A stretch of 38,432 nucleotides of DNA from positions 1-38,432 of the forward strand of contig NZ_QLIX01000033.1 in the NCBI RefSeq assembly GCF_003258945.1. Reading direction: 5' to 3'. The DNA comes from Roseicella frigidaeris. Lineage in GTDB: Bacteria > Pseudomonadota > Alphaproteobacteria > Acetobacterales > Acetobacteraceae. The position numbers and the translations under genes were made by a program. Below the pieces are notes generated by a model that was not told the DNA's origin, did not search any database, and saw only the letters and a program-made list of their open reading frames with translations. Shown one piece after another: positions 1 through 38,432 of this stretch (position 1 is the first letter of the stretch; each line of letters starts with the position of its first letter).

Positions 1-103
1 CCCGCCGCCTCCGCCCAGAAAGCCGAGGCTAGCGTCCGAACATGGGTCAACTCTCAGTGGCAACTTCACCCCAAACCAGGTCAGATCTCAGTGGCAATCA
101 ACA
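1..103. mobile_element. Right end of an IS21-family-like insertion sequence (partial)
   Basis: Two near-identical 20-base repeats lie at 44-63 and 78-97. Both end in TCTCAGTGGCAA and differ at 3 of 20 positions. Each begins with GGGTCA or AGGTCA. Multiple terminal repeats of this shape, with a GTCA...CTCAGTGGCAA core and a CA dinucleotide at the outer edge, are characteristic of IS21-family (istA/istB) elements. The outer end is probably the CA at 102-103. Bases 1-40 could be the end of istB or a short non-coding tail; too little is present to decide. The element sits immediately upstream of the phage head genes, where a terminase gene would be expected. The family call comes from the repeat pattern only. 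Confidence 0.5.
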
Positions 104-167
104 ACCCAACGCCCACGCGGCTGGCTCGCGCCCCGCAACGGCTGGCTTCGCTGAAAGGAGGACGCGC

Positions 168-404
168 ATGGATCCGACCGTCCTCGCTTGGGCGCTGGCG
201 CAGCCCGCTGGCACCCGCGCCGCCGTCCTCGCGGCTGCCTTCACCGGCGGTACCACGCGCGTGACCTTCGATGGCCGCACGGTGGAATACCGCTCCCTCG
301 ATGAGCTCGGCCGCGCGCTGTCCGTCCTCCACGCCGCCGAGAACGCCGCGGCGCGCCGCCCCAGCGTCACCTTCGCCAGCTTCTCTCGCGAGGGAACCAA
401 GTGA
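168..404 (+). CDS. gpW-like phage head-tail joining protein
   Basis: This 78-residue protein matches the size and layout of lambda gpW: a helical N-terminus, a short beta hairpin (VTFDGRTVEYRS) and a second helix. gpW is added to the filled head at the portal and makes the site where the next connector protein binds. The start at 168 was chosen because AAAGGAGG (154-161) lies 6 bases upstream. A longer reading from 42 would begin inside the IS end and has no ribosome binding site. The stop overlaps the portal start by one base (TGATG). Position directly before the portal gene fits gpW. The assignment rests on length, fold pattern and order, not on invariant residues. Confidence 0.75.
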   Translation: MDPTVLAWALAQPAGTRAAVLAAAFTGGTTRVTFDGRTVEYRSLDELGRALSVLHAAENAAARRPSVTFASFSREGTK

Positions 405-1891
405 TGGGGCGTCTACGAGATGCCTGGTACGCGCTGCGTGGCTATGCCGCCGCCCAGGACAGCCGCGCCTCGAGCTGGGCCGCCTCTGGCGGCAGCGCGA
501 CAGCGGAAGTCGGCGCTGCCGCCCCCACGGTGGCACGCCGGGCCCGCGACGCCGTCCGCAACGACCCATACGCCGCCCGCATCGTCGATCTCTGGACAGG
601 CAATGCCGTCGGTGCGGGGATCACCACCCGCTGGCCGGACAAGCCCCATGCCGAGGCCTGGCGGCGCTGGTCCGACAGCACCGCCTGCGACGCCGAGGGC
701 CGGCTCGACCTCTATGGCCTCCAGGCGCTGGCCATGCGCGCGGTGGTGGAGAGCGGCGAATGCTTCGTCCGGCTGCTGCCGGCCGACATCACGTCCGCCA
801 ATCCGATCGGCCTGCGCCTGCAGGTGCTGGAGAGCGACCACCTCGACGCGGCCCGTCAGGGCGTCATCGAGGGCGTCCCCACCCTCCAGGGCATCGGCCT
901 GGGCGAGGCGGGTGAGCCGGTTGGGTACTGGCTGCACCGCGTGCATCCCGGCGCGTCCTGGGTTCTGCCGGGTGGTGCCACCTGGCTCAGCAGCCAGCGC
1001 GTTCCCGCCCGCGACGTGCTGCACATCTACCGCAAGCGCCGCCCTGGCCAGCTGCGTGACGTCTCCTGGCTGGCGCCGGTGCTGACCCGACTGCGCGATC
1101 TCGGCGACTACGAAGCCGCGCTGCTGATGAAGGCCAAGATCGAGGCCTGCCTCGCCGCCGTCGTCTCCGAAGATGGCGACGAGGCCATGACCGGCCCGGC
1201 CTCCGGCCTGCTGCGGGACGCGCAGGGCCGCACGGTGGAGAGCTTCGAGCCCGGGATGATCCTCTATCGCCGCGGCATGGGATCCGTGGAGGTGGTGAAC
1301 CCGTCCGGCGGTGGCAGCCACGCTGCCTTCGCTCGCCGGGCGCTCGAGGCCTCGGCGGTCGGCACCGGCCTGACCTACGACCAGGTGGCGGGCGACCTCA
1401 CGCAGGCGAACTACTCCAGCCTGCGCGCCGGCAAGATCGAATTCCGCCGCCTCTGCGAGCAGGTGCAGTACGGCATGCTGATCCCGATGCTGGTGCGGCC
1501 GATCGCGGACCGCTTCCACGCCCAGGGTGCGCTGCTTGGGCTTTGGGGTGCGGAGGTGCCGGACGGCCTGTCCCACGTCCCGCCCGCCCACGAGATGATT
1601 GACCCGCTGAAGGACACGACCGCGCTGATCGCGCAGGTTCGGGCAGGCTTCGTGCCGCAGCCCGAGGCGGTCGGTGCCTTTGGCTACGACTTCCGCCAGG
1701 TCGTCGAGATGATCCGCGAGGCCAATGCCCTGCTCGACGAGGCGGGCCTCTCCCTCGACAGCGATCCACGCCGCGTCGCCAAGTCCGGCGCCGCCCAGGA
1801 CGCGGCCCAGCTCGCCGCCATCGAAATCGCCGCCACCGGTGCCGCTTCGCCGCGTGCGGATGCAGGCGCTGCCCCAGGAGCACAGCCATGA
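404..1891 (+). CDS. Phage portal protein, lambda family
   Basis: This protein of about 495 residues belongs to the lambda gpB portal family. Portals form the dodecameric ring at one head vertex through which DNA is packaged and ejected. Recognisable family segments are the early NDPYAARIVDLWTGNAVGAG stretch, RVPARDVLHIYRKRRPGQ near the middle, and LTYDQVAGDLTQANYSSLR followed by GKIEFRR, all hallmarks of lambda-type portals. The ATG at 404 overlaps the preceding TGA; a GTG at 401 is in frame as an alternative. Unlike lambda, no separate protease gene follows directly: the next gene is a structural protein and the protease is fused to the capsid protein further on. The 3' end overlaps the next start by four bases (ATGA). 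Confidence 0.93.
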   Translation: MGRLRDAWYALRGYAAAQDSRASSWAASGGSATAEVGAAAPTVARRARDAVRNDPYAARIVDLWTGNAVGAGITTRWPDKPHAEAWRRWSDSTACDAEGRLDLYGLQALAMRAVVESGECFVRLLPADITSANPIGLRLQVLESDHLDAARQGVIEGVPTLQGIGLGEAGEPVGYWLHRVHPGASWVLPGGATWLSSQRVPARDVLHIYRKRRPGQLRDVSWLAPVLTRLRDLGDYEAALLMKAKIEACLAAVVSEDGDEAMTGPASGLLRDAQGRTVESFEPGMILYRRGMGSVEVVNPSGGGSHAAFARRALEASAVGTGLTYDQVAGDLTQANYSSLRAGKIEFRRLCEQVQYGMLIPMLVRPIADRFHAQGALLGLWGAEVPDGLSHVPPAHEMIDPLKDTTALIAQVRAGFVPQPEAVGAFGYDFRQVVEMIREANALLDEAGLSLDSDPRRVAKSGAAQDAAQLAAIEIAATGAASPRADAGAAPGAQP

Positions 1892-3381
1892 TCGCAGGCG
1901 CCTACGACTGGACCGACGACATGCTCAAGATCAAGAGCATGCAGAAGAAGTTCCGCGACAGCTTCAACGGTGCCGAGATCAACCCGGCGCGGTGGGAGAT
2001 CGCGGCCAGCGGCGGCGGTATCACCCACACCGTGGCGGATGGCGCCGTCACCATCTCCACCGGCACCACGCTCGACGACGAATTGACGCTCACCAGCCGG
2101 ACCACCTTCACCATCCCGCTGCGGGTCATGGTGGCGGTGAACATGAGCCAGCGGATCGTCGGCCAGTCGGTCTGGCTCGAGCTGGTCAGCATCGATCCGA
2201 CCACCGCCCAGCCGGACGGGCGCAGCGCGGCGGCCTGGCGGCTGGACGGGGCCAGTGCGACTCTCGCGAATTACGAAGTCCAGAGCGAGGGCGCTCCGCG
2301 TCTCGGCAGCACCTCCGGCAGCACCATCCCGACCACGGCCCCGGCCGGCTGGTCGGTGCTGGAACTCGAGCCGACCAATGACGAATGCTACTTCCACGGC
2401 CGGCTGCTCGACACCACGGCAGCGCGCTCGAACTCCTATGTTCGCCACCAGCAGATTCCCGAGCCGAATGCGCTGTATCGGTTCCGGATCCGGGTGCGGA
2501 ACCGGCAGGTGATCAACGGCATCTCGGCGGTGGCGAACAACGGCGGCGGCGCGGTGCGCGTCACCCGTGCCGCGCATGGCTTCGCGACGAACGACGTGGT
2601 CACGGTGGCGGACGTGTCGGGCGTGCCCGGGGCGAATGGCAGTTTCACCATTACGGTGATCGACGCGAACAGCTTCGACCTGGTCGGCTCGAACTTCACC
2701 GGCGCCTATCTGAACACCGGCTGGGCCTCGGTCAGCCGAAACCTGGCGCCGGCCTCGAACACCGACATCAGGGTCCAGTTCGTCACCATCGCAGACTATG
2801 CCGAGCTGACGACGGAGATCACCGCCGGCCGCGGCCAGTCGGTCGCGGGCCAGGGGCTGGGCGTGAACGTGCTCAGCACCATCCCGCCGGCCGTCACGCC
2901 CGTAGGCGGCCAGGCCCGCGGTACCAGCGGCGCGCTGCCGGTGCTGGCGGCCACCGGCTACTCGGCCAATCCGGTCGCCGTCACCACCGCGCGTGGCGTG
3001 GACCTGCTGGCGACGCTGATCGGCGCGCTGGTAATCAAGCCCTACGCGATCCCTGAGGCGGACTGGCAGTATGCTGCCGCCGCGGGTGGGATCATCAACA
3101 CCACCGACGTGGTGCTCCGGGCAGCCGCAGCGGCCGGCATCCGGAACTACGTCACCTCGATCGATATCCGCAACGCGCACGCGACAGTCGCGACGGAGGT
3201 GGTCATCAAGGACGGCGCCACCGTGATCTGGCGTCAGCTGCTGCCGGCGACGATGGCGGCCCCGGTCGAGATCACCTTTCCCACCCCGCTGCGCGGGACC
3301 GCCGCCACGGCGATGAACGTCGCCTGCATCACCACCGGCGCGCAGCTCTACGTCAACGCGCAGGGCTTCGCCGCGCCGTAA
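1888..3381 (+). CDS. Phage structural protein with lectin-like N-terminus and FCCH-like repeat (putative head fibre)
   Basis: This 497-residue protein lies between the portal and the protease/capsid fusion and overlaps the portal gene by ATGA. I do not recognise it as a named family over its full length. The N-terminal 200 residues are beta-rich and read like a jelly-roll or concanavalin-like domain (SFNGAEINPARWEI, WLELVSIDP). Around residues 215-275 is an FCCH-type module (HGFATNDVVTVADVSGVPG then NGSFTITVIDANSFDLVGS), a small beta domain common in virion surface and tail proteins. The C-terminus is again beta-rich and ends at a helixless tail. There is no signal peptide or membrane segment. 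It is probably a virion surface or head-decoration protein; the gene position suggests head rather than tail. Function is inferred from layout only. Confidence 0.6.
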   Translation: MIAGAYDWTDDMLKIKSMQKKFRDSFNGAEINPARWEIAASGGGITHTVADGAVTISTGTTLDDELTLTSRTTFTIPLRVMVAVNMSQRIVGQSVWLELVSIDPTTAQPDGRSAAAWRLDGASATLANYEVQSEGAPRLGSTSGSTIPTTAPAGWSVLELEPTNDECYFHGRLLDTTAARSNSYVRHQQIPEPNALYRFRIRVRNRQVINGISAVANNGGGAVRVTRAAHGFATNDVVTVADVSGVPGANGSFTITVIDANSFDLVGSNFTGAYLNTGWASVSRNLAPASNTDIRVQFVTIADYAELTTEITAGRGQSVAGQGLGVNVLSTIPPAVTPVGGQARGTSGALPVLAATGYSANPVAVTTARGVDLLATLIGALVIKPYAIPEADWQYAAAAGGIINTTDVVLRAAAAAGIRNYVTSIDIRNAHATVATEVVIKDGATVIWRQLLPATMAAPVEITFPTPLRGTAATAMNVACITTGAQLYVNAQGFAAP

Positions 3382-3405
3382 CGGCGCCGCGCCAGGAGCA
3401 CATCC

Positions 3406-5481
3406 ATGACCGAGCCGATCGAACCGGAGGGGCCTAGCCCCGCGCCGGATCGAATGCCCGACGCTGGGCAGTCGATCACCGCCTGCCGCGCGCTCGCCGC
3501 GCCCGTCACCGTCAATCGGGCGGCCCGCACCGTCGAGGTGGTGTGGTCCACCGGCGCGCGGGCCCGCAACTTCGTGCCGCCCTATGGGCCGATCCTCGAA
3601 GAGCTCGACATGGCACCCTCCGCGGTGCGCATGGATGCGCTGCGCTCCGGTCGCGCACCGGTGCTGGACACCCACCGGCGCGCCGGCACGCGTGACGTTC
3701 TGGGCCGTGTCACCGCCGCGCGCCTCGAGGCCGGCCGCGGCTACGCCACCCTTCAATTCAGCGGCGCGGACGACGTGGAGCCGGTCTGGCAGCGCGTGGC
3801 CGACGGCACGCTGCAGTCTGTCAGCGTCGGTTACCGGGTGCATCGCTACGACCCACGGCCCGATGCTGCCACCGGCCAGACCATCCACCGCGCCGTGGAT
3901 TGGGAGCCCTACGAAATCTCGATCGTGCCCGTCCCGGTGGATGGCCTGGCCGTGATCCGTGGCGAGGGGGACCAGGGCACCCCCGCCACCGCCATCGAAC
4001 CCGCCCTGACCATCCCAGAGGACACACCCATGCCCGAGACGACGCCGGCTTCGCCGGATCCCGCGCCGGCGCCGCCCGCGCCGCCCACCATCCCGCACCA
4101 GGAGAACCCCGTGACCACCACCTCTCCGCCCGAACCGACCCGTGCCGCGCCGGCGGCGCCCGATCTCGAGGCCATCCGGGCCGAGGCGGAACGCGCCGCG
4201 GTCGAGCGCATCGCCGGCTATGAGCCGGTGCTGGCCGCCGCCCGCGGTCTGGTAACCGCCGACATGCTCGACACCATGCGCGAGGCCGCCATCCGCGACC
4301 GCGTCTCGCCCGAGGTGCTGCGCGGCCGACTGTGGGAGGCCTTCACCAGCGGTGCCGCACGCCCCTCCCTGCCGGCGCGGCCGGACACCGGCCCCTCCAA
4401 CGAGGACCCGTCGCAGCTCCTCGACGCCATGGCCGAAGCGCTCGCCGCCCGCACCATGCCCGGCTACCAGGCGCCGGCCACCGGTCGCCACACCGAGTTC
4501 CTGGGCTGGCGCCCGTCCGACATGATCGGCGAACTGCTGCGCGCCCGCGGCGAGCGCAACGTCCCGCGCAACCCGACCATCCTGGCCGAGCGCGCCTTCC
4601 ACACCACCAGCGACTTCCCCGCGCTGCTCTCGGCCGCGGCCAACAAGATGCTGCTGGCGGCCTATGCACCGGCCGCACCCACCTACCGGACGCTGTTCCT
4701 CCGGCGTGATTTCCGCGACTTCAAGCCGCACCGCCACCTGCGTGTCGGTGACTTCCCGACGCTGCTGCCGCTGTCGGAGAACGGCGAGGTGCAGGCCGGC
4801 ACCATGTCCGAGAGCCAGGAGCTGGTCTTCCTGCAGACCTTCGCCCGGCGCATCCGCGTCACGCGGCAGATGCTGGTGAACGACGACCTCGGCGCCTTCA
4901 CCGACTTCGCCAGCATGATCGGCCGGCGCGTCGCCGACTTCGAGAACGCCACCGCCTATGCCCTGGTGAACAGCGCCGCCGGCGACGGCCCCACGCTCAT
5001 CACCGGTGCCGCGGCGGTGTTCGGCACCGCGGCGGCCCGGGCCAACAAGGCGGGTGCGGGCACCGCGCTCGACCTGCCGAACCTGGCCCTCGGCCGGGCC
5101 GCGGTGATGCGCCAGAAGACCCTCGACGGCCTGCCGATCGCCGTCGGCGCGCAGATGCGCCTGCTGGTCGGCCCGAACCAGGAACTCGCGGCGCGGCAGC
5201 TGACAGTGTCGGTGCAGGCGACGCAGACCAGCAACGCCAACGTCTACGCCGGCTTCGTGCAGCCGTTGGTCGAGCCGCTGATCCCGAACAACCGCTGGTA
5301 TCTCTTCTCGGATCCGATGGCCGCACCGGTCTACGTCTACGGCTACCTCAACGGCGCCGAAGGGCCGCAGGTCACCACCGGAAATGTCCAGGGCGTGGAT
5401 GGCGTCGAGGTGTCGGTGATCTTCGACTTCGGGGTCGGCGCCATCGACTGGCGCGGCGCCTGGTTCAACCCGGGCACCTGA
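3406..5481 (+). CDS. Prohead protease / major capsid protein fusion
   Basis: This 691-residue protein joins two head proteins that are usually separate. Residues about 25-185 form an S78-type (HK97-like) prohead protease: His90 in VLDTHRRAG and the probable catalytic Ser140 in LQSVSVGYRV, followed by DWEPYEISIVPVPVD. Residues about 190-245 are Pro/Ala-rich, and about 245-385 are helical and charged, like an internal scaffold. From about residue 390 to the end is an HK97-fold capsid protein, with RDFKPHRHLRVGDFPTL, a long helix with RRIRVTRQMLVNDDLG, and the C-terminal FDFGVGAIDWRGAW. Protease, scaffold and capsid in one chain implies self-cleavage during head maturation. The ATG at 3406 follows CAGGAG. 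A shorter start at 4030, near a Pro-rich stretch, could in principle give a scaffold-capsid form. Confidence 0.9.
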   Translation: MTEPIEPEGPSPAPDRMPDAGQSITACRALAAPVTVNRAARTVEVVWSTGARARNFVPPYGPILEELDMAPSAVRMDALRSGRAPVLDTHRRAGTRDVLGRVTAARLEAGRGYATLQFSGADDVEPVWQRVADGTLQSVSVGYRVHRYDPRPDAATGQTIHRAVDWEPYEISIVPVPVDGLAVIRGEGDQGTPATAIEPALTIPEDTPMPETTPASPDPAPAPPAPPTIPHQENPVTTTSPPEPTRAAPAAPDLEAIRAEAERAAVERIAGYEPVLAAARGLVTADMLDTMREAAIRDRVSPEVLRGRLWEAFTSGAARPSLPARPDTGPSNEDPSQLLDAMAEALAARTMPGYQAPATGRHTEFLGWRPSDMIGELLRARGERNVPRNPTILAERAFHTTSDFPALLSAAANKMLLAAYAPAAPTYRTLFLRRDFRDFKPHRHLRVGDFPTLLPLSENGEVQAGTMSESQELVFLQTFARRIRVTRQMLVNDDLGAFTDFASMIGRRVADFENATAYALVNSAAGDGPTLITGAAAVFGTAAARANKAGAGTALDLPNLALGRAAVMRQKTLDGLPIAVGAQMRLLVGPNQELAARQLTVSVQATQTSNANVYAGFVQPLVEPLIPNNRWYLFSDPMAAPVYVYGYLNGAEGPQVTTGNVQGVDGVEVSVIFDFGVGAIDWRGAWFNPGT

Positions 5482-5521
5482 TCCCCACCGCCACCCGTAA
5501 GTCCAACCATCATCGATCCAT

Positions 5522-5557
5522 GCAGAGGGCGTCCTTCGGGACGCCTTCTGCGTTTCT
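5522..5557 (+). terminator. UUCG-loop hairpin between capsid and cement genes
   Basis: A 13-base-pair stem (5522-5534 with 5539-5551; one G-U pair) closes a TTCG tetraloop, followed by GTTTCT. It lies 40 bases after the capsid stop and 22 bases before the cement-protein start. It could be a partial terminator or an mRNA 3'-end stabiliser that raises capsid mRNA relative to downstream genes. The T-run is weak, so read-through is expected. Confidence 0.55.
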
Positions 5558-5572
5558 GGAGACCTCATCCCC

Positions 5573-5920
5573 ATGCGCAACTATGTGCAGCCCGGCGACA
5601 GCCTGGCTCTCGCCGTCCCCTATGCCGGCGGCGTCACCTCCGGCCAGGGCGTCCTAGTCGGCGCCCTCTTCGGCGTGGCAGCCGTCGATGGCGTGCAGAA
5701 CGCCGTCATCGAATGTCAGACCAAGGGCGTCTTCGATATCACCAAGGAACCCGCACTGGCGATCACCGCCGGCGCCCGGCTCTTCTGGGACAACACCAAC
5801 CGGCGCCTCACCACCACGGCCACCGGCAATTTCCAGGTGGGCCTCGCCACGGTGGCGGCGCTGGCCGCGGACGCCACCGTCCGCGCCGTGCTGCTGCGTG
5901 TCCCGGCGGCCGGCGCATGA
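5573..5920 (+). CDS. DUF2190 capsid cement (decoration) protein
   Basis: This 115-residue protein has the DUF2190 pattern: N-terminal MRNYVQPGDSLALAVPYAGG, a central VGALFGVAAVDG, then GARLFWDNTNRRLTTTATGNF and a C-terminal AVLLRVPAA. Members of this family sit on the outside of phage heads and stabilise the lattice after expansion, the role lambda gpD plays. The compact all-beta makeup and position directly after the major capsid gene agree with this. Some family members carry an outdated 'RecA/RadA-like' label, which has no support here. The last four bases overlap the next gene (ATGA), so the two are translationally coupled. Confidence 0.85.
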   Translation: MRNYVQPGDSLALAVPYAGGVTSGQGVLVGALFGVAAVDGVQNAVIECQTKGVFDITKEPALAITAGARLFWDNTNRRLTTTATGNFQVGLATVAALAADATVRAVLLRVPAAGA

Positions 5921-6555
5921 GCCTCGATCCCAAGGCCACGCGGGGCTATCGCAACCGCAATCCGGGGAACATCGAGCATGTCCCGGCCAACAAGTGGCAG
6001 GGCCTCTCTGAGCCCCCCTCCGATGGGCGCTTCTGCCGCTTCACCAGCCACGAACTCGGCATCCGTGCCCTGGCGGCGCTGCTGGTCACCTACCAGGACC
6101 GGCACAAGCTGCGGACGCCGCGCGCGATCATCGAGCGCTGGGCACCGAAGGTGGAGAACGACACCGCGGCCTATATCGCGGTGGTGGCGGGGCGCATCGG
6201 CGTCGGGCCGGATGATACGATCGACCTGCACCGGCACGATCACCTACGCCCGCTGGTTGAGGCGATCATCCACCATGAATGCGCGGGGCTGGCCTATCCG
6301 GCCGGCGTCATCGATCGCGCGCTGACGCTCGCCGGTGTCCCGCCCGCGCCGCCCGTGACGCTGCGGGAGGTCGCCGCCGTCACAGGCACGGGCCGCGGCG
6401 CGGTGCTGGTTGGCGCGGCCGGCATCGCCACCGCTGTGGCGCAGGCGGCGCCGGCCATCCAGGCGCTCGGCACGCTGGCGCCCGCCGTCGCCATTGCGGT
6501 CATCGTCGCTGCGGTGGTCGGCGTGCTCGCCTGGCGGCTGCGGCGGCCAGCATGA
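5917..6555 (+). CDS. P5-like muralytic/structural protein with C-terminal membrane anchor
   Basis: This protein is 212 residues long. Residues about 8-125 match the family often labelled 'structural protein P5' or virion lysin: RNRNPGNIE near the N-terminus, then KWQGL, a conserved GIRALAALLVTYQ helix, IIERWAPKVENDTAAYI and AIIHHECAG. These proteins resemble lysozyme-like muralytic enzymes and occur in virions or as endolysins. Residues about 160-212 are small and hydrophobic and end in a clear membrane helix (about 187-207) followed by WRLRRPA, so it probably attaches to the inner membrane, inside-positive. The start at 5917 overlaps the cement gene's stop. The site, between cement and connector genes, is unusual for a lysis gene. 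Whether it acts in lysis or is packaged cannot be told from sequence. Confidence 0.65.
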   Translation: MSLDPKATRGYRNRNPGNIEHVPANKWQGLSEPPSDGRFCRFTSHELGIRALAALLVTYQDRHKLRTPRAIIERWAPKVENDTAAYIAVVAGRIGVGPDDTIDLHRHDHLRPLVEAIIHHECAGLAYPAGVIDRALTLAGVPPAPPVTLREVAAVTGTGRGAVLVGAAGIATAVAQAAPAIQALGTLAPAVAIAVIVAAVVGVLAWRLRRPA

Positions 6556-6860
6556 GCGCCTTCGCCGCGGCCATGGACACGCTGGCCGCGGATCCGAACA
6601 TCGGCACGGATGCCAGCTATCGCGCAGGGGGGACCGGGGCGCCGGTGCTGCTCCGCGTGATCCGCTCGGCACCGGACCGGCTCGGCGACGCCTTCGGGAC
6701 CAGCGTTATCCAGGCCAGCGACGTGCTGACCGTCGCGATCGCCGTGCTGCCCACAGTGGATGCCGACGACACCTTCACCCTCGGCGCCGACACCCTGACC
6801 GTCCAGCACGCCGAGCGTGACGCCGCCGGCATCGCCTGGCGCGTCTTCTGCCGCCGATAG
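6552..6860 (+). CDS. gpFII-like head-tail attachment protein
   Basis: This 102-residue protein resembles lambda gpFII in size and in its C-terminal half, where DDTFTLGADTLTVQHAER and then IAWRVFCRR parallel the gpFII pattern of a short 'DTLTIG' strand, a bend and a final strand. gpFII binds gpW on the head and forms the docking surface for the finished tail. The start overlaps the preceding stop by four bases (ATGA). No other gene between capsid and tail is a better candidate for this role. The N-terminal 40 residues are variable and unrecognised. Confidence 0.65.
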   Translation: MSAFAAAMDTLAADPNIGTDASYRAGGTGAPVLLRVIRSAPDRLGDAFGTSVIQASDVLTVAIAVLPTVDADDTFTLGADTLTVQHAERDAAGIAWRVFCRR

Positions 6861-6870
6861 GAGCCCCGCC

Positions 6871-7170
6871 ATGATCGACCCCGAGCGCATCGGCACGATC
6901 ATCGGCGAGGCGCTGCTCGCCGGCGCCCTGGGTGCGCTCGGGGCGATGGCACGCTTCTCCTCCACCGACCGGCCGCTGCTGACCCGCGCCTATCTGCTGC
7001 ACGCGCTGGCCGGCGGTAGCCTCGGCACCGGCGCCTGGCTGATCGCGCACGCGTTCGAGCTCGACGGCTGGTGGCTCTTCGCCGTCGCGTGGCTGGCCGG
7101 CACGCTCGGCTACGCCGCGCTCCACGACCTGCTGCTGCGCATCCTCAGCCGCAAATTCGGCGGACGCTGA
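6871..7170 (+). CDS. Small three-helix membrane protein, putative holin
   Basis: This 99-residue protein has three predicted membrane helices at about residues 8-28, 41-61 and 67-87, and a basic C-terminal end (LLLRILSRKFGGR). Size, helix number and the charged tail are those of class I holins, which open the inner membrane at the end of infection and release the muralytic enzyme. It follows the P5-like protein gene with one connector gene between them, so the two may be a lysis pair embedded in the head-connector block. AGGAG lies 10 bases before the ATG. No holin family could be named with confidence. Confidence 0.6.
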   Translation: MIDPERIGTIIGEALLAGALGALGAMARFSSTDRPLLTRAYLLHALAGGSLGTGAWLIAHAFELDGWWLFAVAWLAGTLGYAALHDLLLRILSRKFGGR

Positions 7171-7173
7171 TCC

Positions 7174-7899
7174 ATGCGGCTCGGTGCCGCCATCGTCGGC
7201 GACCTCCGCAAGGTGCTGGCGGACGAGGTGCGCGCGGGCGAGCGCGCGGCCATGACCGCGATCCGTGCAGAGACCGAGCGGGTGAAGGTCGAACTGCGCC
7301 GGCAGGTCACCACCGCCTTCTCGGGCAACGCGCGCGGCATCGCCAATGCCTGGCGGTCGATGATCTTCCCGCGGAGCGGGCAATCTCTGCGGCCTGCGGG
7401 GCTGGTCTTCACCAAGGTGCCGAACGTCATCGACGCCTTCGATCGTGGCGCGCTGATCCGTACCAAGGGGGGGCGGAAGTTCCTCGCCATTCCCACCGGC
7501 TTCAACGCAGCGCGCGGCAGGCGTGGTCGCGGCGAGAGGGGCATGCGCGTGACCCCGGCACAGATGGTCGCCTCCGGCCAGGCCTTCCTCCGGCCCTTCA
7601 AGTCGGGCCGCGGCTTCGTCTGGTGCCTGCCGCTGCGCCAGGGCGAGGGGGCAGGCCGGCGGCGACGCACCCGTCTCGTGGCTGGCGGCGTAACGGAAGT
7701 CGGCACCGCCAATCGCAAAGGGCGCGAGGCCTGGGCACGCGGGCTGCTGGAACAGGGGATGGTGCCGATGTTCCTGCTCCTGCCCCAGGTGAAGCTCGCC
7801 AAGCGGCTCGACGTACGCGGTGCCGCGGAGCGCGGGCTGCGTCGCCTGCCGGGGCGGTTTGTGGCGGCCTGGGAACGCGAGAGCGGGAGGGCCGCATGA
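7174..7899 (+). CDS. DUF6441 family phage protein, probable tail-completion protein
   Basis: This 241-residue basic protein starts three bases after the previous stop. Family-typical segments are IANAWRSMIFPRSG, VPNVIDAFDRGALIRTKGGRKFLAIPT, and the later VTPAQMVASGQAFLRPFKSGRGFVWCLPL. DUF6441 proteins occur at this position in many alphaproteobacterial prophages, just before the tail terminator, where lambda has gpZ. By position it probably completes the tail end or connects it to the head. Residues 20-60 are an amphipathic helix suited to oligomerisation. No enzymatic motif is present. Confidence 0.7.
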   Translation: MRLGAAIVGDLRKVLADEVRAGERAAMTAIRAETERVKVELRRQVTTAFSGNARGIANAWRSMIFPRSGQSLRPAGLVFTKVPNVIDAFDRGALIRTKGGRKFLAIPTGFNAARGRRGRGERGMRVTPAQMVASGQAFLRPFKSGRGFVWCLPLRQGEGAGRRRRTRLVAGGVTEVGTANRKGREAWARGLLEQGMVPMFLLLPQVKLAKRLDVRGAAERGLRRLPGRFVAAWERESGRAA

Positions 7900-8342
7900 G
7901 CACGCGCGAGACCGCCATCGCCGCGCTGCACAGCCGGCTCGTAACGTCGCTGGCGGCCAGGAGCCCGGCGCCGGTCGTGCTCCGCGGGGAGACCGTCCCG
8001 CAGCGCATCCCCGCTGGCGGGCTGGTGGTCGTCCGCGACGGCGAGACGGTGGAGGAGACGCCGATCCTCTCGCCGCTCGCCTGGCAGATCGAGCATCGCG
8101 CCGAGGTCGAAATTACCGTCGCCGGCACTACCCCCGCCCTGCGCAACACGCTGCTCGATGCGCTGCTGGTGGACATCGCCGCGGCCATCGCTGCCAACCG
8201 CACCCTCGGCGGCGCCGTCGAATGGGCGCAGCCCGGCAGCGCCTCCTTCGAGGATGTCGAGTTCGAGGGCGCCGCCGCGGTCCGCGCCGCCGCCATCGCC
8301 GTCACCCTGTGGTTCACCGTCGCCGGCTCTCCGCTGGCCTGA
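7896..8342 (+). CDS. Phage tail terminator protein (gpU-like)
   Basis: This 148-residue protein is placed exactly where the tail terminator lies in lambda-like phages, directly before the tail tube. The order of elements fits gpU: an N-terminal helix (TAIAALHSRLVTSLAARS), beta strands with EITVAGTTPALRNTLLDALLVDIAAAI, and a final strand AVTLWFTVAGSPLA. Terminators form a hexameric ring that stops tube growth at the length set by the tape measure. The start overlaps the previous stop by four bases (ATGA). Identification is by order and fold pattern, with little sequence identity to lambda gpU. Confidence 0.7.
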   Translation: MSTRETAIAALHSRLVTSLAARSPAPVVLRGETVPQRIPAGGLVVVRDGETVEETPILSPLAWQIEHRAEVEITVAGTTPALRNTLLDALLVDIAAAIAANRTLGGAVEWAQPGSASFEDVEFEGAAAVRAAAIAVTLWFTVAGSPLA

Positions 8343-8363
8343 TCCCGCTCCAGGAGAAAGCCC

Positions 8364-9317
8364 ATGCCCCGTGCCATCGGCGCGAATTGCCGCCTGCTCA
8401 TGCTGCCCGAAACCGTCTACGGCACCGCCCCCGGCAGCAACTGGCGGCGCATGCCGTTCCTGTCCTGCGACCTCGGTGCTGAGCAGCCGCTGCTGGATGC
8501 CGACGTCATCGGCGTGGGCAGCAACCGCGATCCGGCCGCGCCCTTCCTCGACACGGTGACCGTCGCCGGCCAGGCGGTGGTGCCGGTCGATCTGATCAAC
8601 ATCGGCCACTGGCTGCGGCTCCTGCTGGGCGCACCCACCACCACCGGCACCACCAACTTCATCCACACTTTCGGCTCTGGCGCGGCGTCGCTGCCGAGCA
8701 ATGCGATGGAGATCGGCTATCCCGATGTCCCGTCCTTCGACGTCTGCACCGGTGTGCGCGCCGACACGCTGGAACTGGACTTCACGCCGACCGGCGCGGC
8801 GACGGCGACCTTCGGGCTGCTGGGCCAGGGCTCGGTGCGGACCGGCGCGACCTCAGGCGGCACGCCGACCAGCGCGGCCTATACCGCCTTCAACAAGGCC
8901 CAAGGATCCATCACGCGGAGCGCAGCGGCGCTGGCGCAGGTTACCGGCGCGCGGCTCACCTATGCCAACGGCATGGAGGCGGTGCGGACCATTCGCGCCG
9001 ATCGCCGCGTGGAGGGCGTGGATCCCGGCATCGCGCGCTGCACCGGTCAGATCACCGTGCGCTTCGAGAACACCACGCTGCTCGCCCAGGCGCAGGCGGG
9101 CACCTCGGCGGAATTTGCGCTCGCCTTCACCATCGATGCCAACCGCAGCCTGACCATCACGCTGCACGAGGTCTATCTGGCGCTGGCCAAGACCCCGATC
9201 GAGGGGCCGGCCGGCGTAGAAGCCGGCTTCGATTTCCGCGCCGCCTTCAACGCAACCGCCACCCGAATGATGACCGCCGTGCTGCGCAATCAGCAGGCTG
9301 CAACGGAGTACGCATAA
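8364..9317 (+). CDS. Phage tail tube protein
   Basis: This 317-residue protein is a siphophage major tail (tube) protein. It opens with IGANCRLLMLPETVYGTAPG, the usual start of this family, in which the first strand is followed by 'ETVYGT'. The body is beta-rich with many Thr/Gly turns, and TLELDFTPTGAATATFGLLGQG is the tube-domain strand pair. The C-terminus has a second beta domain (RSLTITLHEVYLALAKTPIEG) that may project from the tube surface. CAGGAG lies upstream of the ATG. The stop codon TAA overlaps the ATG of the tail assembly chaperone by one base. Confidence 0.85.
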   Translation: MPRAIGANCRLLMLPETVYGTAPGSNWRRMPFLSCDLGAEQPLLDADVIGVGSNRDPAAPFLDTVTVAGQAVVPVDLINIGHWLRLLLGAPTTTGTTNFIHTFGSGAASLPSNAMEIGYPDVPSFDVCTGVRADTLELDFTPTGAATATFGLLGQGSVRTGATSGGTPTSAAYTAFNKAQGSITRSAAALAQVTGARLTYANGMEAVRTIRADRRVEGVDPGIARCTGQITVRFENTTLLAQAQAGTSAEFALAFTIDANRSLTITLHEVYLALAKTPIEGPAGVEAGFDFRAAFNATATRMMTAVLRNQQAATEYA

Positions 9318-9694
9318 TGCTCACCCTCGACCTCCCGGTCGAGCCGTACTGGCTCGACCTGCCGCGCGGCGTCCGCGTGGAAATCCGCCCCATCACCACG
9401 GCGGTCATGGCCGCGGCCCAAGCCGGCTCCGCCCGTCGTCTCGGCGCGCTGCGAGCCGCGGAGGCCGAGCTCGACCCCGACATGGCGCGAGGCCTGGCCT
9501 TCGCCTTCCTGGTCAAGGCGCTGGCCCGCCACGCCGTCACCGCCTGGGAGGGCGTCGGCGACGCCGCCGGCCAGCCGCTGCCACTCTCGCCCGAGGCGGT
9601 CGAGCGGCTGATGGACATGGACCAGATCGCGGCCGCCTTCTGGGACCGCGCCACAGGCCCGGTCGCTGCCGTGGCCCTGGAGGGAAACGGCTGA
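9317..9694 (+). CDS. Tail assembly chaperone, zero-frame product (gpG-like)
   Basis: This 125-residue protein sits between tail tube and tape measure, the fixed location of the lambda gpG/gpGT chaperones. These coat the unfolded tape measure and recruit tube subunits during assembly, and are not part of the virion. The sequence starts with a beta segment (LPVEPYWLDLPRGVRVEIRPI) and continues with helices, as in related chaperones of alphaproteobacterial phages. Three codons before its stop is GGGAAAC (9682-9688), positioned as G GGA AAC in the reading frame. A fraction of ribosomes should shift back one base there and make the longer product given separately. Confidence 0.8.
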   Translation: MLTLDLPVEPYWLDLPRGVRVEIRPITTAVMAAAQAGSARRLGALRAAEAELDPDMARGLAFAFLVKALARHAVTAWEGVGDAAGQPLPLSPEAVERLMDMDQIAAAFWDRATGPVAAVALEGNG

Positions 9695-10011
9695 GGGCCA
9701 GGGCCGAATGGCACTTCGGCCAGGGCCCTGACTACTGCCGCGGCTGCGCGGCCCTGGACCGCGACTGCGGCCTCTCGTGTCCCTACGCCGCCCACGCCCC
9801 CGCCAGCGTCGAGGGAGCCGCGTGCTGGGCCGCCAGCACCACCTGCGCGACGGCAACGATGGCGGGCCTCGACCTCGACATGCCGGCGGCGCTCGCCACC
9901 GCCCGCGAGATGGGCGTCTGCGGCTGGGCGGCAGCGGAACTCCTGTTGGCCATGCGCATGGGCCTCGCCGCCGGCAGCGCCGCGCGCCGCACTGATCCCC
10001 CCGGGTCCTGA
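9317..10011 (+). CDS. Tail assembly chaperone, -1 frameshift product (gpGT-like)
   Basis: A -1 shift at 9682-9688 moves translation past the 9692 stop into an open frame that ends at TGA 10009-10011. The result is a protein of about 231 residues: 124 shared residues plus a 107-residue extension. The extension begins RLRARAEWHFGQGPDYC and has a cysteine cluster, DYCRGCAALDRDCGLSC, that could bind a metal, then helical Ala-rich sequence (AELLLAMRMGLAAGSAA). In lambda the T domain of gpGT binds the tail tube protein while G binds the tape measure. The extension frame has no ribosome binding site or good start of its own, and otherwise 346 bases before the tape measure would be empty. Both support the frameshift. 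Confidence 0.75.
9682..9728 (+). promoter_or_regulatory. Programmed -1 ribosomal frameshift site
   Basis: The slippery heptamer GGGAAAC occupies 9682-9688 in the X XXY YYZ register of the chaperone frame. After a 6-base spacer (GGCTGA, which holds the zero-frame stop), a hairpin follows. GGGCC at 9695-9699 pairs with GGCCC at 9724-9728, then an AG/AG internal loop, then GGCCGAA at 9702-9708 pairs with TTCGGCC at 9715-9721 around a six-base loop. Lambda uses GGGAAAG at the same point between G and T. Heptamer, spacing, structure and the open -1 frame all agree. Confidence 0.85.
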
Positions 10012-10040
10012 CCACCACACTGACGCAGGAGGCGTGACGC

Positions 10041-12197
10041 ATGGCGGATAGCACGCGCCGCGTCTCCGTCCGGCTGTCGCTGGACGATGCCGCCCGGGTC
10101 AAGCAGGAGCTGCGCGAGGTCGGCGAGACCGGCCAGCGCAGCCTGGAGCGCATCCAGGGCGGTGCCGATCGCGCATCCCGCGCGCTAGACCTGCTCGACG
10201 TCGCCGTCCGCGGCGTGCAGATCGCCGGCCTCGCCGCCGGGTTGCGCGCCGTGGTGGTGGCCGGCGACGCACTCACCCAGTCCATGGGCCGGCTGAACAC
10301 CGCGCTGGGCTCGGTCGAACGCGCCGGCGAAATCTACGACCGGCTGTATCGCGACAGCCTCCAGACCGGTGTCGCCGTGCGCGAGAGCGTGGACGCCTTC
10401 GCCCGCTTCTCGATCGCCGCCCGTGAGATCGGCGCCACCTCTGACCAGGTCGCCACGCTCGTGGGTGGCTTGCAGCGCATCGCCATCGCGTCTGGCGCGT
10501 CGCAGCAGGAGATCGCTTCCAGCACCCAGCAGCTCGCCCAGGCGCTGGCGTCGGGCACGCTCCAGGGCGACGAGCTCCGCTCCATCCTGGAAGGCCTGCC
10601 CACGCTGGCGCAGGCGCTGGCGCGCGAGCTCGGCGTGTCGATCGGCGAACTGCGCAAGCTGGGAAGTGAGGGCAAGCTCACCGCTGACACGGTGTTCCCG
10701 GCGCTGCTGCGGGCCGTCGAGCGGCTGAATGGCGAGTTCGAACGCGCGCCCCTCTCCGTCGGCCGCGCCTTCGGGCAGCTCACTGCCGCGGCTGACCAGT
10801 TCCTCGCTCGCCTCGACCAGGCGATCGGCTTGTCCAACGCCCTGGCCCGTGCGCTGTCCGGTGCCGCCCGCGTGCTGGACGGGGTGCGCCGCGGCTCGGG
10901 CCTGCTGCTGCCCAGCGAGCAGGAGGCCGACCGCCGCGCCCAGGCCGAGGCCCTGCGTGCACAGATCGCCCGCCTCGAGGCGGAGAATGACGGGCGCGAC
11001 AGTCTGCGCTCGCAGCCCCGCCGTGGTTCGATCCAGGGCGGCTTGGTCGGCACCGCCCAGCAGCAGGCCGGCGTGGATCGCTCCGCTCGGCTGGAGGAGC
11101 TGCGCCGGCAGTACCAGGAACTCCAGGAGGAGATCACCCGCGGCGAGCAGGCCGCCGGCGAGCGCCAGCGCACCGAGCAGGAGGCCGCGGCCGGCCAGGC
11201 GGCCGAGGCCCGGCGCCGCCGCACCGCCGCGGATGCCGAGGAACTGCGCAAGGCACTCGACGATCGCTTCCGGATCAACAGCGAGTACGAGGACCGCGTC
11301 CGCCGCCTGCGCGAGGCCGAGGCCGCCGGCGGCATCACCGCTGCGGACCGCACCCGGCTGGAGACCCTGGCGCTGCGCGAACGCGACGAGGCGCTCCGCC
11401 GCATCGAGGGCACCACCCGCCGCGTGGCGTCCATCCCGCGCCCGGACCGCGAGGCCGAGCGCGAGATCAACGACATCATCCGCGAGCGCGAGCGGCTGAT
11501 CCAGGCCAACGAGAATGCCCAGGAACGCTACACCCGCCGCCTGGAGACCCTCGGCCGCCTGGTCGAGCGCTCTGAGCGCATCGGCCAGCCCATCCCCGAC
11601 GAGACCGTCTCCCGCGAAGCCAATGCAGCGCTGGAGGAGTTGGAGCGCAGCCAGCAGCGCGTCCAGCAGGCGACCGAGCGCACCAGCAACACGGCGCGCG
11701 AACTCGGCCTGACATTCTCCTCGGCCTTCGAGGACGCGATCATCAAGGGCGAGAGTTTTTCCAAGGTGCTGCAGGGCATCCTGCAGGACATCGCCCGCAT
11801 CGTGGTCCGGCGCACCATCACCGAGCCGCTCGGCACGGCGGTGACCTCCAGCCTGGCCGGCTTTGATTTCGGCTCGATCTTCTCGGGGCTGGGCACGGCG
11901 CTGGGCGGGCTGTTCCGCGCCGAGGGCGGGCCGGTGGCTGGTGGCCAGCCCTACATCGTCGGCGAGCGCGGGCCCGAATGGTTCGTGCCCAACCGCAGCG
12001 GCACGGTGCTGCCCAACGGCATGGCGCCCGGTGGGCCGGTGATCAACCAGAGCATCACCATCGATGCGCGCGGTGCCGATGCCGGTGTCGAGGCGCGGCT
12101 GCGGGTGCTCTCGGCGCAGATCGTGCGCCAGGCGAGTGCGGCGACGCTCGACGCGATCCGCCGCGGCGGCAGCGCCACCTCCATCGTGCGGGGCTAG
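10041..12197 (+). CDS. Phage tail tape measure protein
   Basis: This 718-residue protein sets tail length and is ejected with the DNA. Residues about 60-260 are the conserved tape-measure domain, with GLQRIAIASGASQQEIASS, LAQALASGTLQGDELRSILEGLP and LRKLGSEGKLTADTVFPALL. Residues about 290-560 are long charged helices and coiled coil rich in Arg, Glu and Ala. Residues about 560-640 contain the lambda gpH-like C-terminal segment (IARIVVRRTITEPLG, then GGPVAGGQPYIVGERGPEWF). At roughly 1.5 angstrom per residue the tail would be about 105-110 nm, if the whole length is used. GGAGG lies upstream of the ATG. No peptidase or lytic domain is inserted. Confidence 0.92.
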   Translation: MADSTRRVSVRLSLDDAARVKQELREVGETGQRSLERIQGGADRASRALDLLDVAVRGVQIAGLAAGLRAVVVAGDALTQSMGRLNTALGSVERAGEIYDRLYRDSLQTGVAVRESVDAFARFSIAAREIGATSDQVATLVGGLQRIAIASGASQQEIASSTQQLAQALASGTLQGDELRSILEGLPTLAQALARELGVSIGELRKLGSEGKLTADTVFPALLRAVERLNGEFERAPLSVGRAFGQLTAAADQFLARLDQAIGLSNALARALSGAARVLDGVRRGSGLLLPSEQEADRRAQAEALRAQIARLEAENDGRDSLRSQPRRGSIQGGLVGTAQQQAGVDRSARLEELRRQYQELQEEITRGEQAAGERQRTEQEAAAGQAAEARRRRTAADAEELRKALDDRFRINSEYEDRVRRLREAEAAGGITAADRTRLETLALRERDEALRRIEGTTRRVASIPRPDREAEREINDIIRERERLIQANENAQERYTRRLETLGRLVERSERIGQPIPDETVSREANAALEELERSQQRVQQATERTSNTARELGLTFSSAFEDAIIKGESFSKVLQGILQDIARIVVRRTITEPLGTAVTSSLAGFDFGSIFSGLGTALGGLFRAEGGPVAGGQPYIVGERGPEWFVPNRSGTVLPNGMAPGGPVINQSITIDARGADAGVEARLRVLSAQIVRQASAATLDAIRRGGSATSIVRG

Positions 12198-12201
12198 GGT
12201 C

Positions 12202-12888
12202 ATGACGGAATATGCCTGGCCCGCCACGCTGCGGCCGTCGCGGCTGAGCTTCTATCTGCAGCACAACACGCTGCGCTTCGTCTCGCCCGTCACCCGCGCC
12301 ACGCAGGTTCTGCGACGGGAGGGCGCGCGCTGGGTGGCGGAGGCCAGCTTCGAGCCGCTCGGCCGCGTCCAGGCCGGGGTGATGGACGGGCTGCTGGCGG
12401 CACTGGCGGGATCCGCCAACACGGTGCGCATCTGGGATTGGCGGCGCGAGTACCGCACCGGTGATCCGCGCAGCCAGGGCGACGTGCCGACTGGGCCGTA
12501 CTCCTTCTCGGACGCCACCATCTTCACGGACGGCACCGGGCTGGTGGTGGGGTCTGGCAATCCGTCGCTGGCGGCCGGCGCACCTCGTGGGGCGCTGTCC
12601 ATCGTCACGCAGGGCTGGTGGCCGAGCACGGTGGCGGTCGGTGCGGGCGACTACATCGGGCTTGGCGGCCGGCTCTACATCGCCACTGCCGCGGTCGCCG
12701 CCTCCGGCGCGGGCACCGCCAGCATCGCGATCGCGCCGCCGCTGCGCGCCGCGGTGGTGGTGGGCGAGCCACTGATCCTCTCCCTGCCAAGCGTGCCAAT
12801 GCGGCTGGTGTCGGACGACGAGGCGGCGAACCCGACGCGGCCCGGGCCCTTCGCCGCCGTCACCATCCGCATGGAGGAGGCTTTGTGA
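12202..12888 (+). CDS. Minor tail protein (distal tail/gpM-position)
   Basis: This 228-residue protein follows the tape measure, where lambda has gpM and other siphophages have the distal tail protein. Its N-terminus, PATLRPSRLSFYLQHNTLRF, is typical of a family common in alphaproteobacterial prophages. It continues with WVAEASFEPLGR, a DxxxAxL helix, and VRIWDWRREYRTGDPR. The C-terminal half is beta-rich. It probably forms the ring that joins tube and tip. The ATG comes four bases after the tape measure stop, and its stop overlaps the next start (TGATG). No catalytic motif is present. The exact lambda counterpart is uncertain. Confidence 0.6.
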   Translation: MTEYAWPATLRPSRLSFYLQHNTLRFVSPVTRATQVLRREGARWVAEASFEPLGRVQAGVMDGLLAALAGSANTVRIWDWRREYRTGDPRSQGDVPTGPYSFSDATIFTDGTGLVVGSGNPSLAAGAPRGALSIVTQGWWPSTVAVGAGDYIGLGGRLYIATAAVAASGAGTASIAIAPPLRAAVVVGEPLILSLPSVPMRLVSDDEAANPTRPGPFAAVTIRMEEAL

Positions 12889-13454
12889 TGTCCGGCACCC
12901 CACGCCTCAGCAACCAGGCCGCCTCCGCCGCCACCGCACCGATCGCAACACCGGTGGTCCTGGTCGAGCTCGATTTCGCCACCGGCCCCTTTCGCGTCTG
13001 GACCGGGCTCGGGCCGCTCGACTGGGCGGGGAAGGTCTTCGAGGGTGCCGGCAGCATCGGCGCCATCTCGGATGTGGAGGAGACGGTGGAGTTGCGCGCC
13101 GTGCGGCTCACCCTCGCGCTCTCGCCGGTGCCGCAGGAGGTGGTGGATATCGCGCTGGCCGAGCGCAGCTATCGCCTGCGGCCGGTCACGCTGTGGGGCG
13201 CGCTGCTCGATGCGCAGGGGGCCTTCGTGGCGGACCCGTTCCCGCTCTGGGCGGGGTTGATGGACACGATGGAGGTGACCGACGGGGCCGAGCCCTCCGT
13301 GGCGCTGGCTTGCGAGAGCCGGCTGGTCGACCTCGAGCGTGCCGAGGTGCGGCGCTACACCGACGCCGACCAGCAGGCCGAGTATCCCGGCGATCGATTC
13401 TTCGAGTTCGTGCCGGCGCTCCAGGAGGCGGAGATCCGACTGCCGAACCAGTGA
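12888..13454 (+). CDS. Minor tail protein (gpL-position)
   Basis: This 188-residue protein has the layout VVLVELDFATGPFRVWTGLG, then GAGSIGAISDVEETVELRAVRLTLAL, and later FPLWAGLMDTMEVTDG. This pattern of a short strand, a turn with 'RVWTG' and a final beta domain recurs in tail-tip or hub assembly proteins of Rhodobacterales and Acetobacteraceae prophages. Position before the NlpC-like gene corresponds to lambda gpL, which helps assemble the tip. It overlaps both neighbours: TGATG at the start and GTGA at the end. It has no conserved Cys cluster of the type that binds Fe-S in gpL, so the match is by position only. Confidence 0.55.
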   Translation: MSGTPRLSNQAASAATAPIATPVVLVELDFATGPFRVWTGLGPLDWAGKVFEGAGSIGAISDVEETVELRAVRLTLALSPVPQEVVDIALAERSYRLRPVTLWGALLDAQGAFVADPFPLWAGLMDTMEVTDGAEPSVALACESRLVDLERAEVRRYTDADQQAEYPGDRFFEFVPALQEAEIRLPNQ

Positions 13455-13807
13455 GCCGGCTGCCGGACTGGCCGGAACGGCTCGCGGCGCTGATCAACGC
13501 GGCTGAGCACCGGCCTTTTGACGCGGCACGCTGGAACTGCGGGCGCTTCGCCATGGCGGCGGTGGTGGCCTCCACAGGGCGGCGGCCGTCCTGGCAGCAC
13601 TGTCCCACGCTCGCGGCGATGGCCGACACCGCGGGCTATCCGCGCGTACCGGTGCCGTTCGCCCGCGCTGGCGACGTGGTGCTGGCCGCCGACCCGGACC
13701 GCCTCGGCGTCGTGCTGGATGCCGGCCGCGCCGCCTTCGTCGGACGCGCGGGATTGCTGCACGCGCCGATCACGTCCTGCGCCGTGGCGTGGCGCATCGG
13801 CTGGTGA
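13451..13807 (+). CDS. NlpC/P60-like (DUF6950-type) tail protein, probably divergent
   Basis: This 118-residue protein uses a GTG start at 13451 that overlaps the previous stop. RWNCGRFAMAAV, with Cys30 at the start of a helix, is the usual NlpC/P60-type nucleophile segment, and ARAGDVVLAADPDRLGVVLD corresponds to the 'GDvv...HvGi' strand pair of such proteins. The histidine normally found before 'VGI' is replaced by Leu here, so the classical Cys-His dyad may be incomplete. In lambda the equivalent gpK peptidase helps tail-tip assembly and cell wall passage. The last third ends with a second Cys-containing strand (TSCAVAWRIGW). It may be a structural remnant of the peptidase. Confidence 0.55.
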   Translation: MSRLPDWPERLAALINAAEHRPFDAARWNCGRFAMAAVVASTGRRPSWQHCPTLAAMADTAGYPRVPVPFARAGDVVLAADPDRLGVVLDAGRAAFVGRAGLLHAPITSCAVAWRIGW

Positions 13808-13821
13808 GGGACTGACAGACC

Positions 13822-15843
13822 ATGCCCGTCGCCATCCCCTTCATCGCTGCCGCCGCGGGCGCCGCCGCCTCCGCCGTCATTGGGGGCGGCGTCCTGGGCG
13901 CCGTGGCCGCCGCCGGCGCCGCCCTGGTGGTGTCCGCCGTCGGTGCCGCCGTCTTCCGCCCCAAGTCGCCCTCCGCCGCCCGCAGCGCCAACGTCACGCC
14001 AGGGACCGACACCGGACCAGGCTCCGGCTTCGATCCCCGCACGCCCGGCGCCGGCCGCACCCAGTCCTTCCGCCAGCCGATCACCGAGCACCAGATCGTC
14101 TTCGGCCGCTGCCGCACCTCCGGCCCCGTGGTGTTCCTGCATTCCGCCACCGATGACGAGGGTCGCGCCGACGGCTTCCTGCACGTCGTCGTGGTGCTGG
14201 CCGCGCATCGCGTCCGCGCCATCGGCGAGGTGTTCCTCAACGGCACCGCCTCGACCGACGCGAAGTTCGCCGGCCTGCTGCGCATCGACCGCGCGCTCGG
14301 CGATCCCGGTCAGGCCGCCAATGCCAATCTCGTGGCAGACACGGGAGGCCAGTGGACCGCGGCGCATCGCGGCCAGGGGCGCGCCTATCTCGCCGTGCGG
14401 CTCAAGCTGCGGCCCGAGGCCTTCCCCTCCGGTGCCCCCAGCCTATCCGCCATCGTCGAGGGGACGGACACCATCCTGGATCCGCGCACCGGTGCCACCG
14501 GCTGGTCCGACAATCCGGCGCTGTGCCTGGCCTGGTACCTGACCTCGCCCTTTGGGTGGCGCGCAGCCTGGGCGGATATCGACCTGCCGGCGCTCATGGC
14601 CGCGGCCAACATCTGCGACGAGATCATGGGCCGGCGCGATGCCACCGCCGAGCGCCGCTACACGGTGAACGGTGCGGTCACCCTCGGCGAGGGCAAGATC
14701 GCCATCACCCGCAAGCTGGTCGCCGCCATGGCGGGCGCGCTGGTCGTGTCGGGCGGCCGCTTCTACATCCACGCGGGGGCGCCGGCGCTGCCGGCCGCCA
14801 CGCTCACCTCGGATGATCTGCGTGGCGACGTCACCATCGTCGGCTCGCGCCCGCGGCGCGATCTCTTCAACGGGGTACGCGCCGTCTATGTCGAGCCCGC
14901 CGCGGCCTGGCAGCCGACCGATGCGCCGCCGCTGCTCGCCAGCAACTACGTCACCGAGGATGGCGGTGAGGCGATCTACCGCGACATGGAATTCCCGCTC
15001 ACCACCTCGGCCGCGACCGTGCAGCGCCTGATGAAAATCGAGCTGGAGCGCAACCGCCGCCAGCGCGAGGTGGCGATGCAGGCCAACCTCTCGGCACTGC
15101 GGCTGCGGCCATGGGACGGCGTGACGGTGGCGCTGGAGCGGCTGACGCCATTCCCGGCGCGGGTCACGGGCTGGGCACTGGCGCCAGATGGCGGGGTGAA
15201 CCTGCAATTGGCCGAGGAGGATCCCGCCGTCTGGGCATGGAACCCGGCAACGGATGAGCGCGCGACGGGGCAGAACCCGTCCGTGGTGCTGCCGAATCCA
15301 GGCGTGATCGCCGCGCCTGCCGCGATCCTGGTGGAGACGCCGATCGGGACGTCGTTCACAGCGATCGCGGTGTCCTGGTCCGCAGTGGGCTCGGCCTATC
15401 TCGCCGGCTACGAGATCGAGCTTCGGCCGGCCTCGGTGGCGGTCTGGCAGGGCTACGCCGGCGGGTTCGGCGCCACCGCCGTCGCCATTCCCACGACTGA
15501 GCCGACCGCCTTCCGAGCGCGGGCGCAGGCGCGCAGCGGGGCGGTGTCGGGCTGGCGCGAGGCGCTGGTCCCGGCCGACGCCTCGGGCCTGGCCGCGACC
15601 GGTATTGTTGGCGGCGTGCGCCTATCGGGCGGCTTTCCCGCGGACGGGGTGCGGCTGCAGGTGTTCGAGGCGAGCAGCGCCAGCCTCGCCGCCGCCACCA
15701 AGCTGGCCAGCGAGCCGACCGCACTGCCCTGGGACCGCATCGGCCTCACCACCGGCCAGGCCCGCTGGTACTGGCTCCGCAGCGTCTCGGCCGAAGGCAA
15801 CGTCTCCGCCTTCGCCGGTCCGGTCACCGCCACCGCCCTCTGA
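13822..15843 (+). CDS. Tail tip attachment protein (gpJ-like)
   Basis: This 673-residue protein is the central tail tip/host recognition protein. Residues 1-45 are Ala/Gly-rich and hydrophobic, as often seen where lambda gpI and gpJ elements are merged. Then come RQPITEHQIVFGRCRTSGPVV and a beta region with FLHVVVVLAAHRVRAIGEVFLN, both typical of the J-like family, and later WYLTSPFGWRAAWADIDLPAL. Residues about 490-670 form one or two fibronectin-like domains (TSFTAIAVSWSAVGSAYLAGYEIEL). Gene order fits exactly: after the NlpC-like gene and before the tail spike. It presumably plugs the tail and carries the fibres. Confidence 0.85.
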   Translation: MPVAIPFIAAAAGAAASAVIGGGVLGAVAAAGAALVVSAVGAAVFRPKSPSAARSANVTPGTDTGPGSGFDPRTPGAGRTQSFRQPITEHQIVFGRCRTSGPVVFLHSATDDEGRADGFLHVVVVLAAHRVRAIGEVFLNGTASTDAKFAGLLRIDRALGDPGQAANANLVADTGGQWTAAHRGQGRAYLAVRLKLRPEAFPSGAPSLSAIVEGTDTILDPRTGATGWSDNPALCLAWYLTSPFGWRAAWADIDLPALMAAANICDEIMGRRDATAERRYTVNGAVTLGEGKIAITRKLVAAMAGALVVSGGRFYIHAGAPALPAATLTSDDLRGDVTIVGSRPRRDLFNGVRAVYVEPAAAWQPTDAPPLLASNYVTEDGGEAIYRDMEFPLTTSAATVQRLMKIELERNRRQREVAMQANLSALRLRPWDGVTVALERLTPFPARVTGWALAPDGGVNLQLAEEDPAVWAWNPATDERATGQNPSVVLPNPGVIAAPAAILVETPIGTSFTAIAVSWSAVGSAYLAGYEIELRPASVAVWQGYAGGFGATAVAIPTTEPTAFRARAQARSGAVSGWREALVPADASGLAATGIVGGVRLSGGFPADGVRLQVFEASSASLAAATKLASEPTALPWDRIGLTTGQARWYWLRSVSAEGNVSAFAGPVTATAL

Positions 15844-15855
15844 TCGGAGAACGCC

Positions 15856-17688
15856 ATGCCGGCGCGCATCGACGACCTGCTGGTTCTCAACGCCAACCTC
15901 AACAAGAGCGACTTCGCGAAGTATCTGCGCGACCGCGAGGCCGTGCTGCCGACCGACTTTGGCGGGCTCGGCGATGGCGTGGCGAACGACCGCACCGCCA
16001 TCCAGGCCTGCTTCGATCGCGCCGCGGCAGACCAGAAATTCGCCGTCATCCCGCCAGGCACCTGGAACGTGGGCAGCGGCGTGACCCTCGGCGGCGGCGC
16101 CCGCGGGCTGATCATGCGCGGCGTCATCCGCTACACCGGCGCGGCCAATGCACCTGCCACCGTGCTGACGCTGGGCGATGGCGGCACCACGCGCAACGGC
16201 GAGAAGCTCTATGCCGGGTTACAGGTGGTGCGGCAGACGCAATCCGACTGGGTTTCGGAGTCCGACATCGGCATCCTGGTCCGCAACATCGACGCATCCG
16301 TGGTGGAGCTACGCCTGGTCTCGGGCTTCACCATAGGCATGCGCACGCTGGGCGACGGCCGCGGCGTCGAGGACAGCACCTTCTACCTGCTGCGCATCCT
16401 GAACAACCGCTACGGCCTCGATATCCGCGCCGAGACGGCGACGGCTTGGAACACATCGGTTCGCTACTATGGCGGCCACTTCGCCCTCGCCACCGGCATC
16501 AACCCGACCATCGACCGCTTCGGCATCCGCTTCTCGCGCGGCGCGGGCGGCTACAACAACCACAACCGGCACGTCTTCGACGGGCCGAACTTCGAGCTGC
16601 GCCAGCTCGACCCGAACGTCGCCATTCCCTTCCTGAACGAGACGGACGGCACCGCGATCATCGGCCGCGCGCTGCGCATGGAGGCCTGCTCGCCGATCGT
16701 CGCGCGGCACACCGGCAGTGCGACCGACTGCGAATACGAGGTGGCCTGGGCCAATACCTATGCCGTTCGGATGGATTACACCTCGACCGCGGACCGCGCC
16801 GGCAACGCGGTGATCAACCGGCACCGCGCGCCGGCGTCGCGGCTGCTGCGCGTGCTGGAGGCGGTTCCGAACCTCCGCGCCGCGGCCTTCCGGCAGAGTG
16901 GGACCGAGATCGGCGTGGAAAGGCTGGCAACGGTGGCGACCTCGACCACCGCGGCGACCACGCTGGCCGGGCTGTGCTTCAACGGGCTGGATGGGATCGC
17001 GGCGACGTCCCGCGGGCTGTTGCTGGACGCCAACCGGGGCATGGCCTTCGTGGTGGATACCTCCTCGGCCAAAGAGTTTGCGCTGGCGCATTGGCTGGTC
17101 GGAGGGGTCGATGGCGGGCGGCTCTTCGTGCGGGTGTTCGATGGCGCCGCGAATGTGAGGGAGAACATCGCCGGCGATGTGCTGGCCTCCGGCACCACCA
17201 TGCAGTGGAACAGCCCGGCGAAGGGGTGGAACGCGGGCGCGGTGATGGCCGACGCCTCGTTGAATCGGCGGCAGACCATCCGGGTGGGTGCGGGCGTAGC
17301 CTTCGCGCAGGTGGGGATCGTGGGCTTTGACGGCCAGATCGAGCTCGAGGCGCTGAGGCTGTTCGGCCTTCCGGAGGCGGCACCGGCGGTGCTGTATGCG
17401 TGCCCCTCGGTGCCGGTGGGGACGCGCAGCCTGGCGCTGGAGACGTCCTGGGACCTGCCGAGCCTCACGGCAGGCGCGACGGCCAACATCGACGTGACCG
17501 TGCCTGGCGCGCGACGTGGCGATTATGCCGACGCCTCGCTCGACACCAGCAGCATCGCCTTCGTGCTCGACTGCCATGTGTGGTCGAACAACAGCGTCCG
17601 GGTCACCGCGCGGAACGTAAGCGCGTCAACAGTTGATCTCGCGGCGGCGGGTCTGTCGGTGCAGGTGACAAAGCGGCGCTTTCCGTAA
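15856..17688 (+). CDS. Tail spike with pectate-lyase-type beta helix
   Basis: This 610-residue protein is the last gene of the phage block. Residues about 30-110 show the pectate-lyase superfamily entry motif: GGLGDGVANDRTAIQACF, then a FAVIPPGTWNVGSGV strand. This fold starts right-handed beta helices in phage tail spikes that bind or cut capsule or lipopolysaccharide. The middle (about 110-330) is a run of strands with regular Asn/Gly turns. The C-terminal 280 residues are separate beta domains, probably for trimerisation and binding. No clear catalytic acid pair could be assigned, so it could bind without cutting. GATCGGAG lies upstream of the ATG. This is usually the fastest-changing gene of such phages. 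Confidence 0.8.
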   Translation: MPARIDDLLVLNANLNKSDFAKYLRDREAVLPTDFGGLGDGVANDRTAIQACFDRAAADQKFAVIPPGTWNVGSGVTLGGGARGLIMRGVIRYTGAANAPATVLTLGDGGTTRNGEKLYAGLQVVRQTQSDWVSESDIGILVRNIDASVVELRLVSGFTIGMRTLGDGRGVEDSTFYLLRILNNRYGLDIRAETATAWNTSVRYYGGHFALATGINPTIDRFGIRFSRGAGGYNNHNRHVFDGPNFELRQLDPNVAIPFLNETDGTAIIGRALRMEACSPIVARHTGSATDCEYEVAWANTYAVRMDYTSTADRAGNAVINRHRAPASRLLRVLEAVPNLRAAAFRQSGTEIGVERLATVATSTTAATTLAGLCFNGLDGIAATSRGLLLDANRGMAFVVDTSSAKEFALAHWLVGGVDGGRLFVRVFDGAANVRENIAGDVLASGTTMQWNSPAKGWNAGAVMADASLNRRQTIRVGAGVAFAQVGIVGFDGQIELEALRLFGLPEAAPAVLYACPSVPVGTRSLALETSWDLPSLTAGATANIDVTVPGARRGDYADASLDTSSIAFVLDCHVWSNNSVRVTARNVSASTVDLAAAGLSVQVTKRRFP

Positions 17689-17745
17689 TTGCTCGTGCGC
17701 CGCCTTCGCATCATCCGCGCCGGCATCCTGCATTCATGCAGTACT

Positions 17746-19071
17746 CTACCGAGGCCAGCGCTGGTGCAGATCATCGATCACGAAGGCATGGCTGTGGCGG
17801 ACTGCGCCTGTGGGATCCGGGCTCACATCACCCAGATGCGCATGCCCAGGCGGAAGCCGATCGTGGATATGCTCGACCTCCGCCGCATCGTCCCTCGGCC
17901 ACAGCAAAATGGCCGCGACCAGCCCCATGGCGCCCAGCACCACCAGAATCAGGAAAGTGGCCGGCATCCCCGCCATGGCCCCGAAGCGCCCCGCCACTGG
18001 ATAGGCGATCAACCAGCAGGCATGGCTGAGCGCGAACTGTGCAGCAAACAGCGCAGGTCGATCGCCCGCATGGGCCGAGCGCCGCAGGAGCCGCCCGCTT
18101 GGCGTCAGCACCAGGCCGTTTCCGAAGCCGAGCAGCATCCATAGCGGCAGCAACATCGACCAACTCGGCACCAGCAGCCCGAGTAGCAGGCCAGCGACAA
18201 GCAGCCCGGCACCGGCCATCATGGCCGTGCGGTCGGTCATCACGCCATCCAGCAGCCGCGGCACGGCTAGGGCTGCGACCATCGAGCCCGCGCCATAGGC
18301 CGCCAGCGTCCAGCCCAACTCCGCCGCGCCTAACCCGAAGCCAACCCTGACGATCACCACCGTGTTCACGATCACCATCGCCCCGGCCATGGCGACGGTG
18401 ACGTTCAGCGCCAGCAGCCCGCGCAGCCTTGGCGTGGCGAGGTAGATGCGCGCACCGCGCGTGATACGGCCCCACGCGCCCTCCTGCGTCGCCGGCGGCT
18501 TGGGCGAGGGCAGCACAACAGTCAGCACCAGGGCGGCGGAGGCCACAAACCCCAGCGCATTTCCGGCGAACAGCCAATGGAAGCCGACCAGCCCAAGCAG
18601 CGCCGCGGCGATGGCAGGGCTCGCCAGCGCCTCAAGGTCATAAGCCAGCCGCGAGAGGGACAGCGCCTTGGTGTACTCGGCCTCCTCCGGAAGAATGTCG
18701 GGGATGGTCGCCTGGAAGGTCGGCGTGAAGGCGGCCGAGCCAGTTTGCAGCACGAAGATCAGCACATAGACCTGCCAGATCTCGGTCACGAAGGGCAGCG
18801 CCAGCGCGACCGCGGCGCGCAGCAGGTCGAGTGCCACCAGCAGGCTGCGGCGTGGCACCAGATGCACGAAGGCGCCCGCCACCGGCGCGATTCCCACATA
18901 GGCGATCATCTTGATGGCGAGCGCGGTGCCGAGCACCGCGCCTGCATCAGCACCCGCCAGGTCGAAGGCCAGCAGACCGAGCGCCACGGTCGCCAGACCC
19001 GTCCCGAGCAGGGACAGCACCTGCGCCGCGAACAGATGTCGATACGTCAGGTTGGCAAGCGGGCTGAGCAT
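17746..19071 (-). CDS. MFS exporter with His-rich C-terminus (NrsD/NreB-like nickel exporter)
   Basis: This 441-residue protein is an MFS transporter of about 12 membrane helices, with a DHA3-like start (NLTYRHLFAAQVLSLLGTGL). The last 44 residues are cytoplasmic and hold seven histidines (EHIHDRLPPGHAHLGD, RHSHAFVIDDLH). Nickel exporters NrsD and NreB have such His-rich tails, and the gene lies in an operon-like block controlled by an InrS-like repressor gene, so nickel (or cobalt) export is the best guess. A strong hairpin separates it from the upstream membrane-anchor gene. The end is 57 bases from the phage tail spike, convergent with it, marking the phage boundary. Substrate is inferred, not shown. 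Confidence 0.7.
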   Translation of the reverse strand: MLSPLANLTYRHLFAAQVLSLLGTGLATVALGLLAFDLAGADAGAVLGTALAIKMIAYVGIAPVAGAFVHLVPRRSLLVALDLLRAAVALALPFVTEIWQVYVLIFVLQTGSAAFTPTFQATIPDILPEEAEYTKALSLSRLAYDLEALASPAIAAALLGLVGFHWLFAGNALGFVASAALVLTVVLPSPKPPATQEGAWGRITRGARIYLATPRLRGLLALNVTVAMAGAMVIVNTVVIVRVGFGLGAAELGWTLAAYGAGSMVAALAVPRLLDGVMTDRTAMMAGAGLLVAGLLLGLLVPSWSMLLPLWMLLGFGNGLVLTPSGRLLRRSAHAGDRPALFAAQFALSHACWLIAYPVAGRFGAMAGMPATFLILVVLGAMGLVAAILLWPRDDAAEVEHIHDRLPPGHAHLGDVSPDPTGAVRHSHAFVIDDLHQRWPR

Positions 19072-19094
19072 GACGTTTCTGGCTCCGTGGCGAT

Positions 19095-19118
19095 CCCCGC
19101 CGGCCGAAGCCGGCGGGG
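19095..19118 (-). terminator. Hairpin between membrane-anchor and MFS genes
   Basis: A perfect 10-base-pair GC stem (19095-19104 with 19109-19118) closes a CGAA loop. It lies 3' of the membrane-anchor gene on the - strand and just before the MFS start. There is no T-run, so it may only attenuate transcription into the MFS gene. Confidence 0.5.
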
Positions 19119-19125
19119 GCCAGTA

Positions 19126-19773
19126 TCAGGGGCGGATGATGCGTGCGTAATCGCCCGTTGTGCGCAGCGTGACGCTGACATCACGGCCGGAGCGGTTGCG
19201 CCAGAACCAGCCATGGGTGCCGTCGAAGATGGCGGTGAACTCGCCCTGTTCGCCGGACGAGCCGCGGCCGTTGCGATAGCTGTGCGCGGCGTTCCGCCCG
19301 GGGTTGGGCGGCTCGCCATGCAGGTCGAAATTGACCGGACCCGTGGCGGTCCAGCTGTAGCTGGCTCGGGCGCCACGCCGCATGTCGAGCTTCACTTCCA
19401 GGCCCTGGTTCGGCCGGAGCGTGATGGTGGTCTCGTCGGTCCGAGACGCGGCGGCCGGCGCCGGGGTCTGTGCAGCGGCCGAGCGGATGAACAGCCCTGC
19501 GAATATCGCCCCCGGCAGGCTGGAACGCGGGCCTGGTGTTGCGGCCGGTGGCACGCGGTCTGCCTCGGCCTCGGCTGCCAACTGCATCTTCAACTCGCCC
19601 ATCTCGGTCAGGCCAAGCGGGCGCCCGATGCCGGTCGGATCGATGCCGTATTCCGCCGGCAGCACGACGGTCACGAGGATGCCGGCCGCCGTCACGATGG
19701 CGATGGCGGTCGAGCGCAGCAACTGCTTCGAGGACGGCAGTTCGGCGCGGGTCGGAAGGTCGGTGTTGTACAT
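19126..19773 (-). CDS. Transmembrane anchor protein
   Basis: This 215-residue protein starts MYNTDLPTRAELPSSKQLLR and has one membrane helix at about residues 22-40 (TAIAIVTAAGILVTVVLP). Then come EYGIDPTGIGRPLGLTEMGE, a segment well conserved in proteins labelled 'transmembrane anchor protein', and a periplasmic domain (about 110-215) that is beta-rich with a WxxxG core (GEFTAIFDGTHGWFWRNRSG). It is regularly next to HupE/UreJ-type genes and so probably works with that protein. A second hydrophobic stretch (PGAIFAGLFIRSAAAQ, about residues 87-102) might also touch the membrane. It follows the HupE-like gene by 12 bases. The biochemical role is unknown. Confidence 0.65.
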   Translation of the reverse strand: MYNTDLPTRAELPSSKQLLRSTAIAIVTAAGILVTVVLPAEYGIDPTGIGRPLGLTEMGELKMQLAAEAEADRVPPAATPGPRSSLPGAIFAGLFIRSAAAQTPAPAAASRTDETTITLRPNQGLEVKLDMRRGARASYSWTATGPVNFDLHGEPPNPGRNAAHSYRNGRGSSGEQGEFTAIFDGTHGWFWRNRSGRDVSVTLRTTGDYARIIRP

Positions 19774-19785
19774 GTCAGGGATTCC

Positions 19786-20508
19786 TCAGGAGACGAACCA
19801 GCCGGTGAGCTGATAGCCGATCAGCACGAACCCAGCGGTCATCATGACGACGTTGGCGGTATAGGCGTGGCGCAGGAAACTTGGGCTGCGACGCCAGAAG
19901 CCCATGGCGATGAGAATGGCGCCGAGCGCCAGCAACTGCCCAACCTCGACGCCGACGTTGAACGCCAGCAGGTTCGGCAGCAGCCCATCGGGCGAGATGT
20001 TGTAGTCGAGGATCTTCGAGGACAGGCCGAAGCCGTGGCAGAAGCCGAAGATCAGCGTCGCCAGTTTGGTGTTCGGCTGGTAGCCGAGCCAGCGCTGGAA
20101 AGCGCCGAGATTATCGAGCGCCTTGTAGACGATCGAGAAGCCGATGATGGCATCGATCAGGTAGCTGTTGATCCCGATGCCGAAATAGACGCCGGCCAGC
20201 ATCGTGGTCGAATGGCCGAGCGCGAACAGGCTCACATAGAGGGCGATGTGCTGCAGCCGGTATAGGAAGAAGATCACCCCGAACAGGAACAGGATGTGGT
20301 CGTAGCCGGTCACCATGTGCTTGGCGCCCAGATAGACGAAGGGCAGCAGGTGAACGCCGGTGATCTCCTGGATGTAGCCCTTGTCACCCTCGGCGACGGC
20401 ATGGGCGAGCGCCTCTGTGGTGGCACCCAGCAGGGTGAGGCCGAGGATGCACAGGCATAGCCATGGAATTCGCGACAGGCGCGCGGCGCCCGCGATGATG
20501 GGATTCAT
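19786..20508 (-). CDS. HupE/UreJ-like membrane protein
   Basis: This 240-residue protein has a cleavable-looking hydrophobic start ending in ALAHA, then the HupE/UreJ_2 region: GAKHMVTGYDHILFLFGVIFF, LYVSLFALGHSTTMLAGVY, and GFCHGFGLSSKILDY. The three His-containing helices (HxxxxxDH, GHS, CHGFG) are the family's metal-handling residues. HupE and UreJ proteins move nickel or cobalt; the larger family is less defined. ATG at 20508 was chosen over one 18 codons upstream because it precedes a proper signal-like segment and follows GAGGTGA at its own 5' side. It lies with the His-rich protein gene upstream and the anchor gene downstream on the same strand. Confidence 0.75.
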   Translation of the reverse strand: MNPIIAGAARLSRIPWLCLCILGLTLLGATTEALAHAVAEGDKGYIQEITGVHLLPFVYLGAKHMVTGYDHILFLFGVIFFLYRLQHIALYVSLFALGHSTTMLAGVYFGIGINSYLIDAIIGFSIVYKALDNLGAFQRWLGYQPNTKLATLIFGFCHGFGLSSKILDYNISPDGLLPNLLAFNVGVEVGQLLALGAILIAMGFWRRSPSFLRHAYTANVVMMTAGFVLIGYQLTGWFVS

Positions 20509-20569
20509 GAGGTGAGACCGCTCAGCTGAGATAAGGAAGGGATCGTCCGAAGACGGCGGCACGGGCAGC

Positions 20570-20884
20570 TCAGCCGAGCCCGCGGGGCGGACGTTCCATC
20601 CTGCTGTTTGGCCCTGGCGTCAGGCCCTCCTGCCCCAGGATTGCGAGCCGGGTACGCGGCATCCATCGCGGCACCAGGGAGGTCGAACGCACGGTCACCG
20701 CCTCATGCACATGGTCTGTGATCGCATGATCGACGGCATCGTGGGGCCCGGGCAGGTCGTGATCGTCCGTGGCGTGGATGTGGTCGGCAGCACCGTGCTT
20801 CGACACCGCGGCGATGGGCGGCGCGAAGGTGAAGACAAGCAGTGCCACGAGCAGCAGCCTGACGATGTGTCGAAACCCCCTCAT
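20570..20884 (-). CDS. His-rich small periplasmic protein
   Basis: This 104-residue protein begins with a signal peptide (MRGFRHIVRLLLVALLVFTF, cleavage near AVS). The segment after it has about eight histidines among acidic residues (SKHGAADHIHATDDHDLPG and VDHAITDHVHEA), a typical metal-buffering composition. The last 40 residues are basic and not recognised. It is the first gene of the - strand block and starts 83 bases from the divergent repressor gene. It is probably a periplasmic nickel or cobalt binder delivering metal to, or protecting, the HupE-like protein. Homology could not be judged because such proteins vary greatly. Confidence 0.6.
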   Translation of the reverse strand: MRGFRHIVRLLLVALLVFTFAPPIAAVSKHGAADHIHATDDHDLPGPHDAVDHAITDHVHEAVTVRSTSLVPRWMPRTRLAILGQEGLTPGPNSRMERPPRGLG

Positions 20885-20920
20885 GCCGCGCGGCTACCCC
20901 ACTCCTGTGTTGCTCGCACT

Positions 20921-20957
20921 GGATAGCAGATTGACGCTATCCCTACCAGGGGGATAG
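20921..20957. promoter_or_regulatory. Nested inverted repeats, probable CsoR/RcnR-family operator
   Basis: Three alternating half sites occur: GGATAGC (20921-20927), GCTATCC (20936-20942) and GGGATAG (20951-20957). The last two form CTATCCC-N7-GGGATAG, a GC-tract-centred repeat of the style bound by CsoR/RcnR-family repressors. TTGACG at 20931-20936 is a plausible -35 inside the same region for the + strand gene. Binding would therefore block both divergent promoters. Confidence 0.6.
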
Positions 20958-20966
20958 GACAGGCTC

Positions 20967-21245
20967 ATGAGTGATCCCCATACCCACGGGTCCCACCCCG
21001 AGATCGTCAAACGGCTGAAGCGGGCCGAGGGCCATCTGCGCAGCGTGGTCGAGATGATCGAGTCGGGTCGGCCATGCCTGGACATCGCGCAGCAACTTCA
21101 CGCGGTGGAAGCGGCCATCGCCAAAGCAAAACGCACCCTTATCCACGACCATCTCGACCATTGCTTGGACCACGTCGTCGGCGCGATCCCGCGCGCCGAC
21201 CGCGGGCCTATCGATGACTTCAAGGCCATCACCAAGTACTTGTGA
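20967..21245 (+). CDS. CsoR/RcnR-family metal-sensing repressor, InrS-like
   Basis: This 92-residue all-helical protein belongs to the CsoR/RcnR (DUF156) family of tetrameric repressors that release DNA on metal binding. The ligand positions can be read by spacing: His5, Cys37 (RPCLD), His62 and Cys66 (HDHLDHC). The 32-, 25- and 4-residue steps match the known W-X-Y-Z set, giving His-Cys-His-Cys. InrS, a nickel sensor, has this set; CsoR (copper) lacks the first His, and RcnR has His in place of the last Cys. Extra N-terminal His residues (HTHGSH) may also help. It is divergent from the His-rich/HupE block, with an operator-like repeat between. Nickel is the favoured ligand, with cobalt or copper possible. 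Confidence 0.8.
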   Translation: MSDPHTHGSHPEIVKRLKRAEGHLRSVVEMIESGRPCLDIAQQLHAVEAAIAKAKRTLIHDHLDHCLDHVVGAIPRADRGPIDDFKAITKYL

Positions 21246-21295
21246 GTAATCATCCCGCACATCTCCGGCAGGCTTCGTGGGTCGGGCACGCCCGT

Positions 21296-22495
21296 TCAGG
21301 CAGTCGCCCGAAGCCGGCGACGCCGTACCAGGCCAAGCGCCACGATCGCCGCGGCCGCGAGCGTAAGCCAAGGCAGAAGCACGATGTTCAGCATCTGCCA
21401 TCCGAGCCGATCGAGCATCGCGCCGGCAGCGAGCGAGGAGGCGAGGCCCACCGCGAAGATCGTCAGGTCGTTCGCGGCCTGTGCCCGCGCCCGCTCCGCC
21501 TGGGTGTAGGTTTCGGTCAGCAGCGTCGTGCCGCCGATGTAGAGGAAGTTCCACCCGACCCCGAGCAGTACGAGCGCTGCGACGAAACTGTGGAACCCAG
21601 TCCCGGTCAGCGTCATGCCGACATGCGCGCAGAGCACCACCACCCCGGTCAGCATGATCCGCAGCACCCCGAAGCGCGCGATCAATGAGCCCGTGAAGAA
21701 GGAGGGCAGGAACATGCCGAGTGTGTGCGCCTGGATCACTCGCGCCGCGTCCGCGATGCCGTGCTCGTGGTGGATCATGGCGAGCGGCGTTGCCGTCATG
21801 GCAAGGATCATCACACCATACCCGGTCGCCGCACCGAACAGCGCCACGAGGTAGGATGGCTGGCGAACGATGCTGCCAAGCGGGCGTGGCGTCGCTGCCC
21901 CTGCTACTGCGGCCGCGGGCGGTGCCGCCGGCATGCGCAGGCCGAGCAGAATTCTCATAGCAAGCAGGCTGACGACCGAGAGCAGCAGGAATGACCCCGT
22001 GAATTCCGGCTCCAGCAGCGGACCGCCATGCCGCCCGAGCTCCGGCCCGACGATCGCGGCGAAGACGCCGCCGGCGAGCACGTAGGAAATGGCACGCGGC
22101 CGGAAGGCGGCATCGGCCACTTCGGCCGCGGCAAAGCGGTAGAATTGGGCGAAGCCCTGATAGGCGCCGATCAGCAGTGTACCGAAACCGAGCAGCACGA
22201 GCGACCCGGTCCAGATGCCGGCGGCGCCGCAGAGCCCGCCGAGGACGCCGAGTGCCGCACCTATGAGGAATCCATATCGGCGGCCGCGCCGCGCCATCAG
22301 CATCGAGGCCGGAAAGGTCGCCGCGGCCGTGCCGAGGAACATCGCCGCGATTGGCGCGGTGACGAGCCATGGCGCAGGGGCGAGGTGCGTCGCGGCCAGC
22401 GCAGCGACCGTCATTACCAGCACGGATGCGGTCTGGAACAGAGCCTGGGCCGAGGCGAGCAGCAGCACGTTGCGGGTTTGGTGCGTCGTGGTCAT
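21296..22495 (-). CDS. MFS transporter, substrate unknown
   Basis: This 399-residue protein is an MFS permease with about 12 helices. The loop between helices 2 and 3 reads MLMARRGRRYGFLIG, the standard family motif, and the second half has a similar GSLIARFGVLRIML. The middle loop is Ala/Pro-rich (PAAPPAAAVAGAATP). It is the last gene of the - strand run that begins at the fatty acid hydroxylase and is separated from the methyltransferase by 23 bases, so it is probably co-transcribed. Context suggests export or uptake of a sulfur-related or lipid-related compound, but nothing in the protein shows the substrate. It is convergent with the nickel repressor gene, 50 bases away. Confidence 0.8.
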   Translation of the reverse strand: MTTTHQTRNVLLLASAQALFQTASVLVMTVAALAATHLAPAPWLVTAPIAAMFLGTAAATFPASMLMARRGRRYGFLIGAALGVLGGLCGAAGIWTGSLVLLGFGTLLIGAYQGFAQFYRFAAAEVADAAFRPRAISYVLAGGVFAAIVGPELGRHGGPLLEPEFTGSFLLLSVVSLLAMRILLGLRMPAAPPAAAVAGAATPRPLGSIVRQPSYLVALFGAATGYGVMILAMTATPLAMIHHEHGIADAARVIQAHTLGMFLPSFFTGSLIARFGVLRIMLTGVVVLCAHVGMTLTGTGFHSFVAALVLLGVGWNFLYIGGTTLLTETYTQAERARAQAANDLTIFAVGLASSLAAGAMLDRLGWQMLNIVLLPWLTLAAAAIVALGLVRRRRLRATA

Positions 22496-22518
22496 GGCGG
22501 CTCCTCGTGAGTGTCGGT

Positions 22519-23121
22519 TCAGCCGGAAGCCGGCCGGGCGGGCTTATGGACGTGCAGGGCGATGAACGCCGCCCCGAAGGTCGTCACACGGCCGAGCTGC
22601 GCATCGAACCCGGAGATCAGTCGCGCCATCGCGGCGTTCGGCGGGTGGAAGACCGCCCCCCGGACGTCGTCGATCACCAGGCTGGCGGCTGCCGCCGCGC
22701 GGCGCAACTGGCTGGCCGAGTGGAAGGCCGCGCTGCGCCAGAGCCGCGATCCGATCCAGCCGCGGATGCGCCGGCGCAGCGCCCACAGACTCCAGCGTCC
22801 GAGCTCGCCGATCACCAGCCGCCCGCCGGGGCGCAATACGCGCGCCATCTCACGCCAGGCCGTCGCCTCGTCCTTGACGAAGCACAGCACGGTGACGGCC
22901 GTGAGCAGGTCGAAAGAGGCGTCGGGGAAGGGCAGCGCCTCGATGCGGCCCTGCACGAAGCGGATGTCCTGCCCGGCCGTTCGCTCCGCCGCCGCGCGCA
23001 GCATGGCGGCGTCCGGATCGATGCCGGTCACGCGCGCGCCAGCGGCGGCGAGTTCCACCGCGAGCAGCCCGTCGCCGCAGCCAATGTCGAGACTGTCGAG
23101 CCCGACCACGTCGCCGATCAT
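22519..23121 (-). CDS. Class I SAM-dependent methyltransferase
   Basis: This protein is about 200 residues long from the ATG at 23121. It is a Rossmann methyltransferase: motif I LDIGCGDGLLAVELA, the acidic end of strand 2 in VTGIDPDAAML, motif II around PFPDASFDLLTAVTVLCFV and motif III LRPGGRLVIGEL. Coding-like sequence continues 37 codons upstream (PIPTGPEAYRAWRISSLGR), and related proteins usually include it, but no ATG, GTG or TTG is in frame there. The only candidate is CTG at 23235, overlapping the DsrE stop as CTGA. The true protein may thus run from 23235. The substrate is unknown; within this operon a thiol or a lipid is possible. Confidence 0.8.
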   Translation of the reverse strand: MIGDVVGLDSLDIGCGDGLLAVELAAAGARVTGIDPDAAMLRAAAERTAGQDIRFVQGRIEALPFPDASFDLLTAVTVLCFVKDEATAWREMARVLRPGGRLVIGELGRWSLWALRRRIRGWIGSRLWRSAAFHSASQLRRAAAAASLVIDDVRGAVFHPPNAAMARLISGFDAQLGRVTTFGAAFIALHVHKPARPASG

Positions 23122-23231
23122 CGGCCGAAGCGCCGCGGCCTCGCACGCATCGGTGATGCGGCCGAGCGACGAGATGCGCCAGGCGCGATAGGCTTCCGGC
23201 CCCGTGGGGATCGGCGCGGTGCTAGCCCCGC

Positions 23232-23585
23232 TCAGAACACCAGCACCTTATCGGCATCGATGGTCGCTGCCGCGAGTTCGTCCATGGTGCTGCGACGGGC
23301 GCCGTCCATGATGTCCTGATCGGTCATGCCGCGGGCATCCATGCAGGTGCCGCAAAGCAGCACGGCGCCCTTGCCGACAACCACGCGCTTCAGCATGCGC
23401 TCAAGGCTGTAGTAGCCCTCCGGCACCTTCTGGCCCCGCCGCGCGGCGCCGACCGCATCGGCCATCAGGAAGACCGTGACCTCGGTGGCCGGATCGCGCT
23501 TGAGCAGGGCACCAGCCAACCGCAGTGCGTTGTAGCAGCGCTCGGTGCCGTAGGGCGGATCGTTGACGATGAAGAGGATCTTCAC
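23232..23585 (-). CDS. DsrE-family sulfur-transfer protein
   Basis: This 117-residue protein has the DsrE/YchN fold: ILFIVNDPPYGTERCYNALRLA at the start, TEVTVFLMADAV in the middle and KGAVLLCGTCMDARG, with Cys78 and Cys81 at the position of the sulfur-carrying cysteines. DsrE-type proteins bind persulfide and pass sulfur between partners. The GTG start at 23585 has GGAGG 5 bases upstream and overlaps the preceding stop by four bases. A longer reading to 23657 would overlap the rhodanese domain gene and adds only Arg-rich residues. It follows a rhodanese-containing gene, a natural persulfide donor. Confidence 0.85.
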   Translation of the reverse strand: MKILFIVNDPPYGTERCYNALRLAGALLKRDPATEVTVFLMADAVGAARRGQKVPEGYYSLERMLKRVVVGKGAVLLCGTCMDARGMTDQDIMDGARRSTMDELAAATIDADKVLVF

Positions 23586-24613
23586 GTGGGCGCCTCCTTC
23601 GGCGTTGCGCCGGCGATCGGCGCGCCGCGGGTCACGGGTAGACCCGCAGCGGTCCATGCCTTCATGCCGCCGCGCAGCACAGCGACATCTTGATGCCCGG
23701 CGGCGACCAGCGCCTCGGCCGCGCGGGCGGACCGGCGATCGGTCAAGCAGACCAGCACCACCGCGCCCGTGCCGGCCTGAGCCGGGTCCGCCACCAACGC
23801 TTCCACCGGGATGTTGGCGGCGCGCGCGATGTGGCCGAGCGGGCCGGTGAACTCGTCAGCTCCGCGCACATCGATCACCCTCGGCGCGCCGGTTGCGGCG
23901 AGCACCTGCGACAGGGCATCGACATCGGTCCAGGCCATCGGCTCCCCGGCCGGGGCGGGCCGGCGGACGCGACGCAGCAGCCGTGGCAGGAAGGCAATGG
24001 CAGCGAGCACCGCCAGGCCGAGCAGCCCGTAGCGCAGCGCCGCCGCGTCGTCGCCCGAGAGCGCGCCGCGCCCGGCATGGCCGAGCCAGGCATAGGCAGC
24101 CGTGCCCGGGATCATGCTAATGGCGGTCGCCAGCACATACTGGCCGATCGGGATGCGCGTTAGGCCCAACGCGTAGTTGGCAAGATTGAAGGGCACCGCC
24201 GGCACCAGACGGACCAGCGCGACGAAACGCCAGCCCTCGGCCTCCACCCCGTCGACGACCTGCTTGAGCCGCCCGCCAGCGCGTCGTGCCACCCAGTCGC
24301 CGGCAAGATGGCGGGCCACCAGGAAGGCGAGCGTTGCCCCGAGCGTTCCACCCGCGAGGTTGATGACCGTGCCGAGCACCGGCCCGAACAGGGCGCCGCC
24401 GGCCAAACCGAACACCGAACCCGGCAGGAACAGCACAGTCGCCGCCGCAAAGATCAGGACGAAGCCGACCGCGCCCCAGGCGCCGAGGCCGCGCACCGCG
24501 TTCTCCAGTGCCGTGAGGTCCAGCCGGTCACGCACCAGGAAGGTCGCCGCGACCGCCGCCGCCAGCACCGCTGCCAGCAGCCAGCGGGACAACGGCCGCT
24601 GGGGCGCCGACAT
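23582..24613 (-). CDS. TVP38/TMEM64 (VTT) membrane protein fused to a rhodanese domain
   Basis: This 343-residue protein has two parts. Residues about 10-215 are a VTT/SNARE-associated membrane domain with the family signatures FLPGSVFGLAGGALFGPVLG and RLVPAVPFNLANYALGLT. Residues about 228-335 are a rhodanese domain with RVIDVRGADEF and an active-site loop with Cys289 (CLTDRRSARAAE) followed by VLRGGMKAWTAAGLPV. VTT proteins act in membrane lipid or small-molecule passage, and rhodaneses carry persulfide sulfur. The fusion puts a sulfurtransferase on the inner membrane, probably facing the cytoplasm. It overlaps both neighbours: TGATG with the hydroxylase and GTGA with the DsrE gene. Confidence 0.87.
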   Translation of the reverse strand: MSAPQRPLSRWLLAAVLAAAVAATFLVRDRLDLTALENAVRGLGAWGAVGFVLIFAAATVLFLPGSVFGLAGGALFGPVLGTVINLAGGTLGATLAFLVARHLAGDWVARRAGGRLKQVVDGVEAEGWRFVALVRLVPAVPFNLANYALGLTRIPIGQYVLATAISMIPGTAAYAWLGHAGRGALSGDDAAALRYGLLGLAVLAAIAFLPRLLRRVRRPAPAGEPMAWTDVDALSQVLAATGAPRVIDVRGADEFTGPLGHIARAANIPVEALVADPAQAGTGAVVLVCLTDRRSARAAEALVAAGHQDVAVLRGGMKAWTAAGLPVTRGAPIAGATPKEAPT

Positions 24614-25449
24614 CAGGCGCGCTCGCGCCGGCCGAGCGGATAGGCGCGATCATCCTCTCGCAGCGGCTGGGTCAGCATGCGATCGAGGCGCAGCTCACGC
24701 GGGTCGCGGAACTGCTCGATGCCGATCGTCATGGCCTCGTGCCCGGCGGCGGGCTGGGCGCGATAGGTGCCGAAGATCCGGTCCCAGACCGCCAGGTTGA
24801 AGCCGAAATTGCTGTTGGTTTCGCGCGGCACCACCGAATGATGGACGCGGTGCATGTCGGGCGTGACCAGCACAAGCCGGAGCAGGCGGTCGAGCCGTTC
24901 CGGCAGGCGCAGATTGGCGTGGTTGAATATCGCGGTTGCGTTCAGCAGCACCTCGAACACCAGCACCGCGACCGCCGGCGCGCCGAGGGCGACCACCACC
25001 ATCAGCTTGATGACCATCGACAGCAGGATCTCGACCGGGTGGAAGCGCAGGCCGGTGGTGACGTCGAAGTCGAGGTCGGCGTGGTGCATCCTGTGCAGCC
25101 GCCATAGCGCGGGCACAGCGTGGAACATCACATGCTGCAGATAGATGGCGAGGTCGAGCAGCACGACAGCGAGTAGGATCGCAAGCGGCTGCGGCACCCC
25201 GAGCCAGGGCAGCAACCCAACCCCGCGCCCCTCCAGGGCGAGCGCCAAGCCGACCGCCGCGGTGGGGAAGACGAGGCGCACCACCAGGCTGTCGAGCACC
25301 ACTACGCCGAGGTTGCTCGGCCAGCGCAGCCAGCGCCCGGCGCTGCGCTGGCGGCGCGGCAGCCAAGCCTCCAAGCCTGCCATTAGGGCCAGGATGCCGG
25401 CGAAGACCGCCAAACGGATCAGTGGCTCGTGGGCCAGAAGGCTGTTCAT
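24613..25449 (-). CDS. Sterol desaturase / fatty acid hydroxylase family protein
   Basis: This 278-residue membrane protein carries the di-iron histidine motifs of the family: LQHVMFHAVPALWRLHRMHH, then GLRFHPVEI, FNHANLRLP and HRVHHS near the C-terminus. Members use O2 and a di-iron centre to hydroxylate or desaturate lipids. There are about four membrane helices, and the His clusters lie on the cytoplasmic side. It is the first gene of the - strand operon and starts 81 bases from the divergent ArsR-rhodanese regulator. A link between a lipid hydroxylase and rhodanese proteins is notable. Sterols are unlikely in this organism, so the substrate is more likely a fatty acid, hopanoid or carotenoid. 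Confidence 0.85.
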   Translation of the reverse strand: MNSLLAHEPLIRLAVFAGILALMAGLEAWLPRRQRSAGRWLRWPSNLGVVVLDSLVVRLVFPTAAVGLALALEGRGVGLLPWLGVPQPLAILLAVVLLDLAIYLQHVMFHAVPALWRLHRMHHADLDFDVTTGLRFHPVEILLSMVIKLMVVVALGAPAVAVLVFEVLLNATAIFNHANLRLPERLDRLLRLVLVTPDMHRVHHSVVPRETNSNFGFNLAVWDRIFGTYRAQPAAGHEAMTIGIEQFRDPRELRLDRMLTQPLREDDRAYPLGRRERA

Positions 25450-25491
25450 GGAGCGGTTCCGGGTTGACGTGGCCCTGGCGGCTGTTCATTA

Positions 25492-25509
25492 TTCAATCAC
25501 ACGATTGAA
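25492..25509. promoter_or_regulatory. Palindrome, probable ArsR-type operator
   Basis: TTCAATC (25492-25498) and GATTGAA (25503-25509) form a perfect 7-4-7 inverted repeat between the divergent hydroxylase and regulator genes. It is AT-rich compared with the surroundings. ArsR-family repressors such as BigR and SqrR bind AT-containing dyads of this type in shared promoters. The site is 21 bases from the regulator's GTG and 42 bases from the hydroxylase ATG, so a bound repressor would cover both promoters. Confidence 0.7.
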
Positions 25510-25530
25510 CGTAGGATCGGGGCCAAGCCC

Positions 25531-26199
25531 GTGTCAAGCAGCGACAGCACCCCGAAGCGCCGCCTCCTCGCCGCCTTCGCTTCCGTGGGGCGTGCGCTTG
25601 GACACGAACATCGGCTGGAACTGCTCGAAGTCCTGGCGCAGGGGGACCGCACAGTCGACGCGCTGGCCGCGCGCTCCGGCCTGCCCTTCGCGAACACCTC
25701 GCAGCACCTGCAGCACCTGCGCCGTGCCGGCCTCGTCGAGACGCGGCGCGAGGGCAAGCACGTGGTCTACCGCCTGAGCGATGACGCGGTACCGGCGCTG
25801 CTCACCGCGCTGCGGCGGGTAGCGGAGCGCAACCTTGCCGAGGTCCAGCACGTGGTCGCCACCTACTTCGCTGGGCGCGACCGCCTGGAAGCGGTGTCAC
25901 GGGACGATCTGCTCGCCCGGCTCGGTGAAGGCGGCGTCATCCTGCTCGACGTACGGCCGGAGGACGAGTTCGCGGCCGGCCACCTGCCCGGCGCCCTGAA
26001 CGTGCCGCTTCACCGGCTGGATGCGGCCATCGCCGCGCTGCCGCGCGACTGCGAGGTTGTCGCCTACTGCCGAGGTCCCTATTGCGTGCTGTCCTTCGAT
26101 GCGGTGGAGGAGCTCCGGCGTCGGGGATTTCGGGCGCGGCGCCTGGAAGACGGCTTCCCGGAGTGGAAGGCGGCCGGCCTGGCCGTAGAGGCGGCGTGA
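25531..26199 (+). CDS. ArsR-family regulator fused to a rhodanese domain
   Basis: This 222-residue protein has an ArsR winged helix at residues about 10-95 (GHEHRLELLEVLAQ; recognition region PFANTSQHLQHLRRAGLVE; wing TRREGKHVVYRL) and a rhodanese domain at about 118-222 (LLDVRPEDEFAAGHLPGA). The rhodanese active loop is Cys180-RGPY-Cys185. The ArsR half has no cysteine at all, unlike BigR and SqrR, so persulfide or redox sensing must use the rhodanese cysteines. The GTG at 25531 gives the full winged helix; 81 bases separate it from the divergent operon. It likely represses that operon and itself until reactive sulfur appears. Ligand identity is inferred. Confidence 0.87.
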   Translation: MSSSDSTPKRRLLAAFASVGRALGHEHRLELLEVLAQGDRTVDALAARSGLPFANTSQHLQHLRRAGLVETRREGKHVVYRLSDDAVPALLTALRRVAERNLAEVQHVVATYFAGRDRLEAVSRDDLLARLGEGGVILLDVRPEDEFAAGHLPGALNVPLHRLDAAIAALPRDCEVVAYCRGPYCVLSFDAVEELRRRGFRARRLEDGFPEWKAAGLAVEAA

Positions 26200-26244
26200 C
26201 GGCGGAGCAGGCGGCACGGCCGCAATGAAGGGGGGAGCGGTCGG

Positions 26245-26745
26245 ATGCCTGTGACGCGAGAGGATCTGTTCCTACGCCTGGCGGCGCTTGGCATCGAGAC
26301 GTCGACGTTGCCCTACCCCGAGCACCGAACAGTGGAGGAGGGCAAGGCGCTGCGCGGCGATATGCCGGGGAGCTTCACCAAGAATCTCCTGCTGAAGGAC
26401 AAGAAGGGGCGGCTGTTCCTCGTGGTGGCGCACGAGGACAGCGTCTTCGACCTCAAGACGCTGCATGCGCGCGTCGGCGGTCAGGGCCGCCTTGGCTTCG
26501 CCACACCGGAGCAGGTTCGTGGCCTGCTCGGCGTCGATCCGGGAGCGATAACGCCCTTCGGGCTGATTAACGACACGGAGCAGGCCGTGGTGCCGGTGAT
26601 CGAGGCCGCGCTGCTGGCTGCTGAATGGCTCAACTTCCACCCGCTGGAGCAGACAGGCAGCACGAGCATCCGCCCGGACGATTTGCTCAGCTTTGTGCGG
26701 GCATGCGGGCACGCGCCGCTCTGCGTGGCGCTGGTAGACGGGTAG
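26245..26745 (+). CDS. YbaK/ProX-type prolyl-tRNA editing protein
   Basis: This 166-residue protein is a stand-alone editing domain of the YbaK/ProXp family. Typical segments are LPYPEHRTVEEGKALRGDMPG, SFTKNLLLKDKKGRLFLVV (the Lys in FTKNL is the conserved family lysine), LGFATPEQVRGLLGVDPGAITPFGL, and the C-terminal FHPLEQTGSTSIRPDDL. ProXp-ala proteins remove alanine wrongly attached to tRNA-Pro in the cytoplasm. It is 45 bases after the ArsR-rhodanese gene, same strand, and may be co-transcribed, though a sulfur-related job is not evident. The length is complete for the family. Confidence 0.9.
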   Translation: MPVTREDLFLRLAALGIETSTLPYPEHRTVEEGKALRGDMPGSFTKNLLLKDKKGRLFLVVAHEDSVFDLKTLHARVGGQGRLGFATPEQVRGLLGVDPGAITPFGLINDTEQAVVPVIEAALLAAEWLNFHPLEQTGSTSIRPDDLLSFVRACGHAPLCVALVDG

Positions 26746-26806
26746 CCACGGGCTGCTCCTCCGCCGCCTGCGGAGCGCGCCACGCAATGAGCGTCGCGCT
26801 GCGTCG

Positions 26807-27154
26807 ATGAGCCATATCGTCGCCCGACCGACTGCCGAATTGAACATCTCCGTGGTGACGCCCGCCCGCGACAGCCTGGAAGCCGTGACGCGGCAGGATC
26901 TGCTCGGCCGGCTGAAGGCGCGCGACGTCGTCGTGCTTGACGTGCGTCCGGAGGATGAATTCGCGGCCGGCCACCTGCCCGGCGCCCTGATCGTGCCTCT
27001 CGCCTCGCTCAATCGGGCCATGCTCGCGCTGCCACGCGACATGGAGATCGTCGCCTATTGCCGCGGACCATACTGCGTGTTGTCGTTCGATGCTGTTGAG
27101 GCACTGCGCGGCTCAGGATTCCAGGCACGACAAGGTCGCGGGCCTGACTGTTGA
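26807..27154 (+). pseudogene. Decayed second copy of the ArsR-rhodanese gene (rhodanese half)
   Basis: This 115-residue frame copies the rhodanese half of the regulator at 25531: LEAVTRQDLLGRLKARD, DVRPEDEFAAGHLPGA and AYCRGPYCVLSFDAVEAL are nearly the same. Sequence before the ATG, back to about 26748, still resembles the linker helix (LLLRRLRSAPRNERRAAS), but the winged helix is missing. At the 3' end the codons for the segment RLEDGFPEWK are deleted out of frame, so the frame ends GRGPDC. The original ending AGLTVEVA is still readable in the next frame up to a TGA at 27162-27164. The catalytic cysteines survive, so a stand-alone rhodanese fragment is conceivable, but the missing last strand argues for a remnant. 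Confidence 0.75.
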
Positions 27155-27261
27155 AGTAGCCTGAGGGCGAAACGGTCGCCGCAGTATCCGCAGGAACCCA
27201 TAGGGACGGAGCCTCCGCGATAGGCAATGGTTCAAGCCCGGGCGCGCTGCCTCCGAAAGAT

Positions 27262-28107
27262 CTACGCCAGCTCGCGCACGCGCTCATAGAACAGCCGCGC
27301 CGGCGCGCGCCGCGGCAAATCGGCGGGAAGCACTGCCCAGATCTGTCGGCGCATGGCCGGGCCCGCAAGGGCGACCCTGACGAGCGAGCCCGCCGCCAAC
27401 TCGTCGCGCGCCGCACATTCCAGCAGCACCGAGACGCCAAGCCCCGCCGCCACCGCTCGCTTCACGCCCTCAGTGCTGCCCATCGCCCGGGCCACGCGCA
27501 TCGGGGGTGCCGCGCTGCCCAAGGCCTCGGCCAGCACCCGGCCCATGCCGGTGCCGGGTTCTCCGCCGATCAACGGCTCGGCCAGGAAGATCTCCAGCGG
27601 TATCGGTTCCGTGCCCGCATAGCGGTGGCCTGGTGGCACGATGCCGATGACTGGCTCCTCCCGCCACGGCAACGCCTCGAAGCCTGGTCGTCCGTCCCAC
27701 CATTCGGTGAAAGCGATGTCCGTCTCGCCAGCCGCCAACAACTCGAGTGTCTCTGGGTTGGAGCCGAGGCGCAGTTCCTCTTCTGCACGCAGCAGTGGCG
27801 GAAGGAGGTAAAGGCCCGGATTGCGCGCCGAGCCGATGACCAGCGGACGCGATGTGAACAGGCTCGCAGCTTGGCGTGCGCCTTCCACAAGGCGGCGGGC
27901 ATGCGGCAGCAGGCGCTGCCCTTGTGGCGTCGGGGTACCGCCTCGGCGGCTGCGCTGGATGAGCGGCACACCGAGTTCCTCCTCCAGCCGGTGTAGGCGC
28001 TGGGTCAGCAACGGCTGCGACACGCCCAACCGCCGCGCCGCAGCGCGGAAGCCTCCATCTTCGACGACCGCGACGAAGCTATTCAGCAGGCCGAGGTCGA
28101 GCATCAT
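27262..28107 (-). CDS. ptxE: LysR-family regulator of the phosphite cluster (PtxE-like)
   Basis: This 281-residue LysR-type regulator has its HTH at residues about 4-62 (LLNSFVAVVEDGGFRAAARR, VSQPLLTQRLHRLEEELGVPL) and an effector domain after about residue 88 (RPLVIGSARNPGLYLLPPLL). The ATG overlaps the phosphite dehydrogenase stop by four bases, so they are co-transcribed. Pseudomonas stutzeri ptxE is likewise a LysR gene next to ptxD. The DNA it controls is probably the AT-rich stretch between ptxD and ptxA. The symbol is given by context; the effector is probably phosphite or phosphate status but is not visible in the sequence. Confidence 0.75.
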   Translation of the reverse strand: MMLDLGLLNSFVAVVEDGGFRAAARRLGVSQPLLTQRLHRLEEELGVPLIQRSRRGGTPTPQGQRLLPHARRLVEGARQAASLFTSRPLVIGSARNPGLYLLPPLLRAEEELRLGSNPETLELLAAGETDIAFTEWWDGRPGFEALPWREEPVIGIVPPGHRYAGTEPIPLEIFLAEPLIGGEPGTGMGRVLAEALGSAAPPMRVARAMGSTEGVKRAVAAGLGVSVLLECAARDELAAGSLVRVALAGPAMRRQIWAVLPADLPRRAPARLFYERVRELA

Positions 28108-29090
28108 GCCGCCCTTCCGATCAGACCCGGCACCGGCGCGCCGGCGAAGAAGGCGGCCATCGATTCCGCGGCCGCCATCTCGATCGCCTCGCGCACCTGC
28201 GCGACGGCCGAGCCGAGATGCGGCGTGAACAACGTGCGTGGGTGCGCGAGCAGCGCAGGCGGGATCTCGCGCGGACGGTCCGGCAGGGCCCAGTCCTCCA
28301 TGGCGAACACGTCGGCCGCGTATCCGCCGAGGCGCCCGGCTTCGAGGGCCGTCGCCACCGCCGCCTCGTCCACCAGCGAGCCACGCGCCACGTTCACCAC
28401 CAGCGCGTGGGCCGGCAGCAACGCCAAGCGCCTCGCGTCGAGGATGTGGTGGGTGGCGGGCGTCAGCGGCAGGCCCAGCACCAGCGCATCGGCCACTGGC
28501 AGCAATTCCTCGATCGGCGCAGCGGTCACACCCGGCGGGGCCGGGGCGCCCGCGTCATGGCCAAGGATCCGGCAGCCGAAGCCCTGCAACCGCGCAGCCA
28601 CAGCCTGGCCCACTCGACCGAAGCCCAGCAGCCCAACTGTCGCGCCTTCGAGCCCGGCTCCGTAGAGAATCGGCCGCCAGCCCGCGAAGCCGCCGCCGCG
28701 CACTAGCGCATCACCTACGCGAACATGCCGGCCGAGGCCGATGAGCAGCCCGACCGCAAGCTCGGCCGTAGGCGCGGTCAGCAGGTCCGGCACGACGGAG
28801 ACGACCACGCCACGGCGCTCACAAGCGGCAAGGTCGAAGTTGTCGGCCCCCTTCAGCGCACAGCCAATCATGCGCAGCCGCGGACAGGCAGCGAGGAAGG
28901 CCTCGTCCACATGGTCCGTCATGAAGGCGAGCAGCCCGTCTGCCTCGGCGGCGCGGGCGCGCAGCTCCACGACCGGCCAGGGCTCGGGGCCCGGGTTCAT
29001 CTCGACGGCGGCAAAGCCCCGCAGGCGCGCGAGGACGCGCTCGTGCAGTGGCTGCGTCGCGAGGATGCGAGGTGGCGGGGCGGGTTTCAT
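28104..29090 (-). CDS. ptxD: Phosphite dehydrogenase (NAD-dependent)
   Basis: This 328-residue D-2-hydroxyacid dehydrogenase-family protein oxidises phosphite to phosphate with NAD. It follows P. stutzeri PtxD closely: CALKGADNFDLAAC, VVPDLLTAPTAELAVGL, GGYAADVFAMEDWALPDRP and LFTPHLGSAV are PtxD-type, and the last two segments differ from general hydroxyacid dehydrogenases. Catalytic positions are present: Lys80, Arg236, Glu265 and His291 (PtxD Lys76, Arg237, Glu266, His292), as is Met57. The Rossmann motif GFGRVG is at 156-161, and Asp179, in place of PtxD Glu175, fits NAD preference. It is divergent from the phosphite/phosphonate ABC genes and overlaps the LysR gene. Length is normal (PtxD is 336). 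Confidence 0.93.
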   Translation of the reverse strand: MKPAPPPRILATQPLHERVLARLRGFAAVEMNPGPEPWPVVELRARAAEADGLLAFMTDHVDEAFLAACPRLRMIGCALKGADNFDLAACERRGVVVSVVPDLLTAPTAELAVGLLIGLGRHVRVGDALVRGGGFAGWRPILYGAGLEGATVGLLGFGRVGQAVAARLQGFGCRILGHDAGAPAPPGVTAAPIEELLPVADALVLGLPLTPATHHILDARRLALLPAHALVVNVARGSLVDEAAVATALEAGRLGGYAADVFAMEDWALPDRPREIPPALLAHPRTLFTPHLGSAVAQVREAIEMAAAESMAAFFAGAPVPGLIGRAA

Positions 29091-29123
29091 CGAGACGTCA
29101 CTCCGATAGCCGTCGTGGCCGGG

Positions 29124-29143
29124 TTATACGGCGATAAATTATC
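29124..29143. promoter_or_regulatory. AT-rich dyads between ptxD and ptxA
   Basis: In a 73-base divergent promoter region, TTAT (29124-29127) and ATAA (29134-29137) form one dyad, and GATAA-A-TTATC (29133-29143) forms a second, overlapping one. This is the most AT-rich stretch nearby. LysR-type proteins bind T-N11-A dyads of this kind, so it is the likely site for the LysR regulator of both gene sets. Confidence 0.5.
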
Positions 29144-29163
29144 AAACAAGCGTGGAGTTGCAA

Positions 29164-29967
29164 ATGAATGATCAAAGAGACCGCGCCGTTGCGCTACGAC
29201 TGATCGCCGCTGGCGTCGTCTATCCGAATGGCACGCGCGCACTTCATTCCACGAGTCTCGACTTCGCTGAGGGCGCCTTCACCGTGCTGCTCGGCCCTTC
29301 GGGCGCCGGGAAATCCACCCTGCTGCGCAGCCTCAACGGCCTTGTGCCGCTCAGCGAGGGGCATGTGGAGACGAGCCGCCTTGGCGTGGTGCGCGGCACG
29401 CGCGGCTGGCGTGAGCACCGCCGCTCCACCGGCATGGTGTTCCAGCAACACCAGTTGATCGGCCGGCTGACCGCCTTCGCCAATGTGTTAACCGGCCGCC
29501 TGGGCCACCACTCGACCCTGCGCAGCCTGCTGCCGCTTTCGCCCGCCGAGAAGCACCTCGCACTGGACGCGCTGGAGCGCGTGGGCCTGCTGGAATTTGC
29601 GCTGCGCCGCGCCGACCAGCTCTCCGGCGGGCAGCAGCAGCGCGTGGGCATCGCGCGCGCACTCGCCCAGGCGCCCAACCTGATCCTGGCCGACGAGCCC
29701 GTGGCCTCGCTCGACCCCGCCACCTCCGAGCGCGTGCTGGCCCTGCTGCACGACATCTGCCGGCAGGACGGGCTCTCCGCCATCGTCTCGCTGCACCAGG
29801 TCGACCTCGCCCGCCAGTTCGCCGACCGCATCATCGGCATCGGTGGCGGGCGCGTTGTGTTCGACGGACCGCCCAAGGATCTCGATGAGGCAGCGATCCG
29901 CCGCATCTACGGCGGCACCGCGCCCACCCCCGTACATGCCACCCGCATCTTGGAGACCACGCCATGA
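29164..29967 (+). CDS. ptxA: Phosphite/phosphonate ABC transporter ATPase (PtxA/PhnC)
   Basis: This 267-residue protein is a PhnC-family ATPase: Walker A GPSGAGKST (about 44-52), Q-loop VFQQHQLIGRLTAFANVL, signature LSGGQQQRV (about 153-161), Walker B LILADEP (about 173-179) and switch His in SLHQVDLAR. These features, including FQQHQLIGRLT, are those of phosphonate/phosphite uptake ATPases. ATG at 29164 has GGAG 6 bases upstream; a GTG at 29152 is possible. Its stop overlaps the binding-protein start by four bases. Next to ptxD it most likely powers phosphite uptake, though phosphonate is possible. Confidence 0.87.
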   Translation: MNDQRDRAVALRLIAAGVVYPNGTRALHSTSLDFAEGAFTVLLGPSGAGKSTLLRSLNGLVPLSEGHVETSRLGVVRGTRGWREHRRSTGMVFQQHQLIGRLTAFANVLTGRLGHHSTLRSLLPLSPAEKHLALDALERVGLLEFALRRADQLSGGQQQRVGIARALAQAPNLILADEPVASLDPATSERVLALLHDICRQDGLSAIVSLHQVDLARQFADRIIGIGGGRVVFDGPPKDLDEAAIRRIYGGTAPTPVHATRILETTP

Positions 29968-30833
29968 ACCGCCGCTCCCTGCTCGCCGCACCGCTGCTGC
30001 TGCCGGCGCTGGCCGCGACCCAGGCCCATGCCCAGGCGCAGAACCCCACTCGCCTGCGCATGGCGCTGCTGCCAGACGAGAACGCCTCCACCATCATCCA
30101 GAACGCGCAGCCGCTGCGCACGCATCTGATGCAGGCGCTGGGCCGTGACGTGCAGGTGGTGGTGACGACCGACTACTCCTCCATGATCGAGGCGATGCGC
30201 TTCGGCCGCATCGAGATCGCGTATTTCGGGCCGTTCTCCTACGTGCTGGCGAAGTCCCGCGCCGAGGGCATCGAGCCCTTCGCCGTGGGTGTCGAGCGCG
30301 GCTCGCCCACCTATCGCTCCATCATCATCGCAACCGCCGACGGTCCGGTGAAGAAGCTGGAGGATGTGCGCGGCCACCCGATGGCCTTCGGCGACCAGGC
30401 CTCCACCTCCTCGCACCTGGTGCCGCGCGCCACCATCCTGCGCCGCACCGGCCTGGTGGGCGAGCGCGACTTCCGCGTGGTGCATGTCGGCACGCATGAC
30501 GCGGTGGCCCGCACCGTGCAGTCGGGCCGCGCCCCGGTCGGCGCGCTGTCGGAGCTGATTTTCCATTCGCTGCTGGCACGGAATGTCATCCAGCGCGAGC
30601 GGCTGGTGGACGTCGCCTTCTCCGATCCCATCCCCAACTACCCGATGGTGATGCAGGGCAACCTGGCGCCCGAGCTGAAGCAGGCCATCCGCAATGCTTT
30701 CCTAAACCTGCGCGACGGTGAGTTGCTGCGTAACTTCCGCGTGGAGGGCTTCGCCGCCACTGACGACGCTGCTTACGACGTGCTGCGCGAGACGGCGCGC
30801 ATCCTGAACCTTGACCTCGGTCGGATGAGCTGA
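29964..30833 (+). CDS. ptxB: Phosphite/phosphonate-binding periplasmic protein (PtxB/PhnD)
   Basis: This 289-residue protein has a signal peptide with two arginines (MNRRSLLAAPLLLPALA, cleavage near AHA), then the PhnD fold: LRMALLPDENAS, TTDYSSMIEAMRFGRIEIAYFG, GDQASTSSHLVPR and later NYPMVMQGNLAPELK. In this family the Tyr/Ser residues around YSS and the ST-S-HL helix bind the phosphonate or phosphite oxyanion. It captures the substrate in the periplasm and hands it to the permease. Overlap with both neighbours (ATGA at the start, TGATG at the end) ties it into a single operon. Specificity for phosphite is inferred from the adjacent ptxD. Confidence 0.87.
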   Translation: MNRRSLLAAPLLLPALAATQAHAQAQNPTRLRMALLPDENASTIIQNAQPLRTHLMQALGRDVQVVVTTDYSSMIEAMRFGRIEIAYFGPFSYVLAKSRAEGIEPFAVGVERGSPTYRSIIIATADGPVKKLEDVRGHPMAFGDQASTSSHLVPRATILRRTGLVGERDFRVVHVGTHDAVARTVQSGRAPVGALSELIFHSLLARNVIQRERLVDVAFSDPIPNYPMVMQGNLAPELKQAIRNAFLNLRDGELLRNFRVEGFAATDDAAYDVLRETARILNLDLGRMS

Positions 30834-31633
30834 TGTCGGGGACAATGCAACAGGGCATCCTGGCGGCCGAGCGTGCCGACGGGCGCCGCCAGGCGCTGCT
30901 GGTGGCAGGCGTGCTGGCGATCTGCGTCGCGGCGCTCGCCATCACGGGTTTCTTCGACGCGCAGCGCTTCGCCGAGGGCATTCCGGCGCTGGCGCAGCTC
31001 GGCTCGGAGATGTTCCCGCCGGATTTCTCGCGCTGGCAATTCTGGATGAGGCCGCTGCTGGACACGCTGGCCATGTCCATTGCCGGCACCATCCTGGCGG
31101 TGATCCTCTCGCTACCGCTGGCGCTGCTGGCCGCGCCCAACACCACGCTGCACCCGGCGCTGGGGCACGTCACGCGGTTGGTGCTCTCCTTCCTGCGCTC
31201 GGTGCCGGAACTGATCCTCGGCATTATCTTCGTGGCGGCGGTGGGCTTCGGCGCGCTGCCTGGCGTGCTGGCGCTGGCGCTGCATTCGGTGGGCATGGTC
31301 GGAAAGTTCTACGCTGAGGCCATCGAGCACGCGGATCCGCGTCCGGTGGAGGCCGCGCGCGCGGCCGGTGCCACGCGCGTTCAGGTCATTACCAAGGCTG
31401 TGCTGCCGCAGGTGCTGCCGCAACTGGCCGACATCACCATCTACCGCTGGGAATACCACTTCCGTGCCTCGACCGTGCTGGGCATCGTGGGGGCGGGCGG
31501 CATCGGCTTCGAGCTGATCGCAGCACTTCGCCTAATCGCCTATGACCAGGTAGCGGCCATTCTCATCACCATCCTGGCCTGCGTCGTGGTGGTGGACAGC
31601 CTGGGCGCAGCTCTGCGACGGCGGCTCAAGTAA
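30833..31633 (+). CDS. ptxC: Phosphite/phosphonate ABC transporter permease (PtxC/PhnE)
   Basis: This 266-residue permease has about six membrane helices and the PhnE features: FWMRPLLDTLAMSIAGT, LSFLRSVPELILGIIFVAA, the EAA loop around AIEHADPRPVEAARAAGATR, and STVLGIVGAGGIGFELIAAL. The EAA loop contacts the ATPase. It starts at the stop of the binding-protein gene (TGATG). Only one permease gene is present, as in ptxABC. A strong hairpin lies after its stop, closing the operon. Confidence 0.87.
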   Translation: MSGTMQQGILAAERADGRRQALLVAGVLAICVAALAITGFFDAQRFAEGIPALAQLGSEMFPPDFSRWQFWMRPLLDTLAMSIAGTILAVILSLPLALLAAPNTTLHPALGHVTRLVLSFLRSVPELILGIIFVAAVGFGALPGVLALALHSVGMVGKFYAEAIEHADPRPVEAARAAGATRVQVITKAVLPQVLPQLADITIYRWEYHFRASTVLGIVGAGGIGFELIAALRLIAYDQVAAILITILACVVVVDSLGAALRRRLK

Positions 31634-31666
31634 GGGCCGAAGAGCTCGCCGCGACGGGTGCCCCCG

Positions 31667-31692
31667 GCCGGGCACGGGAAGCCGTGCCCGGC
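31667..31692 (+). terminator. Hairpin after ptxC
   Basis: An 11-base-pair perfect stem (31667-31677 with 31682-31692) closes a GAAG tetraloop, 34 bases after the ptxC stop. There is no T-run after it. It is the probable end of the transporter operon, possibly Rho-assisted. Confidence 0.6.
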
Positions 31693-31802
31693 AGCCGCGC
31701 GAGAGCAGAGCGATCATCGGCAGAAGCCGCTTGTACCGAGTCGCACGTCCGCCGCCAGCGATCGTCGATGCACCCACGCGTCATCCACGTTCCGATTAGA
31801 AC

Positions 31803-32387
31803 TCAGTGGAAGTGCTGGCCTCGCGCCATGGCAAGGTGATGCGGCTGGTGGTGGGCGCCGCTGACAAGAAGCCCGATGAAGCCAAGCCCACGGACGCGCA
31901 CGACCTCCCCCGGATCAGCGGACGTCACTGTGAGCCGAATGCCATCGTGCAGCACCTCCGTGCGGGCACGCCAGGCAGGCAGCTGGTCCAGTTCACGGGC
32001 GTGGGCCGGGATCATGCGCAGAATGGCGTCGAGCGTCCGGCCGGTACCGGTCACCGCGATCTCGATCCCACCGTCAACGGGGCGCTCCGCGGCGACGGCC
32101 TTGAGCGTGACCTCGTTCATGTCGATGAGGTGCTCGCGCAATGCGGCGAGGGTCACCTTGGACCAATCGGTCGTGGGGTCGGCCTCCAGGATGCGGACGA
32201 TCTCCTGGATCGTGCCGAAGGCGTCCTGGCCGGGCAGCGTCGGTGTTGCGGCTGTAGCCGGCCGGTGCATCCCCGCGTGACCGTGGGGCGGAGCCTGGGC
32301 TGCCACGGGCGCAAGATGCAGCGCGCCGAGGGCGCCTGCAGCGGTGAGGATAGCCATAGCCATGATGGCGAAGTGCTTTGGCGACAT
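31803..32387 (-). CDS. Periplasmic His-rich hypothetical protein
   Basis: This 194-residue protein starts at ATG 32387 with a good signal peptide (MSPKHFAIMAMAILTAAGAL, cleavage near AAQA). Then come a His-rich stretch (PPHGHAGMHRPA), a helical domain from about residue 55 (FGTIQEIVRILEADPTTDW, LREHLIDMNEVTLKA), a domain with TLDAILRMIPAHARELD, and a His-rich end (GAHHQPHHLAMARGQHFH). An earlier ATG at 32441 would bury the signal peptide. I do not recognise the family. The two His clusters suggest metal (copper or nickel) binding in the periplasm. Its neighbours, a phosphite operon and a molybdate transporter, give no direct clue. Confidence 0.6.
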   Translation of the reverse strand: MSPKHFAIMAMAILTAAGALGALHLAPVAAQAPPHGHAGMHRPATAATPTLPGQDAFGTIQEIVRILEADPTTDWSKVTLAALREHLIDMNEVTLKAVAAERPVDGGIEIAVTGTGRTLDAILRMIPAHARELDQLPAWRARTEVLHDGIRLTVTSADPGEVVRVRGLGFIGLLVSGAHHQPHHLAMARGQHFH

Positions 32388-32486
32388 GAAGTGCTCCGCG
32401 GAAACGTGTTGCTGGACAAGGTACGGCCTCCCGCCATGCAAAGCGTATGACTGCGGTCATGTGGGATCGGTATCGGCTCCCTTGAT

Positions 32487-33629
32487 CTAGACTTCGTCAG
32501 CGCGCCGCCTGGGACGCAGACTCGTTCGGGCCCATTCCGCGATCCAGCCGGCCGCGATGCCAAGCGCGGGGTTCAGTGCGAAGGTCGCGACTGCGGCGGC
32601 GGCGATGGCCGGCCGGCACTCGCTGCGGACCTCGAGCAGCCGCCGCGACAGAGCGAGATCACTGCCAGCGAGGATCAACAACGCGCCGAGCGCACCCGAT
32701 GGAACCACCGCGAGCAGGCGAGCCGCGTCCTCCGCGAAGAACAGGCCCATCGGCAGCAGCAGCGCGCCGAGCAGGACCGGCGCCCAGCCGGTGCGCGCCC
32801 CGAAGCGATGCTGTGCAATCAGCCCCCCCGCGCCATGGCACATCGGCAGGGCCCCAAAGGGCGTGAGCAGCACATTCGCTCCGCCCGTGACCAAGCCGAG
32901 CCGGCGTTCAGAGGCATGCGCCGCCGAGGCGGGCGGGAACATCTCGCGGACCAAAAGGGCGGGCAGCAGCACGGCATTGGCGAGCGTGAGCGGCAGTTGC
33001 GGCAACGCGCCGAACAGCAGCCCGTGCCAGGCCTCCTCGCCGCTGCCTGGCAAAACGAGCGGCGGCATGGCGAAGGCTACCGAGGGCATCGGCGGCAGCG
33101 CCGTGCCTGCGGCGAGATCCACGGCAATGGCGGCTGCGAGGGCAAGCGGCACCGAAGGGAGACGTGGGACGAGCCGCGGCAGGCCGAGCAGCAGGACCAG
33201 GGCGATGCCCGCTGTGAGCGGCCCCGCCCAGACAAGCCCGATCCCGATCCATGCCATGCTGGCGCCCACGCCGAGTTGCAGACCCAGCACCGCAGAGCGC
33301 GGAACGACGCGCGCCGCCCAGGCCGTTGCACCCGATAGCGTCAGCGCCAGCAGGATCAGCCCGCCCGCGATCCCCGCGGCTGCAACCTCGCCCGGCACCA
33401 GCCCGCCGGCGATCACGAGGGCGCCGACCGCCTTCATCGGCTGCACCGGCATCGGCAGGCGGTAGATGACACCGGTCGCGATGAGGAACACGCCGAAACC
33501 CACCAGCACGCCGCCGGCCGACATGCCCGCAACCGCGACTGCGCCGAGCAAGACAGGCAGCAAGGTACCAAGGTCGCCGAAGGCGCCGCCCACCTCGCCG
33601 GCAATCGAGGGGCGTGCGGTGGGCTTCAT
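32487..33629 (-). CDS. MOT1-type molybdate/sulfate transporter
   Basis: This 380-residue membrane protein has about 10-11 helices and both MOT1 signatures: VGGAFGDLGTLLPVLLG (about 13-29) with PMPVQPMKAVGALVIAGG (about 59-76), and LPMCHGAGGLIAQHRFGART in the second half. MOT1 proteins belong to the SulP-related superfamily but lack the STAS domain, as here. They import molybdate, or sulfate in some bacteria. The ATG overlaps the stop of a Crp-family regulator by four bases, so both are on one transcript. Molybdate is the first choice from the PMPVQPMKA motif; substrate is not proven. Confidence 0.87.
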   Translation of the reverse strand: MKPTARPSIAGEVGGAFGDLGTLLPVLLGAVAVAGMSAGGVLVGFGVFLIATGVIYRLPMPVQPMKAVGALVIAGGLVPGEVAAAGIAGGLILLALTLSGATAWAARVVPRSAVLGLQLGVGASMAWIGIGLVWAGPLTAGIALVLLLGLPRLVPRLPSVPLALAAAIAVDLAAGTALPPMPSVAFAMPPLVLPGSGEEAWHGLLFGALPQLPLTLANAVLLPALLVREMFPPASAAHASERRLGLVTGGANVLLTPFGALPMCHGAGGLIAQHRFGARTGWAPVLLGALLLPMGLFFAEDAARLLAVVPSGALGALLILAGSDLALSRRLLEVRSECRPAIAAAAVATFALNPALGIAAGWIAEWARTSLRPRRRADEV

Positions 33630-34225
33630 GCTGCGGCCACCACGGGCAGGTGCACGCTGCCGTCATCGTCGCGCCGAAGCCGTCCCGCCCGTTCCAAACG
33701 GGCAAGGGCGCGGTATGTCGCTTCGTGTGACAGGCCCAGTTCCGCTGCCAGGGTCTTCCAGGACCTATCGAGCCGCCGCGAACCGTCAGGCTCCGACGGC
33801 AGGGCATGCAGCACGTCGAGGATCCGATCCGCCGCGTGAGGCAGGGCCAGGCGCTCAGCCCTCGCACGCTCCGCGACAAGGCGCGCTGCCAGGTGTGCCG
33901 CGATGCGCCAGCCAAGCGATGGATCGGTCTCGGCCGCCCGCCGCAGATCTGATGCTGCAAACACCGTCACACGGCTCGGCACCGCGGCGACAGCGTCGCA
34001 ATGATGGTGGGTCTCGAAGAGCGAGGCCTCTGCGAAGGTGTCGCCAGGCCCGGCGCGATGCAGCACCAGCCGGCGCCCTTCTGGCGAAGTGCGGATGAGT
34101 TCCAGCGTCCCGTCCTGCACGAGAACAAGGCCGAGGGCAGGATCGCCGGCGAAGAAAAGTTGGTAGCCCCTTGCCAGAGCGACATCACGGCCGGGTGGAA
34201 GGGTGCTGAGGAGATCGAGGCTCAT
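33626..34225 (-). CDS. Crp/Fnr-family transcription regulator
   Basis: This 199-residue protein has a cyclic-nucleotide-binding-type beta roll at residues about 10-115 (LALVLVQDGTLELIRTSPEGRR-type core; GPGDTFAEASLFET) and a winged helix at about 130-190 (SWKTLAAELGLSHEATYRALARLERAGRL). No FNR-type cysteine cluster is present, so it does not sense O2 with Fe-S. The ATG at 34225 was chosen over one 19 codons earlier because the beta roll begins right after it. It is the first gene of the MOT1 transcript and probably controls it, sensing an unknown small molecule. Confidence 0.8.
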   Translation of the reverse strand: MSLDLLSTLPPGRDVALARGYQLFFAGDPALGLVLVQDGTLELIRTSPEGRRLVLHRAGPGDTFAEASLFETHHHCDAVAAVPSRVTVFAASDLRRAAETDPSLGWRIAAHLAARLVAERARAERLALPHAADRILDVLHALPSEPDGSRRLDRSWKTLAAELGLSHEATYRALARLERAGRLRRDDDGSVHLPVVAAA

Positions 34226-34766
34226 GTGACCGCGATCATATAGAGTGGTGGTGCGCTGCGCGATCCTCCCGATGGACCGCAAGGTAGTGATTTTCTGCTG
34301 GGCGTGACGCTGGTCTTGCCGACGACGGCTCAGACCCGCACCGCGGGAGCGTAGCGTTGCACACCGGGCGATGACTCAGACGGCGAGACGCGTCTCATAA
34401 ACACCAGAGAAGGTTGGAATCCGGTTCCCACCGCTGCTCCAGTCGGTCTCTCAGAACACATTCTCCATAGTGGCGTCGCCTCGCAGAAGCGCGGCCTTTC
34501 GCCACGTTTTCCGCGCGCACCTTGAGACTTCAAGGGCGGCACCGAAGCCCTATGCGGTTCTCTCTCCGGGCTTTTCTCTCCGGACCTTGGGACTGGCCCG
34601 ATCCAGTCTACAAGCCTCAACCCGTTGTTCTGCCTCATCTTTGCCGCGTCGCAGGACTTGGATATTCAGCAACTGCTTCGCCCAGGCGAACGCCTCGGAC
34701 GTCTGAATCCGGCGCGTCGCAGGCCCAAGCCCCTCGAATCTCCCGATCCTGTGTTACCCTTCCGGT
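34226..34766. other. 541-base stretch without a credible gene
   Basis: Between the Crp-family gene and hsdR, short frames exist on both strands but none has family features. The sequence includes a perfect 12-base palindrome, GAGACGCGTCTC (34385-34396), followed by CTCATAAACACC and a GGAA-TCCGG-TTCC hairpin (34414-34426). Base composition is lower in GC than the flanks. It may hold the promoters of both flanking genes and an old recombination junction. No tRNA cloverleaf could be built. Confidence 0.5.
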
Positions 34767-37541
34767 ATGGATGGCCAGGAGCGCGGGCGCCGCGACGCAG
34801 CCCCAGAGGCACGGGCGCGACAGATCATTGATGCCGGCTTCGCGGCCGCTGGCTGGATCGTCCAGGACCGGGCCGAGGTGAACCTGCACGCCGGCCCCGG
34901 GATTGCTGTGCGCGAAACCCCGACCGCCACCGGCCCCGCCGACTACCTGCTCTTCCTCGATGGCCGCGCCTGCGGCGTGCTGGAAGCGAAGCCCGAAGGC
35001 ACGACCCTGTCAGGCGTTGTGCGCCAGGGCGACGACTACACGCGCGCCGCGCCGGCCCGGTATCCCGCCTGGGCCGACCCGCTGCCCTTCGTCTACGTCT
35101 CGACCGGCGCCGAGACCCTGTTCCAGGACGCCCGCGACCCGCTCGCCCGCCCCCGCCGCGTCTTCGCCATCCACCGGCCCGAGACGCTGCGCACCATGCT
35201 CGCGGCCGGCAGCAGCCTCCGCGCCCGCCTCGCCACCCTGCCGCCGCTCGACCCGACGCGCCTGCGCCCCTGCCAGGCCGAGGCCATTGCCGGCGTCGAA
35301 GCCTCGCTCGCCCAGGGCAGGCCCCGCGCCCTCGTCTCCATGGCGACCGGCGCCGGCAAGACCTACACGGCCTGCGCGCTCACCCACCGCCTGCTCTCGC
35401 CGCCCGTCCGCATGGGCCGGGTGCTGTTCCTGGTGGACCGCGCCAACCTCGGCACCCAGGCGAAGCGTGAGTTCGACGCCTTCGCCCCCGGCGGCGCCGG
35501 CCTGCTGTTCCGCGAGGAGTTCACGGTCCAGCACCTCCAGGGCAGCACCATCGACCCCTCGGCCAGCGTCGTCATCTCCACCGTGCAGCGCCTCTATTCG
35601 GTCCTGCGCGGCCAGCCCTTCGACGACGCCGACGACGAGCGCGGCGGGTTCGAGCGCGCCGCCGACGACGCAGAGCGCCCCGTCACCTACAACCCCGCCA
35701 TCCCGCCCGAGACCTTCGACCTCATCATCGTGGATGAGTGCCACCGCTCCATCTACGGCAATTGGCGCCAGGTGCTGGAATACTTCGACGCCTTCCTCGT
35801 CGGCCTCACCGCGACACCCGGCCGCCACACGCTCGGCTTCTTCCAGCAGAACCTGGTCAGCCAGTATCCCTTCGAGCGCTCCGTCGCCGACGGCGTGAAC
35901 GTGGACTTCGAGGTCTGGCGCGTCCGCACCGAGGTCGGCGAGCGCGGCGGCACCATCCCCGCCGGCTTCACCGTCCCCCACCGCGACAAGGAGACGCGCC
36001 GCCGCCGCCTCGCCGCGCTGGACGAGGACATGCCCTACACCCCCGGCCAGCTGAACCGCGCCGTGGAGGTGCCGAACCAGATCCGCACCGTGCTCCAGGC
36101 CTATCGGGACGCCCTGCCGACCCAGCTCTTCCCCGGCCGGCACGAGGTGCCGAAGACCCTCATCTTCTGCCAGTCCGACAGCCACGCCGAGACCGTGACG
36201 GAGATCGCCCGCGAGGTCTTCGGCGGCGACGCCCGCTTCGCCCAGAAGATCACCTACCGCGCCACCGGCCGCAGCGGGCAGGAGCTGATCCAGGACTTTC
36301 GGACCGACCACCTGTTCCGCATTGCCACCACCGTGGACATGGTCGCCACCGGCACGGACATCAAACCGCTGGAGGTCGTGATCTTCCTGCGCGACGTCCG
36401 CAGCGCCCAGTATTTCGAGCAGATGCGCGGCCGCGGCGCCCGCACCATCCTGCCCACCGACCTGCAGCGCGCCACGCCCTCCGCCGAGCGGAAGGACCGC
36501 TTCATCATCGTGGACGCCGTCGGCGTGACGGAGAGCGTGAAGACGCCGACCGAGCCGCTGGAGCGCGACCGCACCCTCAGCCTGGAAGCCCTGCTGGAGC
36601 GCGTCGCCTTCGGCCACACCGACGAGGACACCTGCGCCACCCTCGCCGGCCGCCTGGCCCGTCTGGAACGCCGCCTGCCCGATCCGGCCCGCGCCGAGCT
36701 GACCCAGGCCGCCGCCGGGGCGACGCTAACCGACCTCGCCCGCGCCCTGGTGGACGCCGCCGACCCCGTCCGCATTGAGACCCGCGCGCGGGAGGCCGGC
36801 GCCGCGACGCCGGACGACGAGGCCGCCTGGGACGCCGCCGCAGAGGCCCTGCGCGCCGAGGCCTGCCGGCCGCTCGCCGCCAACCCCGCCCTGCGCCGCG
36901 CCATCCTGGAGGCGCAGCGCCAGACCGAAATCATCGTGGACGAGTTGACGGCCGACGCCGTGCTCTCCGCCGATTTCGACCTGAACCGCGCGACCGAGAT
37001 CACCGAGCGCTTCGGCCGATTCCTGGCGGAAGAAGCCGACCATCTCGCCGCGCTCGCCATCCTCTACGCCCGCCCGCATGCGCAGCGCCGCCTGACCTAC
37101 GCCATGCTGCAGGAGCTGCGCGCGACCATGGCGCGGCCGCCCTGGCTGCTGGACGACAAGGCGGTGTGGGCGTGCTACCGGCGCCTGCATGCGGGGCAGA
37201 CCCGCGCGCCGGCCGGCCTGCTGACCGACCTGGTGGGGCTGGTGCGCTACGCCATCGGCGCGCGAGCGGTGCTAGCCCCCTTCGCGCCGGACGTGAACCG
37301 CAATTTCGAGCTGTGGCTCGGCCGCGAGAAGAAGGCCGGGCGCGACTACACCGAGGCGCAGATGGAGTGGCTGCGGCTGATGAAGGACTGGGTGGCGAGC
37401 AACGTGGAACTGCGGCTCGACGATCTGCGCGAGGCGTCGGATTTCTCGTCGCGTGGCGGCACCGCGCGAGCACGCGCGCTGTTCGGCGCGGAGCGCCTGC
37501 CGGCGCTGGTGGATGACCTGACCGACGCGCTGGTGGCCTGA
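34767..37541 (+). CDS. hsdR: Type I restriction enzyme motor/nuclease subunit HsdR
   Basis: This 924-residue protein is a type I restriction R subunit, EcoEI-like. Its N-terminal nuclease has Asp59 (PADYLLFLDG) and Glu73-Ala-Lys75 (VLEAKPEG), a PD-(D/E)XK site. The helicase has Walker A MATGAGKT (about 192-199), motif II VDECHRS near residue 320, then TATPGRHT, IFCQSDSH, VDMVATGTDIKPLE and QMRGRGAR. The C-terminal 300 residues are helical and bind the methylase-specificity core. It translocates DNA and cuts it away from unmethylated target sites. hsdS follows two bases after the stop. No hsdM is present in the window, so activity depends on a gene elsewhere. Confidence 0.95.
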   Translation: MDGQERGRRDAAPEARARQIIDAGFAAAGWIVQDRAEVNLHAGPGIAVRETPTATGPADYLLFLDGRACGVLEAKPEGTTLSGVVRQGDDYTRAAPARYPAWADPLPFVYVSTGAETLFQDARDPLARPRRVFAIHRPETLRTMLAAGSSLRARLATLPPLDPTRLRPCQAEAIAGVEASLAQGRPRALVSMATGAGKTYTACALTHRLLSPPVRMGRVLFLVDRANLGTQAKREFDAFAPGGAGLLFREEFTVQHLQGSTIDPSASVVISTVQRLYSVLRGQPFDDADDERGGFERAADDAERPVTYNPAIPPETFDLIIVDECHRSIYGNWRQVLEYFDAFLVGLTATPGRHTLGFFQQNLVSQYPFERSVADGVNVDFEVWRVRTEVGERGGTIPAGFTVPHRDKETRRRRLAALDEDMPYTPGQLNRAVEVPNQIRTVLQAYRDALPTQLFPGRHEVPKTLIFCQSDSHAETVTEIAREVFGGDARFAQKITYRATGRSGQELIQDFRTDHLFRIATTVDMVATGTDIKPLEVVIFLRDVRSAQYFEQMRGRGARTILPTDLQRATPSAERKDRFIIVDAVGVTESVKTPTEPLERDRTLSLEALLERVAFGHTDEDTCATLAGRLARLERRLPDPARAELTQAAAGATLTDLARALVDAADPVRIETRAREAGAATPDDEAAWDAAAEALRAEACRPLAANPALRRAILEAQRQTEIIVDELTADAVLSADFDLNRATEITERFGRFLAEEADHLAALAILYARPHAQRRLTYAMLQELRATMARPPWLLDDKAVWACYRRLHAGQTRAPAGLLTDLVGLVRYAIGARAVLAPFAPDVNRNFELWLGREKKAGRDYTEAQMEWLRLMKDWVASNVELRLDDLREASDFSSRGGTARARALFGAERLPALVDDLTDALVA

Positions 37542-37543
37542 GG

Positions 37544-38377
37544 ATGCTTTCCCGAGCCGCGGATGATGAATTGCCGCATGGGTGGGCGCGCTCTCCGATT
37601 GGGCGCCTCTGCACGCTTCGCAATGGACGCGCCTTCAAGCCCGAGGATTGGGAGCTTCAGGGCCTCCCTATTGTTCGGATTCAGAACCTCAATAACCGGC
37701 GCGCAGCGTTCAACCGCTTCTCGGGGGCCGTGGCCGAGCACCATCGCATCTGCAACGGCGATCTTCTCTTCGCGTGGTCAGGGACACCAGGCACATCGTT
37801 CGGCGCGCACGTATGGCGCGGCGGTGATGCCGTCCTGAACCAACATATCTTCCGCGTGGATTTCGACGCGTCCGCCATCGACCGCGACTACTTCTGCCAC
37901 GTCTTGAACTTCAGTCTGGAAGCCTTCATCGCCCAGTCGCACGGTGGGGCCGGGCTGGCGCACATCACGAAGGGCCGTCTTGAGGAAACGACTATCCCGC
38001 TTGCTCCAAGGCGGGAGCAGGCTCGGATCGCGTCCGCCATCTCGGAAGCATTGGAAGACATCGAGGCCGCCGAAGCCGCGCTGGCGCGGGCGCGCGAGGG
38101 CCTGACGCAGTTCCGCGCCAGCCTCCTCCACGCCGCCTGCACCGGCGCCCTCAGCAGTGACGGCGGTGAAGGATGGCAAACGAAGCCGCTGGCTGAACTC
38201 ATCTCGGAGGGGCCGAAGAACGGCTACTCGCCGAAGGCGGGCGGCAACGACAACGGCACCCTGTCACTGAAGCTGACGGCAACAACATCGGGGCGCCTCA
38301 ATCTCGCCCCCCATGCAGTGAAGCGGTTGTCTGAGAGCCCATCCGGAAAGGAATTGAATCGGCTGAATCGGATGTGA
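37544..38377 (+). CDS. hsdS: Type I restriction specificity subunit HsdS, broken in the second half by an IS
   Basis: Residues 1-about 200 are a full first HsdS half: target recognition domain 1 (LPIVRIQNLNNRRAAFNRFS, DLLFAWSGTPGTSFGAHVW, HGGAGLAHITKGRLEETTIPLAPR), then a long conserved helix (QARIASAISEALEDIEAAEAAL). The second domain starts (WQTKPLAELISEGPKNGYSP, TSGRLNLAPHAVKRL) but stops after about 65 residues at an early TGA in sequence that looks like an IS end. A normal HsdS is about 400 residues or more; this has 277. A half-HsdS with one recognition domain can work as a dimer in some systems, but here a piece of the second domain remains. Confidence 0.85.
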   Translation: MLSRAADDELPHGWARSPIGRLCTLRNGRAFKPEDWELQGLPIVRIQNLNNRRAAFNRFSGAVAEHHRICNGDLLFAWSGTPGTSFGAHVWRGGDAVLNQHIFRVDFDASAIDRDYFCHVLNFSLEAFIAQSHGGAGLAHITKGRLEETTIPLAPRREQARIASAISEALEDIEAAEAALARAREGLTQFRASLLHAACTGALSSDGGEGWQTKPLAELISEGPKNGYSPKAGGNDNGTLSLKLTATTSGRLNLAPHAVKRLSESPSGKELNRLNRM

Positions 38378-38432
38378 TTCTCTGGTCGTGCGGGCGATTC
38401 GCGGGGGCAGGCAATGGCGTGGACGGCAGAGC
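38351..38432 (+). mobile_element. Left end of an IS5-family-like element with transposase start (partial)
   Basis: HsdS homology ends near 38350. From there the sequence has two tandem 9-mers (TTGAATCGG, CTGAATCGG at 38354-38371) and GATGTGATTC. At 38414 a frame starts ATGGCGTGGACGGCAGAG (MAWTAE), the usual beginning of IS5-family transposases in Acetobacteraceae and other alphaproteobacteria, with GGGGGCAGG just before. The exact terminal repeat and target duplication lie partly outside the window. The insertion explains the truncated hsdS. Confidence 0.6.
38414..38432 (+). CDS. IS5-family transposase, first six codons only
   Basis: Only MAWTAE is visible before the window ends. This opening is common to IS5-group transposases. 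A purine-rich stretch (GGGGGCAGG, 38403-38411) precedes the ATG. Nothing more can be read. Confidence 0.5.

Follow-up and report, generated by a model that had tools for sequence, protein, structure and literature searches.

What do the five genes at 27262-31633 of this DNA encode, and what carries them? We consider it probable, from the sequence, that they form a phosphite gene set travelling as cargo of a tailed, temperate phage some 66 kb long, which would have passed between Acetobacteraceae in recent times and should enable its lysogens to use phosphite. The features of the window, by which we mean the whole 38,432-nucleotide stretch of Roseicella frigidaeris analysed here, are collected in Table 1.

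Table 1. Coordinates of the ptx cluster, phage genes and attachment repeat in the window.
Feature	Position	Strand	Basis
Phage portal protein	401..1891	+	PF05136, phrog_21
Phage major head/protease protein	3406..5481	+	PF25209, phrog_4523
Head-tail connection, tail terminator and tail tube genes	5713..9317	+	PF05354, PF18906; phrog_4204, phrog_290
Tail tape measure protein	10041..12197	+	PF20155, phrog_3336
Tail proteins, tail tip J-like	12618..15843	+	PF13550; phrog_2048, phrog_5616, phrog_31
Spike-like, last gene of the conserved phage module	15856..17688	+	weak pectate-lyase-like match
Variable cargo region with the ptx cluster	17689..34409	.	all-against-all cargo comparison
LysR-family regulator, PtxE-like position behind ptxD	27262..28107	-	Pfam LysR_substrate and HTH_1; overlaps ptxD stop
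ptxD, NAD phosphite dehydrogenase	28104..29090	-	PDB matches, site residues, tree
Divergent intergenic region, presumed promoters	29091..29163	.	sequence
ptxA, transporter ATPase	29164..29967	+	NCBIfam ABC_phnC above cut-off
ptxB, phosphite-binding protein	29964..30833	+	PDB PtxB E 1.8e-80; pocket and cap residues
ptxC, transporter permease	30833..31633	+	NCBIfam PhnE above cut-off
Attachment repeat, right prophage end, attR-like, 32 bp	34410..34441	+	copies at element borders, CECT 9278 and G311

The five open reading frames of the cluster are all intact. The initial annotation had read the 28104-29090 protein as a PtxD-type dehydrogenase, and alignment to Pseudomonas stutzeri PtxD bears this out: Lys80, Arg236, Glu265 and His291, the four residues it had named, stand at exactly these positions, together with Met57, Trp138, Tyr143 and Ser294. 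We assume catalytic roles for the first four and take the others to be site residues. The GGYAADVFAMEDWA segment, which had been claimed as PtxD-specific, was found as well, and the nearly invariant D179, presumably the position where NAD selection is expected, is acidic. In a phmmer search of the PDB, the best 14 sequence matches are phosphite or phosphonate dehydrogenases (E 3.9e-96 to 5.9e-87), and the first match of another type, the 15th, is a glyoxylate reductase (E 2.8e-52). Placement in a tree, which the annotation had proposed as a check, puts the protein inside the PtxD side: 57 PtxD rows including P. stutzeri are split by a 100/99 branch from seven other 2-hydroxyacid dehydrogenases of the same genome (8 redundant rows were left out, and locus L065, with 180 residues, was too short to enter). 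Both search and tree thus place the window protein nearer to characterised PtxD than to other 2-hydroxyacid dehydrogenases, and by these comparisons the gene encodes a true PtxD.

The divergent genes had been annotated as a PhnCDE/PtxABC-type transporter. The ATPase passes the NCBIfam PhnC cut-off (290.7 bits against 266.1) and the permease that of PhnE (287.5 against 216.7). The binding protein passes the model of the phosphate/phosphite/phosphonate subfamily (231.9 against 112.05) and fails the PhnD phosphonate-binding equivalog, TIGR03431 (198.7 bits against 261.1). Its top PDB match is a P. stutzeri-type PtxB, and all eight pocket and cap residues checked are kept (the STS-H pocket, the pocket tyrosines and the D/Y cap): D38, Y71, Y117, S147, T148, S149, H178 and Y226 correspond to D16, Y49, Y94, S124, T125, S126, H155 and Y203 of the P. 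stutzeri protein. Judged by profiles and residues, 29164-31633 is a PtxABC-type transporter. Might enzyme and transporter act on something other than phosphite, for instance a phosphonate or a 2-hydroxy acid? The family models, which give generic names only (2-hydroxyacid dehydrogenase, PhnC/PhnE), would accommodate this, but the tree placement, PDB matches and site residues of PtxD, the PtxB pocket and cap residues found in place of a phosphonate cap, and the failed PhnD cut-off make it extremely improbable. Growth on phosphite is a prediction from this gene content.

The ptxA frame may start at GTG 29152 or at ATG 29164; a GGAG lies 6 nt upstream of the latter, which is probably the true start. 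With this start the divergent gap spans 29091-29163, that is 73 bp. No match was returned by a sigma-70 promoter scan of this region, and no conserved LysR operator was found in it when the window was aligned with seven relatives, only short patches being common. A GATAAATTATC dyad of the window, considered as a LysR operator, is not kept in the aligned relatives. The LysR gene and the ptxD stop overlap by 4 bp; the annotation had noted the two genes as coupled. The cluster departs from the one-direction ptxABCDE operon type, with ptxD-lysR on the minus strand and ptxABC on the plus strand. This divergent layout, highlighted in the initial annotation, is real but not singular: among 40 named PtxD genome loci, ptxABC is divergent from ptxD in 8, lies in one direction with it in 23, is replaced by a divergent transporter of other gene order in one, and in the remaining 8 no transporter is adjacent. 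The annotation was well founded as to phosphite uptake and oxidation, but it missed the prophage cargo setting beyond the cluster borders, which is the more unusual part.

What, then, is this setting? By its family matches, 401-17688 is a phage head-tail module (the spike-like gene has no PHROG match), and a conjugative element as carrier was set aside because the conserved module consists of these genes. The ptx genes fall within the 16.7 kb separating the last tail gene from the 32-bp att repeat; a MOT1-like gene neighbours them. The window contig (C27) holds only the right part of a prophage, from the portal gene onward. A separate contig of the same genome, C4, carries a tRNA-Gly(GCC) and, 9 kb beyond it, a recombinase of 96% identity. 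Copies of the att repeat occur in 33 of the 397 family genomes. The tRNA-Gly(GCC) is found at the left end of arrays only, and its end (GCTCCA) is common to the att repeat. The repeat was also considered as a tRNA 3′ end; ARAGORN gave no tRNA at the repeats on which it was run.

Whole elements are found in relatives, where the ptx genes lie inside prophage borders in two genomes. In Roseomonas sp. CECT 9278, a tRNA-Gly(GCC) at 3564-3638 is followed by three elements of 67.1, 68.0 and 66.0 kb (E1 to E3), the third of which carries ptx along with serine recombinase, terminase, portal, capsid and tail genes. In G311, a three-contig genome of another genus, a unit of 65.3 kb runs from a tRNA-Gly(GCC) at 123141-123215 to an att repeat with 4 mismatches at 188521, in the order recombinase, terL, portal, capsid, tube, tape measure, tail, spike, LysR-ptxD and divergent ptxABC. 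The gene set of a serine-recombinase temperate tailed phage thus stands between tRNA and att borders in both. Three further genomes (G216, G300 and G321) contain att-to-att elements with the same phage genes.

One may ask whether the ptx genes belong to a separate genomic island at the same tRNA-Gly hotspot, beside the prophage and outside the phage genome. The similarity of 41 of 55 IMG/VR relatives stops no more than 75 bp from the end of the spike-like gene, as such an island would lead one to expect. But a same-strand scan of the window that allowed up to 10 mismatches gave no second att repeat between spike gene and cargo, the G311 unit is enclosed as a whole by one tRNA and one att repeat, and cargo occupies the same place, between spike gene and att end, in all seven elements compared. 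We regard a separate island as quite unlikely.

Related prophages keep the structural genes and carry other cargo in the slot that holds ptx in the window. By blastn, the window's ptx cargo is covered 100% by CECT 9278 E3 and 79% by G311, and has no match in E1, E2 or the elements of G216, G300 and G321. Along the contig, the 6-16 kb and 18-34 kb bins are free of mismatches between the window and CECT 9278; the two differ at 16-17 kb and over the initial 6 kb. In a 20-kb chromosomal stretch compared with three genomes, every alignment above 800 bp is only 69-77% identical; identical cargo thus sits in a distant chromosome, which we take as a sign of recent movement. One shorter chromosomal alignment to CECT 9278 (525 bp), however, reaches 86%. 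Past the att repeat, the window, CECT 9278 and a Rubritepida contig run into different sequence; the last comes from a metagenome-assembled genome and may be mis-binned. The unusually high identity to CECT 9278 over 34 kb, set against the chromosomal values, could also mean that C27 is an assembly contaminant foreign to this genome. The differences in the first 6 kb, at 16-17 kb and past the att repeat, the tRNA-Gly and prophage start that this genome itself has on C4, and the independent presence of the same cargo in G311 all argue against this, and we hold it to be very unlikely.

Is the prophage still a phage? It could be defective or domesticated, with ptx between att sites, no particles made, and the cargo moved by homologous recombination or another mobile element. 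Decayed relatives are common in the arrays (remnants of 12.0 kb in CECT 9278 and 37.5 kb in G321, and degraded elements in G075), and no ptx genes were found on viral-collection contigs. However, recombinase, terminase and portal genes are present in the ptx-bearing CECT 9278 element, together with those for capsid and tail; its stretch of identity to the window takes in tail genes as well as cargo; and total length stays at 65-68 kb. Taken together, these observations make a defective prophage unlikely, if less so than the other alternatives.

We therefore return to the temperate phage. In the mechanism we propose, a large serine recombinase would integrate the phage at tRNA-Gly(GCC), where it could stack in tandem, with ptx as cargo at its right end. 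PtxABC would import phosphite with ATP, and PtxD would oxidise it with NAD+ to phosphate and NADH. The LysR protein is the probable regulator of the divergent promoter region. Since a closely related prophage with the same ptx set lies in another genus, the trait appears to travel by phage; the cargo would be packaged in virions and transferred by infection, and recent movement between Acetobacteraceae should thus deliver phosphite use by lysogenic conversion.

The family counts 19 PtxD genomes, of which G257, G341 and G376 (contigs below 8 kb) were left out of the phage-context reading; among 14 further genomes, with 15-40 kb examined, only G075 has ptx among this phage's genes, and there the element is decayed. 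For the majority of the family's PtxD genes, carriage by this phage was thus not seen. The ptxD-lysR pair of G075 is 65% identical to that of the window. We lean slightly towards a wider reading, in which a family of temperate Acetobacteraceae phages of about 66 kb shuttles exchangeable metabolic cassettes of about 14-18 kb, between last tail gene and att site, at a total of about one headful; one lineage would very recently have spread the full uptake, oxidation and regulation set between distant chromosomes, and the second ptxD-lysR would have been captured independently in the G075 slot.

In viral collections, no PtxD relative was found in IMG/VR by single-sequence or alignment searches, nor any PtxD in INPHARED (36 records, all below 60%; the 20 listed, 25-32%). 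PtxB gave nothing of use in the viral catalogues (two 36% fragments of 57 residues), as did the MOT1-like neighbour, and of four IMG/VR contigs with the att repeat none matches the window cargo beyond it. Our reading, if right, also suggests that viral catalogues may truncate such prophages at their cargo ends, and that phage-borne metabolic genes are therefore undercounted. The phosphite enzyme system is already known; of its carriage by a phage, the viral collections and literature searched gave no instance. Phosphite use is patchy among bacteria, with plasmids, chromosomes and a transposase-flanked island as its settings in the records and the paper examined. If our reading is right, a temperate phage with the whole pathway would offer a direct route for its spread, and lysogeny would be nutritionally useful under phosphate shortage.

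How does the window compare with known systems? The ptxABCDE genes of P. stutzeri, reportedly all in one direction, and a Stenotrophomonas plasmid copy (L013) have the same five components in strain WM88 and plasmid alike: a PhnC/D/E-type transporter, a phosphite dehydrogenase and a LysR regulator. The key PtxD and PtxB residues of the WM88 system are kept in the window. The L013 genes also lie in one direction, whereas ptxD-lysR and ptxABC diverge in the window; the two PtxD proteins are about 52% identical, and the carrier is a plasmid rather than a prophage. In Acetobacterales loci L036-L039, L065 and L070, ptxABC is divergent from ptxD as in the window, some being devoid of the LysR gene; this phage's genes were not seen beside ptx in the stretches read of L070, L037, L039 and L038 (G196, G204, G143 and G288), nor in the 11-14 kb loci of L036 and L065. 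On a Ciceribacter selenitireducens plasmid (L009), too, ptxD-lysR and an ABC transporter of the phosphonate/phosphite type are divergent, but the transporter order is B-C-A, the binding protein is only 31% identical, and the carrier is a conjugative plasmid. The ptx-ptd genes of Desulfotignum phosphitoxidans are dissimilatory, with MFS uptake, and resemble the window in that genes for phosphite oxidation lie on an island acquired laterally; this island is transposase-flanked and, unlike the window element, not a prophage (PMC4046663). Temperate phages with moron cargo, none with phosphite genes in the viral collections and literature searched, share with the window element a tRNA-linked att site, a recombinase, cargo beside the attachment site and a mosaic genome.

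The ptx cluster of Roseicella frigidaeris is very probably carried by a temperate phage which, to judge from sequence comparison, would have moved recently between distant Acetobacteraceae. The window is contig C27 in full. Its left part codes for portal, head/protease, head-tail, tail tube, tape measure, tail tip and spike-like proteins, and the ptx genes lie downstream of this module, amid unrelated metabolic genes. Positions 106-34457 are 98.4% identical to Roseomonas sp. CECT 9278; mismatches are confined to the bins 0-6 kb and 16-18 kb and to the sequence past the 32-bp attachment (att) repeat at the right end of the prophage, and are zero per kilobase at 6-16 kb and 18-34 kb. Over 21107-34447 there is also 100% identity to a MAG labelled Rubritepida, whose alignment is displayed as 100% over 14643-24500. 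When a 20-kb chromosomal stretch (contig C12 of R. frigidaeris) was compared with CECT 9278, this MAG and G311, a genome of another genus assembled in 3 contigs, every alignment above 800 bp was 69-77% identical, with one of 525 bp reaching 86%. Past the att repeat, R. frigidaeris, CECT 9278 and the MAG diverge into different sequence. A near-identical element on distant chromosomes, with differing sequence past the repeat, is the pattern of a recently moved element and argues against plain contamination.

The borders of the element can be read in CECT 9278, where a prophage array begins at tRNA-Gly(GCC), and three elements of 67.1, 68.0 and 66.0 kb lie between this tRNA and the first three att repeats. 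All three share one gene order (serine recombinase, terminase, portal, capsid, tube, tape measure, tail, spike). The ptx genes are in the third, for which family models confirmed both recombinase and terminase. G311 has a single 65.3-kb element, from tRNA-Gly(GCC) to an att repeat copy with 4 mismatches. Allowing up to 3 mismatches, the repeat occurs in 33 of 397 family genomes (reversed control, 0 of 397), and repeat pairs spaced 67.4, 65.9 and 65.5 kb in the sampled genomes G216, G300 and G321 have these same genes between them, the recombinases being 94-97% identical. In R. frigidaeris itself, a 96% identical recombinase lies on contig C4, 9 kb beyond a tRNA-Gly(GCC) and 3.6 kb short of the contig end. 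The left end of the second CECT 9278 element codes for an E1-E2 protein and a CBASS-type oligonucleotide cyclase, so this end may hold defence genes in phages of the family.

Coordinates of the ptx cluster, of its probable phage carrier and of related elements
Sequence	Feature	Position	Remark
Window	Phage module	401-17688	
Window	HupE/UreJ-like, MFS, methyltransferase, DsrE, VTT-rhodanese and fatty-acid-hydroxylase-like genes	19126-25449	cargo beside ptx
Window	ArsR-rhodanese gene	25531-26199	
Window	Shorter copy of its rhodanese part	26807-27154	~1 kb downstream; 78% over 239 bp
Window	LysR gene	27262-28107	minus strand
Window	ptxD	28104-29090	minus strand
Window	ptxA (ATPase)	29164-29967	plus strand
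Window	ptxB (binding protein)	29964-30833	plus strand
Window	ptxC (permease)	30833-31633	plus strand
Window	att repeat	34410-34441	
Window	HsdR-like type I restriction gene	34767-37541	starts 326 bp past att repeat; may be cargo of a further stacked element
CECT 9278 contig 1	tRNA-Gly(GCC)	3564-3638	
CECT 9278 contig 1	att repeat copies	70697, 138701, 204688, 216696	last with one mismatch
CECT 9278 contig 1	Cyclase and E1-E2 protein	71199-74122	L099:16200-19120
G311	ptx	180422-184785	
R. frigidaeris C4	tRNA-Gly(GCC)	128529-128603	
G075	Degraded att repeats	327695; 305808	9 and 6 mismatches
G075 C1	ptxD-lysR with its neighbours	305886-314544	L022, L226, L227

We compared the cargo, from spike gene to att repeat, in eight sequences. 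The cargoes of the window and of the third CECT 9278 element are of equal length (16,721 bp) and match throughout, and G311 covers 79%. No blastn match to the ptx cargo was found in the cargo of the first two CECT 9278 elements, G216, G300 or G321; G216 and G321 have a cargo in common, about a third of it present in G300, and the first CECT 9278 element carries HAD, GST, OsmC-hydrolase, LysR, MBL-fold and PNPOx genes. Over the seven intact elements (three in CECT 9278, one each in G311, G216, G300 and G321) total length has an s.d. of 1.0 kb, cargo varying by 1.8 kb and the remainder by 2.2 kb, the two being anticorrelated (r -0.88). Totals were equally tight in 68 of 5040 permutations, and in 5 of 120 using the five elements without shared cargo. 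Such constancy fits a packaging limit and would speak, modestly, for cargo inside the packaged genome.

The phage is present in IMG/VR (71 loci by tail gene, 55 of them 70-100% identical, L143-L197), and no relative of PtxD turned up there; nor was PtxD found in INPHARED, where all 36 matches were below 60% identity, and at 25-32% among the 20 matches listed. In 41 of the 55 relatives, similarity to the window is lost no more than 75 bp from where the spike gene ends; 13 stop earlier, and one runs on as far as 19072, taking in the first cargo gene. In 18 the contig ends within 13 bases of the spike-gene end point. Trimming of host-like ends could explain this stop, as could simply a different cargo. 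Judged by the contig ids, one source genome has three such proviruses and another four, consistent with tandem stacking.

The enzyme system itself is an already known one, and is the ordinary part of the result. All five genes are intact where the initial annotation placed them, with LysR and ptxD overlapping by 4 bases and a 73-bp gap between ptxD and the transporter, taking ATG 29164 as the ATPase start. Lys80, Arg236, Glu265 and His291 are at the positions it gave, and membership of the PtxD clade is borne out by a 64-row tree, where a split with 100/99 support separates 57 rows of PtxD (P. stutzeri among them) from seven further 2-hydroxyacid dehydrogenases encoded by R. frigidaeris, all seven on long branches. 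The ranking of solved structures accords with this split, phosphite dehydrogenases coming first (E 3.9e-96 to 5.9e-87) and glyoxylate reductase next (2.8e-52). Both the ATPase (PhnC) and the permease (PhnE) score above their family-model cut-offs, and the binding protein is above the phosphate/phosphite/phosphonate cut-off and below the PhnD equivalog one. Its top solved matches are the PtxB entries 5o2j (1.8e-80), 5lv1 (1.4e-69) and 5jvb (8e-68); a phosphonate-type protein (1e-22), HtxB (5e-20) and PhnD (6e-18 and 6e-17) are weaker. It keeps 8 of 8 checked residues among the PtxB pocket and cap residues named in the sections consulted of Bisson et al. 2017 (PMC5700983), and its ligand is likely phosphite.

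PtxD (E below 1e-60) occurs in 19 of 397 sampled family genomes, in 9 of 102 genera. In one of another genus, G075, a 65% identical ptxD with its own LysR gene lies between two degraded att repeats, with a spike-gene fragment nearby, in an array starting at two tRNA-Gly(GCC) genes. A reading of 123 kb of G075 showed nothing resembling PtxB or PtxC; the neighbours of ptxD-lysR, named from sequence reading and not family search, are MBL-fold, TctC-, TauD- and GntR-like, and with these replacing ptxABC the set could be an alternative reduced-phosphorus cassette. MBL-fold relatives are also near ptxD-lysR in loci L009, L012, L062 and L071. In 13 further PtxD genomes that were compared, over stretches of 15-40 kb, genes of this phage were absent at the thresholds used.

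The divergent layout, which the initial annotation had set against the single direction of P. stutzeri, is real but not peculiar to the window. Among 40 PtxD loci from a scan of named genomes, ptxABC diverges from ptxD in 8 (L034-L039, L065, L070), 23 run in one direction, 8 are without adjacent transporter and one (L043) is divergent with a differently ordered transporter. The eight are labelled Roseomonas (2), Rubritepida, Asaia, Elioraea, Rhodovarius, Falsiroseomonas and an unplaced alphaproteobacterium; L034 and L035 are the same ptx copy as the window, ptxD of L039 (genome G143) has an internal stop, and LysR stands behind ptxD in some only. The divergent layout is a lineage trait.

Probable phage carriage of the cluster is the finding here; the enzymes and their layout, which is typical of the lineage, are ordinary. 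Among the open-licence papers listed on phosphite or ptxD and phages, prophages, islands or lysogenic conversion, we found no report of a phage-borne ptxD, and the parts consulted of PMC10746228 and PMC5357788 make no mention of one. Among known systems, a Ciceribacter plasmid has a ptx set that is likewise divergent, and the nearest case in the literature, that of D. phosphitoxidans, is a ptx-ptd island with transposases on its flanks (PMC4046663).
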